DNA from: Streptomyces sp. TLI_053
GTDB taxonomy: Bacteria; Actinomycetota; Actinomycetes; Streptomycetales; Streptomycetaceae
Assembly: GCF_900105395.1 (NCBI RefSeq)
Contig: NZ_LT629775.1
Coordinates: forward strand, 1,116,001-1,180,000
Reading direction: 5' to 3'
Length of the DNA stretch: 64,000 bases
The notes beneath the pieces were generated by a model, which saw nothing but the letters and a program-made list of their open reading frames with translations, made no database searches and had not been told where the DNA came from. Shown in pieces: positions 1 through 64,000 of this stretch (positions are counted from its first letter, which is position 1; every line of letters starts with the position of its first letter). The position numbers were made by a program, and so were the translations under genes.

Positions 1-124
1 GGCGCTCGGCGACCCGTCGGCCGGTCTTGCCGGTCCCGCCGGTGACCAGGACGGTCCGGGCGGCGGTGGGAGTGGTGGTGGCGGCGGGCTGCTGGTTGCT
101 GTTCGTGTTCTCGTTCATGGGCAT
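1..124 (-). CDS. NAD(P)H-binding (NmrA/SDR-like) protein, N-terminal fragment
   Basis: Only the first 41 codons lie in the window; the gene continues past the left edge. After a polar, Thr/Ala/Gln-rich leader the protein shows the Rossmann nucleotide-binding start VLVTGGTGKTGRRVAER, the GxxGxxG pattern of NmrA-like and atypical short-chain dehydrogenase/reductases that act on NAD(P)H. The ATG at 124 is preceded by GGAG at good spacing; a second in-frame ATG lies two codons downstream at 118. Substrate and exact subfamily cannot be told from this fragment. Confidence 0.75.
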   Translation of the reverse strand, partial: MPMNENTNSNQQPAATTTPTAARTVLVTGGTGKTGRRVAER

Positions 125-227
125 CAGTCAACTCCGCGCGCCACCGCGCCGACATGGTCCTCGCGCTCAGCCGCATGTGTGCGCGTCTACGGCACCGCGG
201 GGGCGTCCGGGCCGGACCTCCGCCGTG

Positions 228-262
228 GGGCCGGACCGCGGCCGGCCGCCGCGGTCCGGCCC
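228..262 (-). terminator. Hairpin terminator of the methyltransferase gene
   Basis: Perfect 14-bp GC-rich inverted repeat (228-241 and 249-262) with a 7-nt loop, a few bases past the stop codon of the minus-strand methyltransferase. There is no U-tract, as is usual in streptomycetes. Confidence 0.65.
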
Positions 263-268
263 GGGTGG

Positions 269-1102
269 CTACGGCGTCCCGAGCGGCGGCCGCACGGCCG
301 TCACCACCGTGGCGTCGAGGTCCTCGTCGTGGCCCAGGGCTGCGGTGAGCCCGGCCGCCGTGACCACCCCGAGGGCCGCTCCGGCCTGCTGGTCGCTGGT
401 CTCGAACAGCAGCGCACCGCCCGGGGCCAGCCAGTGCGGGGCCTCGGCGGCGACCCGGCGCAGTACGTCGAGGCCGTCGGCGCCGCCGTCCAGGGCCGGC
501 CGGGCCTCGTGCACCCGGGCCTCGGCCGGAAGGAACTCGATGTCGGCGGTGGGCACGTAGGGGACGTTGGCGAGCAGGACGTCCACCCGGCCGCGCAGGC
601 GGGTCGGCAGGGCGTCGAAGAGGTCGCCCTCGAACACCTCGGCACCGGGGGCCGCGGACCCGGCCAGGTTGCGGCGGGCGCAGCGCACGGCGGCCGGGTC
701 GACGTCGGCCGCGCACAGCCGGACGGGGTGGCCGGCCGTCGCGGCGAGCGCCGCGCCGAGGGCTCCGCTGCCGCAGCACAGATCGACGACCTGCGCGTGC
801 TCGCGCGCGAGCGCGGCGGCGGTGCGGACCAGGAACTCGCTGCGCCGCCGGGGCACGAACACCCCGGGGTCGACGGCGATCCGCAGACCGGCGAACTCGG
901 CCCAGCCGACGACGTGTTCGAGCGGACGGCCGGCGGCGCGGTCGCGGACCATGGCGGCGAGCCGGGCGGGGGTGTCGGCGGCGGAGAGCAGGATGCGTGT
1001 CTCGTCCTCGGCGAAGACGCAGCCGGCGGCACGCAGCCTGGCGGTCACGGAGGAGCGGAGGGAGGCGGACGGGTGGACAGGCAAGGGAACCCCTAGGAGC
1101 AC
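269..1102 (-). CDS. Putative protein N(5)-glutamine methyltransferase (PrmC/HemK-related)
   Basis: A SAM-dependent methyltransferase of the PrmC/HemK-related group. The SAM-binding motif VVDLCCGSGALG and, further on, the catalytic-loop motif NVPYVP are visible; NVPY replaces the NPPY of true PrmC, which methylates the GGQ glutamine of release factors, so the actual substrate is uncertain. The stretch RLRAAGCVFAEDE is typical of the start of this subfamily. The open frame extends to an ATG at 1225, but that extra sequence looks non-coding. A GTG at 1102 (277 residues) and another at 1048 (259 residues) are better starts; neither has a strong ribosome-binding site. It stands alone, with a terminator just downstream. 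Confidence 0.75.
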   Translation of the reverse strand: MLLGVPLPVHPSASLRSSVTARLRAAGCVFAEDETRILLSAADTPARLAAMVRDRAAGRPLEHVVGWAEFAGLRIAVDPGVFVPRRRSEFLVRTAAALAREHAQVVDLCCGSGALGAALAATAGHPVRLCAADVDPAAVRCARRNLAGSAAPGAEVFEGDLFDALPTRLRGRVDVLLANVPYVPTADIEFLPAEARVHEARPALDGGADGLDVLRRVAAEAPHWLAPGGALLFETSDQQAGAALGVVTAAGLTAALGHDEDLDATVVTAVRPPLGTP

Positions 1103-1375
1103 AGGTGGGAGGACGTCGTCCGACCCGGGGCTCTCCGCGCACATCTCGCCGGACGGCGGACGCTCCCACGCGGTACGGCCGGCTTCAGGGCCGGGCGTGC
1201 ACCTGTGCGGGGGCGCCGTGGTCACGGCCGGGGAGCACCCGATCCGGCACAGCGGTCATGGGTTCTCACCTCCCCGTTCTTCGTGTTCCGCTACGGCGTC
1301 CGTCACCCTACCGCAACCGGCGCGGGCCGGGCGTACGGTCCGCCGACGGGTGGCGGCGGACGGTACGCCCGGCTC

Positions 1376-1495
1376 CGGAGGCCCGGGGTCCCGGGGTCCC
1401 GGAGGCCCGGGGTCCCGGGGTCCCGGGGTCCCGGAGGCCCGGGGTCCCGGGGTCCCGGGGTCCCGGGGTCCCGGGGTCCCGGGGTCCCGGGGTCC
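1376..1495. repeat. 8-bp GC satellite, 15 uninterrupted units
   Basis: Fifteen head-to-tail octamers: twelve CGGGGTCC and three CGGAGGCC. The variant opens blocks followed by 2, 3 and 7 standard units, which suggests stepwise expansion. A degenerate continuation runs to about 1525. It sits in the roughly 460-bp non-coding stretch between the methyltransferase start and the end of the peptidoglycan-binding gene, where nothing else was recognised. The unit length is not a multiple of three and every frame gives low-complexity Pro/Gly/Arg, so it is not coding. Confidence 0.9.
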
Positions 1496-1564
1496 CGGGG
1501 GTTCGGGGTCCCGGGGGTTCGGGGCCCAACTGCCCAACTGCCCGGCGGCCGGGCGGCCCGGCGG

Positions 1565-2011
1565 TCAGATGCCGTCGGCGAAGCTCTTGAACGCCGCCCG
1601 GGTACCGGCACCGGCGATGCCGTCGATCGCACCGCTGTAGCCCCAGCCGCCGTCCTTCAGCAGCCGCTGCAGCGCCTTGACCGTCTCGGTGCCGGGGATG
1701 CCGTCGATGGCTCCGGGGTAGCCCCAGAACTGCTTGAGGTTGCGCTGGAACGCCTTCCAGCTCTCGGTGCCGAGCTGCCCGTCGATGGCGCCGTTGTAAC
1801 CCCAGTTCTGCTTCAGCCAGTTCTGCACGTTCCCGGCCTGCGCGGAGCTGAGCCCGAAGTTCTGGACGGCGCGCACGGCCGGCGCGGCCGCGACGGAGGT
1901 GGTGGTGGCGGCGGCGGTGGTGGCCGCGCCACCGACGGCCAGGCCACCGACAGCGATGCCGAGGGCCAGGCCGAGGGCGACGAGCGGCCTCGTCGTCGTG
2001 ATGGATCGCAT
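1565..2011 (-). CDS. Secreted peptidoglycan-binding-like repeat protein
   Basis: A 148-residue secreted protein. Residues 1 to about 40 form a Sec signal peptide with a hydrophobic Ala/Gly core and an AAP cleavage region. The rest consists of about three consecutive copies of a peptidoglycan_binding_1-like module with the recurring pattern W-G-Y-x-G-A-I-D-G-x-x-G-x-x-(T/S)-x-x-A-F/L. Such modules bind cell-wall peptidoglycan or close paralogous ligands. No catalytic domain is attached, so it may act as a wall-anchored or competitor binder. The ATG at 2011 has AAGGGGAG upstream; the longer frame upstream is not credible. It lies first in a run of three small secreted proteins on this strand. 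Confidence 0.85.
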   Translation of the reverse strand: MRSITTTRPLVALGLALGIAVGGLAVGGAATTAAATTTSVAAAPAVRAVQNFGLSSAQAGNVQNWLKQNWGYNGAIDGQLGTESWKAFQRNLKQFWGYPGAIDGIPGTETVKALQRLLKDGGWGYSGAIDGIAGAGTRAAFKSFADGI

Positions 2012-2326
2012 GGGGTGCTCCCCTTCGAGCGGAGGGACGGCCGACGCCCGGACGCACACGGATGCGGATGCCCAGCGTGTCCGGTCGGTCACCGTAAGTT
2101 TCGGTCCGACACTAACCATCGGCACCCCGCGGGGTCGAGCGGGTATCCGGCCACCCGGCGACGGGCGACACGCGCACGCGGAGGCCCCCGACACCCGCCA
2201 CACACGCCCGCGGGCCCGGCCGCCGAAGGGTCCCGGACCTCGCACGAGAATGGCCGGTTCGTGCCCGGAGCATCACGGGCGCGCGAACGGGGCGCGCGCC
2301 GCAGGTGGTTCACCGACCGCACGCGG

Positions 2327-2371
2327 CGGCGCCGCCCGCCCCGGCCCGTGCGGGCGGGACGGGCGGCGCCG
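2327..2371 (-). terminator. Hairpin terminator after the small coiled-coil gene
   Basis: Perfect 12-bp inverted repeat CGGCGCCGCCCG / CGGGCGGCGCCG with a 21-nt GC-rich loop, about 28 nt past the stop at 2400. The remaining 2012-2326 is leader and promoter space for the peptidoglycan-binding gene; no further element was recognised there. Confidence 0.6.
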
Positions 2372-2399
2372 TCGCTGTGCGGTTGTCGGTGGGCGACCG

Positions 2400-2684
2400 T
2401 CAGAAACGGCGACCCGACTCGCGCTCGGACTTCTCCAGCTGGTCGATCCGGCGCTGGATGGCGTTGGCCTCGGCCCGGGCCTTGGCGGCCTCGGCGTGGG
2501 CGCCGTAGTGGTCCAGGGTGGCGGCCTTCTGGCGCAGGTCGGAGACCTGCTGACGCAGCTGGTTGATGTTCACCTTGATCGAACCGGCCGCGGCGGGCTG
2601 GGCGGTGGCGACCTGGGCCACGGTGGCCAGGCCGCCGCCGGCCAGGACGGCGGTCAGGACGAGGGCGGGAATGCGTCGACGCAT
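2400..2684 (-). CDS. Small secreted coiled-coil protein, unknown function
   Basis: A 94-residue protein not assigned to a family. It has a clear Sec signal peptide (MRRR start, hydrophobic core to about residue 25, AQPAAA cleavage region) followed by an amphipathic heptad-like helix from about residue 36 to the end, with regularly spaced Leu, Ala and Ile and many Arg, Gln and Glu residues. This predicts an extracellular coiled coil that may oligomerise. The start is supported by AAGGAAG seven bases upstream. A 9-bp inverted repeat lies about 30-60 bp upstream of the ATG and may control it. Confidence 0.75.
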   Translation of the reverse strand: MRRRIPALVLTAVLAGGGLATVAQVATAQPAAAGSIKVNINQLRQQVSDLRQKAATLDHYGAHAEAAKARAEANAIQRRIDQLEKSERESGRRF

Positions 2685-2712
2685 GGTGCTTCCTTACGGT
2701 CGTGCGAGGTTC

Positions 2713-2744
2713 ACTGACGGGACATCACGCGATAACCCGTCAGT
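2713..2744. promoter_or_regulatory. 9-bp perfect inverted repeat upstream of the small coiled-coil gene
   Basis: ACTGACGGG (2713-2721) and CCCGTCAGT (2736-2744) are perfect inverted arms around a 14-bp AT-richer spacer. The element lies 29-60 bp upstream of the ATG at 2684, where an operator would sit. It could also serve as a weak terminator for the gene ending at 2828. Confidence 0.4.
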
Positions 2745-2827
2745 AACATCATTACATGATCTTGACCTTCGACTGCATCCGGCCCACCCGGGCGACGCCC
2801 CCGCACGGGCCCGCAACAGGCCCTGCC

Positions 2828-3061
2828 TCAGCGGGTCGTGGGCGCACCGTCCTCCGGCTGGACGGCGCAGACGGCACTCGTGGTCGCACCCGCGAAACCG
2901 AGCAGACTCCCCAGCATCTGGCGGCAGACGGCGGCCTCCTTCGCGTTGTGCGGGCCCTCGGCGGCGGCCGGCTGCGCGGTGGCGAGCGGCAGCGCGAGCA
3001 GGGGGGCGGCGAGCAGCAGAACGGAGCCGACGGCCCGGGCGGCGGACTTGGCGAAGGTCAT
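2828..3061 (-). CDS. Small secreted two-cysteine protein, unknown function
   Basis: A 77-residue protein without a recognised family. The N-terminus MTFAKSAARAVGSVLLL followed by an Ala/Leu core and the AQPAAAEG region is a standard Sec signal peptide. The mature part is only about 45 residues and contains two cysteines (AVCRQM and SAVCAVQ), which could form one disulfide after export. The ATG at 3061 is preceded by AAAGGGG; an in-frame extension to 3175 has no support. It resembles its neighbour at 2400 in size and in the AQPAAA signal-peptide ending but not in the mature sequence. Confidence 0.7.
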   Translation of the reverse strand: MTFAKSAARAVGSVLLLAAPLLALPLATAQPAAAEGPHNAKEAAVCRQMLGSLLGFAGATTSAVCAVQPEDGAPTTR

Positions 3062-3191
3062 GACGAACCCCTTTCGGGTGGCGATGGGACGAGCCATTGA
3101 GTACCCGACCCGTCGCCCCCGCCGTCGGACCCTGCGCCGTTGGTGAGCGTGTCCCGGACAACGGGGCACGCCCACCGCGGGCGGGGCGGCC

Positions 3192-3734
3192 TCAGCCCAT
3201 GGTCTTGGCGCCGTCCAGCGACTCCCGCAGGATGTCGGCGTGACCCGCGTGCTGCGCGGTCTCGGCGATCACGTGGAGCAGGACCCGGCGGGCGGACCAG
3301 CGGGCGTCCGCCTCGAACCACGGGGCCTTCGGCAGCGGGTGCGAGGCGTCGAGATCGGGCAGCACGGCGATCAGCTCGTCCGTGCGGCGGGCCGTCTCGG
3401 CGTAGTCGGCGAGCACGCCCGCGAGCGTCTCGCCGGGCAGCAGCTTGAACTCGTCCGTGCGGCGCTCGAGGTCCTCCTGGGTCATGTTCGCGAAGTCGGG
3501 CATCGCGGAGGGGCCCTCGAGGATGAAGTCCACCCAGGTGCGCTCGCAGTTCGTCACGTGCTTGACGAGACCGCCCAGACACAGTTCGCCGGCGGTGGTC
3601 CGGCGCGCGGCCTGCTCGTCCGTCAGGTCCCGGGTGGTGAAGCGCAGGAACTCGCGCTGCTTGGTGAACTGCTCCAGCAGGTCGGCGCGCTCGCCGGTGG
3701 CCGCGACGGTGGTGGTGGTCGTGGTGCCGTTCAT
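3192..3734 (-). CDS. DinB-like (DUF664) four-helix metal-binding protein
   Basis: A 180-residue cytoplasmic protein with the features of the DinB/DUF664 family: an N-terminal segment with repeated Arg/Glu helices, the first metal-ligand region LVKHVTNCERTW, and the C-terminal region HVIAETAQHAGHADILRE with the spaced histidines that complete the three-His site. Members include mycothiol- and bacillithiol-dependent transferases and many uncharacterised stress proteins; the substrate here is unknown. The start is supported by GGAG upstream. A 19-bp palindrome lies about 75-90 bp upstream of the ATG. Confidence 0.88.
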   Translation of the reverse strand: MNGTTTTTTVAATGERADLLEQFTKQREFLRFTTRDLTDEQAARRTTAGELCLGGLVKHVTNCERTWVDFILEGPSAMPDFANMTQEDLERRTDEFKLLPGETLAGVLADYAETARRTDELIAVLPDLDASHPLPKAPWFEADARWSARRVLLHVIAETAQHAGHADILRESLDGAKTMG

Positions 3735-3806
3735 GGTGCTCCGCCTTCGTGGTTGCCGTGGTGCGTCGGGCCGTTCCGTCCGACGTGGACCACGATAGGA
3801 GCCGTG

Positions 3807-3825
3807 TAGGTCAGGTCATGACCTA
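3807..3825. promoter_or_regulatory. Palindrome TAGGTCA-N5-TGACCTA upstream of the DinB-like gene
   Basis: Seven-base perfect arms around GGTCA; the inner AGGTCATGACCT is itself a perfect 12-bp palindrome. It is the only AT-containing symmetric element in the spacer between the DinB-like gene and the sugar kinase, and is a plausible repressor operator. No regulator gene is adjacent. Confidence 0.4.
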
Positions 3826-3942
3826 GATCGCGGCGCCCCGGCATCGCTGCCTTCCCCGGCCGCACCCCGACCGCCCGCCCGGTCCGCCCTGGTCGCGGGT
3901 GCGACGGGAACGGACCTGGCGGGCCGGGGACGGCGCCCCGGT

Positions 3943-4857
3943 TCAGTCCTCCGTGCAGGAGGCCCCGGGCGAGGCCAGCACCCGCGCCGCGCAGCGGTGG
4001 CCGCGCGCCGCCGCCTCGCGCAGGCCCGGCGCTCCCTGCGCACCCGGCTCGGCCCCCGTCAGCCGCGCGTCCAGGAACGCCGCGAGGAACCCGGCCGCGA
4101 AGGCGTCGCCCGCACCGGTGAGGTCGCGGACCTCGCCCACCGGCGGGACCGGCACGGTGACCGGGGCCGAGCCCGGCACGTCGATCGTGGTCGCCTCCGC
4201 CCCCGACTTGGTGACCACCGTGGTGGCCCCCAGCCGGGCCCGCTCCGGACCGGGCCGCCCGTCGACGAGCAGCCCCAGGTAGGCGGACTCGGAGCGGTTG
4301 GCGAACAGCAGGGTCGGCGCCAGCTGCTCGGCGAGGGCCAGGAAGCGCTCGCGGCCGAAGCCCTCCAGCATCCCGGTGGAGGAGGCGTCCAGGGAGGTCG
4401 TCCCACCGGCCGAGCGGACCCGGCGCAGCGCGTCGACGGCGGTCGTGCCGACCGGTTCGCCGTCGAAGGAGTAGGCGGGCACGTGCAGATGGGTCAGGCC
4501 GTCCAGCCAGGCGTCCGGGACGGTCTCCAGCAGGGTGGCCGCGCCCCGGTCGGGCAGCATGGTGCGCTCGCCCGCGTCGTCGATCAGCACCACGATGCTG
4601 CCGGTGCGGCCCCGGTGCGCGACCCGCACGTCCACACCGTGGCCGGCCAGTTCGGCGGCCAGGCCGCCGCCGGCCGGGTCGTCGCCGACGCAGCCGAGGA
4701 AGCGGACCGGGCACTGCCCGGCGGCGAAGGCCGCGACGTTCGCGGCGCTGCCGCCGCGCTGCCGGAAGACCCGGGCGGCCGAGTCCGTGCCGTGCCGCAG
4801 CGGTCCGGCCACCCAGACGACGACGTCCTCCACGAGGTCGCCGAGCACTCCCAGCAC
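3943..4857 (-). CDS. psuK: PfkB-family carbohydrate kinase, probable pseudouridine kinase
   Basis: A 304-residue ribokinase/PfkB-family sugar kinase. Near the N-terminus is a glycine-rich substrate-binding region (RQRGGSAANVAAFAA), and near the C-terminus the diagnostic DLTGAGDAFAAGF motif carrying the anion hole and catalytic base Asp. The gene starts with GTG three bases after the psuG stop, so the two are translationally coupled. In characterised systems PsuK phosphorylates pseudouridine to pseudouridine 5'-phosphate, which PsuG then splits to uracil and ribose 5-phosphate. The specific assignment rests on this gene pairing; the family assignment rests on the motifs. Confidence 0.85.
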   Translation of the reverse strand: MLGVLGDLVEDVVVWVAGPLRHGTDSAARVFRQRGGSAANVAAFAAGQCPVRFLGCVGDDPAGGGLAAELAGHGVDVRVAHRGRTGSIVVLIDDAGERTMLPDRGAATLLETVPDAWLDGLTHLHVPAYSFDGEPVGTTAVDALRRVRSAGGTTSLDASSTGMLEGFGRERFLALAEQLAPTLLFANRSESAYLGLLVDGRPGPERARLGATTVVTKSGAEATTIDVPGSAPVTVPVPPVGEVRDLTGAGDAFAAGFLAAFLDARLTGAEPGAQGAPGLREAAARGHRCAARVLASPGASCTED

Positions 4858-4860
4858 CGG

Positions 4861-5787
4861 TCAGCCCTCGTTCCGGGCGGCGGCCAGCGCGGTGGCGATC
4901 TCCCCGCCGAGGCGGACGTTGCCCCGGTAGACCTCGATGTTCACGTCCAGGCTGCGGCCCTCGGTGTCGCGCTGGATGAAGTCGAGCAGGAACGGCGTGG
5001 CGGCGTTGCCCTTGATGCCCCGGGTGTCGGCCTCGGCCCAGGCGCGGGCCAGCAGGGCGTCGAGCTCGCGCGGCGGGAGCTGCTTGTCCGGGTCGACCGG
5101 GTTGGCGATCAGCACGGCCTGCGGCAGGTCGAGGCCGTCCCGGGCCTCGATCACCCGCGCCGCCTCCTCCGGGGTGTCGACCCGGTAGGCGATCTCGTGG
5201 CCGGAGTCGGTGACGTAGAAGCCGGGGTAGCGGCGGGTGCGGTAGCCGATGACGGGGATGTTGAGGGTCTCGAAGCGCTCCAGGGTGGCCCGGATGTCGA
5301 GGATCGACTTCACACCGGCGCTGATCACGGTCACCGGGGTGGCGGCCAGGGTGGTCAGGTCGGCGGACTCGTCGAAGCTCTCGGAGGCGCCGAAGTGGAC
5401 GCCGCCGAGGCCGCCGGTGGAGAAGACCCGCACGCCGGCCCGGTGGGCGAGGAAGGCCGTCGCGGCGACGGTGGTACCGCCGTGCCGGCCGAGCGCCGCC
5501 ACCACCGGGAGGTCGCGCAGGCTCGCCTTGTCGAGGCCCTCGGCCGCCGACAGCTCCTCGATCTGCGCCGTGGACAGGCCGACCGTCGGCACGCCCGCGT
5601 GGACGCCGATGGTGGCCGGGACGACGCCGGTGGCGCGCAGCCGCTGCTCCGCCTCCAGCGCGACCTCCAGATTGCGCGGCCGGGGCAGCCCGTGGGTGAA
5701 GATCGTCGACTCCAGGGCGACCACGGGGGCGCCGGCGGCGACGGCCTCGGCGACTTCCTGGGAGATGCGGATGGGCAGTCCGGTCAT
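4861..5787 (-). CDS. psuG: Pseudouridine-5'-phosphate glycosidase
   Basis: A 308-residue PsuG-family enzyme that reversibly cleaves the C-C glycosidic bond of pseudouridine 5'-phosphate to uracil and ribose 5-phosphate. Family signatures are seen throughout: VALESTIFTHGLPRP near the start, the catalytic-lysine region VISAGVKSILDI, PVIGYRT, and the C-terminal GIKGNAATPFLLDF. Length matches the family. The ATG at 5787 with AGGGAG upstream is preferred over an upstream in-frame ATG at 5817. It is the first gene of a psuG-psuK operon divergent from a LysR regulator, and probably serves salvage of pseudouridine from RNA turnover. Confidence 0.95.
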   Translation of the reverse strand: MTGLPIRISQEVAEAVAAGAPVVALESTIFTHGLPRPRNLEVALEAEQRLRATGVVPATIGVHAGVPTVGLSTAQIEELSAAEGLDKASLRDLPVVAALGRHGGTTVAATAFLAHRAGVRVFSTGGLGGVHFGASESFDESADLTTLAATPVTVISAGVKSILDIRATLERFETLNIPVIGYRTRRYPGFYVTDSGHEIAYRVDTPEEAARVIEARDGLDLPQAVLIANPVDPDKQLPPRELDALLARAWAEADTRGIKGNAATPFLLDFIQRDTEGRSLDVNIEVYRGNVRLGGEIATALAAARNEG

Positions 5788-5884
5788 GGCGTTCGCTCCC
5801 TGTGAGGCTGCCACCACGGTGTGGCAGCGGTGGGCTCAGCCTAGGGAGCGATCACATCGGGATCCAGAATGAATACCGGCCCTT

Positions 5885-5906
5885 CTCATAGACTCCGGAC
5901 TATGAG
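5885..5906. promoter_or_regulatory. LysR-type operator candidate between psuG and the LysR gene
   Basis: A 22-bp inverted repeat, CTCATAG-N8-CTATGAG, in the divergent spacer. Its right arm overlaps the likely ATG (5902) of the LysR gene. It has the size and dyad symmetry of LysR-type sites, though the spacing does not fit T-N11-A exactly. It could mediate autoregulation and control of psuGK. Confidence 0.5.
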
Positions 5907-6816
5907 TCGGGCTACGAGTCTCACCCTGCGCCAGCTGGAGGTCTTCCTCGCGGTGGCCGACACCCTGCACTTCGGCCGGGCGGCCGAACGCCTGCACATC
6001 TCCCAGCCGACGGTCAGCCAGGAGGTCGCCCGGCTGGAGCGGACGGTCGGGGTGGAGCTGTTCGACCGCAGCCGCCGGTCCGTGCGGCTGACCTCGGCCG
6101 GGGAGGTGATGGCCGCCGAATCGGCCCGGCTGCTGGAGCAGGCCGGCACGCTGCTCGCCCGGGTGCGGCTGCACGAGGAGACCAGGCTCGGCACGGCGCG
6201 GATCGTCGCCTCCCCGACCGTGGTCAACCGGCTGCTGCCGGCCGTGGTGAGCCGGGCCGAGCGCGAGCTGCCCGAACTCGTCCTGGCCGAACTCTCGGTG
6301 GACACCGGCCGGGTGTCCGCCACCCTGGCGGGCGAACTCGCCGACCTCGGCCTCGGCCGCTTCCTCGACGACGTCCCCGGCTACCGGCGGGAGCGGATCG
6401 CCGACGAGCCGGTGCACGTCGCCCTCAGCCGGGACCATCCGCTGGCGGGGCGGGACGCCGTCCGGCTGGACGAGCTCGGCGACCTGCCGCTGCTGCTGTG
6501 GCCGCGCGAACAGAGCCCGCGCTACTACGACCACGTCCTGGGGCTGTGCGCCGAACGCGGGGTGGAGCCGCCGGTCCTGGTCGGCCCGGCCCGGATCGTC
6601 GGCTCCCGGCTCTACCTGCTGTCGCAGAGCCGGGCCTTCTCCCTCGTGCCCGCCTCGATGACCGGCCACCTCACCGGGGACGTGGTCACGGTGCGGCTGG
6701 CGGGCCGGGCCACGCTCCCGCTGGAGCTCCAGTGGCGCCTGGACGACCGCCGTCCCGGGCTCGCCGCGCTGCGCGAGCTGGTCCGGGAGGAGGCGGCCGC
6801 CCTGGAGACCTGCTGA
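5902..6816 (+). CDS. LysR-family transcriptional regulator
   Basis: A 304-residue LysR-type regulator. Residues 7-65 form the winged helix-turn-helix (LRQLEVFLAVADTLHF, then AAERLHISQPTVSQEVARLE), followed by a linker helix and a periplasmic-binding-protein-like effector domain. The start at 5902 places the HTH at the usual distance from the N-terminus; an in-frame ATG at 5869 would add 11 residues. No strong ribosome-binding site precedes 5902, so the message may be leaderless. Divergent placement next to psuG and the shared palindrome suggest control of pseudouridine catabolism, with pseudouridine or a derivative as effector; this is inference. Confidence 0.92.
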   Translation: MSRATSLTLRQLEVFLAVADTLHFGRAAERLHISQPTVSQEVARLERTVGVELFDRSRRSVRLTSAGEVMAAESARLLEQAGTLLARVRLHEETRLGTARIVASPTVVNRLLPAVVSRAERELPELVLAELSVDTGRVSATLAGELADLGLGRFLDDVPGYRRERIADEPVHVALSRDHPLAGRDAVRLDELGDLPLLLWPREQSPRYYDHVLGLCAERGVEPPVLVGPARIVGSRLYLLSQSRAFSLVPASMTGHLTGDVVTVRLAGRATLPLELQWRLDDRRPGLAALRELVREEAAALETC

Positions 6817-6864
6817 GCGCCCGGCCGGGCGGTGGCCGGAACCGCCGGCCGCCCGGCCGGGCGC
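6817..6864. terminator. Bidirectional terminator between LysR and subtilisin genes
   Basis: Perfect 16-bp arms (6817-6832 and 6849-6864) with a 16-nt inner region that can itself pair, directly between the two convergent stop codons. Confidence 0.8.
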
Positions 6865-6867
6865 CGG

Positions 6868-8442
6868 TCAGAACCGGAGCGACCAGCTGTTGATCGTGCC
6901 CGGGAAGTAGCCGCCGACGTCGGTCACCCGCAGCCGCCAGACCCCGGCCGCCGTGTGCGCGGAGGCGTCCACACCGAACAGGCCGACGAAGTTCGAGTAG
7001 GCCTCGCCGATGTCGGTGTCGTGCAGCAGGAACGCCGCGCCGTCCGGGGCGACCAGTTCCACCTTGAGGTCGCCGCGCCACCAGTAGTCGATGTCCACGG
7101 CCACGTCCAGGTCGCGCGGGGCCTTCCCCGCGACGCCGGTGACGGTGACCGGGGAGACGAAGGTGCCCTTCCCGTCGAAGGTCACCGGCGCCGGCTGGGC
7201 GAACAGCGGGCCGCGCGGTCGGTTCGGCACCGTGCCGGTGTACAGCAGCCGGTCCGGGGAACCCTGGCCGAGCTCGCGCAGCGAACCGACGGTCGCCGCC
7301 GAGGTCAGGGCCGCGGACACCTGGGCGGGCGTGGCGGCCGGGTGGGACGACAGGTACAGCGCGGCGGCCCCCGCCGCGTGCGGGGCCGCCATCGAGGTGC
7401 CCGACATCTCGACCCCGAAACCACCGAGGTCGCTCACGTACCAGGCCGAGGTGATGGCCACACCGGGCGCGTAGAAGTCCACCAGCGGGCCGTAGTTGGA
7501 GAAGTACGCCTGGGTGTCGTCGCGGTCGGTCGCGCCGACGGTGATGGCGCTGGGCACCCGGGCCGGGGAGTGCTCGTTCGCGTCGACGCTCTGGTTGCCG
7601 GCCGCGACGGTGTAGGTCAGGCCCGTGGCGATCGAGCCCGCCACCGCCGCGTCCAGTGCCGGGTCGGGCTCGCTGCCGAGGCTCATGTTGACCACCGCCG
7701 GACGGACGGCGTGCCTGGTCACCCAGTCGATCCCGGCCACCACCTGCTCGGTGGTGCCCTCGCCGTCGTCGTTCAGCACCCGGACCGAGACGATCTTCGC
7801 GGCCTTGGCGACACCGAACGAACTGCTCGCCACCGTGCCCGCGACGTGCGTGCCGTGGCCGTAGCCGTCGTCCGCGACGTCGTCGCCGTCGATCGCGTCG
7901 TAGCCGTACGAGGCCCGCCCCTCGAACTCCTCCGAGGTGATCCGCACCCCGGTGTCGATGATGTACGCCGTCACCCCTGCGCCTGCGGTGTCCGGGTAGC
8001 TGTAGCGGTCGTCGTAGGGGAAGCGCCGCTGGTCGATCCGGTCCAGCCCCCAGGAGCCCGGCGAGGTCTGCACGCCGTCCGCCCGCACCCGGCGGTTCTG
8101 CGAGACGACCGCCACCGACGGGTCGGCGGCCAGCCGGCGCGCCTGCCGGGGCGTCAGCGCGGCCGAGAAGCCGGGCAGTGCCGCGTCGAAGCTACGGCGC
8201 ACCGTGCCGCCGTACGAGCGGGCCAGCGCCGCCGCCCTGTCCGCGAGCTGACTGCGCTGCGCGGCGGCCGGCTCGAGCACCACCAGATAGGTGCCGGGGA
8301 CGGCCTCCGAGGAGCCCTCTCCCTGCACGATCCCCTCGGGCGCCGCCGCCGAGGCGGGGAGCGCCCCACCGGCGCCGATCGACAGCGCGACGGCCGCGCC
8401 GAGCACCGCGCAGATCCTGCGCGGGCGTATTCCTGAGAACAC
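6868..8442 (-). CDS. Secreted subtilisin-like serine protease (S8) with C-terminal P domain
   Basis: A 524-residue secreted protease. Residues 1-33 are a Sec signal peptide and about 45-125 an I9-type inhibitor propeptide. The catalytic domain carries Asp163 (IIDTG), His196 (GHGTHVAGT), the oxyanion Asn283 (AAGNQ) and the nucleophile Ser350 (SGTSMAAPHAAG). The C-terminal ~110 residues form a P/Homo B domain (DLKVELVAPDG, WRLRVTDVGG, INSWSLRF), as in kexin-like proteases. Translation begins at GTG 8442 behind GGAGGGGG. It should fold outside the cell, remove its own propeptide, and degrade extracellular protein. Confidence 0.93.
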   Translation of the reverse strand: MFSGIRPRRICAVLGAAVALSIGAGGALPASAAAPEGIVQGEGSSEAVPGTYLVVLEPAAAQRSQLADRAAALARSYGGTVRRSFDAALPGFSAALTPRQARRLAADPSVAVVSQNRRVRADGVQTSPGSWGLDRIDQRRFPYDDRYSYPDTAGAGVTAYIIDTGVRITSEEFEGRASYGYDAIDGDDVADDGYGHGTHVAGTVASSSFGVAKAAKIVSVRVLNDDGEGTTEQVVAGIDWVTRHAVRPAVVNMSLGSEPDPALDAAVAGSIATGLTYTVAAGNQSVDANEHSPARVPSAITVGATDRDDTQAYFSNYGPLVDFYAPGVAITSAWYVSDLGGFGVEMSGTSMAAPHAAGAAALYLSSHPAATPAQVSAALTSAATVGSLRELGQGSPDRLLYTGTVPNRPRGPLFAQPAPVTFDGKGTFVSPVTVTGVAGKAPRDLDVAVDIDYWWRGDLKVELVAPDGAAFLLHDTDIGEAYSNFVGLFGVDASAHTAAGVWRLRVTDVGGYFPGTINSWSLRF

Positions 8443-8680
8443 CGTCCTACCCCCTCCGGTCCGAGGCCCGGAACCCGGCGCCTCGCTCCCCCAAATCCTG
8501 ACGCATCGTCAACCAACCGACAACGTAAAGAGGTTGTGCTTCGTCGGCGACCGAACCCGGACCCGGGCGGACCGGATGCGCACGGCGCTCCGGGACTGAC
8601 ACCGCGGCGGGCGGTGCGCTATGTTCCGTACGGAATCGCCCCGGTCGGGGCGGGTTGCCGACCGGGTGGGGGCAGGCAGC

Positions 8681-9442
8681 ATGGACAGCTCGCGCGACCG
8701 GACCGGGGCGGCGGGGCGGGCAAGACCCGGCACCGCCCCGGTCGTTCCCTTCGAACGCGGCCCGTTCACCGGGCTCGGCACCGACGACCTGCGGACCCTG
8801 CACGGCCTGGGCACCAGACGGGTCTACTCGCACAACGAGGCCCTGATGATCGAGGGCGAGCCCGGCGACCGGGTCGTCGTCCTGCTGAGCGGCTGGGTGA
8901 AGGTCGTGGCCGCCACCGAGGACGGCGGCGAGGCCCTGCTCGCCATCCGCCAGCCCGGCGAACTCGTCGGTGAACTGGCCGTCCTGGACGGCGAACCGCG
9001 CTCCGCCAGCGTGCTCGCCGTCCGCACCAGCACCACCAGGGAGATCGGCGCCGCCGCCTTCCTCGACTTCCTCGCCGACCGCCCCGCCGCCGCGCTCGCG
9101 CTGCAGCGCTCCGTCACCCGCAAACTCCGCCTGGCCACCCGCTACCGGATCGACGTCGGCCACGGCACCGGCCTCGCCCGGCTCGCCCGCACCCTGCTCA
9201 TCCTGCTCGACTCCTGCGGCGTGCCCACCGAACAGGGTTCGCGGATCGACATCCCGCTCAGTCACGCCGACCTGGCGGCGCTCGCCCGGCTGTCCGCCGC
9301 CAGCGTCGAACGCTCCCTGCGCACCCTCCGGGACCAGGGCGCCGTCCGCACCGGCTACCGCGGGCTCGTCGTCCGGGACCGCGCCCCGCTCGCCGCGGCG
9401 GCCGGACTCGCGCTCCCCGCCGACCGGGGCGGCCGGGCATGA
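8681..9442 (+). CDS. Crp/Fnr-family transcriptional regulator
   Basis: A 253-residue regulator. The N-terminal half is a cyclic-nucleotide-binding-like beta barrel with GDRVVVLLSGWVKVV and the phosphate-cassette region PGELVGELAVLDGEPRSASV; the usual R-(S/T)-A tip is present as RSAS. After a dimerisation helix comes a Crp-type HTH: DLAALARLSAASVERSLRTL. The ATG at 8681 (GGGGGCAGG upstream) is preferred over an in-frame ATG at 8621. The gene overlaps the next one by four bases (ATGA), so the two proteins are made together. The neighbour is cyclase-like, so a nucleotide ligand made or sensed by that protein is possible but unproven. Confidence 0.9.
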   Translation: MDSSRDRTGAAGRARPGTAPVVPFERGPFTGLGTDDLRTLHGLGTRRVYSHNEALMIEGEPGDRVVVLLSGWVKVVAATEDGGEALLAIRQPGELVGELAVLDGEPRSASVLAVRTSTTREIGAAAFLDFLADRPAAALALQRSVTRKLRLATRYRIDVGHGTGLARLARTLLILLDSCGVPTEQGSRIDIPLSHADLAALARLSAASVERSLRTLRDQGAVRTGYRGLVVRDRAPLAAAAGLALPADRGGRA

Positions 9443-10635
9443 GCGGCGCCCTCTCCCCCAGGCTGCGCCGGGTCGTCCTGGTCGTCGACATCGAGGCGTA
9501 CGGCGGCCGGCCCTACTGGGTGCAGCAGGCCGTCCAGGAGCGGCTGGACCGCGCCCTGGACCACGCCTGCGGGCGGGCCGGCGTCGACCGGGCGCGCTGC
9601 GAGGCCCAGGACCGGGGCGACGGGCAGCTGCTCCTGCTGCCGCCCGACGTCGACGAGGCCAAGGCGCTGCCCGGTCTCGTCCTCGGCCTGCGCGACGCCC
9701 TGCACACCCTCAACCGGGCACCCGGGACGGCGGGACGGCTCCGGGTCCGGGCTGCCCTCGCCCAGGGCGGGGTGCAGCGCGCCGCCCTGGGGTACGTGGC
9801 CCGCGCCGTGGAGACGGCCTGCCGACTGCTCGACTGCGAGCACGCCCGGTCCGCGCTCAAGGACACGCCGGACACCGATCTGGCGCTCGTGGTCACCGAC
9901 GACCTGTTCGCGGACGCCTTCGCTGCGGGCGCCGGCGGCCTCCCCGTGGACGACTTCACGAGCGTCACGGTGGCCGTCCCGGCGAAGCGCTTCAAGACGA
10001 AGGCCTGGCTCGGCACACCCCGGCACGGCGCGCTGGTGGTGCTCCCCCCGCCGTCCGCGCCCGGCACCCCGCGCCGGGACCGGCGCTCGGCGCTGCTGCG
10101 CGGCCTCGGCGACGCCGCCGCCGGGATCGCCCTCGGCGCGACCCCGCCGGCCCGCCACCACGACGACCCGCCGCCGCACCACGACGGGGACCCCGACGGG
10201 CACCACGGGCACCACGACCACGGGCACCAGGACCACGGCCGGCACGGCGGGGACGGGCACGGGCACGGCGACCACGACGGGGAGCACGGCCACGACGCGC
10301 ACGGCGGTGACCACGACGGCGGTGACCACGACGGCGGTGACCACGACGGCTACGGGGACGAGCCGCACGGGCGGCACGGCGGGCAGCACTCCCCCCACCA
10401 GGACGGGACGCCGCTCCACGAGGACACCTGGCACCACGACGGCTGGGGCACCGACGCCTGGTCCACCGACCCGCACCACCACGGCCCCCACCACGAGGAC
10501 ACCGGCACCCCGTACGGCGAGGACCACGGCGGCCACGACGGGCAGCACGGCGACCACCACGACCCCTTCGCCTCCCCGGACCACCCCGACCACGACCCCG
10601 GCGCCGGCCACTGGTGGCACGGCCCGCACCACTGA
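9439..10635 (+). CDS. Degenerate class III nucleotidyl-cyclase-like protein with His-rich tail
   Basis: A 398-residue protein of unusual build. Residues 10-200 align by motif with class III nucleotidyl cyclases: metal-binding Asp17 (VVDIEAYG) and Asp61 (RGDGQLLL) are kept, as are the LRVRAALAQGGV strand and an Arg in ETACRL. However, the transition-state Asn of the normal NxxxR motif is missing, so catalysis is doubtful. Residues 239-398 hold about 44 His with Asp and Gly, a probable metal-binding, disordered tail. The gene overlaps the Crp/Fnr gene as ATGA. I infer a nucleotide- or metal-sensing partner of that regulator. The tail remains in frame with fully G/C third positions. Confidence 0.75.
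   Translation: MSGALSPRLRRVVLVVDIEAYGGRPYWVQQAVQERLDRALDHACGRAGVDRARCEAQDRGDGQLLLLPPDVDEAKALPGLVLGLRDALHTLNRAPGTAGRLRVRAALAQGGVQRAALGYVARAVETACRLLDCEHARSALKDTPDTDLALVVTDDLFADAFAAGAGGLPVDDFTSVTVAVPAKRFKTKAWLGTPRHGALVVLPPPSAPGTPRRDRRSALLRGLGDAAAGIALGATPPARHHDDPPPHHDGDPDGHHGHHDHGHQDHGRHGGDGHGHGDHDGEHGHDAHGGDHDGGDHDGGDHDGYGDEPHGRHGGQHSPHQDGTPLHEDTWHHDGWGTDAWSTDPHHHGPHHEDTGTPYGEDHGGHDGQHGDHHDPFASPDHPDHDPGAGHWWHGPHH
10306..10350 (+). repeat. Three perfect 15-bp tandem repeats inside the His-rich tail
   Basis: The unit GGTGACCACGACGGC occurs three times without change and encodes the repeated pentapeptide GDHDG. It suggests that the tail grows by slippage. Confidence 0.9.
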
Positions 10636-10662
10636 GCGCCGGTCAGAACGCCCGGCCCCGGC

Positions 10663-10833
10663 TCACCAGCCGTCCTCGGCCGACCGGTCGTGGTCCGGAG
10701 CCGGGTCGGGCTCGTGGCCGTCGTCGCCGTGGTAGTAGTCGGACGGGGACTCGTAGGCGGTGTGGTCGGCGGCCTCGATGACGTCCTCGAGGTGGAGGCG
10801 GCCGTCGTCCCAGGTCCGGTCGGGGTCCGTCAT
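10663..10833 (-). CDS. Small acidic protein, last gene of the GTPase/Hsp70 operon
   Basis: A 56-residue, strongly acidic protein (start MTDPDRTWDDGRLHLED, end DHDRSAEDGW) rich in Asp, Glu, His and Tyr. No family was recognised. The ATG at 10833 overlaps the stop of the upstream dynamin-like gene (ATGA), which argues for a real, co-translated gene despite its size. A role as adaptor or cargo in the GTPase module is possible. Its His/Asp-rich composition resembles the tail of the convergent cyclase-like protein whose stop is only 27 bp away. Confidence 0.7.
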   Translation of the reverse strand: MTDPDRTWDDGRLHLEDVIEAADHTAYESPSDYYHGDDGHEPDPAPDHDRSAEDGW

Positions 10834-12317
10834 GGGGTTCCTTCCGGTGGAGTGGCGAAGTAGATGGCCTCGCACAGTTCTCGGGCGATCCGCGCGTACC
10901 GGCCGACGTCGCGCAGCGGGCCGTCCTCCAGGCGGCGCCAGTCGCGGGCGGCCCGCGCCGCCGCCCGGCGCAGTTCGGCGGGGGTGGTGTCCTCGGGCAG
11001 CCGGAGCCGGGCGGCCGGGGTGCGGCCGGTGGCGAGGGCGATCAGGGCCCCGCTCGCGTCCTGGTCGAGTTCGATCCGCCGGCCGGCCACGGCGGCCAGG
11101 GCGCGGGCGAGTTCGTGGCGGCGGAGCTCCGGGTGCCGGCGCAGCTCGCCGATCCGGGCGCGGGCCTGCCGGATCAGGTCGGCGGGGAGGTCCTCGCCGG
11201 TGCCCAGGGCCGCCTCGACGGCGCCGAGGGCCGCGGCCGAGCGCAGCACGTCGGCGGTGTCGACGAAGCGGCGGCCCAACTGCTCGACCACGGCCGCGAT
11301 GCCGGACGCGGCGCGGAACTCCGCCAGCAGCGCGGCGGCCCCGATCGGCCGCCCCTCGGCGCGGTGCCGGCGGGCGGCCGCGAGGGCGGTGTCGATGCCG
11401 TAGACGCCCAACAGGCCGAACAGCCGCTCGCGTTCGGCCCGGGTGAGTGTGCCGGTGTCCTGGTCGAGGAAGCGCCGGCCGGAGTAGAGGGCCCGGCGCA
11501 GTTCACCGGCGGGTGCGTCGGCGAGCCGGCGGACGAGCGCGGCGTCCGGTTCGGTGAAGTCGTCCCCGAGGGCGGTCTGGGCGAGCAGCCCGACCACCGG
11601 CAGGACCTCGTCGACGAGGCCGGCGAGCCGGCCGGCGTTGGTCGCGGCGACCTGCCGGGCGCGCGGCCAGGGGTCGCCGTGGCCCTCGCCGAGCAGGTCG
11701 ATCCGGCTGAGCACGCCGACGGCGTTGAGCGCGGTCATCCGGCCGTCGGCCTGGGCGCGCAGGGCGCCGAGGGCCTCGGCGTCGCCGGCGCCGGGGTGCG
11801 GCATGACGTAGATCATCGCGTCCGCGCGGGCGAGGGCGTCCAGCGCGGGCCCGTCGAGGCCGCTGAGCGAGTCCAGGCCGGGGGTGTCGACGAGTTCGCA
11901 GTCACCGACGGGGCGCAGTCCGGCGGCCTCGACCACCACCTCGGCGATCTGCTCGACGGGCAGGCCGAGGTCCCGGGGGTCGCGCGGCAGGCCGCCCGCC
12001 CGCCAGCGCGCGGTCCCGTCGCGGTGGCGGACCTGGATCCGGTTGAGCGGTCCGGGCCGGAACCAGGCCACCACGGTGGTGCACTCGGTGGCGGCGGACG
12101 CGGCGAGCCGGCGCCCGAGCAGGGCGTTCACCAGGGTGGACTTGCCCGCGTTCATCCGGCCGCCGACGGCGATCCGCAGGGCGCCGCCGGCCAGCCGCTC
12201 GCGGGCCGCCCGCACCGCCGCGGCGGGCGGTCCCGGGGGCAGCTGCTCCTCCAGCCCGGCGGTGAAATCGGCCACCAGCGGCGCGAGTCGGCCGCTCTGC
12301 GGCGGGGCGGCCGTCAT
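10830..12317 (-). CDS. Dynamin-like GTPase, soluble form
   Basis: A 495-residue GTPase of the dynamin/BDLP type. The P-loop GRMNAGKS is at 53-60, a switch-I Thr in TECTTVVAW near 77-86, the G3 motif DTPG at 144-147, and a G4-like SRID at 204-207 in place of TKxD. The C-terminal half is almost entirely helical (Arg/Ala/Leu-rich), as expected for neck and trunk helices. No transmembrane hairpin or paddle was seen. Both ends overlap neighbours as ATGA, so it is embedded in the operon. It may pair with the membrane-type dynamin encoded two genes upstream, as bacterial dynamins often work in pairs. Confidence 0.85.
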   Translation of the reverse strand: MTAAPPQSGRLAPLVADFTAGLEEQLPPGPPAAAVRAARERLAGGALRIAVGGRMNAGKSTLVNALLGRRLAASAATECTTVVAWFRPGPLNRIQVRHRDGTARWRAGGLPRDPRDLGLPVEQIAEVVVEAAGLRPVGDCELVDTPGLDSLSGLDGPALDALARADAMIYVMPHPGAGDAEALGALRAQADGRMTALNAVGVLSRIDLLGEGHGDPWPRARQVAATNAGRLAGLVDEVLPVVGLLAQTALGDDFTEPDAALVRRLADAPAGELRRALYSGRRFLDQDTGTLTRAERERLFGLLGVYGIDTALAAARRHRAEGRPIGAAALLAEFRAASGIAAVVEQLGRRFVDTADVLRSAAALGAVEAALGTGEDLPADLIRQARARIGELRRHPELRRHELARALAAVAGRRIELDQDASGALIALATGRTPAARLRLPEDTTPAELRRAAARAARDWRRLEDGPLRDVGRYARIARELCEAIYFATPPEGTP

Positions 12318-13258
12318 CGGGCGGCGGCCGAGACCGGTGCGTCCGCCGGGGGCACGGTGCCGCGCTGCTCGCTGTCCAGCAGCCGGGCCAGGCGGCGCGC
12401 CGGGCGGCCGAGCCGGGCCAGCTCGGCCTTCTCCTCCCGACCGACGCCCTCCCAGTACTTGAGCCGCTTGGCCGCGCTCTCCACCCCCTTGAACCAGGAG
12501 ACCATGCTGTCGATCCCGTTGGCCTCCTTGCGCAGGTCCTTGATCAGCGCCTTGGTCGACCCGAGGCTCTCGGCCACCTCCTCCGCCCGGTGGGTGAGCA
12601 GGGTGGACAGGCACCACAGGACGGGCACGGCGACGCCGCGCGTCGTCGTGCCGCAGGAGACGGCGACCGCCGTCCCGCGCACCCGGCCGCCACTGACGAG
12701 CAGTTCCTCCAGGGGGGCCGCCGCGGCCCGGGCGCGGGCCCAGTCGGCGGGGTCGGTGACCAGGTCGGCCTTGGTGTAGACGAGCACGACGGGCAGCGGT
12801 GCCGGCTGCTCGTCGACGGCCCGGTGCAGCAGTACCACGGTGCGGCGCACCTCGTCCTGGGACTCGGGGTCGGTGACCAGGCGCTGGGTGTCGGCGAAGA
12901 CGACCACCGCGTCCGCGTGGCGGAGCCGATCCAGCAGTTCGGCGGTCTCCGGGTCGTCGGCGGCCGAACCGGTGAGCGCCCCTCCCCGGTAGTCCGTCCA
13001 GTCGAAGCCGAGGACCTCGCGGCGGCCGAACTCGAGACCGGCCGACAGCTCCGTCCGCCGGGAGGACGGCGGCGGATAGACACCGCGCCCCAGCAGCTTG
13101 CCGGTGGTGGTGAGTTGACGGGCGAGGGTGGCGTCGGCGGTGACCAGCCGGAAGCCCTTGCGGCCGGCCGCGAGACGGGTGTACATCGCGGCGAGGTAAC
13201 TGCTCTTGCCCGCGCTGCTGTGGCCGAGGGCGACCAGCCGCAGTTGGGTGAGGTCCAT
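12314..13258 (-). CDS. Small TRAFAC-type GTPase C (GHSSAGKS / TDYRGG)
   Basis: A 314-residue GTPase. P-loop GHSSAGKS is at 12-19, followed by an unusual G3 motif in WTDYRGGAL (D-x-x-G at 89-92) and G4 TKAD at 162-165. The C-terminal ~80 residues are helical and basic. It is a clear paralogue of the GTPase encoded at 18122-19018: both share the TAD...(G/Y)RYP..., TDxRGGAL, and (T/P)DPE blocks. The shape recalls the double-GTPase families described in bacterial conflict and signalling clusters, but that assignment is from memory of motifs. It overlaps the downstream dynamin-like gene by 4 bp. Confidence 0.85.
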   Translation of the reverse strand: MDLTQLRLVALGHSSAGKSSYLAAMYTRLAAGRKGFRLVTADATLARQLTTTGKLLGRGVYPPPSSRRTELSAGLEFGRREVLGFDWTDYRGGALTGSAADDPETAELLDRLRHADAVVVFADTQRLVTDPESQDEVRRTVVLLHRAVDEQPAPLPVVLVYTKADLVTDPADWARARAAAAPLEELLVSGGRVRGTAVAVSCGTTTRGVAVPVLWCLSTLLTHRAEEVAESLGSTKALIKDLRKEANGIDSMVSWFKGVESAAKRLKYWEGVGREEKAELARLGRPARRLARLLDSEQRGTVPPADAPVSAAAR

Positions 13259-13263
13259 GGCGG

Positions 13264-15312
13264 TCAGCTCCGGTCCGGGTCGGGGCGGCCGGTGGCGGCC
13301 AGGCCGTGCGCGAGGGCGAGGCCCTCGTCGCGCAGGGTGGTGAGGGCGCCGATCCGGCGCTTGGTGCGGTCCCGGGCGGCGGCGAGTTCGGCGGCGGAGG
13401 CGGCCAGGTTGCGCCGGTGCTCGGCGAGTCGGCGTTCCAGCCGGAGCCGCTCGTCGGCGATCGCCCGGTCCAGCGCGAGGCCGAGCCGGTCGGCCAGTTC
13501 GTCGACGTGGTCGGTGATCTGCGCGGGAATCTCGGTGCTCAGCTCGGTCAGCACCCGGTTGAGGTGGCGGGTGGCGTCGCCGCGGACCCGGCCGAGTTCG
13601 GCGCGCTGGCGCCGGCGGCGGGTGAGGACGGCGAGCATCGCGTAGCTGGCCACCGCGGGCAGCAGCACGCTGCTGGTGAGCAGGCCGATCACGGTACCGA
13701 AGGTGGCGGCGGTGCCGACGCTCGGGATCACGTTCTCGATCATCCCGAGCGGGCCGCCGTCGCGGTGGGTGGAGTGCACCATCTCCGGGAGCAGGGTGCC
13801 GCGTTCGGCGCGGATGACGGCGCCCTCCTCGACGAGTGCCAGCTCGGCGCCGGGCCCGGGACCGCCGGCACCTCCGTCGGCGCGCCCGTCGGGGTTCCCG
13901 GTGTCGAGCACGGTGGAGCACTCGCGGCGGACGCGCTCCTCCAGGACGGCCAGACCGCGGCGGGCCGCGTTGTCCAGCTGCAGCCAGACCGCCTCCACCT
14001 GTGCCTCCAGCTCGGCCGGGAACTCCTCGGCCAGTGCGGCGGGTTCGGAGGTGGCGATCTTCGCCTCGGCGACCCTGCGGATGTCGTTGAGGCTGCGCCG
14101 GAAACCCAGCTGGAGGGTGTTCTTGAGGTCGCGGGAGCCGGTCGTCAGGGCCCGCCGCCACTGCGCGCTGTCCGGCTGGAGCAGCCGCAGCGCCTCCTCG
14201 GCCCGCTCGACCTCGGCGGCCAGGCCCGGTTCCTGCTGGAGCGACCGGAGCCGGAGTTCCTGCTCGGCCAGCGGCACCGCGAGCGCCGCGAGCGCGACGT
14301 GCACCACGTTGGCGAGCCGCAGCTCGGCGGCGCGGGCGGCGATCCGGCGGCGCAGCAGCGCCTTCAGCGGTTCGAAGCCGCTCTCCTCCAGGAGCTCGGC
14401 CGCCTCCTGGAGTTCGCCCGAGTCGGCGGCCGCGACGGCGTCCCGGCGGGCCCGGTTGCTGACCGGGAACCAGGGTGCCTCGGCGTGCCGCGGCGCGTGC
14501 CGGGCGAGCAGTTCGCGGTTGCGCTCGACGACCGCGGGCCAGGCGTCGTAGCTGTCGGTCTTGGTGAGCACGAACACCGTCTCGGCGGTGCGCTCGGTCG
14601 CCCGGCCGAGGAACTCCAGTTCGGAGCGGGTGAGTTCGCTGGATCCGTCGACCACGAACACCAGCGCGTCGGCGTTCTCCAGTGCGGCCAGGGCGAGTTC
14701 GGCGTGCCCGCCGACGAGACCGCCGACGCCGGGGGTGTCGACGAGTTCCAGTCCCGCGGCCAGCAGCGGGACGGGCAGCTCGACCTCGACGTGGTGGACG
14801 TCGAGTCGGCGCGGACGGCCGGTGCGGGGGTCGACGGCGGCGTACTCGGCGATCCGCTCCAGCGGGACCGGCTCGGCGCGCGGCGGGGCCTCCGGGGCGT
14901 CGCCGTCCGAGCGCAGGTGGGCGACGGCACGCGGGTGCTCGCCGTACCGGACGGCGATGTGGACTCCGGTGGCGACGTCGGCGTCGACCGGGAGCAGGTC
15001 CGGGACGCCGACCAGGCTGTTGATGGTGGAGCTCTTGCCGCGCTTCTTCTCGCCGACCACGACCAGGGTGGCGGCGCCGTCGGCGGCCCGGGCGGCCTCG
15101 TCGCGGAGGCGCCGGACGCCGTCGCCGGGGTGGGAGGCGGAGCCGTTGTCGGGGTCGGAGCCGTTGCCGTTGCTGCTGCCGTTGCTTCCCCCGCCGTCGG
15201 ACGGGGCCTCGGCGACGGCGGTGCGGGCGGCGCGTTCGAGGAGGTCGGCGGTGCGGGCCGCGAAGTCCAGCACGCGGGCCCGGGAGGGGGCTTCGGGGCG
15301 GGGCGGGGTCAT
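13264..15312 (-). CDS. Dynamin-like GTPase with membrane hairpin
   Basis: A 682-residue bacterial dynamin-like protein. P-loop GEKKRGKS is at 87-94, G3 DTPG at 192-195 and G4 TKTD at 250-253. A Ser/Asn/Gly/Asp-rich linker (residues 38-64) precedes the G domain. Long helices follow, and a hydrophobic hairpin at about 522-564 (two adjacent membrane-spanning stretches, LLTSSVLLPAVASYAMLAVL) is the likely membrane paddle. It ends in a basic coiled coil. The true start is the ATG at 15312, which overlaps the upstream stop; the much longer open frame is a shadow. It probably remodels or tethers membrane. Confidence 0.88.
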   Translation of the reverse strand: MTPPRPEAPSRARVLDFAARTADLLERAARTAVAEAPSDGGGSNGSSNGNGSDPDNGSASHPGDGVRRLRDEAARAADGAATLVVVGEKKRGKSSTINSLVGVPDLLPVDADVATGVHIAVRYGEHPRAVAHLRSDGDAPEAPPRAEPVPLERIAEYAAVDPRTGRPRRLDVHHVEVELPVPLLAAGLELVDTPGVGGLVGGHAELALAALENADALVFVVDGSSELTRSELEFLGRATERTAETVFVLTKTDSYDAWPAVVERNRELLARHAPRHAEAPWFPVSNRARRDAVAAADSGELQEAAELLEESGFEPLKALLRRRIAARAAELRLANVVHVALAALAVPLAEQELRLRSLQQEPGLAAEVERAEEALRLLQPDSAQWRRALTTGSRDLKNTLQLGFRRSLNDIRRVAEAKIATSEPAALAEEFPAELEAQVEAVWLQLDNAARRGLAVLEERVRRECSTVLDTGNPDGRADGGAGGPGPGAELALVEEGAVIRAERGTLLPEMVHSTHRDGGPLGMIENVIPSVGTAATFGTVIGLLTSSVLLPAVASYAMLAVLTRRRRQRAELGRVRGDATRHLNRVLTELSTEIPAQITDHVDELADRLGLALDRAIADERLRLERRLAEHRRNLAASAAELAAARDRTKRRIGALTTLRDEGLALAHGLAATGRPDPDRS

Positions 15313-16919
15313 GAGGGTTCTCCCGTGGCGGAGTCGTCGGTCGGCCGGGGGTCGGGGGCCTCGGAGCGGGCCTGCCGCGGTTCCGAGGGAGGAGCGGGCG
15401 GCGGGGTCTCGGGTTCGTCGAACTCGCCGAACATGCCGGAGAGGTCGGCCTGCTGGGGATCGACGGCACGGGCCTGCCGGTACGACGGGGGCTGTGCCCG
15501 GTGGCCGGGGGCGGCGCGGCCGCCGGGCCCCCGGTCGGTGGCGTCCCGGTCGAAGGGCCCCGGATCGAAGGGCCCCCGATCGGCGGACCCCGGGCCCGAG
15601 GATTCCGGGCCGGTGGACGTCGGGCGGGCGGACGGCGGGTGGACGCCGCCGGGCGGCGCCGGACGTGCGGGTGGCTGGGGCGGGCCGGCCGAGGGTCCGT
15701 CCAGGTCGCCGTAGTAGCGGCGGCCGGTGACCGGATCGTCGCCGTAGCGCCGGCCGCGGGCCCCGGAAGACTTCCCTCCGGGCGGCCCGGACCTCGCGGG
15801 CGGCTCCGAGGACGCCGGCGATCCCGGCGGCTCGGGTGTCCTGGCCCTCCCGGCCGCCCCGGCTGCGCCCGCCGGCCCGGCGGAGTCCGGCTCGGCCGGG
15901 AGGAGGCCGCGCGCGACCCTTCTCAGCGCCCGGCGGCCGGCCCGGTACGCCTCCCCGATCAACGACTCCGGGTCGGCGGACCCCCCGGACCCCCCGTCGT
16001 GCCCGGCCGGACCCCCCGCGGGGCCGTGCCCCGGCCCGGGCACGGGTCGCGGCGGCGGGGGCGGCGGGGGTGGCGGCGGGGGCCGCAGCAGCTCGTACCC
16101 CCGGCAGTCCGCACTGGTCAGATGGGTGAACCGGTGGGCGTCCGCGTCGGAGCGCCGCCGCCAGCCGGTGGCCAGCAGGCACCGGTCCCGGCTCACCGCG
16201 GCGGCCGCCCACAGACCCGCCGCGTCCGACTCGGGCAGCAGGTGGGTCCCGGCCGAGTGCGCGGGCAGCCAGACCGCCGCCGCGGGCGCCGACGCCGGCA
16301 GCCCGCGCCACGGGGCGGCGACCGGCCGGGTGGTCGTGGGCTCGGCCTCCTCCCGGCCGACCGCCTCCCAGGTCGGTGTGATCCACTCGGCGTAGACCGG
16401 CCCCGCCCACTCGGCCAAGTGCTTCGCCAGTTCGGCGAGTTCGGGGATCCGCCCGACGGCCGCGCCCGGCTCCGCCGCCCGGTACCAGCCCACGAAGCCG
16501 TACAGCGGGCGACCGAACCGGTCGTGCACCATGGTCCGGCTGATCAGGCCCAACTCGCAGGCGGCGCCGACCAGAACGCCGCGGGCGTCCCGGTGGAGCA
16601 GGAAGCGCGGTCCGGCCTCCAACCGGTTGCCGCCCGCGACGGCGGCGCGCACGGCGTCCGCCACCGCGCCCTGCCGGTCGACCCCGGCGGGGAGCGCCCG
16701 CCACCACTGGTCGACCTGGAGGGTGCGGCCGTACACGAGTGCCGACCAGCCGCCCGGCGCGGCCGGGCCCGCTGGGGACGGGCCCGCTGCGGACGCCTCC
16801 GGGACGGCGGGCTCCGGTGCGGCGGGCTCCGGGACGGCGCCCTCCGGTGCGGCGGGGCCGGGTGGCGGGAAGGGCCCGCCGACCGGATCGGGTTCCGGCC
16901 CGTGCTCTGTGTTCGTCAT
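15309..16919 (-). CDS. Proline-rich protein with an unrecognised folded domain, GTPase operon
   Basis: A 536-residue protein not assignable to a known family. Residues 1-57 are Pro/Ala/Glu-rich; about 58-278 look folded (aromatic and hydrophobic, e.g. YGRTLQVDQWWRALP, MVHDRFGRPLYGFVGWYR, VYAEWITPTW). Then come twelve consecutive prolines (280-291) and a long disordered tail of Pro, Gly, Ser, Arg and Asp, ending in a short conserved-looking patch, ADLSGMFGEFDEPE. The ATG at 16919 is used; its stop overlaps the dynamin-like start as ATGA. It may be an adaptor that binds GTPases through the folded domain and recruits partners through the tail. Confidence 0.7.
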   Translation of the reverse strand: MTNTEHGPEPDPVGGPFPPPGPAAPEGAVPEPAAPEPAVPEASAAGPSPAGPAAPGGWSALVYGRTLQVDQWWRALPAGVDRQGAVADAVRAAVAGGNRLEAGPRFLLHRDARGVLVGAACELGLISRTMVHDRFGRPLYGFVGWYRAAEPGAAVGRIPELAELAKHLAEWAGPVYAEWITPTWEAVGREEAEPTTTRPVAAPWRGLPASAPAAAVWLPAHSAGTHLLPESDAAGLWAAAAVSRDRCLLATGWRRRSDADAHRFTHLTSADCRGYELLRPPPPPPPPPPPRPVPGPGHGPAGGPAGHDGGSGGSADPESLIGEAYRAGRRALRRVARGLLPAEPDSAGPAGAAGAAGRARTPEPPGSPASSEPPARSGPPGGKSSGARGRRYGDDPVTGRRYYGDLDGPSAGPPQPPARPAPPGGVHPPSARPTSTGPESSGPGSADRGPFDPGPFDRDATDRGPGGRAAPGHRAQPPSYRQARAVDPQQADLSGMFGEFDEPETPPPAPPSEPRQARSEAPDPRPTDDSATGEPS

Positions 16920-16969
16920 CGCGTCATCCCGTCCATGAGTCGCTCCGTCGGTCCATCGCTCCACGGCCC

Positions 16970-18025
16970 TCAACCCGTCAGCAGTCGGCCGTCACGGAAG
17001 ATCGGGATCCCCCGCAGCTCGTCGTCCAGTTCGCGGCAGCGGTCCTGCGCCTTCTGGAGGTCGGCCGCGGTCGCGGAGCTGCTCGCGACCAGTCGGTCGA
17101 TCTGCTCACGGGCGCTGTTCTTCTCGGTGCCCTTGAACAGCCCGCCGAAGAAACCCTGGCTGAGCGCGGCCAGTTCACCGCGCGAGGCGTCCAGGCTGGC
17201 GGAGAGTTGGGACATCTGCTGCCGGTTCCGCACGATGCCCTCGCTGAGGTAGTGGCGGAGGCTGAAGATGATCGGCAGGTGCAGGTTCTTCGGGGCGATC
17301 CGGCTGGCGTCCACGGTGCTCTGGGCCGCCGCGCCGAAGTTGCCGAGCTGCACGGCGCAGAGCGCCATCGTCACGCCCTCGGCCTCGTCACCGGCCAGCC
17401 AGGGCAGGAGGTTGCGGAGGTTGCGCACCACCGTCTGCAGCGCCTCCGAGGCCCGCATGCCGGTGCGCTCGGCCAGCAGGTCGGCCTTGGTGAGCAGGAC
17501 GGTCACGCCGGGCACCGGATCGCCGTCGGCCAGCCGGGCGCTGAAGACCTCGGAGATCGCCCGGCCGAAGCGGGAGATCTCCATCGGCTCGCCGAAACGC
17601 TCCAGGTTGCCGGGGGTGCCGTGCCGGATCCACTCGGCGACGTGGGCGGAGTCGAGCGCCACGATGATGCTGTCGGACTCCGCGATCCGCTCCTGCAGCA
17701 TGACCACGTCCTTGGCGGTGCCGCGGCGGTCCAGGGCGGCGTTGCCGCGGAAGTCGACGCAGTCGATGGTCATGAGGTCGCGCATGCCACGCCGGAACAC
17801 GAACTCGTAGCCGATCGGCTCCTCCGAAGTCGCCCTGGGCATCGTGCCGTTGCGGCGGAGCTGGGCCCAGTGCTCGGCGAGGTCGAGGTCGAGGTCGGGA
17901 TCGGTGGCGTAGAGGTAGTAACCCTGCACGCCCATCGAGAGACGGTTGTACATGCCGTGCAGGTAGGCGGTCTTGCCGGAGCCGCTGGCACCGAGCATGG
18001 TCAGGGTGAGCTCGGGAACGTCCAT
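16970..18025 (-). CDS. Small TRAFAC-type GTPase B (GASGSGKT / VDFRGN)
   Basis: A 351-residue GTPase. P-loop GASGSGKT is at 12-19, the G3-like CVDFRGNA at 89-96 (D-x-x-G) and G4 TKAD at 179-182. It is more distant from the other two small GTPases of the operon but shares their layout and the D-(F/H/Y)-R-G switch. The C-terminus from about 270 is a helical, Ser/Gln/Arg-rich segment with FFGGLFKG, perhaps a membrane- or partner-binding helix. It lies between GTPase A and the proline-rich protein on the same strand. Confidence 0.85.
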   Translation of the reverse strand: MDVPELTLTMLGASGSGKTAYLHGMYNRLSMGVQGYYLYATDPDLDLDLAEHWAQLRRNGTMPRATSEEPIGYEFVFRRGMRDLMTIDCVDFRGNAALDRRGTAKDVVMLQERIAESDSIIVALDSAHVAEWIRHGTPGNLERFGEPMEISRFGRAISEVFSARLADGDPVPGVTVLLTKADLLAERTGMRASEALQTVVRNLRNLLPWLAGDEAEGVTMALCAVQLGNFGAAAQSTVDASRIAPKNLHLPIIFSLRHYLSEGIVRNRQQMSQLSASLDASRGELAALSQGFFGGLFKGTEKNSAREQIDRLVASSSATAADLQKAQDRCRELDDELRGIPIFRDGRLLTG

Positions 18026-18121
18026 GGTGCGGGGTCCTCTCGCTGAGCGGGGCAGGTCGGTCGGTCGGTTCGGGTCGGGCGGTGCGGGCGGGTCGGGCGG
18101 TACGGAGCCGGGAGGGTCGGT

Positions 18122-19018
18122 TCAGAACGAGAGGACGTCCTCCAGCAGTTCGCCCAGCCGGTCGGCCGGGGCCACCAGTGGCTCCAGGCGCGAGAGTTCG
18201 GCGGCCGCGCGGGCCTGGTCGCGGTCCCGGATCGAGGCCCAGGAGGGCTCGTCCTCCCACCAACTGCTGATCCGGTCCCACAGGGTGTCCCGCTGGTCGG
18301 CCTGGCGGGCCGAGGCCATCAGGCTCTCGATCGACGCGGACAGCTCCATGGCCCGGCCGACGATGCCGAACCGGAGCGTCCACAGCACCGGGAGCGCCAC
18401 GCCCTCCGGCTCCGGCCCGCAGACCAGCGGGATGAACGCGCCCTGGATGTGCCGGGTCTCCTGCACCGCCTCGATCAGCGGCAGGAACGGGACGAGGAAG
18501 CGCTCCTCCGCGTCGTCGGCGCCGAGGTCGACCAGGTCGGTCTTGGTGAGGGCGATCACCAGCGGGGTGAGGTTCTCCTCCCGGTCGGCGACCGCCTGGT
18601 GGACGCGGACGACGAGCCGGCGGACGTCCTCCGCCGCCTCCGGGTCGGTGTCCAGCCGCAGGGCGTCGACGAACAGCACGATCCCGTCGGCCCGGACCAG
18701 GTCGTCGTGCAGCCGGGCGGCCTGCGGGCTGGAGCGGCGGTGCTCGGTCAGCGCTCCGCCGCGGTGGTCCGTCCAGCGGAACGGGAAGATCTCGTCGCCG
18801 TCGTGGCAGAGCACGAACTCGTAGCAGTGGGGCCGGTCGCTGGCTCGCGGGTAGCGGCCGTTCAGGATGGCGCGGGCGTCGGCGAGCAGCGAGCGGTGGG
18901 CGTCGCGGTCCGCCGTGCGCAGGGTCATGCCCTCGACGCCGTCGCACATGGCGGCGTACATCAGGGAGAGGTAACTGGTCTTCCCGGCCGCGCTGTGGCC
19001 GAGCATCACGATGTCCAT
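18122..19018 (-). CDS. Small TRAFAC-type GTPase A (GHSAAGKT / TDHRGG)
   Basis: A 298-residue GTPase. P-loop GHSAAGKT is at 7-14, the G3 motif TDHRGG has D-x-x-G at 84-87, and G4 TKTD is at 158-161. The C-terminal third is helical and acidic, with the aromatic WDRISSWWEDEPSWAS stretch. It is a paralogue of GTPase C. The start is supported by GAGGAACC upstream. It follows the Hsp70-like gene after a 221-bp spacer, so an internal promoter or processing site is possible there. Confidence 0.85.
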   Translation of the reverse strand: MDIVMLGHSAAGKTSYLSLMYAAMCDGVEGMTLRTADRDAHRSLLADARAILNGRYPRASDRPHCYEFVLCHDGDEIFPFRWTDHRGGALTEHRRSSPQAARLHDDLVRADGIVLFVDALRLDTDPEAAEDVRRLVVRVHQAVADREENLTPLVIALTKTDLVDLGADDAEERFLVPFLPLIEAVQETRHIQGAFIPLVCGPEPEGVALPVLWTLRFGIVGRAMELSASIESLMASARQADQRDTLWDRISSWWEDEPSWASIRDRDQARAAAELSRLEPLVAPADRLGELLEDVLSF

Positions 19019-19057
19019 GCGGTTCCTCGGATCGGGTCGGGGCGGGGCGGGTCGGGA

Positions 19058-19087
19058 CTGATCGGAGCGGGGCTGATCGGAGCGGGG
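19058..19087. repeat. 15-bp tandem duplication in the operon spacer
   Basis: CTGATCGGAGCGGGG occurs twice head to tail. The whole spacer 19019-19239, and also 18026-18121, is G-rich on the plus strand with drifting GGTCGG/CGGGG motifs, so the transcript there is C-rich. No gene or clear promoter was found in either spacer. Confidence 0.8.
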
Positions 19088-19239
19088 CGAGGCGGGGGCG
19101 AGACCGGACGGATCGGCGCGGGGTACGGCGCAGCGGTGCGCCCGCAGGTGCGCGGAGCCCGGTCGGGGCCGTTTCCGGGCAGGGCGGAGCGCGGAGCGGC
19201 GGTGCGTCCGCGCCCACCCCGCCGGCCGCCCGGCAGGGC

Positions 19240-20487
19240 TCAGTCGTAGTCGAACCAGGGGTCGACCTCGTCCGGGTAGTGGGCGACCGTCCAGCGGTCC
19301 TGGCCGGCCGGGTCGGATCCGGCCTCCCCGGCCGTGGCGCCGTCGGGGGGCGGTGCGGCGGGCGGATCGGTGAGCGCGCCGAGGGCCACGGCGGCCTTCG
19401 GGTCGGCCGCCGGCTCGGGGATCCGGCCGAGCCGGGCGGCGATCAGGTCGGCCACCGGCGGTGTCCGGCTGGCCGCCCCGCAGAGCACGACGGCCCCGAG
19501 CTCGGCCGGGGTCAGACCGGCGCGGGCGACGGTCCGTTCCAGCAGTACCACCGAGGCGGTGAGCGCAGGGGTGACGGCGGCCCGGTACTCACCGCCCTGC
19601 ACGACGAACGGGTCCGGGTAGCCGGGCACCGCCAGGTACACCGTGCCGGTGCTCGACAACGACTCCTTGGCCAGGGTCAGTTCACGTGCGAGCTGGGACC
19701 GCTGATGGGCGCCGGCGGAGGTCCGGTCGCTCCGGAGCCGTTGCCAGGGCTCCGGGTCGAGGTCCAGGGCCCGGTCCCGGAGCAGTTCGAACAGGGCCTG
19801 GTCCAGGTCGCGGCCGCCGAAGTCCGGATTCCCGGCCACCGCGACGGCGCGGTAGCCGTCCCCCTCCCGGCGGAGGACGGCGGTGTCCACGGTGCCGCCG
19901 CCGAGGTCGTAGACGGCGATCGGCCCGGCCTCGCCGGCCTGGGCGGTCGCCGCGTGGAAGCGGGCCGCCGCGACCGGCTCGGGCAACAGCTCCGGCGCGT
20001 CCAGCCCGGCCCGCCCGGCGGCCTCGACCAGCCGGTCCAGGTCGGCCTGCGACCAGTCGGCCGGGTGTGTGAGCACGGTGCGGGCCGGGGCCGTCCCGCC
20101 GCACCGCACCCGCGCCTCGGCGGCCACCCGGGCCAGCACGACGGCGACCAGGTCGACGGTGTCCACCTCCCGGTCGTCCAGCAGGACGGCCGACTGCCGC
20201 AGCAGCGCCCGCTTGGGGTGGTGCTCGGCGCGTTCCGGCCGCTGGGAGGCGAGTTGCACGGCGGCCCGGCCGGTGAGCAGCCGGCCGTCGTCACCCAGGC
20301 AGACCAGTGACGGCAGGTAGCGGCTGTTCTCGATCTCGACCGCCGCCGCCCCGCTCCCCGCACCACCGGACCCCGCACCGGACTCCACGCCGGGCCGCGC
20401 GCCGGATTCGCTGCCCGGCTGCTCGACACGGACGGCCGCGGTGGTGAAGCAGGTACCGAAGTCGATGGCCAATGACCAGTCAGACAC
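19240..20487 (-). CDS. Hsp70-like ATPase without substrate-binding domain
   Basis: A 415-residue actin-like ATPase of the Hsp70 family. Phosphate-1 motif IDFGTCFTT is at 8-16, phosphate-2 DLGGGTVD at 194-201, the adenosine motif CGAASRTPPV at 336-345, and DPKAAVALGAL at 362-372. DnaK continues about 230 residues further with a peptide-binding domain and lid; here the protein stops after a Pro/Ala linker and an acidic aromatic end, HYPDEVDPWFDYD. The start is GTG 20487 behind GAGGA; the long frame upstream is a shadow of the phosphotransferase. As first gene of the operon it may act as an ATP-dependent scaffold or switch rather than a general chaperone. Confidence 0.88.
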   Translation of the reverse strand: MSDWSLAIDFGTCFTTAAVRVEQPGSESGARPGVESGAGSGGAGSGAAAVEIENSRYLPSLVCLGDDGRLLTGRAAVQLASQRPERAEHHPKRALLRQSAVLLDDREVDTVDLVAVVLARVAAEARVRCGGTAPARTVLTHPADWSQADLDRLVEAAGRAGLDAPELLPEPVAAARFHAATAQAGEAGPIAVYDLGGGTVDTAVLRREGDGYRAVAVAGNPDFGGRDLDQALFELLRDRALDLDPEPWQRLRSDRTSAGAHQRSQLARELTLAKESLSSTGTVYLAVPGYPDPFVVQGGEYRAAVTPALTASVVLLERTVARAGLTPAELGAVVLCGAASRTPPVADLIAARLGRIPEPAADPKAAVALGALTDPPAAPPPDGATAGEAGSDPAGQDRWTVAHYPDEVDPWFDYD

Positions 20488-20588
20488 GTTTCCTCGCAAG
20501 GGAGTTGCGGCGCACGAGGGCGTACGGGCGGGGGCCGGAGGGCGATCCTCCGGCGATCCCGCGCAGGATGCTAGGGCCCCGGAGGCAG

Positions 20589-20617
20589 TTGTGGAGAAAT
20601 TCGGTACATCTTGTAAC
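20589..20617 (+). promoter_or_regulatory. Possible sigma-70-type promoter for the phosphotransferase
   Basis: TTGTGG and TGTAAC are separated by 17 bp in an AT-richer patch of the 453-bp spacer 20488-20940. The gene starts about 320 bp downstream, so the leader would be long. The same patch, including the dyad CAATG-N7-CATTG at 20617-20633, could instead serve the divergent Hsp70/GTPase operon. Confidence 0.3.
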
Positions 20618-20821
20618 AATGGCATGGTCATTGCCGGTTGGACCGGGGCGCCGGCAGCCGGTGGCACCCGACCCGGAAGCCGGCTCGGGTGGCACCCCGC
20701 TCCCCCGGACCGGGGTGCCGCGACCAGTCTCGGCACACCGTTCGACCGAGACACCGTCAGCTGACCGAATCCGGCCCCGACTCCGCCGACTTCACGGACT
20801 TCACCGGTTCCGTCGAAGCCG

Positions 20822-20857
20822 CCCGTTCCGCCCGTTCCGCCCGTTCCGCCCGTTCCG
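20822..20857. repeat. Four perfect 9-bp tandem repeats upstream of the phosphotransferase
   Basis: CCCGTTCCG is repeated four times without change, ending 83 bp upstream of the ATG at 20941. Flanking sequence contains related TTCNNCG steps. The unit keeps the reading frame (Ala-Arg-Ser), but no start codon or ribosome-binding site supports translation there. Confidence 0.85.
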
Positions 20858-20940
20858 CCGATTCGACCGCGCGGCCGGTCCGTGCGAGAGTCGGAACGAA
20901 CGAGCCGGGGTACACCGCGGCCCCGCCGAGGGAGGTCCCG

Positions 20941-21870
20941 ATGAACACACCCGGCCCGGTCCACATCCCCGAGGCCTTCGCCGCCCCCTACCGCGCACAC
21001 GGCGCCGCCGAACGCCGGTGGATCCGCGAACTCCCTTCCCTTGCGGCCGAGTTCCTCGACCGCTGGAGTCTGCTCCCGGACGGTCCCGCCGCCCACGGCA
21101 TGGCCTCCCTGGTCCTCCCGGTCCGACGGCCCGACGGCACGCCCGCCGTCCTGCGACTGCAACAGGTCCGCCCCGAGACCGCCGGGGTGGCGGCCGGACT
21201 CCGGGCCTGGCGTGGCCAGGGCACCGTCCTGCTGCTCGACCACGACCCCGACAGCGGCACCCAGTTGCTCGAACGCCTGGACGCGGCCCGCCCGCTCGCC
21301 ACGGTGGCCGACGACGACACCGCGCTGCGCCTGCTCGCCGCACTGATGGCCCGGCTCACCGCCGTCCCCGCCCCACCGGGCCTGCGCGGGCTCCGCCGGA
21401 TCGCCACCGCGATGCTGGACGAAGCACCCCGCGCCACCCCGGCCCTGCGCGACCCGGACGAACGCCGGCTGCTGCGGGACTGCGCGGCGGCGGTCGCCCC
21501 ACTGCTCGACGAGCCCGGCGACCGGCTGCTGCACTGGGACCTGCACGACGGCAACGTGCTGGCCGGCGAGCGCGAGCCCTGGCTCGTGATCGACCCCGAA
21601 CCACTGTCCGGCGACCCGGGGTTCGAACTGCTCCCCGCCATCGACCAGCGCTGGGACACCGTGCTGGCCGGGGCCGACGCGGGCCGCACCGTGCTGCGCC
21701 GCTTCGACCTGCTCACCGAGACGCTAGGCCTGGACCGCTCCCGCGCCGCCGGCTGGACCCTCGCCCGGGTGCTGCAGAACGCCCTCTGGGACATCGAGGA
21801 CGGCCGCACCGCGCTGGAGCCGACCCAGGCGGCCATCGCCACCGCGCTGCTGCGCCACCGCCGGGGGTAG
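20941..21870 (+). CDS. Aminoglycoside/hydroxyurea-type antibiotic phosphotransferase
   Basis: A 309-residue small-molecule kinase of the aminoglycoside 6-phosphotransferase/hydroxyurea-resistance type. The Brenner-type catalytic motif LLHWDLHDGNVL (H-x-D-x4-N) and the metal-binding VIDPEPLSGDPGFE are present; the N-terminal lobe with VLPVRRPDGTPAVLRLQQV matches the nucleotide-binding strands. Members phosphorylate streptomycin-like aminoglycosides or hydroxyurea; the substrate here cannot be read from sequence, and a resistance phenotype is not implied. The ATG at 20941 is preceded by GAGGGAGG; upstream in-frame sequence is repetitive and not credible as protein. Confidence 0.9.
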   Translation: MNTPGPVHIPEAFAAPYRAHGAAERRWIRELPSLAAEFLDRWSLLPDGPAAHGMASLVLPVRRPDGTPAVLRLQQVRPETAGVAAGLRAWRGQGTVLLLDHDPDSGTQLLERLDAARPLATVADDDTALRLLAALMARLTAVPAPPGLRGLRRIATAMLDEAPRATPALRDPDERRLLRDCAAAVAPLLDEPGDRLLHWDLHDGNVLAGEREPWLVIDPEPLSGDPGFELLPAIDQRWDTVLAGADAGRTVLRRFDLLTETLGLDRSRAAGWTLARVLQNALWDIEDGRTALEPTQAAIATALLRHRRG

Positions 21871-22002
21871 GGCCCGCCGGCCCCGCGAGGGCACCAGGCT
21901 CAAGAAACGCTCAGACCCGGTTCGTCGACGGCCGACCTGCCGTACGATCCGGGGCAGGGCACGCCGGTTCCGTCGGCGCGTCGGGGACAAGGGGGAACAC
22001 CG

Positions 22003-22137
22003 ATGAAGCGCATCGTCTCGGCACTGTCGTCCGTGCTGTGGTACCTGGGCCTGGGCGACCGGAAGCGCACGGGCCAGCCGTACTCGCCGGAGGGCGACAA
22101 CTACCGCCAGACCGGGGGCGGCGGCTTCCACCTGTGA
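22003..22137 (+). CDS. Small 44-residue protein, unknown function
   Basis: A short gene with a strong start: AAGGGGG lies eight bases before the ATG. The product begins MKRIVSALSSVLWYLGLGD, an amphipathic-to-hydrophobic helix of about 15 residues that could insert at or lie along the membrane. It continues with a polar stretch containing GQPYSPEGDNYRQ and ends in glycines plus FHL. Nearly all third positions are G or C. No family is recognised. A weak TACGAT box lies at 21943-21948. It stands between two phosphotransferase genes that point towards it. Confidence 0.6.
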   Translation: MKRIVSALSSVLWYLGLGDRKRTGQPYSPEGDNYRQTGGGGFHL

Positions 22138-22255
22138 GTGTGCGGGCCGTCGCGGTCGGACGGCGGTGAGGGCCCCGCACCCGGGGTGGTCGGCGCCGAC
22201 CGGCTGAGCCCGCCGGTCCGACGCCGGGTCCGGCCGGGAGCCCGCCGACGCGGTG

Positions 22256-22993
22256 TCACATCCGGGACCTCAGCACGTCGACCTCGCAACCCGGCGCGAA
22301 CGGGTCGAAGCCGTGCTCGACCAGCCAGCGGACCACCATCAGGCCGCGCAGGGACCACCACGCACGGACGACGTCGAGGTCGACGTCGGCGCCGTAGCCG
22401 TCGAGGAGGTCGCCGAGGTGCTCCTCGTGTCCGAGCGTCAGGGTGGCGAGGTCGAACACGGCGTCGCCCCGGCCCGCTTCGGACCAGTCGATGATCCCGG
22501 TGACCTCGTCACCGTCGACGAACACATGGGTGATCTGCAGGTCCCCGTGCGTGAACACCGGGGTCCACGACCGGAACGCGGCCTCGGCGACCCGGCGGTT
22601 GCGGCCGACCAGGTCCGCGGGCAGCACGCCGTCGCGCACGAGCAGCGCGCACTCGGCGTCGAGATCCGCGGCCGAGGTGCTGCCGCCCCGGCCGGACCAG
22701 GGCGGCGGGGGCGCGTCGTGCAGCTTCCGGACGGCGGCGCCCGCCGCGGCCCACGCGGCCGGCGAGCCGGTCGACGGTGCGCCCAGGCGACCGAGCGCCG
22801 TCCCCGGGAGGGCGGCGAGCGCCAGTACGGGCGGCCTCCGCCAGAGCACCTCCGGGGTCGGGACCGGTGCCAGGGCCATCGCCTCGACCTCGGTGTCGAC
22901 GCGCGCCCGGTCTCCGTCCACCTTCAGGAAGACGTCACCGACCCGCAGGGTCGCGCGCTCGGAATGGGCGACCACGATCTCGACCTCGTCCAT
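22256..22993 (-). CDS. Aminoglycoside-phosphotransferase-fold kinase
   Basis: A 245-residue APH-fold protein. The catalytic loop reads FTHGDLQITHVFVDG, so the usual Asn of HxDxxxxN is replaced by His, while the metal-binding Asp is kept in GIIDWSEAGRGD. The N-terminal ATP-binding lobe is short (VGDVFLKVDGDRARVDTEVEAM contains the Lys and Glu pair). Such proteins phosphorylate antibiotics or small metabolites; the substrate is unknown. The ATG at 22993 is chosen because the family start fits; sequence upstream in the same frame is non-coding. It is convergent with the small gene at 22003. Confidence 0.85.
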   Translation of the reverse strand: MDEVEIVVAHSERATLRVGDVFLKVDGDRARVDTEVEAMALAPVPTPEVLWRRPPVLALAALPGTALGRLGAPSTGSPAAWAAAGAAVRKLHDAPPPPWSGRGGSTSAADLDAECALLVRDGVLPADLVGRNRRVAEAAFRSWTPVFTHGDLQITHVFVDGDEVTGIIDWSEAGRGDAVFDLATLTLGHEEHLGDLLDGYGADVDLDVVRAWWSLRGLMVVRWLVEHGFDPFAPGCEVDVLRSRM

Positions 22994-23207
22994 GGCGGCC
23001 AGTCTCCCGGGGCCGCCGCCCGTCGTACACCGGATTGTCACCGGCCCACCACGACCCGGCCGGAGGTTCGCGCCGGGCGCGGACGGGGGCGGGGCGCAGG
23101 CGCGGACGGGGCGCAGGCGGGGCGCACGGGGCGCGCGGACGGGTGACTGGCATCGGCCACCCGGCCCCGGACCGGAACCGGCCGGGTGACTCGCCGGTTG
23201 CACTCGC

Positions 23208-23498
23208 GTGAACCACCTCCGCCGCGCACTTCGCGGTACCGCACACCTCGTCACCCGGCTCTGCAGCACCGTCGAGCACCTCGACACCCGCGCCGACGCG
23301 GCCCTGCGGGCGCGGCTGCGCCCGCTCGTCACCCGGCTGGCCGCCCTGGTGAGACGGATGGCCGCGGCCAACTGCGGCGACGCGCTCGCCCGCCACCTCC
23401 CCTGCCGTGCCCGCGACCGCGACCGCAAGCACCCGCACGCGCGCGACGACGAACACGCTCGCACCCGGCGCCGGAACGGTTCCGCGCTCGACGACTGA
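23208..23498 (+). CDS. Small basic helical protein, unknown function
   Basis: A 96-residue predicted protein starting at GTG. No family was recognised. The first ~65 residues look like two amphipathic helices (NHLRRALRGTAHLVTRL; RARLRPLVTRLAALVRRM) with three cysteines over the whole chain; the last 30 are very basic and His/Arg/Asp-rich. Codon use supports a real gene: third positions are about nine-tenths G or C, with first and second positions mixed. There is no clear ribosome-binding site, so the start is uncertain. Its 3' end faces the phospholipase D gene across a hairpin. Confidence 0.5.
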   Translation: MNHLRRALRGTAHLVTRLCSTVEHLDTRADAALRARLRPLVTRLAALVRRMAAANCGDALARHLPCRARDRDRKHPHARDDEHARTRRRNGSALDD

Positions 23499-23535
23499 CG
23501 CGCGGGCGGCCCCGGCGGTCGTCCCGGCGGACGGT

Positions 23536-23577
23536 CCGCCCCGGCCGGGCCGGACGGGGCCGGGCCGGCCGGGGCGG
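23536..23577. terminator. Bidirectional hairpin terminator before the phospholipase D gene
   Basis: Perfect 13-bp arms CCGCCCCGGCCGG / CCGGCCGGGGCGG between two convergent genes; the 16-nt loop can pair further. Confidence 0.7.
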
Positions 23578-23585
23578 GGGCGGCG

Positions 23586-25241
23586 TCAGGCGCGGCAGGT
23601 CCCGGTGGCCCAGTCGACGGTGGCCGCGGCCTGCGAGTACTTCCACTCCGGCGCCAGAAGCTCGCGGTCGAGCTGGGCGGCGGCGTTGCCGTCCTCGACG
23701 ATGTAGCCGAAGTCCTGCAGCCAGGCCGGGTAGAGGTTCTTCGACCCGATGTAGAAGGCCGAGCCGTCCACCGCGACCAGCTTGTGGTGCAGCGCGTACG
23801 GGTGGCCGTCGGCCCAGGTGGCGGTGGGCGCGGCGCGGAAGGTGGCGAGCTGCAGGTTGCCGCACAGCGCGGCGGCGGCCTTCCCCTTGTCGCCGGTGAG
23901 CGCGGTCAGCCGGGCCTTGAGCAGGTCGCTGATCTCGGCGAGGGACTTGATCTGCGAGTAGCCGCCGCTGCCGACCGCACCCCGGTTGGCCGGGTCGCTG
24001 ACCACGATCCGCACCTTGACCCCGTCGGCGAGCTTGGCCGCGAGGGTGTCGTAGAGGCGGGCGTCGTAGCGGGCCAGCGGCGGGCAGGTGGCGTTGAGGT
24101 CCTGCTGGGAGATCTCGATGTGCTCGCGCGCGCTGCCCACGAGGGCGCGCAGGGCGTTCTCCTCGGGGTTGACCGTCTCGTAGTCGCGGTCGGCGTTGGT
24201 GTTGTCGTGCAGGGTGAGCACGCCGCACCTGGCGTCCGCCGCGCCCGCCACGGGCCCGGGCCGGTACGCGGACCGGGCGTCGACGTCCTTGATGCCGACG
24301 CCGAGGCCGCCGACGGCGATCACCGGGACGCCACCGGTGGCGGCGGCCGGCGGGTTGAGCTCGCGCTCGACCGACGGGCGGCACGCGCCGCCGTCCGAGG
24401 AGGCGAACCACGCGTTGTCGAACACACCGGTGCGCCCGCAGGTCCACTCCCAGAGGGTGTCCAGGTAGCGGCCGGCGGAGGTCGCGGCCGGGCCGTTCAG
24501 CGCGAGGTCGACGTCCGACACGGGGTGGGCGGTGTCGAGGTAGTCGTTCTTCCAGCCGTTGATGCCGCCGGAGATGACGGTGCGTCCGTCGACCACCAGG
24601 ATCTTGGAGTGGTTCCAGGAGAAGGCGGTGCGCGAGGCGGTCATCGAGGCGATGTTGAGGCTGACCGAGGAGGCGGCCGGGCCCAGCTTGGCGACCAGTT
24701 CGTCCCGGTAGCGGGAGGGCAGCACATTGGCGTGGTAGACCGGCGCGGCGCCGACCAGGATCCGTACGACGGGACGGTTCCCGGCCGCGACGGCGGCCTT
24801 CAGACCGGCCACGATCGCGTCCTCGAAGCCGCCCTCGGGGAACGGCGCGAGGGTGGAGATGTCGACCGTGCGGGTCGCGGCGGCGATGTCGGCGGTCGTC
24901 CTCGCGAGCAGGGCGCGGGTGCCGGGCCGGTCGGCGCAGGCGGGGTCGCCCCAGCAGCCGGGCGTCTGGAGCAGCCAGTCGGCCGGGTCGGCGGCGTTCC
25001 CGGCGCCGGGCAGGCTGTTGCCCTCGGTGCGCTGCCACACGGTGCCCTCGAGTCCGGGGGACACCTCCCGCAGGACGCGTTCGACGGCGTCGAGGTGGGT
25101 GGCACCGCCCGGGGCCGCCGGTGCTCCGGAGGCCGCGTGGGCGGGCGCGGTGGGGACGACGGCGAGCAGGGTGGTGGCCGCGGCGGCGGCGAGGGCGGTG
25201 CGCAGCGCGCGACCGGGGCGGCGGGAGCCGGGTCGGGACAC
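23586..25241 (-). CDS. Secreted phospholipase D-family protein
   Basis: A 551-residue secreted enzyme of the PLD superfamily. A Sec/Tat-like signal peptide (Arg-rich start, Ala core, AHAAS) is followed by two HKD half-sites: [17 protein letters not shown] near residue 210 and [17 protein letters not shown] near residue 495. Both keep H-x-K-x4-D and the trailing Gly/Ser, so the active site is complete. Family members hydrolyse or transphosphatidylate phosphatidylcholine; other phosphodiester substrates are possible. The start is GTG 25241 behind AAGGAA. It is divergent from the FabV-like gene across 383 bp. Confidence 0.92.
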
Positions 25242-25624
25242 GTGATGTTCCTTCAGAGCATGGCGGGCGGTTCGTGGTTCACCCGTCGGACGCTGCAAGA
25301 TTACCCAGAAGTAACTTCCGGTCCAATTTGCACATGACAATGAGCCAGCGGCCGGAATCCCACCCGCCGTTCGGCCCCCGCCACCCGACCCCCGCCGTCC
25401 GTCGGGGACATCACCGCACGTCAGACCGCCGTCGGTGGCCTGCGGCGGCCGACCGCCGCAGCCGGCCCGTGGTGCAAGCTCTCCAAGATCCGCTCATGAT
25501 CGTTGTCCCCGGACACCTCCCGCTTCCCTGTCCCCGCCACCGCAGACTGGCAGGACACCGGCGGCCCCGCCGGACGTCGCACCTCGTTCCCGGCCCACCC
25601 CGGCCGCCCCCAGGACGGACCACC
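25242..25624. other. 383-bp divergent spacer between the PLD and FabV-like genes
   Basis: It contains an AT-rich patch around 25295-25345 (GATTACCCAGAAGTAAC and CAATTTGCACATGACAAT) that probably carries promoters for both directions. I could not define -10/-35 pairs with confidence. The FabV frame is open through this spacer, but the extension lacks family similarity. Confidence 0.5.
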
Positions 25625-26839
25625 ATGACCCCGCGTGTTCTCACTCCCCGCAACCGGGGCTTCCTCTTCCTCGACGCCCACCCGGCGGGCTGCCGGCAGC
25701 TGGTGACCGACATGTGGGAAACCTGCCCCGCGCCGGACCGGCTGCCCGACGGTGACGGACCGGTCGCCCTGGTCATCGGTTCCTCGGCCGGCTACGGCCT
25801 CGCCGCCACCGTCGCCGGGCTCAAGCGGGCCGGTGTCCGCGGGATCGCGGTCTCCTTCGAGAAGGCCCCGACCGAGCGGCGCACCGCCACGGCGGGCTGG
25901 TACCGCACCGCCGCCACCGCCGAGCTCGCCCGCGCGGCCGGCCGGGACCTGGTGTTCCTGAACGGCGACGCCTTCTCCGACCCGGTGAAGGACCAGGTCG
26001 CCGATCTCCTCCAGGAGCGATTCGGCGGCCGGCTGGACCACCTGGTGTACTCCGTCGCGGCGCCCCGCCGCACCGACCCCGACACGGGGACGACCTACGC
26101 CTCCGTGCTCAGGCCGATCGGCGCGGCGAGCCGCACCAGCACCCTGGTCTTCGACGACGAGGGCGCCGCGGAGGTCCGCGAGGTCGAGACCGCGCCGGCC
26201 GGGGGCGACGACGTCGAGCAGACCGTGGCCGTCATGGGCGGCGCGGACTGGGAGCGCTGGATCGACCACCTGGCCGGCCGGGGCCTGCTCGCCGAGGGCT
26301 TCAGCACCGCCGCACTGTCGTACATCGGCTCGCCACTGACGTCCGCGATCTACCGTCGGGGCACCATCGGCGCGGCCAAGATGCACCTGGAGGCCACCGC
26401 CCGGACCCTGGACGAGCGGCTCGGCGCCGCGGTCGGCGGCCGCGCCGTGACCTCCGTCAACGGCGCCGCCGTCACCCAGTCCTCCACCGCCGTCCCCGGC
26501 ATCGCCCTCTACACCGGTCTGCTGCGCGGCGTCCTCGGCGAGCGCATGGTCCCGCCGGTCCACCAGCTCGCCGCCCTGTGGGACGGGCTCACCGGCGCCG
26601 CCCCGCTCGCCCTCGACCCGGAGGGCCGGGTCCGCCTGGACGGCTGGGAACTCGCCGACGCCGTCCAGGCGGCCGTGGCCGAACGCTGGCGGGCCGCCAG
26701 CACGGACACCGTCGCCGGGCTCGCCGACCTGGACTGGTTCCGCGCCGAGGTCCAGCACCTCTACGGGTTCGCCGTGCCGGGCGTCGACTACGCCGCTCCG
26801 GTCGCCACCGACGTCCCCTGGCCCGTTCCCACCGCCTGA
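25625..26839 (+). CDS. fabV: FabV-type trans-2-enoyl-ACP/CoA reductase
   Basis: A 404-residue enzyme of the FabV/TER family, longer than FabI-type SDR reductases. It begins with the family pattern (RNRGFLFLDAHPAGC), has the NAD(P)H loop GSSAGYG at 52-58, and keeps the catalytic Tyr-x8-Lys as Y243 and K252 within AIYRRGTIGAAK. FabV reduces the double bond of trans-2-enoyl-ACP or -CoA in fatty-acid synthesis and is typically insensitive to triclosan. The ATG at 25625 matches the family start. It stands alone and faces an AraC regulator; the last 52 bp of the two genes overlap tail to tail. Confidence 0.93.
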   Translation: MTPRVLTPRNRGFLFLDAHPAGCRQLVTDMWETCPAPDRLPDGDGPVALVIGSSAGYGLAATVAGLKRAGVRGIAVSFEKAPTERRTATAGWYRTAATAELARAAGRDLVFLNGDAFSDPVKDQVADLLQERFGGRLDHLVYSVAAPRRTDPDTGTTYASVLRPIGAASRTSTLVFDDEGAAEVREVETAPAGGDDVEQTVAVMGGADWERWIDHLAGRGLLAEGFSTAALSYIGSPLTSAIYRRGTIGAAKMHLEATARTLDERLGAAVGGRAVTSVNGAAVTQSSTAVPGIALYTGLLRGVLGERMVPPVHQLAALWDGLTGAAPLALDPEGRVRLDGWELADAVQAAVAERWRAASTDTVAGLADLDWFRAEVQHLYGFAVPGVDYAAPVATDVPWPVPTA

Positions 26840-27891
26840 CCGTCCGCACCGGCCGGGCGGTCGGCCCCCGCCCCGGGCCTGTCGTCCGCACCGGCCGGGC
26901 GGTCGGCCCCCGCCCCCGCCCCGACGTCCGCCACGGCCACGGCCCGGTGTTCGCGCGGGGTGATGCCGTACCGCTCGCGGAAGGCGCGGCTGAAGGCCGT
27001 GTGGCTGGAGAAGCCCCAGCGGGCGGCGACCGCCCGCACCGACCGCTCGCCGAGGTCGCGGCGGGCGAGGTCGGCGTGGGACCGCTCCAGCCGACGGCGG
27101 CGCACGGTGGCCGAGACGCTCTCGGGCCGGTCCTCGAACAACGCGTAGAGGGCACGCAGGGACAAGTGGTGACGCTCGGCTATCAGCCGGGGTGTGAGGT
27201 CAGGATCACCGAGGTTGTGCTCGATGAAGGCGAGGACGCGTTCCAGGGTCAGCCTGGCGCGGGCGTCGGCCGGCACCTCGTCCAGGACTCCCAGCTGGTG
27301 GGCCAGACAGGCACCGACCAGATCGACCAGCACCGGTCCGAGACCGGCCAGCTCGTCCTCGGCGCAGTACGGCGCCTGCTCGGCCAGGGTGTTCAGGAAG
27401 CCGGAAAGGATCGCCCCGCTGCCCCGCCGGGCGGGGATGCGCCGGGCGAGCAGCCGGTCCACCCGGTCGGGGCGCAGCGGCACCGCGGACCGGGGGACCT
27501 GGAGCACCAGGGCCCGGACCGGTCCGTCGGCCCGCACGCACTCGGTCACCATCGGCCGTGAGGTGTCCGCCAGCACCATGTCCCCGGCGATCGGCTCCTC
27601 CCGGCCCAGGTGGGAGAGCCGGAAGCAGCCGCGCGACACCAGGGTCAGCTGGTAGTCCTCGGGATCGCCCTGCCGGACGTGTGCCGCCGAGCGCCGCGCC
27701 ACGATCGGCGAGTAGGCGAACGACGCCATCCGGACCGGCCCCAGCTCCACGCCCGCGATGTCGGCGTGGAAGTCGCCGACGTGGTCCGAGCTGACGGACA
27801 ACGGCATCACCTCGGTGGCGACGGCCTCCCGGAACCACTCGAACCGGTCCGCCGCCGGTACGACGGCCGCCGACACGCTGGACCACCCCAT
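26788..27891 (-). CDS. AraC-family transcriptional regulator
   Basis: A 367-residue regulator. Residues ~10-190 resemble the AraC-binding-like N-terminal domain (WFREAVATEVMPL, then YQLTLVSRGCFRLSHLGRE), and ~215-315 carry two HTH motifs (LTPRLIAERHHLSLRALYALFE and RAVAARWGFSSHTAFSRAFRERYG, TPREHR). The last ~45 residues are a Gly/Ala/Asp/Arg/Pro tail built from a DNA repeat and overlapping the convergent fabV end, so the stop codon seems to have been lost and replaced further on. Start ATG 27891 has a GGGGGG ribosome-binding site. It may regulate fabV, but no operator was identified. Confidence 0.88.
   Translation of the reverse strand: MGWSSVSAAVVPAADRFEWFREAVATEVMPLSVSSDHVGDFHADIAGVELGPVRMASFAYSPIVARRSAAHVRQGDPEDYQLTLVSRGCFRLSHLGREEPIAGDMVLADTSRPMVTECVRADGPVRALVLQVPRSAVPLRPDRVDRLLARRIPARRGSGAILSGFLNTLAEQAPYCAEDELAGLGPVLVDLVGACLAHQLGVLDEVPADARARLTLERVLAFIEHNLGDPDLTPRLIAERHHLSLRALYALFEDRPESVSATVRRRRLERSHADLARRDLGERSVRAVAARWGFSSHTAFSRAFRERYGITPREHRAVAVADVGAGAGADRPAGADDRPGAGADRPAGADGQAVGTGQGTSVATGAA
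26841..26916. repeat. 34-bp direct repeat at the fabV / AraC junction
   Basis: A 34-bp sequence at 26841-26874 is repeated exactly at 26883-26916. It encodes the GAGADRPAGAD repeats of the AraC regulator tail and starts two bases after the fabV stop. Confidence 0.9.
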
Positions 27892-28027
27892 GAGACCCCC
27901 CACCGCTGCGCCGTGTCGGGTCGCCGATCGCCCGGCCCCCCGACCTCGGACGACGACCTCCGTCGCCGTCCACCCATGATCCACCACGGCCCGCCGCCGC
28001 GCGGGCGGGAGGTCACGGGAGGTCACG

Positions 28028-28058
<31 letters not shown>

Positions 28059-28080
28059 GCCGGCCGCGGGAGCCGGGAGG

Positions 28081-28122
28081 CCGGGTGCGGGCCGCCGCCG
28101 GGGGGCGGCGGACCGCACCCGG
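28081..28122 (-). terminator. htpG terminator
   Basis: A 19-bp stem with one mismatch (CCGGGTGCGG arm at 28081, CCGCACCCGG arm ending 28122) and a GGGG loop, five bases past the htpG stop. Confidence 0.8.
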
Positions 28123-28127
28123 GTGCC

Positions 28128-30095
28128 CTACAGACCCCGCGTCAGGTGGGTGGTGAGCAGCCGGGTGAAGCGGGCCGGGTCGGGCAGGTCACCGCCCTCG
28201 GCGAGCAGCGCGCCGCCGTACACCAGCTCGGCGATCTCGGTCAGCGCCGGGTTCGCCGGGTCCGCCGCGTGCGAGGTGCGCAGGGCGGTGATCAGCGGGT
28301 GGCCGGGGTTGAGCTCCAGGGTGCGCCGGACCGGGGGCATCTCCTGCCCGGTCGCCCGGAACATCTTCTCCAGGGTCGGGGAGATGTCGTCGGCGTCACC
28401 GACGATGCAGGCCGCCGAGGTGGTCAGCCGCGAGGACAGCCGGACCTGCTTCACCTGCTCGGACAGCGCCGAGGTCAGCCAGGGCAGCAGCTCGGCGAAG
28501 TCCTGCTCGCGCCGCGTCCGCTCGGCCTCGGCCTCCTGGTCCGCGCCGGCCGCGTCGTCCAGGTCGACCTGGCCCTTGGCGATGGACTGGAAGCGGTGGC
28601 CGTCGAAGGCGGGGATCCGGTCGGCCCAGATCTCGTCGATCGGGTCGCTGAGGACGAGCACCTCGTAACCCTTGGCGGTGAACGCCTCCATGTGCGGGGA
28701 GTTCTCCACCGCGGTCCGGGTCTCGCCGGTCAGGTAGTAGATCGCCTCCTGCCCCTCCTTCATCCGCTCCACGTAGGCACGCAGGGTGGTGGGCCGCTCG
28801 GCGTCGTGGGTGGAGGGGAGCGACAGCAGCTCCAGCAGGGCCTGGGAGTTGTCGGGGTCCTCGACCAGCCCCTCCTTCAGCGCCCGGCCGAACTGGTCCC
28901 AGAGCTTGGCGTAGCGCTCGGCGTCGTTCGCCTGCACGGTCTTGAGCGCGCCGAGGACCTTCTTGACCAGCCGCCGACGCACGGCCTGGATCTGGCGGTC
29001 GTGCTGAAGGATCTCCCGCGAGATGTTCAGCGACAGGTCGTGGGCGTCCACCACTCCCTTGACGAAGCGCAGGTAGTTCGGCATCAGCGCTTCGCAGTCG
29101 TCCATGATGAACACCCGCTTGACGTACAGCTGCACGCCGCGCTTGGTCTCGCGCGAGAACAGGTCGAACGGTGCCTGCGCGGGGACGAAGAGCAGCGCCT
29201 CGTACTCGAAGGTGCCCTCGGCGCGCATGTGGATGGTCTCGGCGGGGGCGAGCCAGTCGTGGCTGATCTGCTGGTAGAACTCGGTGTACTCGGCCTCGGT
29301 GACCTCGCTGCGGGGCCGGGCCCAGAGCGCCTTCATCGAGTTGAGGGTCTCGACGACGGGCTCCGCGGCGGCGTCCCCGCCGGTCCCGCCCTCCTCGGCG
29401 TCCTCCGCGGCCTGGCCGGCCTGGGCGGCCGCGGTGCCCTCGGCGGCCATCCGGATCGGCCAGCGGATGAAGTCCGAGTACTGCTTGACGATCTGGCGGA
29501 TCTTCCACCCGGCCAGGTAGTCGGCCAGACCGTCCTCGCCGTCCACCGGCTTGAGGTGCAGCGTGACCGAGGTCCCCACCGGCAGGCCGTCGACGGCCTG
29601 GAGCTCGTAGGTGCCCTCGCCGTCGGACTCCCACTGGGTACCGGCGTCGGTACCGGCCCGCCGGGTGCGCAGGGTGACCTTGTCGGCCACCATGAACGCC
29701 GAGTAGAAGCCGACGCCGAACTGTCCGATCAGGCTCTGCGCGGCGGCGGCGTCCTGGGACTCCTTGATCTTCTCCAGCAGGCCGGCGGTGCCGGACTTGG
29801 CGATGGTGCCGATCAGGTCGACCAGGTCGTCCCGGCTCATACCGATGCCGTTGTCACGGACGGTCAGCGTGCGGGCCTCGCGGTCGACCTCCAGCGCGAC
29901 GTGCAGGTCCGAGGTGTCGGCCCCGACGGTGGAGCCGGCCAGCGACTCCAGTCGCAGCTTGTCCAACGCGTCGGAGGCGTTGGAGATCAGCTCCCGCAGG
30001 AAGATGTCCTTGTTCGAGTAGATCGAGTGGATCACCAGCCGGAGCAACTGCCTGGTCTCGGCCTGGAATTCCAGCGTCTCGACACTACTGGCCAC
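28128..30095 (-). CDS. htpG: Hsp90 chaperone HtpG
   Basis: A 655-residue Hsp90. The N-terminal GHKL ATPase shows LRELISNASDALDKLR, DNGIGMSRDDL and GQFGVGFYSAF; the middle domain has the catalytic-loop region SREILQHDRQIQAVRRRLVKK; the C-terminal dimerisation domain follows. A ~30-residue acidic, Ala/Gly/Glu-rich insertion after RWPIRMA lies where the charged linker joins the N and middle domains. Start GTG 30095 behind AAAGGGG. It ends without an MEEVD tail, as expected in bacteria. Its separation from the Hsp70-like operon by 7.6 kb gives no reason to link the two. Confidence 0.96.
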   Translation of the reverse strand: MASSVETLEFQAETRQLLRLVIHSIYSNKDIFLRELISNASDALDKLRLESLAGSTVGADTSDLHVALEVDREARTLTVRDNGIGMSRDDLVDLIGTIAKSGTAGLLEKIKESQDAAAAQSLIGQFGVGFYSAFMVADKVTLRTRRAGTDAGTQWESDGEGTYELQAVDGLPVGTSVTLHLKPVDGEDGLADYLAGWKIRQIVKQYSDFIRWPIRMAAEGTAAAQAGQAAEDAEEGGTGGDAAAEPVVETLNSMKALWARPRSEVTEAEYTEFYQQISHDWLAPAETIHMRAEGTFEYEALLFVPAQAPFDLFSRETKRGVQLYVKRVFIMDDCEALMPNYLRFVKGVVDAHDLSLNISREILQHDRQIQAVRRRLVKKVLGALKTVQANDAERYAKLWDQFGRALKEGLVEDPDNSQALLELLSLPSTHDAERPTTLRAYVERMKEGQEAIYYLTGETRTAVENSPHMEAFTAKGYEVLVLSDPIDEIWADRIPAFDGHRFQSIAKGQVDLDDAAGADQEAEAERTRREQDFAELLPWLTSALSEQVKQVRLSSRLTTSAACIVGDADDISPTLEKMFRATGQEMPPVRRTLELNPGHPLITALRTSHAADPANPALTEIAELVYGGALLAEGGDLPDPARFTRLLTTHLTRGL

Positions 30096-30309
30096 TCTGG
30101 GGCCCCTTTCAGCACGACAGCATGACGGTCTTGAGGGTATTGACGGTACTGACGTCGCCCACGTCGCCCCGTCGACGACGGTGGCGACGGTGACGACGGA
30201 CCGACACCGTGCGGCTCCGCACGGAGACGTACCGGCCACCGGAATCGTAGGCCCTCCGCCCGGCGCGCCGGAGCGGAGCAGGGGCGGCGGCGGACCGTAC
30301 CGTCGGCGC

Positions 30310-31161
30310 ATGTCCTTCGGCCTGCTCGCGGCCCTGGCCGCCGCCCTGCTCACCGGCTCCGCCACCGTGCTCCAGGCGGTCGGGGCCCGCCGTGCCTCGG
30401 CCGGGCTGCCGCCCGGCGGGGCGGCGGCGCTCGCCGGGGCGTTCCGGCAGTGGCCGTTCCTGGTGGGCGTCGGGATGGACATGCTCGGCTTCGGCGCCGA
30501 ACTCCTCGCCCTGGAGCGGCTCCCGCTGTACGAGGTCGAGGCGGTGCTGGCCTCCGCCCTCGCCGTGACCGCCGTCGGCGCCGCCCGGGTGCTGCACGTG
30601 CGGCTGCGGCGCAGCGAGTGGGCCGGGGTGGCGGCGGTCTGCGCGGGGCTGTGCGTGCTCGCCGTGAGCGCCGGGCGGGACGGGCCCGGCCACGGCGGCA
30701 CGGGGCTGCGGCTCGGTGCGCTGCTCGTCTCGCTGCTGCTGATCGGTGCGGGTTGGGCCGTGGTCCGCTTCACCGACCACCGCCGGGCGCCGCTGCTGGG
30801 TCTGGTGGCGGGTCTCCAGTTCGGCGTGGTCGGCGTCGCCGTCCGGGTCCTGCCCGACCCCCGGCTGCCGGACCTGCTCACCGAACCCTCCGCCTACGCG
30901 GTCGCCCTGGCCGGGCTCGGCGGTTTCGCCGCCCTCACCTCGGCCATGCAGACCGGGTCGGTCACGGCCGCGACCGCCGCCATGGTCCTCGGCGAGACCC
31001 TGGGGCCGGCGGTCGTCGGTGTCCTCCTCCTCGGTGACCACACCCGCCACGACCTCACCCCGCTCGCCGTGCTGGGCTTCGCCGCCGCTGTCCTCGGCGC
31101 CCTCACCCTGGCCCGCTTCGGCGACGCCGAACAGCCCGCCACCGCCGGCCCGGCGGGCTGA
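30310..31161 (+). CDS. DMT-type integral membrane protein (EamA-like)
   Basis: A 283-residue membrane protein with about nine hydrophobic segments in two halves, the layout of drug/metabolite transporters of the DMT superfamily. The N-terminal MSFGLLAALAAALLTGSATVLQAVGAR and the C-terminal half with SAMQTGSVTAATAAMVLGETLGPAVVGVLLLGD fit the multidrug-resistance-like EamA group often found in actinomycetes. Substrate unknown. It is divergent from htpG and has no obvious operon partner. No strong ribosome-binding site precedes the ATG. Confidence 0.8.
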   Translation: MSFGLLAALAAALLTGSATVLQAVGARRASAGLPPGGAAALAGAFRQWPFLVGVGMDMLGFGAELLALERLPLYEVEAVLASALAVTAVGAARVLHVRLRRSEWAGVAAVCAGLCVLAVSAGRDGPGHGGTGLRLGALLVSLLLIGAGWAVVRFTDHRRAPLLGLVAGLQFGVVGVAVRVLPDPRLPDLLTEPSAYAVALAGLGGFAALTSAMQTGSVTAATAAMVLGETLGPAVVGVLLLGDHTRHDLTPLAVLGFAAAVLGALTLARFGDAEQPATAGPAG

Positions 31162-31240
31162 CGACGGGCGGGCCGTCCGGTGTCGCCGCGCCCTGCCGGC
31201 CCGCTCGGCCCGCCGTCGAAAAGATTCCCGGGACTCGGTC

Positions 31241-31269
31241 GCAACCTGCGCGGGACCCGCCCGTCCTTA
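31241..31269 (+). promoter_or_regulatory. ECF-sigma-like promoter of paralogue 1
   Basis: GCAACC (31241-31246), 15-bp spacer, CGTCCTTA (31262-31269). The same arrangement precedes paralogue 2. The AAC-type -35 and CGTC -10 match the pattern of ECF sigma factors such as streptomycete sigma-E. A start a few bases downstream would put the leader hairpin at the 5' end of the mRNA. Confidence 0.5.
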
Positions 31270-31275
31270 GGAGTA

Positions 31276-31295
31276 CAGGCCACCGGAACGGCCTG
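31276..31295 (+). promoter_or_regulatory. Conserved leader hairpin 1
   Basis: CAGGCC / GGCCTG, perfect 6-bp stem with an 8-nt loop, followed by CACACC and the ribosome-binding site. Its counterparts precede the other two paralogues, with the stem kept by paired base changes. Confidence 0.6.
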
Positions 31296-31325
31296 CGGCA
31301 CACCACCCTCCTGGGGAGAACAACC

Positions 31326-32648
31326 ATGCGAGCCCGCTCCGCCATGACCACCGCCGCACTCACGGCGCTGGTCCTGACCCTGCCCGTCACCACTGCCTCG
31401 GCCGCCCCGGCCCCGGCCCCGGCCCCGGCCCCCGGAGCGACACCCGGCACCGCGTCCACCGGCACCGGTGGGGCCACCGCCCCGGCCGGCTTCGTGTCGC
31501 TCGGCATCCGGCGGCTGCTCGACACCCGCAGCTACCGGGAGAACCCGGCCGGGGCGGCGCGCAAGCTCCAGCCCGGGGAGAACTTCGCCGTCCCGCTCTC
31601 CGCCTGGAAGTCCCACCCCCCGCGCGAGATCCCGACCGTCCCGGCGGACGCCACCGCCGTGGTGGTCAACGTGACGGCCACCAACCCCACCGAGGACGGC
31701 TACCTCACCGTCCGCCGGAACGTCGACCGGCCGGGTGCACCGGCCACCTCCACGCTGAACTTCAAGGCCGGCGAGACCGTCTCCAACACGGTCACCGTCG
31801 CGGTCGACCCGCGCGGGGCGGGCACCAGCCCGCAGATCAGCGTCTACAACAACGCGGGCACCACCGACGTCGTGGTCGACGTCCTCGGCTACTACGCGCC
31901 GAGCACGTCGACCCGGACGGCCGACCGGTACGACACCGTCCGGCCGGTCCGGATCACCGACACCCGGACCGAGGGGGGACGGCTCCGCTGGGGCAGCGTC
32001 GTGACCGCGGGCGTCGCCCGGGACTCCCTCGGCACCTACGAGGCCACGTCGGTGCTCCTGAACGTCACAGCCGTCGACCCGTCGACCGAGGGCTTCCTGG
32101 TCGCCTACCCCTCCGGCAGCGACCTGCCGATCGAGGGCTCCCACCTGAACTACGGGCCCGGCCGGACCGTCGCCAACCAGGTCGTGGTCCCGGTCGGCCC
32201 GGACGGGAACATCAACCTCTTCAACACCGGCTCCACCGACCTCGTCATCGACGTCATCGGCTACTACGGCCCCTGGGCGCACGACCTCTACAGCGCGGTG
32301 ACCGAGCAGACCCGGCTGCTGGACACCCGCTACGACGGCGGCCAGCCCGCCTTCAGCACCCGCCGGCTGCCGGTGACGGGTACCGCCGGGGTCCCGGAGA
32401 ACGCCACCTCCGTGACGATGAACATGACCGTCACCGAGCCACAGGCCGACGGGCACCTGGAGGTCTACCCGGCCGACCAGGGCGGCCGGCCCGGCACGTC
32501 GAACCTCAACTTCAACGCCGGCCGGACGGTGGCCAACGGCGTCACCACCGACCAGGGCGGCGTCCAGCACGCCGTGGACGTCTACCACCACTCCGCCGGC
32601 CCGAGCCAGCTGATCGCCGACCTGACGGGCTACTTCGTCGAGGGCTGA
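31326..32648 (+). CDS. Secreted triple-repeat LDTR protein, paralogue 1
   Basis: A 440-residue secreted protein. A Sec signal peptide (MRARSAMTTAALTALVL to ASA) is followed by an Ala-Pro linker made from a GCCCCG hexamer repeat. The rest is three tandem ~125-residue modules. Each opens with (L/T)DTR, contains a core like VVVNVTATNPTEDGYLTV and a serine/asparagine-rich strand such as STLNFKAGETVSNTVTV, and closes with DVxGYY or DLTGYF. The modules look all-beta and are common in actinomycete exported proteins of unknown role. No catalytic residues are apparent; carbohydrate or wall binding is plausible. First of three adjacent paralogues. Confidence 0.85.
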   Translation: MRARSAMTTAALTALVLTLPVTTASAAPAPAPAPAPGATPGTASTGTGGATAPAGFVSLGIRRLLDTRSYRENPAGAARKLQPGENFAVPLSAWKSHPPREIPTVPADATAVVVNVTATNPTEDGYLTVRRNVDRPGAPATSTLNFKAGETVSNTVTVAVDPRGAGTSPQISVYNNAGTTDVVVDVLGYYAPSTSTRTADRYDTVRPVRITDTRTEGGRLRWGSVVTAGVARDSLGTYEATSVLLNVTAVDPSTEGFLVAYPSGSDLPIEGSHLNYGPGRTVANQVVVPVGPDGNINLFNTGSTDLVIDVIGYYGPWAHDLYSAVTEQTRLLDTRYDGGQPAFSTRRLPVTGTAGVPENATSVTMNMTVTEPQADGHLEVYPADQGGRPGTSNLNFNAGRTVANGVTTDQGGVQHAVDVYHHSAGPSQLIADLTGYFVEG

Positions 32649-32659
32649 CGGGTACTCGG

Positions 32660-32694
32660 CGCCGCCCTTCCCGCCTGGCACGGGGAGGGCGGCG
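32660..32694 (+). terminator. Terminator of paralogue 1
   Basis: A 13-bp stem with a single G-T pair (32660-32672 and 32682-32694) and a 9-nt loop, shortly after the stop codon. Confidence 0.75.
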
Positions 32695-32849
32695 GCGCTG
32701 CGGACAGGACCACCGGCCGCTCTTCTCCGACAGGTCGTCATAATTCGGACAGCAAAAGCGCATCCGCGCCCGCGAAGGGGATATTCCCACCCGGTTTGCC
32801 GGGTTTGCGGAGCCCCGGATCCGCGGCCGAAAATTCCCCGGAATTCCTC

Positions 32850-32879
32850 GCAACCGATGCGCCGGACCGGCCGTCCATA
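32850..32879 (+). promoter_or_regulatory. ECF-sigma-like promoter of paralogue 2
   Basis: GCAACC (32850-32855), 16-bp spacer, CGTCCATA (32872-32879), in sequence alignable with the paralogue 1 upstream region from the GAAAA-TTCCC block onwards. Confidence 0.5.
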
Positions 32880-32883
32880 GGAA

Positions 32884-32907
32884 TGCAGGCCAGGGGGATG
32901 GCCTGCA
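32884..32907 (+). promoter_or_regulatory. Conserved leader hairpin 2
   Basis: TGCAGGCC / GGCCTGCA, a perfect 8-bp stem with an 8-nt loop, followed by CACACC and GGGGGGAA before the ATG at 32937. Confidence 0.6.
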
Positions 32908-32936
32908 ACACACCAATCCTTGGGGGGAATTCACTC

Positions 32937-34235
32937 ATGCGCGCCCGTTCCGCCGTGGCCGTCGCCGCACTCGCGGCCCTGGTCCTCACCCTGCCCGTCA
33001 CCACCGCCTCGGCCGCACCGGCCACCCCCGGTGGCCCGCCCGTCGGCCCCGGCCGGGCCACCGCCCCGGCCGCCTTCGTACCGCTCGGCATCACCCGGGC
33101 GCTCGACACCCGCAGCTACCAGGAGACCCCGGCCGCGCAGGCCCGGAAGCTGCAGCCCGGGGAGAGCTTCGACGTCCCGCTCTCCAACTGGAAGAACCAC
33201 ACCCCGCGCGAGATTCCGGTCGTCCCGGCGGACGCCACCGCCGTGGTGGTCAACGTGACCGCCACCAACCCCACCGCGGACGGCTACCTCACCGTCCGCC
33301 GCGACGGCAACATGCCGGGGGCGCCGGCCACGTCCACGCTCAACTTCGAGGCCGGCGAGACCGTCTCCAACACGGTCACCGTCGCGGTCGACCCGCGCGG
33401 GGCGGGCACCAGCCCGCAGATCAACGTCTACAACAACGCGGGCACCACCGACGTCGTGGTCGACATCCTCGGCTACTACATACCCAGCACCCCGCAGCTG
33501 CCGGGCCAGAAGTACGCACCGATCCGCCCGACCCGCCTCACCGACACCAGGGTCGAGGGCGGGCGCCTGGACCGGGGCGGCGTGGTGAGCGCCGTCGTCG
33601 CCCGGCGGGACCTCGGCACCACCGACGCCAGGGCGGTGGTCCTGAACGTCACCGCCGTCGACCCGTCGACGGAGGGCTACGTCGTCGCCCACCAGGCCAG
33701 CAGCCCGCTGCCCTTCGAAGGCTCCCACGTGAACTACGGACCGGGGCGGACCGTCGCCAACCAGGTGGTGGTCCCGGTCGGCCCGGACGGAACGATCGAG
33801 TTCTTCAGCACCGGCTCCACCGACCTCGTGGTCGACATCGTCGGTGCCTACGGCCCCTCGGGCACCAACCTCTACAGCGCGATGACCGAGCAGAGCCGCC
33901 TGGTGGACACCCGCTACGGCTCCGGCGAGCTCGCCTTCAGCACCCGGCGGCTCCCGGTGGCCGGGATCTCGGGAGTCCCGGCCGACGCCACCGCCGTCAC
34001 CCTGAACATGACGGTCACCGAGCCGCAGGCCGACGGACACCTCGAGGTCTTCGAGTCCGACGACCTGTTCCAGCGGCCCGGGACGTCGAACCTCAACTTC
34101 GACGCCGGCCGGACGGTGGCCAACGGCGTCACCACCGGTCTCCGTGGCGACCCCGGCTCGGTGGACATCTACCACCACGCCGCCGGCCGGAGCCAGTTGA
34201 TCGCCGACCTGACCGGCTACTTCGTCCAGGGCTGA
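32937..34235 (+). CDS. Secreted triple-repeat LDTR protein, paralogue 2
   Basis: A 432-residue secreted protein with the same signal peptide type and three LDTR...GYY modules as its neighbour, colinear from start to end. The Ala-Pro linker after the signal is shorter (PATPGGPPVGPGRAT). The first module is the most alike between paralogues; the second and third differ at many surface positions, for example LPFEGSHVNYGPGRTVANQ and FESDDLFQRPGTSNLNF. The start at 32937 has GGGGGGAA upstream. It has its own promoter and terminator, so expression can be independent. Confidence 0.85.
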   Translation: MRARSAVAVAALAALVLTLPVTTASAAPATPGGPPVGPGRATAPAAFVPLGITRALDTRSYQETPAAQARKLQPGESFDVPLSNWKNHTPREIPVVPADATAVVVNVTATNPTADGYLTVRRDGNMPGAPATSTLNFEAGETVSNTVTVAVDPRGAGTSPQINVYNNAGTTDVVVDILGYYIPSTPQLPGQKYAPIRPTRLTDTRVEGGRLDRGGVVSAVVARRDLGTTDARAVVLNVTAVDPSTEGYVVAHQASSPLPFEGSHVNYGPGRTVANQVVVPVGPDGTIEFFSTGSTDLVVDIVGAYGPSGTNLYSAMTEQSRLVDTRYGSGELAFSTRRLPVAGISGVPADATAVTLNMTVTEPQADGHLEVFESDDLFQRPGTSNLNFDAGRTVANGVTTGLRGDPGSVDIYHHAAGRSQLIADLTGYFVQG

Positions 34236-34243
34236 CCCGGCAT

Positions 34244-34285
34244 CCCGTTGCCCTCCCCGCACGGCGGCGCGGGGAGGGCAACGGG
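34244..34285 (+). terminator. Terminator of paralogue 2
   Basis: Perfect 17-bp arms (34244-34260 and 34269-34285) with an 8-nt loop. The remaining part of the 330-bp spacer carries the upstream region of paralogue 3. Confidence 0.85.
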
Positions 34286-34513
34286 ACGCCCGCTCCCCCG
34301 GCCGCCGCCCCGCCCCGCCGCTCCCCGCCGCCCCGCCCCGCTGCTCCCCGGCGACGCCCGACGGATCGCCGCCGATCGCGCCGCGGGGGGGCCGAAAAAG
34401 TCCTTGCCGCAAGAAACACACCCACCTTACGGTCGTTCGGCGCACCCTGGATCGCCGTCGAACTTTCCCGAAGTCATTCGTCGTCGGAACGACGGCTCAG
34501 TCGTCCGCAGATA

Positions 34514-34538
34514 CGCAGGCTGTCGGAAACAGCCCGCG
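34514..34538 (+). promoter_or_regulatory. Conserved leader hairpin 3 (variant)
   Basis: A 9-position stem with one A-C mismatch (34514-34522 with 34530-34538) and a 7-nt loop. Two of the loop-proximal pairs differ from hairpins 1 and 2 but remain paired (T-A and G-C), and CACACC follows as in the others. The promoter upstream is less like those of paralogues 1 and 2: GGAAC and CGTCC are only 11 bp apart. Confidence 0.5.
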
Positions 34539-34565
34539 CACACCGCTCCCTGGGGGAATCCACTC

Positions 34566-35873
34566 ATGCGTACCCGTTCCGCCATGGCCGTCGCCGCGCT
34601 CACGGCCCTGGTCCTCACCCTGCCCGTCACCACCGCCTCGGCCGCCCCGGCCCCGGCACCCGGCACCGCGCCGGCCGCGGTGTCCGCGGGCACCGACGGG
34701 GCCACCGCCCCGGCCGCCTTCGTGCCGCTCCGCATCACCCGGGTGCTCGACACCCGCAACAACCAGAACTGGACGCGGACCTGGCACCCGCTGGCCGCCG
34801 GCGAGAACTTCCACGTTCCCATCGTGAGCTGGAGGAACCACGCCCCGCAGTACTACGCCGCCGTCCCCGCGGACGCCACCGCCGTGGTGGTCAACGTGAC
34901 CGCCACCAACACCACCGCGGACGGCTACCTCACCGTCCGCCGCGACGCCGGCCTGCCGGGTGTTCCCGCCACGTCGACGCTGAACTTCAAGGCCGGCGAG
35001 ACGGTCTCCAACACGGTCACCGTCGCGCTCGCCCCGAACGGGCGGTACGACACCCCGGAGATCAGCGTCTACAACAACGCGGGCACCACCGACGTCGTGG
35101 CCGACGTCCTCGGCTACTACGTGCCCAGCACCCCGGAGCGGCCGGCCCAGAAGTACGACCCGGTCCGCCCGACCAGGCTCGCCGACACCCGGGTCGAGGG
35201 CGGGCGGCTCGGCTGGGGAAGCATCGTCACCGCCGACGTCGCCCGGGAGGAGCTCGGCACGGCCGGCGCCAAGGCCGTGGTCCTGAACGTCACCGCCGTC
35301 GACCCGTCGAAGGAGGGCTTCGTCGTCGCGTACGCCTCCGGCGAGACCCTGCCGAACCAGGGCTCCAACGTCAGCTACGGACCGGGCCGGACCGTCGCCA
35401 ACCAGGTCGTGGTCCCGGTCGGCGCGGACGGGAAGGTCAAGCTCTTCAACACCGGCTCCACCGACCTCGTGGTCGACCTCGTCGGCTTCTACGGCCCGTC
35501 CGGCCACAACCTCTACAGCGCGGTGACCGACCAGACCCGGCTGCTCGACACCCGTCCCGGATACGGCGCCTGGGCCTTCAGCACGCTGGAGTTCCCGGTC
35601 GCCGGGGTCGCCGGGGTCCCGGCCGACGCCACCGCCGCCACCCTGAACGTGACCGTCACCGAACCTCGGGCCGACGGACACCTGGAGGTCTTCGCCGCCG
35701 ACGGGGCCGGCCGCCCCGGGACGTCGAACCTCAACTTCGCGGCCGGCCAGACGGTGGCCAACGGCGTCACCGCCCAGTTGGGCGGTGCCCCGGGCTCCGT
35801 GGACATCTACCACCACTCCGACGGATTCACCCACGTGATCGCCGACCTGACCGGCTACTTCGTCGCCGGCTGA
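34566..35873 (+). CDS. Secreted triple-repeat LDTR protein, paralogue 3
   Basis: A 435-residue secreted protein, third of the tandem set. Signal peptide and Ala-Pro linker are followed by three modules with VLDTRNNQNW, LADTRVEGG and LLDTRPGYG openings and GYY/GFY/GYF closings. The first module is the most diverged of the three genes (WTRTWHPLAAGENFHVP; RYDTPEISVYNNAG), so the copies may have different ligands. Start ATG 34566 with TGGGGGAA. Followed by a strong terminator and then an NlpC/P60 hydrolase gene. Confidence 0.85.
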   Translation: MRTRSAMAVAALTALVLTLPVTTASAAPAPAPGTAPAAVSAGTDGATAPAAFVPLRITRVLDTRNNQNWTRTWHPLAAGENFHVPIVSWRNHAPQYYAAVPADATAVVVNVTATNTTADGYLTVRRDAGLPGVPATSTLNFKAGETVSNTVTVALAPNGRYDTPEISVYNNAGTTDVVADVLGYYVPSTPERPAQKYDPVRPTRLADTRVEGGRLGWGSIVTADVAREELGTAGAKAVVLNVTAVDPSKEGFVVAYASGETLPNQGSNVSYGPGRTVANQVVVPVGADGKVKLFNTGSTDLVVDLVGFYGPSGHNLYSAVTDQTRLLDTRPGYGAWAFSTLEFPVAGVAGVPADATAATLNVTVTEPRADGHLEVFAADGAGRPGTSNLNFAAGQTVANGVTAQLGGAPGSVDIYHHSDGFTHVIADLTGYFVAG

Positions 35874-35901
35874 GCCTTCCCCGGCCCCTCCCGCCCCTCC
35901 C

Positions 35902-35933
35902 AGCCCCTCCCCGCACCGCTGCGGGGAGGGGCT
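35902..35933 (+). terminator. Terminator of paralogue 3
   Basis: Perfect 14-bp arms (35902-35915 and 35920-35933) around a CCGC loop. Confidence 0.85.
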
Positions 35934-35975
35934 CCGGCACGCCCTCGACCTGCCCTTTCGGGCCGCGCCGGGCCC

Positions 35976-36029
35976 CGGGCTGAACCCGCGAAGATCCCCG
36001 GAACGTTTCTTCAGTGTCCGTTCAGCCCG
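35976..36029 (+). promoter_or_regulatory. Long-range stem in the NlpC/P60 leader
   Basis: CGGGCTGAAC (35976-35985) and GTTCAGCCCG (36020-36029) are perfect 10-bp inverted arms 34 bp apart. The right arm ends two bases before the ribosome-binding site GAAGGAG (36032-36038), so folding could affect translation. It could equally be a protein-binding dyad. Confidence 0.45.
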
Positions 36030-36050
36030 CCCGAAGGAGCACCCTCCGCC

Positions 36051-37250
36051 ATGGGAAAGCGTCGAAAGCCCAGCCCGCCGAGCCGGGCCCGCCTCGCGGT
36101 CCTCACCACGGCCGTGGTCGGCGGGACGGTGCTCGCCTCCGGCGCGGCCCGTGCCGAGCCCGCTCCCACCCTCGCCTCCGTCAAGGAGCAGGTGGACCGG
36201 CTCAACGAGGAGGCCGAGCAGGCGATCGAGCGCTACAACGGCTTCCAGGAGAAGCAGCAGAAGCTCCAGGGCGAGGCCAACCGGATCCAGGAGAAGCTCG
36301 CCCGCGGCCAGGACGCGATGAACGAACTGCGCACCCAGCTCGGTGTGGTGGGCGCCGAGCAGTACCGCACCAACGGCATCGACCCGGGCATCCAGCTGAT
36401 GCTCGACTCCGACCCGGCCGGCTACCTGGGACGCGCCTCGGTGCAGGGCCAGGTCGCCGACTCCTGGACGAACCTGCTCAGGCGGGCCCAGGACGAACAG
36501 CGCAAGCTCGACCAGGAGCGCGCCGAGGCCGCCGCCACCCTCGCCGACCTCGACGCCGTCGGTGCCTCGCTCAACGCCCAGAAGACCCAGATCCAGAGCA
36601 AGCTCGCCCAGTCCGAGGCGCTGCTCAACAGGCTCAGTGCCGAGGACCGCGCCAGGATCAACGCCCAGGAAGCGGCCGACAGGGCCAGGGCCGCCGCCCA
36701 GCAGGCCGCTGCCGCCGAGCGCGCCAAGGCCGCCGAGAAGGAGGCCGCCGACAGGGCCAAGGCCGCCGCGAAGGAGGCTTCGGGCAAGGGCGCCACCGCC
36801 GCCCCGCAGACACCGGCCCCGAACACCCCGGCACCGGCCCCGCAGACCCCCGCCGCGAACACCCCGGCACCGGCCGCGAACACCCCGGCCCCGCCGGCCG
36901 CCGGCGGGCGCGCCGCCGCCATCGTGCAGTTCGCCTACGCCCAGCTCGGCAAGCCCTACGGCTGGAGCAAGACCGGTCCCAGCAGCTTCGACTGCTCCGG
37001 CCTCACCGGCGCCGCCTACCGCGCGGCCGACGTCAGCCTTCCCCGCACCTCCCAGGAGCAGTGGAAGGTCGGCGCCCGGATCGCCCGGGGCGACCTCCAG
37101 CCCGGCGACCTGGTCTTCTTCTACAACGACCTGCACCACGTGGGCGTCTACATCGGCGACGGCAAGATGATCCACGCCCCCCGGACCGGCAAGAACATCG
37201 AGGTCCTCCCGATCGGCGTCATGCCCTACATGGGCGCCGTCCGGCCGTAG
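36051..37250 (+). CDS. Secreted NlpC/P60 peptidoglycan endopeptidase
   Basis: A 399-residue secreted cell-wall hydrolase. Signal peptide (to about residue 36, ARAEP), then a long N-terminal coiled coil (residues ~40-240; Glu/Gln/Lys/Ala-rich) typical of RipA-like proteins, a Pro/Ala/Thr linker of repeated APQTP/ANTPAP, and a C-terminal NlpC/P60 domain. The catalytic residues are Cys315 (SSFDCSGL), His363 (HHVGVYIG) and His375 (IHAPRTG). Such enzymes cut D-Glu-to-diamino-acid peptide bonds during growth and division; the coiled coil usually autoinhibits or localises. Start ATG 36051 follows GAAGGAG. Confidence 0.93.
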   Translation: MGKRRKPSPPSRARLAVLTTAVVGGTVLASGAARAEPAPTLASVKEQVDRLNEEAEQAIERYNGFQEKQQKLQGEANRIQEKLARGQDAMNELRTQLGVVGAEQYRTNGIDPGIQLMLDSDPAGYLGRASVQGQVADSWTNLLRRAQDEQRKLDQERAEAAATLADLDAVGASLNAQKTQIQSKLAQSEALLNRLSAEDRARINAQEAADRARAAAQQAAAAERAKAAEKEAADRAKAAAKEASGKGATAAPQTPAPNTPAPAPQTPAANTPAPAANTPAPPAAGGRAAAIVQFAYAQLGKPYGWSKTGPSSFDCSGLTGAAYRAADVSLPRTSQEQWKVGARIARGDLQPGDLVFFYNDLHHVGVYIGDGKMIHAPRTGKNIEVLPIGVMPYMGAVRP

Positions 37251-37321
37251 GGCGTGCTGTCGGACCCACGGACCCACGCCCGAGCGCAGCGCCGGGGGCG
37301 CCCCCGTGCAGCAGATCCCGT

Positions 37322-37355
37322 ACAGCACCGGCGATCACACACAGCACCGGCGATC
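37322..37355 (+). repeat. 15-bp direct repeats upstream of the YVTN protein gene
   Basis: ACAGCACCGGCGATC occurs at 37322-37336 and 37341-37355, two turns of the helix apart. It lies in the 251-bp spacer and may be a tandem operator; downstream AT-rich sequence at 37405-37445 (AGGAATTCTGCGGATAAC) probably contains the promoter. Confidence 0.5.
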
Positions 37356-37501
37356 CCGAACGATCGCATTCCACCGACGAACGGGCAGAACCGTCCACCA
37401 TCTCTCATCCGACAAAAGGTCAGGAATTCTGCGGATAACGTGATGAGTCTGTGCCCGGTCGCGCGGCCGGGCTGCTCGCATCCCGCGGAGAGGTGGAGCA
37501 C

Positions 37502-39367
37502 ATGGCACTGGTCCCCGACAGCAGGACGGGTCGGCCGCGACGACGGCGAAGACTGCGGCGAGCTACGGCGGCGGCCGTCGCCACCGCGATGCTCGGCACG
37601 CTCGGCGCCGTCCTCCCGGCCGTGACGGCGCACGCGGAATCCGCCGTCCGGCCCGTCTACATCGCCAACCTGCGCGGCAACTCCGTCACCGCCTACGACC
37701 CGGCGAGCGGCACGGTCATCACCACCGTCCCGGTCGGCAGCTTCCCCGAGGGCGTGACGGTCTCCCCCGACGGCACGCAGGCGTACGTCGCCAACAACGG
37801 CTCGGACTCCGTCTCGGTCATCGACACCGCCACCAACACCGTCTCCGGCACCATCGCGGTCGGCCGGCTCCCCGGACCGGTGAGCTTCGCCCCGGACGGC
37901 GCGCACGCCTACGTCGGCCGGTTCCTCAGCCCCGGCATCGGCGGCGTGGACGTGATCGACACCGCCACCCGGACCGTCACCGCCACCGTGCAGGTGGGCA
38001 ACCAGCCCTTCGCGATCGGCCTCACCCCGGACGGCCGGCGCGCCTACGTCGCCAACTTCGTCGGCAGCTCGGTGTCGGTGATCGACACCGCCACCAACAC
38101 CGTCACCGCGACCGTCGCCAGGCCCGATGCCAGGACCCCGAGCGGGCTGGCGGTCGCCCCCGACGGGGCGCACGTCTACGTCTCCAACTTCAACAGCAAC
38201 AACCTCTCCGTGATCGACACCGCCACCGACACCATCAGCGCGGTCGTCCCGGTCGGCGGCGGCCCGGCGGGCGTCACCGTCTCGCCGGACGGACACCTCG
38301 CGTACATCGCCAACGAGAACGCCAACACGGTGTCGGTCCTGGACACCGCGAGCGTCACCGTCGTCGCCACCGTGCCGGTCGGTTCGATCCCGACCGCCGT
38401 GCTGGCCGACCCGGACGGCGGCGCCGTGTACGTCACCAACGGCGGCGGCAACACCCTCTCGGTGATCGACACCGCCACCAACACCGTGACCGCGACCGTC
38501 CCCGTCGGGAACACCCCGTTCGCGCTGGCGACGGCCCCGGCCGCACCGGCCGTCACCGCCCTCGCCCCCGACCACGGACCGAGCGCGGGCGGCACCACCG
38601 TCACCATCACCGGGTCCCACCTGGCCGGCACCCGGGCCGTCGACTTCGGCGGCACCCCGGCGACCGGCGTCACGGTGGTCAACAGCACGACCGTCACCGC
38701 CACCGTCCCGCCGCACCCGGCCGGCGCCGTGGACGTGACGCTCACCGCCTCCGGCCGCACCGTCCCCGCCGGGCGGTACACCTACCAGGACCCGGCGCCC
38801 ACCGTCACCGGCATCGCACCCGCCCAGGGCCCGGCCGCCGGCGGTACCGCCGTCGTCATCACCGGCACCCACCTGACCGGCGCCACCGCCGTCGCGTTCG
38901 GCGCCACCGCCGCCACGTCGTTCTCCGTCGAGAGCGACACCCGGATCACCGCGACCGCCCCCGCCGCGAGCGCCGCCGGACCCGTCGACGTCACCGTCAC
39001 CACCCCGGCCGGCACCAGCACCGCCACCGCCTCCGACCGCTACACCTACACCCGGGACACCACCCGGCTCACGGCGGCGCCGCTGCTGCTCTCCATCGCC
39101 CCCGGCCAGTTGAGCGTCAACCTCAACCTGTCGGCCACCCTCACCGACACCGTCACGGGCCTCCCGGTGGCCGGCGCCACGATCACCTTCACCGTCGGCT
39201 CCACCACCGTCTGCACCGCCGTCACCGGTGCCAACGGCACCGCCGCCTGCAGCGGCCCCTGCCCGGTCCTCACCGTCCTGCTCAACCTGGGCTACACCGC
39301 CGCCTACGCCGGCGGCCCGGCCCTCCAGCCCGCCACCGCGAGCGCCGGGCTGATCCGGATCGGCTGA
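37502..39367 (+). CDS. Secreted YVTN beta-propeller / IPT-domain surface protein
   Basis: A 621-residue exported protein. After an Arg-rich signal peptide (about 46 residues, AHAES), residues ~50-355 comprise about seven YVTN-type propeller blades with the recurring AYVANxxxNxVSVIDTATNTVTATVPVG pattern in shortened variants. Two IPT/TIG immunoglobulin-like domains follow (~356-445 and ~446-530: SAGGTTVTITGSHLAGTRAV; AAGGTAVVITGTHLTGATAV). Last comes a Big/Ig-like domain with a cysteine pair (VCTAV, ACSGPC). Probable adhesive or binding role at the cell surface; no enzyme motif. Start ATG 37502 has GAGAGGTGGAG. Confidence 0.88.
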   Translation: MALVPDSRTGRPRRRRRLRRATAAAVATAMLGTLGAVLPAVTAHAESAVRPVYIANLRGNSVTAYDPASGTVITTVPVGSFPEGVTVSPDGTQAYVANNGSDSVSVIDTATNTVSGTIAVGRLPGPVSFAPDGAHAYVGRFLSPGIGGVDVIDTATRTVTATVQVGNQPFAIGLTPDGRRAYVANFVGSSVSVIDTATNTVTATVARPDARTPSGLAVAPDGAHVYVSNFNSNNLSVIDTATDTISAVVPVGGGPAGVTVSPDGHLAYIANENANTVSVLDTASVTVVATVPVGSIPTAVLADPDGGAVYVTNGGGNTLSVIDTATNTVTATVPVGNTPFALATAPAAPAVTALAPDHGPSAGGTTVTITGSHLAGTRAVDFGGTPATGVTVVNSTTVTATVPPHPAGAVDVTLTASGRTVPAGRYTYQDPAPTVTGIAPAQGPAAGGTAVVITGTHLTGATAVAFGATAATSFSVESDTRITATAPAASAAGPVDVTVTTPAGTSTATASDRYTYTRDTTRLTAAPLLLSIAPGQLSVNLNLSATLTDTVTGLPVAGATITFTVGSTTVCTAVTGANGTAACSGPCPVLTVLLNLGYTAAYAGGPALQPATASAGLIRIG

Positions 39368-39412
39368 CCGGGGCGCGCCGACCCCGGTCGGACGGACCGG
39401 CCAACGAGCACA

Positions 39413-39442
39413 GGAGGCCGCCACGGTGCCGTGGCGGCCTCC
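39413..39442. terminator. Bidirectional terminator between YVTN protein and hydrolase genes
   Basis: GGAGGCCGCCACGG / CCGTGGCGGCCTCC, perfect 14-bp arms with a 2-nt centre, between convergent genes. Confidence 0.85.
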
Positions 39443-39543
39443 GCAGGTCGCCGCGCCCTGCGCGCAACCGCTCCCGGGAGCACCGGCCCGGCGGCGAGCC
39501 GGCGGCACGCAGGCGCGAGCAGGCGGCGAGCAGGCGGCGCGCG

Positions 39544-40596
39544 TCAGCGGGACAGCGCGTCCGCCAGCCAGGGGGTGATCACGGCCATCGCCTCGCCGAA
39601 GCGCGAGATGGCGCAGTGGCCGGTGTCCGGGATCAGCACGACCCCGGTGTCCCGGCGCCCCTCGAACACCAGGGTGTCCTCGACCGGCACATGGACGTCC
39701 TCGGCACCGTTGACCACCAGCATCGGCCCGTTGGTGTCCCGGTCCAGCAGTGCGCGCAGGTCGAAGGCGGCGAAGGCCGCCTCCCGCTCGGCCGTGCCCG
39801 GCAGCGCGTCGAAGCCCAGGGCGTTGCCGACGATGCCGTCCATGCCGAAGGCGAAGCCTCGCCCGGGGGCGAAGGACCGCTCGACCGGGCCGCCGAGCAC
39901 CACGGCGGCGTCGACGGCGCCGGTCAGTCCCGTCCGGGCGGAGTAGTGACCGCCCATCGAGATGCCGAAGTGGCCCACCCTGCCGTTGCCGATCGTGCGG
40001 GCGAGGGCGACCAGCCCGGCGATCACCTCGGCCCCGCCGTCCGGGGTCATCGGCAGGTGGGCGGTCTCCCCGGTGCCGGGGAGGTCGAACAGCAGCAGCC
40101 GGGCGGGCAGGGTGAGCGCGAGCCCCTCCCACATGCCGTGCAGGTCGGTCTTCCAGGAGTCCACGCCGCCGCTGGCCAGGACCACCGGCGCGTCGGCGGG
40201 CAGTCCGGGGGCCGCCATCAGGTGGACCGGCAGACGGGCCTCACCGCCGAGGTACGGGACGTCGACCGTGCGGCGTTCGAACTCCACCGGGAAGTCCGGG
40301 GCGGCGAGGACGTACTGCTCGACCTGGCGCGCGAGCGCGGTGCGCTTCGGACCGTCGGCCAGGGCGGGGAACTTGGCCCAGCCGTAGGCCTGCGCGGCCA
40401 GGCGGTGGCGGCCCGCCGCGGCGTGGCGGGCGGCGAGGGCGGACCATTCGTACACCCAGCCGCCCGGCCGGTCCGGCCACATCTCGGTGACGGCGGCGCG
40501 GACCGCGTCCACCTCCACGGCGGGCAGACCGAGGGTCATCTGGGGGTGGCGCTCGACGAACAGGTCCTGCGGGTCCACGGGCCAGGTGAAGGACAT
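39544..40596 (-). CDS. Alpha/beta hydrolase (FrsA/DUF1100-like esterase)
   Basis: A 350-residue cytoplasmic alpha/beta hydrolase with a helical N-terminal cap of ~130 residues, as in FrsA-like esterases. Nucleophile Ser sits in GHFGISMGGHYS, the acid is probably in VVNGAEDVHVPVED, and the His is in PDTGHCAISRFGE; LFDLPGTGET gives the oxyanion side. Substrate unknown. The ATG at 40596 is supported by GGGAGGAA. It is divergent from a TetR regulator, with two operator-like sites in the spacer, so it is very likely the regulator's target. Confidence 0.88.
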   Translation of the reverse strand: MSFTWPVDPQDLFVERHPQMTLGLPAVEVDAVRAAVTEMWPDRPGGWVYEWSALAARHAAAGRHRLAAQAYGWAKFPALADGPKRTALARQVEQYVLAAPDFPVEFERRTVDVPYLGGEARLPVHLMAAPGLPADAPVVLASGGVDSWKTDLHGMWEGLALTLPARLLLFDLPGTGETAHLPMTPDGGAEVIAGLVALARTIGNGRVGHFGISMGGHYSARTGLTGAVDAAVVLGGPVERSFAPGRGFAFGMDGIVGNALGFDALPGTAEREAAFAAFDLRALLDRDTNGPMLVVNGAEDVHVPVEDTLVFEGRRDTGVVLIPDTGHCAISRFGEAMAVITPWLADALSR

Positions 40597-40623
40597 GGTT
40601 CCTCCCATTGCGCTTAAAGCCGG

Positions 40624-40682
40624 AACGCTTGCGTTAACGACTATGCGCCTGGACAGCACCTAACGCAAGTGGTCTTGCGTTA
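40624..40682. promoter_or_regulatory. TetR operator pair between the hydrolase and regulator genes
   Basis: Site 2 is a perfect palindrome TAACGCAAG-TGGT-CTTGCGTTA (40661-40682). Site 1 repeats the same half site CTTGCGTTA (40628-40636) inside AACGCTTGCGTTAACG. Both lie in the 111-bp divergent spacer, fitting autorepression plus control of the hydrolase. Confidence 0.75.
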
Positions 40683-40707
40683 GGGTGGTGACCGAGGTGA
40701 TCGACAC

Positions 40708-41307
40708 ATGACCGAGGAAGACGCGGACCCGATCCGCCGCCGCCCGGGCGGCCGCGCCGCGCGGGTCCGGCAGGCCGTTCTGGCCGCCGCCCTGGAGGTA
40801 CTGGCCGAAGAGGGTGTCGCCCGGTTCGGCATCGCGGCGGTGGCGGCCCGAGCCGGCGTCAACGAGACCACGGTGTACCGGCGTTGGGGCACCCGGGAGA
40901 AGCTGGTGCTGGACGCCGTGCTGGCCGGGAGCAGCGAGGGCATCCCCGTCCCCGACACCGGTGACGTGCGCACGGACCTGGCCGCTTTCGCCCGCGCACT
41001 GGCCGGCTACCTCGCCACCCCGGCGGGCCGCGCGGTCGCCCGGGCGGCCGCGCTGAGCTCCGACGACCCCGGCCTCGCCGAAACCTGGGAGAGCTTCTGG
41101 CAGTCCCGCCTGGAACTGGCGGGCGCGATCGTCGACCGGGCCGTCGCACGCGGCGAACTCCCCACCGGCACCGACACCGGCCTCGCCCTCGAACTGCTCT
41201 GCTCCCCCCTCCAGACCCGCGCCCTGCTCGGCCACCGCCCGATCGAGCCGGACCTGCCGGAACGCCTCGCGGACACCGTCCTGGACGGCCTGCGGGGGCG
41301 GGCCTGA
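40708..41307 (+). CDS. TetR/AcrR-family transcriptional regulator
   Basis: A 199-residue TetR-type repressor. Residues ~15-65 hold the HTH (RQAVLAAALEVLAEEGVARFGIAAVAARAGVNETTVYRRW is the full region, with VYRRWGTREKL as the recognition end). The C-terminal domain is helical, of the TetR_C_11-like type, with YLATPAGRAVARAAALSSDD. Start ATG 40708 with GAGGTGA. It is divergent from the hydrolase gene and flanked by its probable operator. Confidence 0.93.
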   Translation: MTEEDADPIRRRPGGRAARVRQAVLAAALEVLAEEGVARFGIAAVAARAGVNETTVYRRWGTREKLVLDAVLAGSSEGIPVPDTGDVRTDLAAFARALAGYLATPAGRAVARAAALSSDDPGLAETWESFWQSRLELAGAIVDRAVARGELPTGTDTGLALELLCSPLQTRALLGHRPIEPDLPERLADTVLDGLRGRA

Positions 41308-41309
41308 GA

Positions 41310-41344
41310 GCCGGGGTCCGGGCGGGCGCCGCCCGGACCCCGGC
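41310..41344. terminator. Bidirectional terminator after the TetR gene
   Basis: Perfect 16-bp arms (41310-41325 and 41329-41344) with a GCG loop, between convergent stops. Confidence 0.85.
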
Positions 41345-41350
41345 GGCGGG

Positions 41351-42979
41351 TCAGAGGGTGACGCGAACGGTGGAGACGGCGAGGTCCGCGTCGCCGAGGT
41401 CCGCACCGACGGTGCCCGCGGTTCCGGTGGCGGACCAGTAGCCGCCGCTGCGCCGTCCGGTGAAGCGGATCTCGTACGTTCCGGGGTCCAGGTCGGTCCA
41501 GGTCAGGGTGGAACGGGAGACCGCGCCGGCGGTGGCGGTGAAGTGCCGGTCCTGGTCGCTCCGGTGCTCCAGGCGCTCGCCGCCGTCCGGTGCGGCGACG
41601 ACCTCGTAGAGGGCGGCGCGGCCGGCGATCCCGGCCGTGTCGGCCTGGTAGCAGAAGCCCCAGTAGTACTCGGCCCGGACGAGCGCCTCGGCCAGGACAC
41701 CCCTGGTGGCCCGGCCGTCGTCGTCGAACTCCGCCGGACCCGCCTCGACGTGGGCGCGGGCCCGCGACCAGCGGCCGCTGCCGTAACCCTCCACCGTGGC
41801 GCCGACGACCCAGCCTCCGGTACCGGTCACCGACGGCGCGGCGGGCGGGGCCGGGCGCGGGGGCGGCACGAAGTCGTCCACACCCCGGTGGACCATCAGC
41901 AGCGCGCTCCGCCGGTCCCCCTCGGGCCCGTCGGTGAGGGCGAGCAGGGCCGGGGTGTGCCGGGAGTCGTGCCCCTCGACCGCGACCGGCGGCGTCCAGC
42001 CCCCGCCGTCGAACACGGTGTGGAACAGCCGCGGCCCGCCCCGACCGGGGAACACGGCGTGCAGGGCGCCGTCCGACGAGGCCAGCGCGACGTGCGCACC
42101 GACCGCGACCGCGACCGCGACCTCGACGGGTGCGGTCCAGGCCGTACCGTCGAACACCACGTGCGCCAGGCGGCCGGTACCGTCCCCGGCGAGGACGTGG
42201 ACGCCGTCCCGGTGCACGACGGCGGCCAGGGACGACGCTCCCGCCAGCGCCTCGACGGGCTCCTCCAGGCGCCGCCACTGCCCCGACGCCTCGTCACGGA
42301 CGCAGTGGACGCCGCCCTCGACGTCCGGGACGAAGGCGTGCAGCGTGCCCCGGAACGGGACCAGGGCCGCCCCCTCGGCACCCGGGACGGGGAGTGCGCG
42401 GCCCTCCCGCCACACCCGGGCGGCGTCCGCTCCGGCCCCCGGCGGCCGGCCGTAGGTGAGCTCCACCAGCCGCACCGGCGAGTCCGGTTCCTCGGCGTCC
42501 CGCACCGTCAGCAGGACGTGGGCGGCGCCGTTGTGCACGGCCGCCGCCGGGGTCCCGGTGCTCACCGCGTTCTCGTACCGGACGCGGGTGGCGCCCTCGT
42601 AGTGCACCGCAGTGTCGACGACGGCGTCCGGGGCCCAGGTCACCGCCTCCGCCACCGCCGCCTCGGCGGCCGCGATCCCGGCGTCCGGCTCGGCCCGCCC
42701 GGCCTGGCCGGCCGTCCGCTCCTTCAGCGCGTCCAGTTCCGCCGCCCGCCGCCGCGCCCCGTCCGGGACGATCCCGGTCCACCGCAGGTCGAGGACGTCG
42801 TGCTCGCCCTTGCCGTACGGCTCGCCGAGGTGCAGGCAGAGCAGTTCGTCCTCGAGCGCCACCAGGACCGGTGCGGCCGCGCTCGTGTGACCCGGGAACC
42901 GCGAGTCCGGCCCCCAGCCACCGTCCTCGCGGTACACCGACCGCCACAGGTTCCGGTCGTCCACCGTCTGATCGGCCAT
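41351..42979 (-). CDS. Large protein of unknown function, probable beta-propeller plus beta-sandwich
   Basis: A 542-residue protein that I could not assign. There is no signal peptide. About residues 20-350 show repeated strand patterns in which a short Ala/Val strand is followed by DGxxH and Trp-x-x-P-V (e.g. FDGTAWTAPVEV; FDGGGWTPPVAVEG; RDGVHVLAGDG), as in lectin-like or sialidase-like propellers. The last ~170 residues form a second domain (RAEYYWGFCYQADTAG; SGGYWSATGTAG) that looks like a beta-sandwich. The start MADQTVDDRNLWRSVYRED has a GGGGAGC box upstream. It is isolated, so context gives no clue. Confidence 0.6.
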   Translation of the reverse strand: MADQTVDDRNLWRSVYREDGGWGPDSRFPGHTSAAAPVLVALEDELLCLHLGEPYGKGEHDVLDLRWTGIVPDGARRRAAELDALKERTAGQAGRAEPDAGIAAAEAAVAEAVTWAPDAVVDTAVHYEGATRVRYENAVSTGTPAAAVHNGAAHVLLTVRDAEEPDSPVRLVELTYGRPPGAGADAARVWREGRALPVPGAEGAALVPFRGTLHAFVPDVEGGVHCVRDEASGQWRRLEEPVEALAGASSLAAVVHRDGVHVLAGDGTGRLAHVVFDGTAWTAPVEVAVAVAVGAHVALASSDGALHAVFPGRGGPRLFHTVFDGGGWTPPVAVEGHDSRHTPALLALTDGPEGDRRSALLMVHRGVDDFVPPPRPAPPAAPSVTGTGGWVVGATVEGYGSGRWSRARAHVEAGPAEFDDDGRATRGVLAEALVRAEYYWGFCYQADTAGIAGRAALYEVVAAPDGGERLEHRSDQDRHFTATAGAVSRSTLTWTDLDPGTYEIRFTGRRSGGYWSATGTAGTVGADLGDADLAVSTVRVTL

Positions 42980-43122
42980 CAGCCGTGCTCCCCGCTCGCT
43001 CCGCCGCCCGCCCCCGGACGGGCGGGCCTCCCTGCTCCGGAACGTAGTGCGCCGCCCACCCCCGCGCGGGCAGTGGCCCGAACCGGCCACCGCACGGCCG
43101 GGGAACGGCTCGAACGACGCGG

Positions 43123-43686
43123 CTAGCGCACCACCCGGTAGCGGAGGTGGACGACCTTGGAGGTGAAGGTGCGGGTCTCCAGGAGTTCGAGGTCCTCCCG
43201 GCGCTCGTGCCGGGGGAAGTACGGAATGCCGCCGCCGAGCAGCACCGGGTGCACCCGGGGCCGGTACTCGTCGATCAGGCCCGCCGCGGCCACCGCCGCC
43301 GCGAGGGTCGCACCGCCGATGGCGATCTCCCCCTCCCCCGGCTCGGCCCGCAGCCGGGCGATCTCCTCCGCGACCGTGCCGGTGGCCAGCCGGGCGTTGC
43401 CCCGCACCTCCGACAGCGTGGTGGAGAACACCACCTTCGGCAGCGGGTTCCAGAGCGCGGTCCACTCCCGCTCGGTCTCGTCGAGCGACTGGTCCTGCTC
43501 GGCGGTCTCCCAGTACAGCATCGTCTCGTACAGCCGCCGCCCCATCAGATGCACGTCCACGCCCCGGATCTCGTCGAGCGCGAGCCGGAACACCTCCTCG
43601 TCGGGACCGGACCAGTCGAAACCGCCGTCGGGCCCGACGATGTAACCGTCGAGCGAGATGCCCATCGAGTACGTCACCTTGCGCAT
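43123..43686 (-). CDS. Dihydrofolate reductase-family protein (RibD C-terminal type)
   Basis: A 187-residue protein of the RibD-C/DHFR-like fold. It begins with the family pattern (MRKVTYSMGISLDGYIVGPDGGFDW, given here only as landmark in parts: SMGISLDGYI and GPDGGFDW), then LMGRRLYETM, IAIGGATLAAAV and the C-terminal HPVLLGGGIPYFP. These proteins bind NADPH and are often annotated as dihydrofolate-reductase-like, but the substrate is generally unknown. ATG 43686 follows GGAGGAGGG; it opens 34 codons before the arm LMGRR expected for the cofactor site. Single-gene unit. Confidence 0.9.
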   Translation of the reverse strand: MRKVTYSMGISLDGYIVGPDGGFDWSGPDEEVFRLALDEIRGVDVHLMGRRLYETMLYWETAEQDQSLDETEREWTALWNPLPKVVFSTTLSEVRGNARLATGTVAEEIARLRAEPGEGEIAIGGATLAAAVAAAGLIDEYRPRVHPVLLGGGIPYFPRHERREDLELLETRTFTSKVVHLRYRVVR

Positions 43687-43742
43687 ACCGGCCCTCCTCC
43701 GCGTCACCGGGCTCCGACAGTACTGGCTCCCGGAAGCACCGA

Positions 43743-43778
43743 GCCCCCGACAGCCGGTCGTTGCCGGGTGTCGGGGGC
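43743..43778 (-). terminator. Terminator of the RHS toxin-immunity operon
   Basis: GCCCCCGACA / TGTCGGGGGC, 10-bp perfect arms with a 16-nt loop, about 30 nt past the immunity gene stop. Confidence 0.75.
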
Positions 43779-43808
43779 CGATGGTGTGACGCGACCGTCC
43801 GGATCGGG

Positions 43809-44246
43809 TCAGGCGAAGTCCGGATCGGTGAGGTCGACGGTGACGGTGTTGTCCAGATTGTTGACGAACGTGACCACCGTCCCTTCGACGCTCACCCGGA
43901 CGAACGGATTGGAATTGAGCAGCATGACGATCCAGCGCAGGTTGCGCTCCCCGTCCAGTCGGGCGAAGAACCCGTCGGCCCCGAGGTCACCGTAGCCGCA
44001 GCAGACGGAACCCGAGCCGTCCGGCAGTTCGGCCTCCGCCGCGATGTCCACATCGACGACGTCGTTCTCCGGATCGTCGGCGAGAAAGACCTCCAGATCG
44101 ATCGGAGCGCCCAGCTCGAACCTTGGCAGGTCCGGACCGCCCACCTCGGCGCCCCGGGCCGAACCGTCGGCCCGATAGAGGCCGTTGAGCGTGGGCGCGG
44201 TGCCCGCCCGCCACAGCTCGGTGATCAGAGGGCCAGTAGTGGCCAC
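43809..44246 (-). CDS. Probable immunity protein for the RHS toxin
   Basis: A 145-residue acidic protein with no recognised family. It begins a few bases after the RHS stop: the GTG at 44246 has AGGAG at five-base spacing, made partly from the toxin stop region; another GTG lies at 44252. It has many Asp/Glu and beta-strand-like stretches (RWIVMLLNSNPFVRVSVEGTV), plus an adjacent Cys pair (SVCCGYG). Position, size and opposite charge to the basic toxin tip make it the expected cognate immunity protein, but this is inference from gene order. Confidence 0.7.
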   Translation of the reverse strand: MATTGPLITELWRAGTAPTLNGLYRADGSARGAEVGGPDLPRFELGAPIDLEVFLADDPENDVVDVDIAAEAELPDGSGSVCCGYGDLGADGFFARLDGERNLRWIVMLLNSNPFVRVSVEGTVVTFVNNLDNTVTVDLTDPDFA

Positions 44247-44254
44247 GTTCACTC

Positions 44255-47200
44255 CTACTCGTCGTCCGGGAGGTCGAAGAGACCCTTCCACGGTACGCCA
44301 CAGCCGTTCTCGTCCCAGTTGCGCTTGCTGCCCTGGCGCTTCTTGAAGCTCTTGTCCCAGGACATGCCGCTGGACTTCTCGGGGTTCGGCGCGTTGGGGT
44401 CGACCCGTTCGACCTTCACCCGGTAGTCCGGGTCCAAGGCCCGCATCTGACGGGCGGCCTTGAGCCGCCGGTTGTCGTACGAGACCAGCTGTCCGCCCCG
44501 GTCGATGACGCGCAACGCGGTTCCGGGCCGGTTCCAGTTCCACAGGCCCTGGAGCATCAGCGCCAGGTAGTCGCTCTTGGTCACCGTGCGCTGCGAGAAG
44601 TTGATCAGATTGGGGTCGATCCAGTCGCCGGCGTCGTCGGGTTCGGGCGTGCAGGTGTCGCCGCGCGGGTTCCGGCCCTTTCCACCGCCCCTGCCGTCCG
44701 GGGTCGGTCTGGGCGCCGATTCCTCGCCGGCGCAGGCCGTCGGGGCACCTCCGCTGCCGCAGGTGCCGTCGGGGCGGGCGGTGCCCTGGCCGTCGACGGG
44801 CTTCTGGGCCTCGCCCGGGACCGGGGTCTCGATCACGACCGGGTTGGACGTGTCGATCAGCAGTTGCCAGGTGAGCACCCAGCTGTGGTCGGTGCGGACC
44901 GACGGCTGGCCGGTCTGGACACCGTCGAGGTAGTACGTGGTGGTGGTCCGGACGTAGTTGTCGGTGCGGTTGTAGAGGTACGTCTCGTCGTACCAGCTAC
45001 TGGTCTCGGACCAGCTGTTGGTGCTGGTCGTCGACGTGGCCACCGGCCGGCGGACCTCCGGCGGGGTGGGCGGGCCGTGCGGCGGGAGCGGTGGGCCGGC
45101 CTCCGGTGTGGGTGCCCGGACCGGGTCGCCGACGGGCGCGTCGATGCCGACGGGTTCGGAGGTGATCGGGTCGACCGCGATCGGGGCCGTCTCGGGGCTC
45201 CCGGTCGAGGTCGGGTCGAGCGAGCCGTCGGCGCTGACCTGCATCGTGTAGTAGACGCCGGCGACGACGACCACCACGACCACGCCGACGATCAGCAGTT
45301 CCAGGCAGCCGATCACACAGGCCACCCCGGCCGCGACGTCGACCCCGGCCTCCAGCAGGCCCGCGCCGATCGCCTCGGCGACCTCGGGGGCCGCCCCGGC
45401 GATGATCTCGGCGCCGGCCGCCGCGACGTCGCCCAGCCCGGCGACGATCTCGCTGAAGGTGCTCCCGATGACGCCGATCGAGAAGTGCCCGTCCGGGTCG
45501 ACCCGGCTGGTGGGGTTGGCCGCGCCGTAGCCGTAGAGGTTGGCGGAGGCGGCGTCGGAGACCGGGCCCGGTGCGCTGTCCTGGGCGGTGAAGCCGCCGG
45601 TGGTGGGGTCGTACCAGCGCGACCGGGCGCCGACCTTGCCGGAGGGCGCGGTCCAGCCGCCCTGGAAGCCGAGCGGGCTGAGCCCGGCGGTGCCGGCGCC
45701 CGGCTCGCCGAACGCCCCGTAACTGCGGGTCCCCCGGGTGGCGCCGTTGCCGGGGTCGGCGGCGCCGATCACGTCACCGTGCACATTGGTGAGCAGCGAG
45801 GACGTCTGCCCGGCCAGGGACTTGGCGCCGGTCGGGCGTTCCGCCAGGTCACGGGCGTAGAGCCACTGCCCGTCGGAGACGGGCTCGGCGCCCAGTCCGT
45901 CGTACTCGACGTTCCTGCCGTTGCTGAGGACCATCCGGCCGAGCGCGTCGTAGGTGTTGGCCGTGCCGCCGTCGTCGACCAGCTGGTCGAAGGCGTCGGA
46001 CTTGGTGCGGACGGTGACCGGGTCGCCCTCGGGCAGGGACTCGGTGGTCACCGCGGCGAGGGTGCCGCGCGGCTGCCACTGGTAGGAGGCGGCGGTCTGC
46101 GGGCTGTCGGTGCGGATCAGGCGGTTGCGCTGGTCGTACTGGGCGGTCGTGGTGACGGGGTCGGTCCGGACCCCGCCGACCAGGGTGGAGACGGTCGCCG
46201 AGGTGCGGTTGCCCGCGGCGTCCCAGCCGTAGTCGGTCCGGGTGTCCTGTTCGGTCGTGCTGATCAGCCGGTTGGCGGCGTCGTAGCGGTAGCTCCGGTT
46301 CGACTGTCCGACCAGCTTTCCGCTGCCGCTGGTACTGGTCAGGTTGCCGTTGGCGTCCCAGCCGTAGGTGATCCGGCCGGTCTGGTTGCCGGCCGCGTCG
46401 AAGGCCGACTCGGTGAGCGGGCGGTCCAGCCCGTCGTAGCCGAAGCTGTAGCGGGTGGCGACGGTGCCGGTGGCCGTGGTGTCGGTCTGGCCGGTCATCC
46501 GACCGGCCTGGTCGTAGCCGTAGCTGCGGGTGGTGCCGGTCAGCGAGTCGGTCGCGGTGGTCACCGCGCCCGCGTTGTCGTAGCCGAAGGTGGTGGTGCC
46601 GGCGACGCCGGACCGGACGGTCGTCCGGCCGAGCGCGTCGTACTGGTTGACGTAGACGGCGTCGCCGTCCCCGGCGAAGCTCGGGTGGCTGTAGGCGAGG
46701 AGCAGGCCGCGGTCGTTGTAGACGAAGTTCTCGGTGCCGTAGATCGCGTCGATCGAGGTCAGCCGGCCGGCCTGGTCGTAGCCGAAGTGCCGGCCCTGGG
46801 TGGTCGCCTCGGCGCCGCTGCCGGTGGTGGCGGTGAGCCGGCCGAGCAGGTCGTAGCCGGAGGCCGTGGCGACGCCGCCCGGGGCGGTGGTGGCCACCGG
46901 CGCGCCGGTCGCGTTGTAGCTGGTCCGCCAGGTCCGGTCGGCCGCCGCCGGGTGGGCGGTGGTGGCGGGCGCGGTCCGGACCGAGGGCAGGTTCCAGGCG
47001 TTGTAGGTGGTGTAGGTCGCGTTGCCGTTGCCGTCGGTCAGCCGGGTGCGGTTGCCCGCGGCGTCGTAGCCGAAGGTGGTGACCGGCGCGGCCAGGGTGT
47101 TCCCGTCGGCGTCGGTGGGCACCGGGTCGGTGAGCTTCTCGGCCCGGCCCAGGGCGTCGTAGGCGGCCTGCCAGGTGTTGCCGTTCGGGTCGGTGACGCC

Positions 47201-50200
47201 CGTCCGCAGACCGGCCCGGTCGTTGGTCCAGGCGGTGGTGGAGAGGGTGACGCCGTTGTCGTCGGCGACCGTGCGGCGGATCTCCCGGCCCGCGAGGTCG
47301 TAGGTCACGTCGGTCCGGCGCCCGAGCTCGTCGGTGACCCGGTCGACCCGGCCGGCCACGTCGTAGTGGTAGGCCGTGGTGGCGCGCCCGATGACGGTCC
47401 GGTTGACCATCTCCCCGGCCGCGTTGTAGTTGCGGATGACGCCGGTGCCGTTCGAGGACTCCGTCAGCAGGTCGCCGAACGGGTTGTAGCGGTAGGTGGT
47501 GGTGAACTGCTGGGCGCCGCCCGGGCCCTGGACGTAGCGCTCGACGGTGACGAGGGTGCTGACCCGGCCCATGCCGTCGTAGGTGCGCAGGGTCTGCGCG
47601 CCGGTGGGGCCGATCTCGGAGAGCAGTTTGCCCTCGTCGTTCCAGGCGTAGCGGGTGACCCCCCGGGTGCCGCCGGCGGTGGCCGCCGGCGCGGTCACCT
47701 TGACCGGGCGGTTGCGCCCGTCGTAGGTGATGTCGGTGGTCTGCCCGAGCAGGTCGGTCCGGGCGACGACGTTGTCGTTGTTGTCGTACGCCCATTTCTC
47801 TCTGGGGGTGACGACATTGCCGTTGGGTTCGGTGGAGGTGGGGTGGACGAGCTCGACCCGGCGGCCGCGGTTGTCGAACACGGTCCGGGTCACCTGGCCG
47901 CGCGCGTCGCGGACGTCGGTGAGTTCCCCGAAGGTGTTGTAGCCGCGCGCGTCGGTCGGTGCGACGGTGGTGGGCGCGGCGCCGGTGCCGTCCTCCGCCT
48001 TCACCTGCGGGCCGGTGGTCGCGGCCAGGCGGCCGAGGGAGTCGTAGCGCTGGGTGGTGGTGAACGCCGGGTCCGGGGTGGAGCCGGCCGTCGGCATGCC
48101 GCGCGGGTCGGTGACGGTGAGCGGCTGGCCGCGGGCGTCCCGGGTGTAGGCGGTCACCAGGTCGGCGGTGGCGTCGTTGCGGACGGTGCGACGGACCTGG
48201 CGGCCGACCGGGTCGTACTGGTCGACGCTGGTCTCGGTGCGGACTCCGTCGGACAGCGTGCTGGTGAGCCGCAGTCCGGCCGGGTCGTAGGTGTGGGTGG
48301 TGGTCCGCTTGAGCCCGGCCGGGTCGAGGGTGCTGCTGAGCAGCGCGTTGTCGGCGTCGTAGGTGTGGGTGGTGGTGCGTGAGCCCCCGGCCAGGTCGGT
48401 CAGGACGTTCCCGGCCAGGTCGTAGGTGTAGCTGTGCAGGACGAGGTCCCGGGCGGGTGAGGCGGGGGTGTCCCGGTAGTCCGTGAAGGTCTCGGTGAGC
48501 TTGAGGTTGTCCGGGGAGTAGGTGTACGCGACGCGGGCGGCCATCGCGTCCTGGCTGGTGGCGACGCGCCCGGCGTTGTCGTAGGTGTAGGCGACCAGCT
48601 GGACCTGGCGTGTGGTCCCGGGGGACGCCGGGTCGTCGGCGAAGGTGGGCATGGCGATGCCCAGCAGCCAGCCGGTCCGCTGGTGGTAGGTGTAGGTGTA
48701 GACGTTGCCGTTGCCGTCGGTGCTGCGGACGACGTTGCCGAGGCCGTCGTAGGTCTTGGTCCCGGTGCCCGTGCCGTTCACCCGGACGGCGGTCTGCCGG
48801 CCGCGGGTGTCGTAGTCGTACGCCGTGGTGCGGGGGGCGTCGCCGCCGTTCGCCGAGGGCGTGGTGTCGGAGACCGTGGCGCTCTTGAGGTTGCCGTTGG
48901 CGTCGTAGGTGTTGACGGTCCTGCGCTGGTGGACCACCCCGGTGATCTCGTTCTTCACCGCCGGGTCGGTCTGGGTGACGAGGTGGCCGGCGCCGTCGTA
49001 GACGTAGGTCGTCTCCGCCGCGGGCGAGCCGTCGGGCTGCGTCACGGTCTTGCGGGTGAGGTGGCCGAGGCCGTCGTGGAACAGATCGGTGATCTCGCCG
49101 GCGGGTGTGGTGATCCTGGTCTGCTCGCCGAAGGAGTCGTACCCGTAGCGGGTGGTGCGTCCGTCGGGGTCGGTGGTCGCGGCGAGCATGCCGCAGGGCT
49201 GCCTGCCGCCGCCGCCCGCCGGGTCGTTGACGGTGACCGGGGCGGCGTTGGGGTTCCAGCCCCCGCCGGTGTCGCAGGTGTACTCGTAGGTCGTCCGGGC
49301 CCCGCCCGGGGCGGCGGCGGTGGGGGGCGCGGTGACGGCGGTCAGGTCGCCGTGACCGTTGTAGGCCATCGTGGTCCGGTGGAAGTTCGGGTCCACGATC
49401 TCGACGATCCTGCCCGTCCGGGGGTCGTCGAGGTCGTACGTGGTGCCGGCGCCGGTGAAGTAGTGGTAGCTGGTGCTGACCAGGTTCTGCCCGTCGCGCG
49501 CCTGGTTGACGGTGTGCAGATTGCCCCAGCCGTCGTGGTAGTACTCGGTGATGTTGCCGTTCTCGTCCGTCAGGGACTCGACCCGGCCGGCCCGGTCGTA
49601 CGTCCAGGTGCGGGTGTTGTTGGTCTGGGGCGTGGGCGTGCCGGTCCAGCGGTTCCACAGCTCGCCGCGCGGGCCGAACTGGTAGTCGGTGGTGAGCCCG
49701 GTCGGCGCGGACACGTGGACCGTGAACGCCGCGTTGCTCTGCACCGGATCGCGCTTGGTGTAGGACCAGGTGTCGCCGCCGGGGCCGGAGGCGTTGGGGA
49801 GCGCGACGGTGGTCACCCGGCCGTCGACCGGGTCGTAGCCGAGCGTGACGGTCTCGGCCGCCCCGTTCGGCGGGGTGATGGTGCTCAGCCGCTGCCCCGG
49901 CCCGCCGTACGCGTAGGTGCTGCACGCGGACACGTCCCAGCGCGGGTTGCAGGCGGAGGTCAGCGCACCCTGGCCGTTGTAGCCGTACGTCCAGGTCTGC
50001 ACGCCGGGCAGCCGCTGCGGCGTTCCGCCGTTGGTGGAGAGCGCGGCGAGCCGGCCGTTGCCGTCCCAGGTGGCGTAGAGGGCACGGGAGACGCCCAGGT
50101 CGATCCGGCTCAGGCGGCCCGCGGTGTAGTTGAGGTTGCTCACCTGGCCGCCGGGACCGGTGATGCTGTGCAGTGTGCCGTCCGGGTTGAACAGGTAGAC

Positions 50201-51793
50201 CGTGCCGTCGGCCAGTCCCACCGCACCGGGCTTGGCGTAGCGGGCCTCGTCGGACTGCCCGTAGGCCGGTACGTAGGTGCCGTCGGGGTTGCGGCCGTAA
50301 CGGATCCGGCGGCCGCTGGAGTAGGTGACCGTCAGGAAGCCGTCCGCGGACACGTCCTGGCGCACGTCCAGCAACGAGGACCAGCCGGGGCCGAAGACAC
50401 CGGGCGTCGTACTGGCACTGTTGTAGGTCCTGGCCACGGTGACCACGGCACCGTCCACGGGCAGGGTGAAGTCGGTGTCCGTGTGGCTGAAGTTGCCCTG
50501 GTAGAGGTCGACCCCGGCCGGGTCGGCCTGGCCCGGGCCGAGGTGGGTGTCCGGGGCGGCGGTGACCACGGTGGTGAACGGCGAGAGGTTCGACCACGGC
50601 GTGTTCGGGTAGCTCGCGTCGGTGACCCGGGCCCGCCAGTAGTACGTCCGGTTCCAGGACAGTACCCCGGCCGGCGGCTGGAGCACGGCGGCCGCGGAGA
50701 AGCCGTTCATGGGAAGGGGGTTCTGTCCGGAACTCCAGCAGCCGGACAGTGAGGTGTCGGGGCAGACCTGGAACTCGGTGTAGTTGTTCTGGGTGCGGTC
50801 CGCTCCCACGTTGAAGATCAGGTTGGGGGCGAGGCTGTCGACCGTCGCGTTGTACTCCGGGCCGTACACGTACCCGGTGGGCGCGTAGTGCGGGACGTTG
50901 ATGCCCACGGCGCGCGAGGCGGGTACGCCCTGCGCGGAGTAGAAGCCGCTGCCGCCGCCGTTCAGCGTCCGCAGGTCCCAGTTGAGGACGAACGAACCGG
51001 CCGGCAGCGTCTGGAAGATCGCGTTGACGTCCACGTAGTAGCCGGGTGGCACCGTCGCGTTGATGACGGTGCCGGTGCCGTTGTCGTTGTAGATCGCGCC
51101 GTCGCTCCGGCGCAGGTGGTAGCCGAGGCTCACCGTTCCGGCCGCCCAGGCGGTGTTCCCGGTGTTGGTGACCCGCACCATCTGGCGGCCCGGGTTGTCG
51201 TAGCGCGGGTTCTCGACGAACGAGGGTGCCGGGTCGTAGGTGGCGCCGTAGGTGGCCGCCGCCCGGACCACGCCGCCGGACGCGTCGGCCGAATCCCCCT
51301 CGGCCGCTGCCCCCTCGGCACTCGGCCCGCGGTGGACGGCGTCACCGACGGTGGTGCGCGCCGACCCGGGCGCCGAAGCGGCGGTGACCGCCGTGGCGGC
51401 GGTGGCGTCCTGCGGGGCGCTCCGCGGCGACGCCGGCTCGGCCTTCTGCGGCTGTCCGACGACCCCGGCGGCGCCCGCCGTGTCGTCGGGCGAAGGCGGT
51501 CCGGGTACCTCGGGCGGTGGCGCCTGCCGTTCGGCCAGCGCGACCCGGATCCGTTCGGCCTGCTCGTGGAGCGGCCCGGACTCCGGTTCCATCTCCTGGG
51601 TCCGGCCGCTCTCCGGCCCCGCCTTCGCCTGCCCGGACACCTGCCCCGGTGGCAAGGGGTCGGTGGCCACCGGCCCCGGTAGTACGGCCGCCCGGCGTCC
51701 GCCGGCGGCGGCCGCTCCGGCGGCCTGGACCAGTCCGCAGACCAGTGCCAGGGCCACCAGAACGGCGATCGTCGATCTTCTCAGCACTCGCAT
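44255..51793 (-). CDS. RHS-repeat polymorphic toxin with ParB-like C-terminal tip
   Basis: A 2512-residue exported RHS protein. A Sec signal (STIAVLVALALVCGLVQAA) is followed by a Pro/Glu-rich region, Ig-like segments, and a DUF6531-type start (GVDLYQGNFSHTDTDF, ~425). About 1600 residues of YD/RHS repeats follow (YDxxGRL, TYDLAGREI), forming the toxin-enclosing shell. The shell ends with the RHS core signature NLYGYGAANPTSRVDPDGH near 2100. A hydrophobic stretch (LELLIVGVVVVVVVAGVYY, ~2165-2190) and a Ser/Thr linker lead to the variable tip (~2397-2512). The tip has LRVIDRGGQLVSYDNRRLKA, recalling the ParB/sulfiredoxin GxRRxxA box, and ends basic. The tip type is inferred. ATG 51793; weak ribosome-binding site. 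Confidence 0.9.
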   Translation of the reverse strand: MRVLRRSTIAVLVALALVCGLVQAAGAAAAGGRRAAVLPGPVATDPLPPGQVSGQAKAGPESGRTQEMEPESGPLHEQAERIRVALAERQAPPPEVPGPPSPDDTAGAAGVVGQPQKAEPASPRSAPQDATAATAVTAASAPGSARTTVGDAVHRGPSAEGAAAEGDSADASGGVVRAAATYGATYDPAPSFVENPRYDNPGRQMVRVTNTGNTAWAAGTVSLGYHLRRSDGAIYNDNGTGTVINATVPPGYYVDVNAIFQTLPAGSFVLNWDLRTLNGGGSGFYSAQGVPASRAVGINVPHYAPTGYVYGPEYNATVDSLAPNLIFNVGADRTQNNYTEFQVCPDTSLSGCWSSGQNPLPMNGFSAAAVLQPPAGVLSWNRTYYWRARVTDASYPNTPWSNLSPFTTVVTAAPDTHLGPGQADPAGVDLYQGNFSHTDTDFTLPVDGAVVTVARTYNSASTTPGVFGPGWSSLLDVRQDVSADGFLTVTYSSGRRIRYGRNPDGTYVPAYGQSDEARYAKPGAVGLADGTVYLFNPDGTLHSITGPGGQVSNLNYTAGRLSRIDLGVSRALYATWDGNGRLAALSTNGGTPQRLPGVQTWTYGYNGQGALTSACNPRWDVSACSTYAYGGPGQRLSTITPPNGAAETVTLGYDPVDGRVTTVALPNASGPGGDTWSYTKRDPVQSNAAFTVHVSAPTGLTTDYQFGPRGELWNRWTGTPTPQTNNTRTWTYDRAGRVESLTDENGNITEYYHDGWGNLHTVNQARDGQNLVSTSYHYFTGAGTTYDLDDPRTGRIVEIVDPNFHRTTMAYNGHGDLTAVTAPPTAAAPGGARTTYEYTCDTGGGWNPNAAPVTVNDPAGGGGRQPCGMLAATTDPDGRTTRYGYDSFGEQTRITTPAGEITDLFHDGLGHLTRKTVTQPDGSPAAETTYVYDGAGHLVTQTDPAVKNEITGVVHQRRTVNTYDANGNLKSATVSDTTPSANGGDAPRTTAYDYDTRGRQTAVRVNGTGTGTKTYDGLGNVVRSTDGNGNVYTYTYHQRTGWLLGIAMPTFADDPASPGTTRQVQLVAYTYDNAGRVATSQDAMAARVAYTYSPDNLKLTETFTDYRDTPASPARDLVLHSYTYDLAGNVLTDLAGGSRTTTHTYDADNALLSSTLDPAGLKRTTTHTYDPAGLRLTSTLSDGVRTETSVDQYDPVGRQVRRTVRNDATADLVTAYTRDARGQPLTVTDPRGMPTAGSTPDPAFTTTQRYDSLGRLAATTGPQVKAEDGTGAAPTTVAPTDARGYNTFGELTDVRDARGQVTRTVFDNRGRRVELVHPTSTEPNGNVVTPREKWAYDNNDNVVARTDLLGQTTDITYDGRNRPVKVTAPAATAGGTRGVTRYAWNDEGKLLSEIGPTGAQTLRTYDGMGRVSTLVTVERYVQGPGGAQQFTTTYRYNPFGDLLTESSNGTGVIRNYNAAGEMVNRTVIGRATTAYHYDVAGRVDRVTDELGRRTDVTYDLAGREIRRTVADDNGVTLSTTAWTNDRAGLRTGVTDPNGNTWQAAYDALGRAEKLTDPVPTDADGNTLAAPVTTFGYDAAGNRTRLTDGNGNATYTTYNAWNLPSVRTAPATTAHPAAADRTWRTSYNATGAPVATTAPGGVATASGYDLLGRLTATTGSGAEATTQGRHFGYDQAGRLTSIDAIYGTENFVYNDRGLLLAYSHPSFAGDGDAVYVNQYDALGRTTVRSGVAGTTTFGYDNAGAVTTATDSLTGTTRSYGYDQAGRMTGQTDTTATGTVATRYSFGYDGLDRPLTESAFDAAGNQTGRITYGWDANGNLTSTSGSGKLVGQSNRSYRYDAANRLISTTEQDTRTDYGWDAAGNRTSATVSTLVGGVRTDPVTTTAQYDQRNRLIRTDSPQTAASYQWQPRGTLAAVTTESLPEGDPVTVRTKSDAFDQLVDDGGTANTYDALGRMVLSNGRNVEYDGLGAEPVSDGQWLYARDLAERPTGAKSLAGQTSSLLTNVHGDVIGAADPGNGATRGTRSYGAFGEPGAGTAGLSPLGFQGGWTAPSGKVGARSRWYDPTTGGFTAQDSAPGPVSDAASANLYGYGAANPTSRVDPDGHFSIGVIGSTFSEIVAGLGDVAAAGAEIIAGAAPEVAEAIGAGLLEAGVDVAAGVACVIGCLELLIVGVVVVVVVAGVYYTMQVSADGSLDPTSTGSPETAPIAVDPITSEPVGIDAPVGDPVRAPTPEAGPPLPPHGPPTPPEVRRPVATSTTSTNSWSETSSWYDETYLYNRTDNYVRTTTTYYLDGVQTGQPSVRTDHSWVLTWQLLIDTSNPVVIETPVPGEAQKPVDGQGTARPDGTCGSGGAPTACAGEESAPRPTPDGRGGGKGRNPRGDTCTPEPDDAGDWIDPNLINFSQRTVTKSDYLALMLQGLWNWNRPGTALRVIDRGGQLVSYDNRRLKAARQMRALDPDYRVKVERVDPNAPNPEKSSGMSWDKSFKKRQGSKRNWDENGCGVPWKGLFDLPDDE

Positions 51794-51974
51794 GCCGTAG
51801 AGGATCTCGGCGTCCGACCGGCCGACGGCCGTCCGGTGGATGAACAATTGCGGTCCAGGCAACAGCCGATGACGGCTAATCGCCCCAGAACCGTACGCGA
51901 GCGTCCTTGTGCCCCGAAGGTGGTCGGGAACGGTCACAGGGGTCACGGGACCAGGAGTGGACCGCGCCGCCGGA

Positions 51975-51998
51975 CCCGCACCGGCCGAGCGGTGCGGG
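51975..51998 (-). terminator. Terminator of the carbohydrate operon
   Basis: CCCGCACCG / CGGTGCGGG, perfect 9-bp arms with a 6-nt loop, extended by a mismatch and two more pairs. The nearby CGGGTCGGGG repeat (52003-52025) leads to the stop. The rest of the 231-bp spacer should hold the RHS promoter, which I could not define. Confidence 0.65.
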
Positions 51999-52024
51999 CC
52001 CGGGTCGGGGCGGGTCGGGGCGGG

Positions 52025-54106
52025 TCAGCCGATGGTGATCTTGAGGATCTTGTCGGAGCCGTCCGGCTGGTTGCCGTTGTTGTCCGCGTTGGTGGTGGTC
52101 AGCCAGAGCTGGTCGGCGCCGGGGACCTTGGTGACGGTGCGCAGCCGGCCGTAGGTGCCGACGTAGTAGGAGGTCGCGGTGCCGACCGACTCGCTGTCGC
52201 CGTTGATCGGAATGCGGTACATCCGGGTGCCGCGCAGGGCCGCCATGTAGACGACGTTGCGCACGATGGCGATGCCGCTCGGGGAGGCGACGTTGACCGG
52301 CCAGGTGGCCTTGGGGTTGGTCATGCCGGAGGTGGAGCAGGTGCCCTCGCAGGTCGGCCAGCCGTAGTTGGCACCGGGCTTGACCAGGTTGAGCTCGTCG
52401 TACTTGGAGTCGCCGAACTCGGCCTCCCAGAGCCGTCCGTTGCGGTCGAAGGCGAGGCCCTGCGGATTGCGGTGGCCGAGGCTGTAGACGTAGTTGTTGA
52501 ACGGGTTGCCGGGGGCGGGCTTGCCCGCGGTGGTCATCCGCAGGATCTTCCCGTTGAGGGAGTTCTTGTCCTGGGCGAGGTTCGGCGTCTGCCCGTCGCC
52601 GGTGCTGGCGTAGAGGTAGCCGTCCGGGCCGAAGGCCAGCCGGCCGCCGTTGTGGTAGCGGTTCTTCTTGATGCCCTGGAGCAGGACGGTGTAGCCGGAT
52701 AGGGTGCTGCCGTTGTACGTCATGCGGGCGATCCGGTTGCCCTCGGCGGCGGTGTGCATGAAGTACACGTAGTGGTTGGTGGACCAGTTGGGGTCGACGG
52801 CCACGCCGAGCAGGCCGCCCTCGCCGTCGGTGGTGACGGTGTTGGGGACGGCGCCGATCTCCGTCTTGGTGCCGCTCTTGGCCTGCTTGAACACCTTGAA
52901 GCTGTCCCGCTCGGTGACCAGCGCGCCGGCGCCGTCCGGCATCCAGAAGACGCCCCAGGGCACGGTCCAGCCGCTGCTGAGGGTGGTCGGCGAGCCGGGG
53001 ACGCCGCCGTCGGCCGGACAGGCACCGGTGGTGAAGGAGACCGGGGCGGAGGCCGGGGAGACGCCGCCGGCGGCGTCCTTGGCGACCACGGTCAGGGTGA
53101 ACGGCGCGTCGCAGGCCAGGCCGGTGACGGTGGTGCCGGTGGCCGGCGGGTTGCCGGTGACGGTGGCCAGCACGGCGGCGCCGCTGCGGACCTCGTACGC
53201 CACCACGCCCTTGTCGTCGGTGGCGGCCCCCCAGGCGAGCTCGGCGGAGGTGGCGGTGACGCCGGAGACGGTGGGGGCGCCGGGCGCGCTCGGCGCCGGG
53301 TCGGTGCCGGCGGTGGTGGTGCAGTCCACGGCGACGCTGGCCGGGGAGGCATTGCCGGCCGCGTCCCGGGCGATCACGCTGAGGTTGTACGTGGTGGCGG
53401 GAGTGAGGCCGGTGAGCACCTTGGTGGTGGTGTCGCCGGGCGTCTCGGCGAGCTTGTTGCCGTGCTCGTAGACGTCGTACGCGGTGACGCCGACGTTGTC
53501 GGTGGCGGCCGGCCAGCCGAGGGTCAGGCCGTTGGGACCGATGGCGGTGCAGGACGGCTGGCCCGGGCGGCTCGGTGCGGTGGTGTCGGCGGTGGCGGCG
53601 ACGGTGAGCCGGTCCAGGTTGGGTCCGCCGTTGGCGGTGGTCGCGGTGGCGCGCACGGTGTTGGTCCCGGCCCGGAGCTGCGCGTTCAGCGTCCGGTCGG
53701 CCCAGGTGTTCCAGTCCGCGGTGGCCGGGAAGGAGACGCCTGCGGCGACCACGGTGCCGTTGACGGCGATGTCCATCGGCCGGTCGGTGGCGGTGCCGTT
53801 GGCGTAGCGGAAGGCCAGCGAGGCGGTGCCGGCCGAGCCGGCCGCGACGGCGAACTCGACGTAGGAGCCGGCGACGTTGGTGTAGTCGACGAAGCCGGTG
53901 CCGGTGTACCCCGTGTGGTTGGTGGCCACGGTGCCCTGGACGACGACGGCGGACTCGGCCTGGTAGTCGGTGCTCGCGGCGGGAGCGGCCGGGCCCGTTC
54001 CGGTGGCGGCGGATGCGGTGAGGGCCTGGGCCGGGGGGACGGCCAGGGTCCCGATGATCAGTGCGGCGACGGCGAGACCCACGCCGCCGGCGGTTGTCGG
54101 ACGCAT
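52025..54106 (-). CDS. Secreted CBM35-like / fibronectin-III / PQQ-type sugar dehydrogenase
   Basis: A 693-residue exported enzyme. Signal peptide, then a CBM35-like carbohydrate-binding module (~45-170: AESAVVVQGTVATNH, RYANGTATDRPMDIAVNG). Two fibronectin type III domains follow (~180-265 and ~270-360: TLGWPAATDNVGVTAYDVY; ELAWGAATDDKGVVAYEV). Last is a six-bladed GSDH/sorbosone dehydrogenase domain with WGVFWMPDGAGALVTERD, YHNGGRLAFGPDGYLYAS and LGHRNPQGLAFD. Such domains oxidise sugars with PQQ. Start ATG 54106 behind AGGAGGAG, 16 bp after the lyase-like gene, so the two are co-transcribed. Confidence 0.9.
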   Translation of the reverse strand: MRPTTAGGVGLAVAALIIGTLAVPPAQALTASAATGTGPAAPAASTDYQAESAVVVQGTVATNHTGYTGTGFVDYTNVAGSYVEFAVAAGSAGTASLAFRYANGTATDRPMDIAVNGTVVAAGVSFPATADWNTWADRTLNAQLRAGTNTVRATATTANGGPNLDRLTVAATADTTAPSRPGQPSCTAIGPNGLTLGWPAATDNVGVTAYDVYEHGNKLAETPGDTTTKVLTGLTPATTYNLSVIARDAAGNASPASVAVDCTTTAGTDPAPSAPGAPTVSGVTATSAELAWGAATDDKGVVAYEVRSGAAVLATVTGNPPATGTTVTGLACDAPFTLTVVAKDAAGGVSPASAPVSFTTGACPADGGVPGSPTTLSSGWTVPWGVFWMPDGAGALVTERDSFKVFKQAKSGTKTEIGAVPNTVTTDGEGGLLGVAVDPNWSTNHYVYFMHTAAEGNRIARMTYNGSTLSGYTVLLQGIKKNRYHNGGRLAFGPDGYLYASTGDGQTPNLAQDKNSLNGKILRMTTAGKPAPGNPFNNYVYSLGHRNPQGLAFDRNGRLWEAEFGDSKYDELNLVKPGANYGWPTCEGTCSTSGMTNPKATWPVNVASPSGIAIVRNVVYMAALRGTRMYRIPINGDSESVGTATSYYVGTYGRLRTVTKVPGADQLWLTTTNADNNGNQPDGSDKILKITIG

Positions 54107-54122
54107 GTGCTCCTCCTGGGGG

Positions 54123-55322
54123 TCAGCGGACGGTGATCCGGTCGAGGTTGGGGCCGCCGTCGGCGGTGGTCGAGGTGAACCGGACGGTGTTGGCCCCCGA
54201 CTTCAGCGACACGGGCAGGGTGCTGGTGGTCCAGGTGTCCCAGTCGGCGGTCGGGGGGAACGGCCGCGCGGCGGCGATCCTGGTGCCGTTGACGGAGATG
54301 TCCATCGGGCGGTCGGCGGTGGTGCCGTTGGCGTAGCGCAGCTCCAGCGAGGCCGTCGAGGCGGCCGCCGCCCGGACCGTCCACTCGGCGTAACTCCCAG
54401 GGGTGTTGGAGAGGTTGACGAACCCGGCGCCGCTGTGACCGGCGTGGTCGGTGTCGAGGGTGCCCTGCGGGACCCGGGCCTCGTCGGCCCGGTAGACCCC
54501 GGAGGAGCCGGACACCAGCTGGTAGCCGCGCATCGCCCTGGTCAGCAGGTAGCAGTCCTGGAGCGAGCCGGAGGTGTCGCCGAGGGAACGGTAGATGCCC
54601 CACTTGGGCCGCACCCGGTCGGCGAGGAAGGTGTCGACGCCGGTCCGCTCGACGTCGACGACGGTGGCGCCGGCGGAGCGGAGGATCCAGCGGACCGCCC
54701 CGGAGGAGCCGTCGCCGACCGTGATCCGGAAGTCCACGTCCACCCAGCGGTCGTGCAGCGGATCCAGGCTGGTCCGCCCCACCAGGACGTTGCTGATGGG
54801 GAGTTGGAGTTCGATGGTCTGCTCGTCGGCGACCCGGCGCAACGACTGGACCACGATCGGCGAGGTGCCGTTGCCGGGCTGCTTCATCTGCATGATGTGG
54901 GTGAAGGTGGTGGTGGCCTTCAGCGTGGACGGGATGTACAGGGAGTAGGTGGTGCGCCAGGTCTGGCCGGCCTTCCACTCCAGGAAGGCCCCGCCGGCCG
55001 GGCTTCGCATGCCGGTGACCTCGTGCCGCTGCCGGTCGGTGGCGGAGTCCCGGTCGACCGTGTGCATGGTCCAGCGGTAGGTGTCGTTCTCCGCCCGGAT
55101 GTGCGGGTGGCCGGCGGGGTGGGAGCCGGCGCGGTCGTCCTCGACCGTCTCGAAGGCGGCGAGCCCGTCGGCGGCGGCGGACGGCGCCCAGCGCTGCTGC
55201 CAACTGGAGACGCTCAGGGCAGCGGCCGGGGCGGCGGCTGCGGCGGCGGTTCGGGGGATTCCGGCGGCGGTGACGGCGGAGAGCGCGGCGCCGAGGACGG
55301 TGCGACGGGTGGGCCTGTTCAC
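54123..55322 (-). CDS. Secreted polysaccharide-lyase-like protein with CBM35-like module
   Basis: A 399-residue exported protein. The N-terminus (NRPTRRTVLGAALSAVTAAG) is a twin-arginine-type signal. Residues ~40-265 resemble the jelly-roll polysaccharide lyase/heparinase I-like fold (TYRWTMHTVDRDSATDRQRHE; HIMQMKQPGNGTSP; WVDVDFRITVGDGSSG), though the lyase assignment is only moderate. Residues ~275-399 form a CBM35-like domain that closely resembles that of the next gene. Start GTG 55322 behind GAGGAG. A promoter and a palindromic operator lie upstream. The pair probably binds, cuts and oxidises an external polysaccharide. Confidence 0.75.
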   Translation of the reverse strand: MNRPTRRTVLGAALSAVTAAGIPRTAAAAAAPAAALSVSSWQQRWAPSAAADGLAAFETVEDDRAGSHPAGHPHIRAENDTYRWTMHTVDRDSATDRQRHEVTGMRSPAGGAFLEWKAGQTWRTTYSLYIPSTLKATTTFTHIMQMKQPGNGTSPIVVQSLRRVADEQTIELQLPISNVLVGRTSLDPLHDRWVDVDFRITVGDGSSGAVRWILRSAGATVVDVERTGVDTFLADRVRPKWGIYRSLGDTSGSLQDCYLLTRAMRGYQLVSGSSGVYRADEARVPQGTLDTDHAGHSGAGFVNLSNTPGSYAEWTVRAAAASTASLELRYANGTTADRPMDISVNGTRIAAARPFPPTADWDTWTTSTLPVSLKSGANTVRFTSTTADGGPNLDRITVR

Positions 55323-55425
55323 ATGACTCCTCGCGGTCGGGGGAGATCGCCGGAGAGCAGCGGAGGGGGAAGGCGGCGGAGGTGGGGCTCCTGGGACGGA
55401 CGGACCCTCGGGGAGGGTGACGTAC

Positions 55426-55454
55426 AGAATCCCGGCGTGAGGATGCACGGTCAA
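55426..55454 (-). promoter_or_regulatory. Promoter of the carbohydrate operon
   Basis: Reading on the minus strand: TTGACC (55454-55449), 17-bp spacer, GATTCT (55431-55426), a good housekeeping-sigma pair, leaving a leader of roughly 100 nt before the GTG at 55322. Confidence 0.6.
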
Positions 55455-55463
55455 GAGATTTGG

Positions 55464-55480
55464 TTAGGAAACTTTCCCAA
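55464..55480. promoter_or_regulatory. Palindromic operator TTAGGAAACTTTCCCAA
   Basis: A 17-bp dyad with GGAAA-C-TTTCC at its heart and one mismatch in the outer arms, 10 bp upstream of the -35 box of the lyase operon. From memory, similar AGGAAA/TTTCCT dyads occur upstream of streptomycete carbohydrate-active enzyme genes. The divergent zinc-ribbon/PASTA gene could also be affected. Nothing else was recognised in 55323-55640. Confidence 0.6.
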
Positions 55481-55640
55481 TTATTGCCACCGGGCATCGC
55501 GCCGGGCCACCGAGAACCCTCGAACGGACGATGACGGGTGCGCGGTCGACCGGTCACGGGCCGGTCCCGGTCCGCGCGGCGGAGGTTCCCCTCGCGGCGG
55601 GCCGGGTACCTCCGGGGCGGGCCGGGACCGAGGGGGGACC

Positions 55641-57029
55641 ATGGCGCTGTACTGCGAACTGTGCGGTACTCGGACGGACGGGGCCGAACGGCTCGGCGTC
55701 TACTGCCCGGGCGAGTACTGCGGCACCGATCTGCGGGCCGGCGCGGACGCCGGGGTGCGGGCCTGGTGCGAGCCGGAGCGCCGGTTCGGCATCGCCGGTG
55801 GCACGGTGCTGGTGGACCTGCTCGTGTGCAACGCCGGGCCCCGGGCCACCGGCTTCCACCTGGAACCGGTCGAACCCGTGCGCGGGCGGCTGGACTTCGA
55901 CCGGCGGTCGGCCGAGGCGCCGCTCGCCTCCGGGGCGACCCGCCGGGTCGAGCTGCGGTACACCGTGCCCCTGGACCTGGCCGGACCGGGCCTCGACATC
56001 GCCTCCCGATTCGGCGTGCTGGGGGCCGACACGGTGGGCCAGGTGCAGGGCGCGCTGCCCTCGCGGTTCGGTGTCGCCCTCCGGGTCGCCGCGACCTCGG
56101 CTCACCAGGGCGCGGCCTGCGCGGCGTTCGCGGTGGACGTGCCCGGGCAGCTCGACGTCGACCTCGATCGCGGCAACGGACGGGGCCGTGGGGGCGGGGG
56201 GAACGGCGGCGGGCAGCCCTCACCAGGTCGCCCGCCGCAGCCGGGGCGGCCGCAGCGGCCCGGGCGGCCGGACGGCCGGACCGGAGGCGGCTGCGGACCG
56301 CTGCTGATCGCCGTACTGGTGGCGCTCGTGGCGGTACTGGTGGCGGTCGTCGTGGTCCTCGGTCTCGGCCGGAGCGGTGACACCGCCACAGCGGGGCCCG
56401 GTACGGGTGCCGGACCCGCGCTGCTCAGCCCGCCACCGATCGCCCCGACGAGCCCGGCGGGCGGGCGCCCCGGCACCGGCGGCAACGGTGGCGGTAGCGC
56501 CGGCGGCAACAGTGGCGGCGGCGGGAAGGTGAAGCCCTCCACCGGCACCTCCGCCAAGCCCTCCTCCACCTCCACCCGGCCGTCCCCTCCCCCCACCACG
56601 TCCGTCACCACCCCGCCCCGGACGGTCGCGGTCCCGGCCCTGGCCGGACTCGACCGGACCACCGCCGAGGCCGAGCTCAACGGCCTCGGCCTGCGCTCCA
56701 CCACCACCGTCGTCGCCATCGGCCGGGTGCCCGCACGCCAGGTCCTCGGCAGCGAACCGTCCGCCGGCACCGAGGTACCGGTGGGTGGCACCGTCGTCCT
56801 GCGGGTCTCCGACGGCCGGGCACCGGTTCCCGCCGTCGCCGGCCGCACCCGCGGCGACGCCGAACAGGTGCTGCGGGACCTCGATTTCACCAAGGTCACC
56901 TCCTCCGCCACCCCCGACCGCGACCACCCCGTGGGCCAGGCGCTCCGCACCGATCCGGCCGCGGGCACGGTGGTCCCGCTGGACTCCCCGATCACCCTGT
57001 GGTTCGTGGCCGCCCCGGACATCCGCTGA
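55641..57029 (+). CDS. Membrane protein with zinc ribbon and two PASTA domains
   Basis: A 462-residue protein. The first 25 residues hold a zinc-ribbon-like CxxC...CxxxxC (YCELCG; YCPGEYCG). A soluble beta-rich domain follows to about 180, then a Gly/Arg/Pro linker, one transmembrane helix (~222-243, LLIAVLVALVAVLVAVVVVLG), and an outer Gly/Ser/Thr/Pro stalk. Two PASTA domains end it (~329-393 and ~394-458), which bind muropeptides or beta-lactams in Ser/Thr kinases. No kinase domain is present, so it may sense wall state and signal through the cytoplasmic zinc/beta region. Start ATG 55641 follows GAGGGGGG. Confidence 0.85.
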   Translation: MALYCELCGTRTDGAERLGVYCPGEYCGTDLRAGADAGVRAWCEPERRFGIAGGTVLVDLLVCNAGPRATGFHLEPVEPVRGRLDFDRRSAEAPLASGATRRVELRYTVPLDLAGPGLDIASRFGVLGADTVGQVQGALPSRFGVALRVAATSAHQGAACAAFAVDVPGQLDVDLDRGNGRGRGGGGNGGGQPSPGRPPQPGRPQRPGRPDGRTGGGCGPLLIAVLVALVAVLVAVVVVLGLGRSGDTATAGPGTGAGPALLSPPPIAPTSPAGGRPGTGGNGGGSAGGNSGGGGKVKPSTGTSAKPSSTSTRPSPPPTTSVTTPPRTVAVPALAGLDRTTAEAELNGLGLRSTTTVVAIGRVPARQVLGSEPSAGTEVPVGGTVVLRVSDGRAPVPAVAGRTRGDAEQVLRDLDFTKVTSSATPDRDHPVGQALRTDPAAGTVVPLDSPITLWFVAAPDIR

Positions 57030-57065
57030 AGCGGGGCAAGCACCCCGGCCGGAAAGCCGATTGCA

Positions 57066-57245
57066 CACCACCGGCCCGGCCTGGTGGAGGAGTTGGAGGC
57101 GGCACTGGCGGGGTTCCGGGGCACGGTGGTGGTCGTCAGCCACGACCGCCGACTGCGCGAGCGGTTCTCCGGCGGGCACCTGGAGCTGGACGCCGGGCGC
57201 GTCGTCCGGCAGCCGGTCGGGACCGCGCTCGTCCCGGCCGGCTGA
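57066..57245 (+). pseudogene. Remnant of an ABC-F ATPase C-terminus
   Basis: In the same frame as the PASTA gene, just after its stop, an open stretch encodes LVEELEAALAGFRGTVVVVS, then HDRRLRERFSGGHLELDAGRV and a short tail to the stop at 57245. This is the Walker B-downstream and H-loop (SHDR) end of an ABC-F ATPase (antibiotic-resistance or translation-factor type). The Walker A, signature and Walker B motifs are absent, and no start codon with a ribosome-binding site precedes it. It is therefore a decayed fragment, perhaps left by a deletion that brought the PASTA gene here. Confidence 0.7.
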
Positions 57246-57250
57246 ACCGC

Positions 57251-57290
57251 GTGCCGAGGCCCGGTGGGTGCACCCACCGGGCCTCGGCAC
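57251..57290. terminator. 40-bp perfect palindromic terminator
   Basis: Two perfect 20-bp arms meeting at 57270/57271, serving the convergent pgm and the plus-strand genes. It is followed by CGGCACT repeats up to 57313. Confidence 0.85.
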
Positions 57291-57346
57291 GACTCGGCAC
57301 TCGGCACTCGGCACGACCCCGCGCCGGGCGGCAGACCTTCAGGCCG

Positions 57347-58999
57347 TCAGGCGGACGCCGACCCCGCCAGCACCTCGTTGACCAGCTCGCGCGCCTCCTC
57401 CTGGACCCGGGCGAGGTGCTCGGGCCCCTGGAAGGACTCCGCGTAGATCTTGTACACGTCCTCGGTCCCGGACGGGCGGGCGGCGAACCACGCGTTCTCG
57501 GTGCACACCTTGATGCCGCCGATGGCCGCGCCGTTGCCCGGGGCCTCGGTGAGCACGGCGGTGACCGGCTCGCCCGCGAGGTCGCCGGCCTTGACCTGCT
57601 CGGCCGACAGGCGGGAGAGCAGCGCCTTCTGGTCGCGGTCGGCCGGGGCGTCCACCCGGGCGTAGGCGGGGGCGCCGAAGCGGTCCGTCAGGTCGCGGTA
57701 GTACTGGCTGGGGGTGCGGCCGGTGACGGCGGTGATCTCGGCGGCCAGCAGGGCGAGCAGGATGCCGTCCTTGTCCGTCGTCCACACCCCGCCGTCGCGC
57801 CGCAGGAAGGACGCGCCGGCCGACTCCTCGCCGCCGAAGGCGATCGAGCCCTCCAGCAGGCCCTCGACGAACCACTTGAAGCCCACCGGGACCTCGACCA
57901 GCTGGCGCTTCAGGTCGGCGGCGACCCGGTCGAGCATCGAGGAGGACACCAGTGTCTTGCCCACGGCGGCGTCGGCCGGCCAGTCGGCACGGTGGCGGTA
58001 GAGGTAGTCGACGGCGACCGCGAGGTAGTGGTTCGGGTTCATCAGGCCGCCGTCCGGGGTGACGATGCCGTGCCGGTCGGCGTCGGCGTCGTTGCCGGTG
58101 GCGATGTCGTACTCGTCGCGGCGGGCGATCAGCGAGGCCATCGCGGCGGGCGAGGAGCAGTCCATCCGGATCTTGCCGTCCCAGTCCAGCGTCATGAAGC
58201 GCCAGGTCGGGTCGGTGACCGGGTTGACCACGGTCAGGTCGAGGCGGTGGGTCTCGGCGATCCGGCCCCAGTAGGCGACGGAGGCACCGCCGAGCGGGTC
58301 GGCGCCGATCCGCAGGCCGGCCGCGCGGATCGCGTCCAGGTCGAGGACGGAGGCGAGGTCCTCGGTGTAGGAGGTGAGGTAGTCGTGGCGGCCGGTGGTC
58401 GCCGCGGCCAGGGCGCGCGCGTACGGCACCCGCTTGACGCCGCGCAGGCCCTCGCGGATCAGGGCGTTGGCGCGGTCCTGGATCCAGCCGGTGGCCAAGG
58501 AGCCGGCCGGGCCGCCGCTGGGCGGGTTGTACTTGAAGCCGCCGTCGCGGGGCGGGTTGTGGGACGGGGTGACGACGATGCCGTCCGCGAGCGACTGCGG
58601 GCTGCGGCGGTTGTGGGCGAGGATCGCGTGCGAGACGGCGGGGGTCGGGGTGTAGCCGTCGGCGCTGTCCAGCAGGACGGTCACGCCGTTGGCGGCCAGC
58701 ACCTCGACGGCGGTGGCGGCGGCCGGCTCGGACAGCGCGTGGGTGTCGGCGCCGAGGTACAGCGGACCGGTGATGCCCTCGATCGCCCGGTACTCGCAGA
58801 TCGCCTGGGTGGTGGCGGCGATGTGGTCCTCGTTGAAGGCCGCGTCCAGGGAGGAGCCGCGGTGGCCCGAGGTGCCGAACGCGACCCGCTGGCCCGGCTC
58901 CTCCGGGTCCGGGTGAAGCGTGTAGTAGGCCGTCACCAGCCTCGCGACGTCCACCAGGTCGCCCGCCTGCGCCGGCTGACCGGCCCGTGCGTGTGCCAT
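57347..58999 (-). CDS. pgm: Phosphoglucomutase (alpha-D-glucose phosphate-specific)
   Basis: A 550-residue phosphohexomutase that interconverts glucose 1-phosphate and glucose 6-phosphate. The N-terminus has [11 protein letters not shown], the catalytic serine is Ser146 in TPSHNP, the Mg-binding loop is [10 protein letters not shown] with Asp304, 306 and 308, the sugar-binding loop is GGEESAG, and the phosphate loop is [10 protein letters not shown]. Length fits the E. coli Pgm type. ATG 58999 follows GGGAGAAG. It feeds glycogen, trehalose and cell-wall precursor synthesis. Single-gene unit with the strong palindromic terminator downstream. Confidence 0.97.
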
Positions 59000-59223
59000 C
59001 GTCTTCTCCCACTGGAATGTCTCGCCGTGCGCCCGGCCCGCGGCCCGGCGCTTCTGTGCCCCGTGCTCACCGATCGTAGCCAGTGCACGACCGGTCTCCG
59101 AACCGGGGCGGCGAGGCACCCCGCCGTTTCCCCGCCGACACCGCGCGGGCGCCGCACCGACACCCGGACGATGCCGCGCGGACGGACGACCGACGCCGTA
59201 CGGGCGGAGCCGGGGCTGCTGCC

Positions 59224-59523
59224 TCAGCCGGGCAGCTGCTGCCGGTGGGGTTCCAGGACGGGGGCGACGACGGTGGCGAGGAACTCCGTGACGGTGTAGG
59301 TCGCCAGACCCTCGACGGCGAACGGGTCGGTGCGGACGAGCGCCTCGATCGCCGCCCGGTCCTCGCCCACGGCGAGGATGACGCCGCCGTCGCGCGGAAC
59401 CTTGCGCCCGGAGGCCAGGAAGGTCCCGTCCGCGTAGTGGCGGTTCAGCCAGTCCACGTGGTCGGGCAGGCGGGCGTCGATCCGGTCGAGCGGCACGGTG
59501 TACGGGAGTTCCAGGACGAACAT
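59224..59523 (-). CDS. YciI-like protein
   Basis: A 99-residue dimeric alpha/beta-barrel (ferredoxin-like) protein of the YciI family. The start [18 protein letters not shown], the [20 protein letters not shown] core with its conserved His and the [12 protein letters not shown] strand match the family. Close relatives include muconolactone-isomerase-like and other small enzymes, mostly of unknown function. Start ATG 59523. The tRNA terminator lies directly upstream, so its own promoter must be in or next to that hairpin. Confidence 0.88.
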
Positions 59524-59544
59524 GGGCCCGAGCCTATCCGGGCA

Positions 59545-59581
59545 CCTGTTCGCCCGGGTGGGACGGACCCGGGCGAACAGG
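59545..59581 (-). terminator. Terminator of the tRNA-Tyr gene
   Basis: Perfect 15-bp arms (59545-59559 and 59567-59581) with a 7-nt loop, about 31 nt beyond the tRNA 3' end. This supports transcription of the tRNA as its own unit. Confidence 0.8.
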
Positions 59582-59612
59582 CTGCGGCAGGGGTGCCGCC
59601 GCGGTCCGAGGG

Positions 59613-59692
59613 TGGGCGAGGATGGATTCGAACCATCACAGCCGAAGCGGGGGCTTTACAGGCCCTTGGGCTCTCCCAGGCCCAGCTCGCCC
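59613..59692 (-). tRNA. tRNA-Tyr (anticodon GTA), atypical
   Basis: 80 nt on the minus strand. The acceptor stem GGGCGAG/CTCGCCC with A73 is perfect, the T arm GATGG-TTCGAAT-CCATC is canonical, and the D stem GGGC/GCCC encloses an 8-nt loop. The anticodon loop CTGTAAA gives GTA at 59659-59657; the variable region is long enough for class II. G1-C72 and A73 fit bacterial TyrRS. Unusual points: base 8 is C rather than T, the outermost anticodon-stem pair is A-C, the D loop is short, and CCA is not encoded. It may be a divergent second copy or a tRNA-like relic. Confidence 0.7.
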
Positions 59693-59896
59693 TCGGTCGT
59701 CGGGATCCGTTCCTTGCCGTTCCTGCCGTTCCTTGATCCCGACACCTCCACTCTCCCCCGGGGCACCGGTGCCGGACAACCGGGTTTCCGGCCACCGGAC
59801 ACCCGCTCCCGAACCGCTCCTGACGGCCGTCCGCCCTGGTCGCGGGCACGTCGGGCGGGTCCGACGGGTGTCCGGATCCCTACCCCTGACCCCCTA

Positions 59897-59912
59897 TGTG
59901 GTGTAGACCACT
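59897..59912. promoter_or_regulatory. DasR-like (dre) / GntR operator candidate
   Basis: On the minus strand AGTGGTCTACACCACA, a dyad GTGGT-N4-ACCAC, differs at two positions from the streptomycete dre consensus A(G/C)TGGTCTAGACCA(G/C)T. It lies 131 bp upstream of the FAD oxidoreductase gene and about 205 bp upstream of the tRNA gene. The rest of the 350-bp spacer 59693-60042 holds only the promoter noted below. Confidence 0.5.
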
Positions 59913-59976
59913 CTCCGCACTCCGGACGACTCGCACCGTCCGACCGGCCGTCACCGAACCGTTCCGCCCGCGACTG

Positions 59977-60005
59977 TTGCACGTGGGCGTACCGACTGCG
60001 ATACA
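59977..60005 (+). promoter_or_regulatory. Promoter of the FAD oxidoreductase gene
   Basis: TTGCAC (59977-59982), 17-bp spacer, GATACA (60000-60005). Predicted leader about 30 nt, with CGGAGAAA before the ATG. Confidence 0.65.
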
Positions 60006-60042
60006 ACACTGCTCATATGACGATTGATCGGAGAAATCTGGA

Positions 60043-61605
60043 ATGAGCAAGTCAGCTCTGCCCCGCCGCAGCGTGATCGTCGGTGCGGCGGCCACCGTCG
60101 TCGGCTGGAACACGGTGAGCCGCTCCTGGGCCGTGGCTCCCACCCCGGACGCCTCCCCGGACGCCTCCCCGGACGCCTCCCCCGGTGCCGAGGCCACCGC
60201 GGCCGGCGCCGACGCCGCCTCCGGCACCGACACCCTCGCGGCGCTGCCGCGGCTGGACGGCACCCTGGTCGCCGACGCCGCCACCCTGGCCCGGTTCGAC
60301 GGGGACTTCGGACACCTGGTGACCGCCGCCCCGCGCGCCGTGCTGCGGCCGGGCTCCGTGCGCGACGTCGCCACCCTGGTCGGCTTCGCCCGCCGTCACC
60401 GCATCCCGGTCGCGATGAACGGCCAGAGCGGCACCGGCGAGACGGCGGAGCTGGAGTCGCACTCCAGCTACGGCCAGGCCGGCGTGCGCGGCGGCGTGGC
60501 GATCGACTCCCGCGGACTGGACCGGATCATCCGGATCACCCCCGGTCGCGCCGTCGTGGAGGCCGGCGTCACCTGGGCGCAGCTGACGGACGCCGCGCTC
60601 GCCCAGGGCTGGATGCCGCCCTGCCTGACGGACTACCTGCACCTGTCGGTGGGCGGCACGCTGAGCGTCGGCGGCATCGGCGGCGGTGTGCAGCGCCACG
60701 GATTCCAGGTGGACACGGTCGAGTCGGTGGACGTCGTCACCGGCACCGGCGAGCTGGTGACCGCCTCGGCGAGCACCAACCGCGAGCTGTTCGAGGCCGT
60801 GCTCGGCGGCGGCGGGCAGGCCGGGCTGATCGTCCGCGCCACCCTGCGCCTGGTACGGGCCCGGGAGCGGGCGCTCGTCCTGAACCTGTTCTACGACGAC
60901 CTGGGCGCCTACCTCGCGGACCAGAAGAAGGTGATGCTGGAGCGGCGGTTCGACCTCCAGGTCGGCGACGTGTCGCGCGACGCGGCCGGGACCGGCTGGC
61001 GCTACAAGGTGGAGGGCGTCGTCCTCTACGACGGCGCCGCCGCGCCGGACCGGGCGAAGCTGGTGCGCGGCCTGCGCTGCGTCGCCGCCGAGACGACCTT
61101 CACCGACCAGACGGCGCGCGAGTATGCGTACCGGGTCGACGCCTTCGCCGGGTTCCTGAAGGGGGCCGGGCTCTGGTCGCAGCCCAAGCCCTGGATGAGC
61201 CTCTTCCTGCCCGCCTCGACCGCCGGGACCTTCACCCGCGAGGCCCTCGCCCTGCTGACGCCGGAGGACCTGGGCGCCGGCCTGCTGCTCTTCTACCCGT
61301 TCCGCACCGATGTGTTCACCCGTCCGATGACGGTGATGCCGGACGAGCCGGTCGGCTTCCACTTCGACCTGCTGTCCTTCCCGTTCCCGGGCGCCGACCA
61401 CGCCGCCGCGCTGCGGCGCAACCGCCGGCTGTACGACCGGGCGGTGCAGCTGGGCGGCAAGCGGTACCTGATCGGCGCGATCCCGGACGTCACGCACGCC
61501 GACTGGCGCCGCCACTACGGCAACCGGTGGGGGCGCGTGGTGGCGGCCAAGCACCGCTTCGACCCGGCCGGGATCCTCACCCCGGGCCAGGGCATCCACT
61601 CCTGA
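60043..61605 (+). CDS. Secreted FAD-dependent oxidoreductase (PCMH/BBE-like)
   Basis: A 520-residue exported flavoprotein. A twin-arginine-type signal (ALPRRSVIVGAAATVVGW) is followed by a DASP repeat linker. Then come the PCMH FAD-binding domain (RFDGDFGHLVTAAPRAVLRP; HLSVGGTLSVGGIGGGVQRHG) and the C-terminal half ending WGRVVAAKHRFDPAGILTPGQG, as in cytokinin-dehydrogenase- and sugar-oxidase-like proteins. The usual flavin-linking His in GRGHS is replaced: VAMNGQSGTGE, so FAD is probably held non-covalently or through another residue. Substrate unknown; the DasR-like site suggests an amino-sugar or chitin-related role, tentatively. Confidence 0.85.
   Translation: MSKSALPRRSVIVGAAATVVGWNTVSRSWAVAPTPDASPDASPDASPGAEATAAGADAASGTDTLAALPRLDGTLVADAATLARFDGDFGHLVTAAPRAVLRPGSVRDVATLVGFARRHRIPVAMNGQSGTGETAELESHSSYGQAGVRGGVAIDSRGLDRIIRITPGRAVVEAGVTWAQLTDAALAQGWMPPCLTDYLHLSVGGTLSVGGIGGGVQRHGFQVDTVESVDVVTGTGELVTASASTNRELFEAVLGGGGQAGLIVRATLRLVRARERALVLNLFYDDLGAYLADQKKVMLERRFDLQVGDVSRDAAGTGWRYKVEGVVLYDGAAAPDRAKLVRGLRCVAAETTFTDQTAREYAYRVDAFAGFLKGAGLWSQPKPWMSLFLPASTAGTFTREALALLTPEDLGAGLLLFYPFRTDVFTRPMTVMPDEPVGFHFDLLSFPFPGADHAAALRRNRRLYDRAVQLGGKRYLIGAIPDVTHADWRRHYGNRWGRVVAAKHRFDPAGILTPGQGIHS
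60145..60180 (+). repeat. Three perfect 12-bp repeats in the linker of the FAD enzyme
   Basis: CCGGACGCCTCC occurs three times and encodes the DASP repeat just after the signal peptide. Confidence 0.9.
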
Positions 61606-61617
61606 CACCACGACCCG

Positions 61618-61643
61618 CGCGACCCGCCCGTCCGGCGGGCGCG
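61618..61643. terminator. Terminator between the FAD enzyme and GNAT genes
   Basis: CGCG-A-CCCGCC pairs with GGCGGG-CGCG around a 5-nt loop, with one bulged A; it lies between convergent stops. Confidence 0.5.
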
Positions 61644-61692
61644 CGGGCCCACCGGGCCGGACCGCACTCCTCCGAGGTCGCAACACCTCGGC

Positions 61693-62112
61693 TCACACCA
61701 GCCGGTGCATCCCCACCGAGGCCGGAGCCGTGCCCACGAACCCGTACTGGGCGTACAGCCGGTGCGCCTCGCCGTCGGCGATCAGCGACACGTACGCGCC
61801 CTTCTCCGCGCGCCGCTCCAGCTCGGCGGTGAGCCGCGCCATGATCCGCTTGCCCAGCCCACGCCCCTGGTGCTCGGGCAGCACGCACACATCGACGATC
61901 TGGTAGATCACACCGCCGTCCCCGACGATCCGCCCCATCCCGACCGGCGCGCCCCCGTGCTCGACGGTCACCCCGAACCAGGTGTTCGGCAGGCCGGCGG
62001 CCACCGCCGCCGCGGGGCGGTCGCTCATCCCGGACGCCGTCCGCAGCCGCCGGAAGGTCGCCACGTCGGGTACACCGACCCGCACCTCGTAAGGGTCATT
62101 AACGGTATTCAT
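61693..62112 (-). CDS. GNAT-family N-acetyltransferase
   Basis: A 139-residue acetyltransferase. The acetyl-CoA pyrophosphate loop is seen as VCVLPEHQGRGLGKRIM (Q/R-x-x-G-x-G/A), preceded by the beta-4 strand region (IYQIVDV) and followed by SLIADGEAHRLYAQYGFV. The substrate is unknown. The ATG at 62112 sits in an unusually AT-rich patch (ATATATTACAGCATAC on the plus strand) with no ribosome-binding site, so the message may be leaderless with the patch serving as promoter. An alternative start is not evident. Confidence 0.9.
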   Translation of the reverse strand: MNTVNDPYEVRVGVPDVATFRRLRTASGMSDRPAAAVAAGLPNTWFGVTVEHGGAPVGMGRIVGDGGVIYQIVDVCVLPEHQGRGLGKRIMARLTAELERRAEKGAYVSLIADGEAHRLYAQYGFVGTAPASVGMHRLV

Positions 62113-62462
62113 ATATTACAGCATACCTGCCGGCCGTCCCGGTCCCGCTCCGCGGGTTCCCCATCGGGCAAGGAGGCGGGGACGGTGCAACCACGCGGGC
62201 GCCCCGGCGGGTCGTTCACGGGTATGAGCCCTCGCCACCACCTCCTCAGCAAGCTCGGCCCCACCCCGCTCCGGCGCGCCCTGGCCGCACTCCTCGCGTC
62301 CCCGGGGGCGGCCGCCGGCCCGCCTTCGCGGTCCGGCCGGACCGGCGCACCGGCCGGGGTCGCGGCACGGTAACCCCGCATCCTCGCAACCCGGCTTTCC
62401 CCGCGTCCACTTGGGACGACGGTGCGGGGCGGCCGGTGCACACCCCGCGTTACGGTGGGGCC
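62113..62462. other. 350-bp divergent spacer between GNAT and ArsR-like genes
   Basis: The AT-rich patch at 62110-62130 is the probable GNAT promoter. A 49-codon frame on the plus strand (ATG at 62224, start MSPRHHLLSKLG, stop near 62373) has high third-position G/C but no ribosome-binding site; I leave it as possible only. No operator was recognised. Confidence 0.4.
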
Positions 62463-62813
62463 ATGAGCTACCGCCACCCCGACCGCGAGCAGATCCGGAT
62501 CGAACACGTCCTGACGGCCCTCGGCAACCCCGTCCGCCTCTCCGCCGTCCGGGTCCTGAACGGCGGCGGCGCGCACAACTGCGGGAGCGTGCTCACCGCG
62601 ATCGGCATCACCGCCAAGTCGACGATGACCCACCACTGGCGGGTGCTGCGCGACAGCGGCGTCATCCACCAGCTGCCCTCCGGCCGGGAGAACCTCCTCC
62701 GGCTGCGCCGCGAGGACCTCGACGCCCGTTACCCCGGCCTGCTCGACGCCGTCCTCTCCGGCGCCCACGACGACGAGCGCCACGGCACCCCGGCCGACTC
62801 CCCGGCCGTCTGA
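62463..62813 (+). CDS. ArsR-like winged-helix transcriptional regulator
   Basis: A 116-residue regulator. After ALGNPVRLSAVRVL (typical ArsR/HxlR-like opening) comes the recognition region ITAKSTMTHHWRVLRDSGVIH, and then the wing LPSGRENLLRLRREDL. Two cysteines are absent from the metal-binding positions of true ArsR (only one Cys, in HNCGS), so a metal response is unlikely. Start ATG 62463 has GGTGGGG upstream. It faces the AhpD-like gene convergently and could control either neighbour; no operator was found. Confidence 0.88.
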   Translation: MSYRHPDREQIRIEHVLTALGNPVRLSAVRVLNGGGAHNCGSVLTAIGITAKSTMTHHWRVLRDSGVIHQLPSGRENLLRLRREDLDARYPGLLDAVLSGAHDDERHGTPADSPAV

Positions 62814-62831
62814 CTCTCCCCGGGCCGCCCA

Positions 62832-62866
62832 GCCCGGGCCGACGGTCCCCGCCGTCCGACCCGGGC
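62832..62866. terminator. Terminator between the ArsR-like and AhpD-like genes
   Basis: GCCCGGG / CCCGGGC outer stem and GACGG / CCGTC inner stem separated by a small internal loop, between convergent stops. Confidence 0.5.
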
Positions 62867-62878
62867 CGCTCCCCCGGC

Positions 62879-63334
62879 CTACCAGGTGTCCCCGGCGGGC
62901 TGGCGGGTGGTGGCGTTGATCCGGTTGAAGAAGTTGGTCAGGCTGATCCACAGCACCAGCGAGGCCAGCTGCTTCTCGTCGAAGTGCTCGGCGGCCGCGT
63001 TCCACACCTCGTCCGGCACCACGGCCCGGTCCGCGAGCCGCGTCACGTGCTCCGACAGCTCCAGCGCGGCCCGCTCGGCCTCGGTGAAGAACGGCGCCTC
63101 CCGCCACGCGGCCACCGCGTGCAGCCGCTCGTCGGTCTCCCCGTTCTTCTTCGCACTCGCGACGCCGCCCACCACGCAGTAGCTGCAGCCGTTGATCTGG
63201 CTCGCCCGCAGGTGCACCAGTTCCAGCACGCTCTCCGGCACGCCGCCCTTCTTCGCCGCCTTCACGACCCCGAGGATCGCCGGCATCGCCTCGGGAATCA
63301 CCACGGCCGGGTTCGCCATCCGCGCGTCGGTCAT
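62879..63334 (-). CDS. Carboxymuconolactone decarboxylase/AhpD-like protein
   Basis: A 151-residue helical protein of the CMD/AhpD family. The core ELVHLRASQINGCSYCVVGG contains the redox C-x-x-C (CSYC), but the His normally three residues after the second Cys (CxxCxxxH) is Gly here, so the usual proton relay is missing. WREAPFFTEAERAALELSEHVTRL and the C-terminal NFFNRINATT match the family. It may be an alkylhydroperoxidase-type reductase with altered activity. ATG 63334 with GAGGAC; a second in-frame Met lies five codons on. Confidence 0.88.
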   Translation of the reverse strand: MTDARMANPAVVIPEAMPAILGVVKAAKKGGVPESVLELVHLRASQINGCSYCVVGGVASAKKNGETDERLHAVAAWREAPFFTEAERAALELSEHVTRLADRAVVPDEVWNAAAEHFDEKQLASLVLWISLTNFFNRINATTRQPAGDTW

Positions 63335-63457
63335 GATCTGTCCTCTTTCCGTCCGTCCGGTTTCTCGTTCACTGCACTGACGCGCGCCGAGAGAGGAATG
63401 TGACAGCGTCGCCGTGTTCTCCTGCCACCGGCCTGCGGCCGCTGCGAGGATGCGCGC

Positions 63458-64000
63458 CATGAACGAGGACTCCGCAGCCGTCGCCGCGTACTGGGACGCG
63501 GCGGCGGCGGGCTTCGACGACGGACCCGATCACGGGCTGCGGGCCGAGCACGTCCGCTCGGCGTGGACCGCACGGTTGACGGCCTGGATGCCGTCGGGCC
63601 CGGCCGACGTGCTCGATGTCGGCTGCGGCACCGGCTCGCTGTCCCTGCTGCTGGCCGAGGCCGGTCACCGGGTCACCGGGGTGGACCTGTCGCCGGAAAT
63701 GGTCGCCCGGGCCCGCCGGAAACTGTTCGACGCAGGGCTCGCGGGCCGGTTCCTGGTCGGTGACGCGGCGGCCCCGCCCACCGGCGGGGCCGCCTTCGAC
63801 GTCGTACTCGCCCGCCACCTGCTCTGGACGCTGCCCGAGCCCCGGGCCGCCCTGCGGGAATGGGTGGCCCGACTGCGCCCCGGCGGCCGGCTGGTCCTGG
63901 TCGAGGGCCGCTGGGGCTCCGCCGGACCGTACGTGCCGGAAGCGGCACGCCACCCGTGGACCGGTGGTGTCGGCGCCCATGACCTGGCCACCGCCGTACG
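63458..64000 (+). CDS. Class I SAM-dependent methyltransferase, partial (cut by right edge)
   Basis: The first 181 codons of a methyltransferase; it continues beyond the window. An N-terminal helix (YWDAAAAGFDDGPDHGLR) is followed by the SAM-binding motif I VLDVGCGTGSLSLLLAE, motif II GVDLSPEMVARAR, the motif around VGDAAAPP, and FDVVLARHLLWTLPEP, the usual order of class I small-molecule methyltransferases (UbiE/type 11). Start ATG 63458; upstream CGAGGATGCGCGCC gives GAGG at a workable distance. Substrate unknown. Confidence 0.88.

What the first reader, a model, noticed from the sequence alone, without database searches (positions are those of the whole stretch)
10663..20487. Eight-gene operon joining an Hsp70-like ATPase, three paralogous small GTPases and two dynamins
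Seen: one minus-strand unit, in transcription order: Hsp70-like ATPase lacking its peptide-binding domain, GTPase A, GTPase B, proline-rich unknown, membrane-hairpin dynamin, GTPase C, soluble dynamin, small acidic protein. The last five genes are tightly packed: three of their four junctions are ATGA overlaps and the fourth is a 5-bp gap. All three small GTPases keep P-loop, TKxD and an unusual D-(H/F/Y)-R-G switch. Known: bacterial dynamins remodel membranes and often act in pairs; Hsp70 ATPase domains are nucleotide switches. Inference: an NTP-driven assembly at the membrane, for division, vesicle/phage defence or signalling. I know of no described system with this set.
Basis: partly seen in the sequence, partly recalled or inferred. 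Interest (0 to 1): 0.85.

Follow-up and report, generated by a model that had tools for sequence, protein, structure and literature searches.

The report
GTPase-longin-dynamin operon of Kitasatospora
A soil bacterium carries a conserved gene set that joins paired switch GTPases and a newly recognised partner protein to two membrane-shaping dynamins and an Hsp70-like protein, and reduced or similar sets occur in distant bacteria, so it looks like an undescribed membrane-protection machine.

Summary
All eight minus-strand genes are there, with the stated overlaps. They recur in 10 distinct Streptomycetaceae loci, and a similar set sits on an Anabaena plasmid.

New here: (1) The GTPases are kin of the known double-GTPase family, but a branch without the DxxGE glutamate and without GAP1. 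(2) The "unknown" has a Pfam-less N-terminal domain adjacent to a DO-GTPase gene in 34 of 36 loci (four phyla, perhaps five). Two AlphaFold models resemble longin/roadblock GTPase-partner domains, at weak Z-scores; 18 of 40 copies have a C-terminal membrane segment. (3) A Crp regulator and a cyclase-like protein next door belong to the module. (4) Hsp70 plus a dynamin pair recurs twice more in this genome.

Most likely: an accessory, cyclic-nucleotide-regulated membrane-defence module in which a GTPase/longin switch controls a dynamin pair. Mechanism and purpose are inferred. Against a single origin: the cyanobacterial dynamins do not group with the operon's. I found no paper describing the combination; its GTPase family is known.

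The parts
19240..20487 (-). HSP: Hsp70-type nucleotide-binding domain only, 415 aa, no substrate-binding domain
   Evidence: PF00012 72.9 bits, profile 105-368 of 599; DFGT and DLGGGT motifs present in the window copy; homologue in the 10 Streptomycetaceae loci and in L019/L031 (409 aa)
18122..19018 (-). GTPase A, DO-GTPase2 family, 298 aa
   Evidence: PF19993 35.9 bits, cut-off 27; A/C clade of the GTPase tree
16970..18025 (-). GTPase B, 351 aa, the most widely kept GTPase of the module
   Evidence: PF19993 20.1 bits, below the cut-off of 27; 4 of 150 family genomes; B clade of 32 rows, SH-aLRT 97
15309..16919 (-). PRO: longin-like N-terminal domain (about aa 47-285) plus a disordered, 22% Pro tail, 536 aa
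   Evidence: No Pfam match in the window copy, and in 37 family members only three stray single-member hits; next to a DO-GTPase gene in 34 of 36 loci; AlphaFold pLDDT 90.1; longin/roadblock rows lead
13264..15312 (-). Dynamin 1, IniA-like, with a predicted membrane hairpin, 682 aa
   Evidence: Dynamin_N 70.4 bits; best PDB match IniA 6j72, E 4.1e-32 over aa 59-470; hydropathy
12314..13258 (-). GTPase C, DO-GTPase2 family, 314 aa
   Evidence: PF19993 47.1 bits; present in 6 of the 10 Streptomycetaceae loci: window, L014, L017, L021, L022, L027
10830..12317 (-). Dynamin 2, without a passing hydropathy segment, 495 aa
   Evidence: Dynamin_N 40.3 bits; 3 of 150 family genomes at E <= 1e-30, all within the 4 that have GTPase B
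10663..10833 (-). ACID: small acidic protein, 56 aa
   Evidence: Conserved WDDG...DY...G..PDP sequence in 8 of the 10 loci, not found in L017 and L027; lies between dynamin 2 (or an extra dynamin) and U398, on either strand
9439..10635 (+). U398: class-III-nucleotide-cyclase-like domain plus His-rich tail, 398 aa
   Evidence: Homologue in the 10 Streptomycetaceae loci; hhalign against PF00211 cyclases Prob 76.7, E 2.1e-5 over 127 columns; no Pfam, PADLOC or meaningful PDB hit
8621..9442 (+). Crp-family regulator with cyclic-nucleotide-binding domain, 273 aa
   Evidence: cNMP_binding 72.1 bits, HTH_Crp_2 51.3 bits; homologue in 9 of the 10 loci; in L014 the stretch held ends inside U398

Best explanation
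A horizontally moving accessory module that protects the cell membrane, most likely against phage or other envelope attack. Its core is a GTPase switch: GTPase B with an A/C-type partner as a possible heterodimer, bound by PRO, whose longin-like N-terminal domain acts as its GTPase-activating or scaffolding partner. In many relatives PRO is tied to the membrane by its own C-terminal helix. In the Streptomycetaceae form the switch controls recruitment or assembly of a dynamin pair, the IniA-like dynamin 1 at the membrane and dynamin 2 as its soluble partner, which patch, fuse or pinch damaged membrane. The Hsp70 nucleotide-binding domain helps assemble or take apart the complex. The Crp/cyclase-like pair next door ties expression to a cyclic nucleotide. 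Shown here: gene content, conservation, co-occurrence, family assignments. Inferred: every physical contact, GAP activity, cyclic-nucleotide control and the protective role.
For: Co-occurrence: GTPase B and PRO in the same 4 of 150 family genomes, dynamin 2 in 3 of those (chance 4.9e-8 and 7.3e-6 if genomes were independent). Gene order in 10 Streptomycetaceae loci and a similar set in Anabaena and Dolichospermum. PRO next to a DO-GTPase gene in 34 of 36 loci. Two PRO models with the same kind of top matches: Lst4 longin, FLCN and GATOR1 complexes; Sec22b entry, Lst4, TRAPPII, GATOR1, Ragulator. Membrane segment in 18 of 40 PRO tails, 10 of 11 in the Bacillota/Bacteroides loci. Accessory spread: 4 of 150 in the family, 1 of 296 in the phylum draw, 4 of 194 in the draw around a cyanobacterium; three cyanobacterial plasmids, one with an annotated anti-phage dCTP deaminase about 5 kb away. 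DO-GTPase systems are predicted conflict systems (PMC7159879, passages and section 29). B. subtilis DynA delays phage lysis (PMC8844932, abstract). Crp/U398 kept with the operon.
Against: No functional data. Longin Z-scores are 6.5 and 4.8 at best, below the tool's level of trust, and both models used the same 31 rows. TagF, a type VI secretion regulator, also matches and leads Foldseek for the second model (E 0.03). The cyanobacterial dynamins group with other Hsp70-linked dynamins of this genome rather than with the operon's, so the combination may have arisen twice; joint origin was not rejected (p 0.115 and 0.056). Most relatives (Bacillota, Planctomycetota, several cyanobacteria) have GTPase B and PRO without dynamins or Hsp70. 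Hsp70 motif lost in 2 of 10 loci. No viral contig relative confirmed. In the window genome the module sits in flanks that are syntenic in two close relatives, so recent movement is not shown there.
Confidence: 0.4

Rival explanations
1. The GTPase/PRO switch runs membrane traffic rather than defence: release of vesicles, or control of a secretion or polarity apparatus, with PRO working like TagF or MglB and the dynamins pinching membrane.
For: TagF is among the best structural matches of both models: 193 residues at 6.0 A (Z 5.8), 163 at 8.4 A (Z 4.4), Foldseek E 0.03. IniA, the best PDB match of dynamin 1, is titled as a membrane-fission protein (PMC6715688, listing). LeoA, to which both dynamins match weakly (75.6 and 50.9 bits), is a dynamin linked to toxin release, perhaps by vesicles (PMC4159319, listing).
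Against: No secretion genes were seen among the neighbours searched with Pfam. The patchy, partly plasmid-borne spread is not that of a housekeeping traffic system.
Confidence: 0.25
2. It is a lineage-specific variant of the Streptomyces sporulation or septation dynamins (DynA/DynB).
For: It encodes a dynamin pair in a sporulating actinomycete; DynA/DynB work in Streptomyces sporulation is in print (recalled; SepX paper PMC8748795 seen in listing only).
Against: Dynamin 2 at E <= 1e-30 is in 3 of 150 family genomes, too rare for a shared sporulation function, and the genome has two other dynamin pairs. DynA/DynB sequences themselves were not compared.
Confidence: 0.12
3. Two unrelated mobile modules, GTPase/PRO on one side and Hsp70 plus dynamin pair on the other, merely travel together.
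For: Each occurs without the other: GTPase B/PRO alone in Bacillota, Planctomycetota and L015; Hsp70 plus dynamin pairs without DO-GTPase at C1:1.31-1.33 Mb of this genome. The dynamin tree favours separate joining in cyanobacteria.
Against: The genes are interleaved (dynamin 1 - GTPase C - dynamin 2) with 4-bp overlaps, and the join is seen in 10 Streptomycetaceae loci and again in cyanobacteria.
Confidence: 0.15

Closest known systems
DO-GTPase/GAP1 systems (Kaur et al. 2020, PMC7159879)
   Same: GTPases of the same Pfam family (A, C above cut-off), often as paralogous pairs; one GAP1-N2 theme includes Hsp70, some with a second Hsp70 lacking the peptide-binding domain; frequent membrane ties
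   Different: No GAP1-N2 anywhere in this genome, no zinc ribbons seen, G3 is DxRGG/N and not DxxGE, and a longin-like PRO in GAP1's place; the paper has no occurrence of dynamin, longin or roadblock
Mycobacterial IniA dynamin
   Same: Dynamin 1 matches IniA of the PDB at E 4.1e-32
   Different: IniA's own operon is iniBAC (listing); no DO-GTPase/PRO link was looked for or known to me there
LeoA/LeoBC dynamin system
   Same: Both dynamins match PADLOC's LeoA and LeoBC models (75.6/65.8 and 50.9/27 bits)
   Different: Hits are to the shared dynamin domains; the rest of this gene set is not part of that system as I know it
Rag GTPases with GATOR1/FLCN and Ragulator; MglA with MglB
   Same: In analogy: small GTPases governed by longin or roadblock domain partners (structure rows)
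   Different: Only weak fold resemblance, no sequence match to any PDB chain; the GTPases belong to another family
B. subtilis DynA phage protection (PMC8844932, abstract)
   Same: A bacterial dynamin that delays host lysis
   Different: A lone two-headed dynamin without GTPase/PRO, Hsp70 or Crp/cyclase partners

Membership tests
DO-GTPase family (PF19993) | Score above Pfam's gathering cut-off (27 bits) | tested here: met
   Met by GTPase A (35.9) and C (47.1); not by B (20.1)
DO-GTPase family as described in PMC7159879 | Conserved glutamate in the Walker B motif (read here as the E of DxxGE) | tested here: not met
   Window trio DHRGG, DFRGN, DYRGG; 0 of 45 relatives with D(Y/F/H)R(G/A) have E next, and none of the 12 others printed does; the four GAP1-linked GTPases read here have DAAGE or DPMGE
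GAP1-type DO-GTPase system | GAP1 protein encoded with the GTPase | tested here: not met
   GAP1-N2 (PF20013) absent from the window genome and from G043 and G019, present in 6 of 61 family genomes; no GAP1 hit in the operon or the flank genes scanned; PRO against GAP1-N2 by hhalign Prob 0.1, on only 7 GAP1 rows. GAP1-N1 was not searched genome-wide
Longin/roadblock superfamily (PRO N-terminal domain) | Longin/profilin-like fold | tested here: inconclusive
   Best rows longin in both models but Z 6.5 and 4.8 at most; TagF is a competing match
Longin/roadblock superfamily (PRO N-terminal domain) | Acts as GTPase partner (GAP, GEF or platform) | not testable with these tools
   Only gene adjacency to a DO-GTPase in 34 of 36 loci
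Hsp70 chaperone | Nucleotide-binding domain plus substrate-binding domain | tested here: not met
   Match ends at profile position 368 of 599; 415 aa in all
Dynamin superfamily | Dynamin_N GTPase domain above cut-off | tested here: met
   70.4 and 40.3 bits, cut-off 27
Class III nucleotide cyclase (U398) | Catalytic-domain homology with both metal-binding aspartates | tested here: inconclusive
   hhalign Prob 76.7, E 2.1e-5; invariant D17 and GDG align with the cyclase D and GD; no Pfam or PDB hit; activity untested
LeoA/LeoBC system | Orthologous leo genes | tested here: inconclusive
   Weak domain-level hits of both dynamins to LeoA and LeoBC models; gene-by-gene orthology not tested

The most novel reading that the evidence does not exclude
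A bacterial counterpart of the Rag-GTPase circuit: a heterodimer of two ancient DO-GTPase lineages (B with A/C) whose activity is set by a membrane-linked longin-domain protein, and which in actinobacteria and cyanobacteria commands a pair of dynamins. That would be longin-controlled GTPase switching of dynamin-driven membrane remodelling in bacteria.
Probability: 0.25. Interest if true: 0.92.

Novelty: new variant of a known kind. Interest (0 to 1): 0.75.

Why it matters
DO-GTPases were described with GAP1 as their partner. Here a separate branch, in several phyla, has a different and so far unnamed partner domain with a longin-like model, and is wired to dynamins and an Hsp70 domain. If the partner is a longin-type regulator, bacteria have a GTPase-longin switch outside the MglA/MglB and Asgard cases, coupled to membrane remodelling. 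It also gives the many uncharacterised bacterial dynamin pairs a testable upstream control, and makes a compact gene set for phage-challenge and membrane-damage tests in non-pathogenic streptomycetes.

Tried and rejected
GAP1 in disguise: PRO against GAP1-N2 by hhalign gave Prob 0.1; only 7 GAP1 rows, so weak as a negative.

PRO by sequence: no PDB match, no Pfam match in the window copy and only three stray single-member hits among 37.

Viral origin: 13 pattern matches in viral contigs, none confirmed.

Crp site: short palindromes upstream of the Hsp70 gene are shared only among the three closest relatives, not with the others, so no operator is claimed.

Single origin of the whole set: not supported by the dynamin and Hsp70 trees, not rejected by the AU test; long branches make both unsafe.

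U398 as a Pycsar cyclase: no PADLOC hit; the Crp protein's Pycsar hits cover only its cyclic-nucleotide-binding part. U398's family is widespread (94 of 150 genomes), so it is not itself a marker of the module; only its three closest copies (351-384 bits, the next at 190) lie in module genomes.

A Bacteroides MAG copy (L040) nests beside a Clostridia MAG copy, so a binning error is possible and Bacteroidota is not counted as certain; the Planctomycetota case (L032) is also one short MAG contig.

Rows left out of counts: L013 (= L023) and L016 (= L024) are the same contigs; L019 is near-identical to L031; L047 is a 73-aa fragment. The 36-locus adjacency count keeps them all; its two misses are L044 (a small ORF called in between) and L047. 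Motif counts leave out L013, L016, L019 and L047; the GTPase tree leaves out L046 too.
Full report
What is there. The window lies in a 9.9-Mb single-contig genome, near Kitasatospora purpeofusca by GTPase B (92% identity). The eight genes are open, on the minus strand, at the stated places and with the stated junctions. Pfam names an Hsp70 nucleotide-binding domain without substrate-binding domain, two DO-GTPase2 proteins above cut-off and one below it (GTPase B), and two dynamins; the proline-rich and acidic proteins match nothing.

Is it a unit? GTPase B was found in 4 of 150 genomes of the family at E <= 1e-5; a profile of the PRO domain in 4 of 150, the same four, at E <= 1e-10; dynamin 2 in 3 of 150 at the strict E <= 1e-30, all within those four. 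The draws look the same from the handles listed. If genomes were independent the coincidences would have chances of 4.9e-8 and 7.3e-6; they are related, so these are guides only. The odd genome, G019 (L015), has GTPase B and PRO without Hsp70 or strong dynamins. An order-wide draw gave 4 of 293, a phylum-wide profile search 1 of 296, the window's own, and a draw around a cyanobacterial genome 4 of 194. Ten distinct Streptomycetaceae loci carry Hsp70, GTPase B, PRO and two dynamins plus at least one A/C-type GTPase (window, L014, L017, L021-L027). Three GTPases are in 4 of the 10 (window, L014, L021, L022); six have two. So 'three paralogous GTPases' is a feature of a minority; GTPase B plus one A/C type is the constant.

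Beyond actinobacteria. tblastn of GTPase B hit three of 72,556 plasmid records, all cyanobacterial. Anabaena pANA01 (L019) reads Hsp70 (409 aa), PRO, A/C-type GTPase, GTPase B, PRO, C39 peptidase, unknown, dynamin, dynamin; Dolichospermum L031 is near-identical. Calothrix, Geminocystis, Brasilonema and genome G802 carry three GTPases and two PROs without dynamins; Hsp70 is adjacent in Brasilonema and G802. The Geminocystis plasmid has an annotated anti-phage dCTP deaminase about 5 kb away, and Brasilonema an NB-ARC/TPR protein next to the Hsp70. A scan of genome contigs with a 7-row GTPase B alignment gave 27 loci, reaching Bacillota, one Planctomycetota MAG and one Bacteroides MAG, the last possibly misbinned. 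There the unit is just GTPase B and PRO.

The 'proline-rich unknown'. Its residues of about 47-285 form a domain shared by all these loci; the proline-rich part is only the actinobacterial tail. It lies directly next to a DO-GTPase gene in 34 of 36 loci examined; the loci were found through GTPase B, so the adjacency is the result, not the search criterion. In 37 members, R65, D70, P77, R137, F142, G144 and W184 (protein numbering; crop numbers 19, 24, 31, 91, 96, 98, 138) are invariant. A model of the window copy has pLDDT 90.1; a model of a Selenomonadaceae copy (15% identical) 88.1. VIA-align rows: for the first, Lst4 longin Z 6.5 (116 residues, 4.2 A), FLCN complex 6.2 (106, 4.0 A), TagF 5.8 (193, 6.0 A), GATOR1 5.5 (113, 3.9 A), with MglB, TRAPP and Ragulator lower. 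For the second, a Sec22b entry 4.8 (118, 4.4 A), Lst4 4.7 (111, 4.3 A), TRAPPII 4.5 (109, 3.5 A), TagF 4.4 (163, 8.4 A), GATOR1 4.4 (125, 4.7 A), Ragulator p14/MP1 3.4 (95, 3.8 A). All are below Z 8, where the tool warns of mere common arrangements, and both models rest on the same 31 rows. What carries weight is that a 15%-identical copy returns the same functional class, domains that sit on GTPases. I put the longin-like fold at about 0.65. That NPRL2, FLCN, Sec22b and TRAPP subunits are longin-type is recalled; only the Lst4 row says so. By a simple hydropathy rule 18 of 40 PRO tails have a membrane segment: 10 of 11 in the Bacillota/Bacteroides loci, both Trichodesmium copies, L015, and one of the two copies in each of five cyanobacterial pairs; none of the dynamin-linked actinobacterial copies.

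The GTPases. In 57 rows P-loop is 57 of 57, TKxD 56 of 57, D(Y/F/H)R(G/A) 45 of 57; the 12 others, all in Bacillota or Bacteroides loci, read mostly DYPGG. None of the 45 has Glu after the motif. Four GTPases from GAP1 loci read here have DAAGE or DPMGE. A quick tree parts the B clade (32 rows, 97) from the A/C clade (24 rows, 89), and both from the GAP1-linked outgroup (98). Actinobacteria and cyanobacteria have members on both sides, which suggests an old pair. The window genome has no GAP1-N2 and no DO-GTPase2 match outside the operon.

Dynamins and Hsp70. Dynamin 1 is nearest to IniA among solved structures (E 4.1e-32); dynamin 2 matches the cyanobacterial dynamin-like protein 2j68 weakly (E 9.8e-7). 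The same genome has two more dynamin pairs 10 kb apart, each beside an Hsp70 protein (798 and 912 aa, with sub-threshold beta-propeller matches), a sigma factor between them and a third Hsp70 of 468 aa. In the dynamin tree the Dolichospermum dynamins join these pairs (97/98 and 99/98), not the operon's; an AU test does not reject a joint clade (p 0.115, 0.056). So Hsp70 plus dynamin pair is a recurring unit, joined to GTPase/PRO once or twice. Hsp70 keeps DLGGGT in 8 of 10 Streptomycetaceae loci; in L023 and L014 it is broken, so its hydrolysis cannot be essential everywhere.

Neighbours that belong. A Crp-family regulator (8621-9442) overlaps by 4 bp a 398-aa protein (9439-10635). Homologues of both lie at the module in 9 of 10 loci; in L014 only the second is seen, because the stretch ends there. 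In L024-L027 and L017 the Crp gene lies just upstream of the Hsp70 gene on the opposite strand, and the second protein beyond dynamin 2, in other positions than in the window. The second protein's family aligns with class III cyclases (Prob 76.7, E 2.1e-5, 127 columns), with the first metal Asp and GD in register; nothing in Pfam, PADLOC or PDB recognises it. The family is common (94 of 150 genomes), but the three closest copies are those of the module genomes. ACID lies between it and the dynamin genes on either strand.

Mechanism. I propose a membrane-protection module: Crp/cyclase control expression; GTPase B with A or C forms a switch set by PRO; the switch directs the dynamin pair to damaged or phage-attacked membrane; Hsp70 assists assembly. 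The parts and their linkage are shown; the contacts and the role are inference. The defence reading rests on patchy spread, plasmids, one defence-gene neighbour, the conflict-system kinship of DO-GTPases (PMC7159879; passages and section 29) and DynA's delay of phage lysis (PMC8844932, abstract). A traffic or secretion role, with TagF as structural hint, is the main rival.

Known or new. Library searches for DO-GTPase, for dynamin with Streptomyces and Hsp70, for double GTPase with dynamin or Hsp70 and anti-phage terms (no paper), for dynamin defence and for IniA/IniC with Hsp70 listed no paper that describes this set; most listed papers were seen as titles and abstract starts only, and subscription journals are largely missing. 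PMC7159879 has no occurrence of dynamin, longin or roadblock. It does describe Hsp70 without its peptide-binding domain in some GAP1-N2 systems. I rate this a new variant of a known kind: DO-GTPase-centred systems, with another partner in GAP1's place and dynamins as likely effectors.

Noticed in passing
L087 (G000:C1:1310001-1330000), outside the window: Two further dynamin pairs, each beside an Hsp70 protein (798 and 912 aa, with weak beta-propeller matches), an ECF sigma factor gene between them and a third Hsp70 of 468 aa: Hsp70 plus dynamin pair is a recurring unit.
   Followed up: partly
window 28128-30881: A 917-aa frame whose C-terminal part is Hsp90 (433.5 bits), about 8 kb upstream of the operon on the same strand.
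   Followed up: no
window 20638-21870: An aminoglycoside/hydroxyurea phosphotransferase-like gene (APH_6_hur, 145.7 bits) divergent from the operon.
   Followed up: no
L041:312-2045: In a rumen Selenomonadaceae MAG a PTS EIIA domain (158.8 bits) lies in one open frame with a DO-GTPase.
   Followed up: no
L086:9989-11041: In cyanobacterial-draw genome G761 a protein kinase gene directly precedes GTPase B and PRO.
   Followed up: no
L013 and L014: Two loci carry a third, dynamin-1-like gene on the other strand next to ACID.
   Followed up: partly
window 44255-51946: A 2563-aa open frame with strong coding bias; not examined.
   Followed up: no
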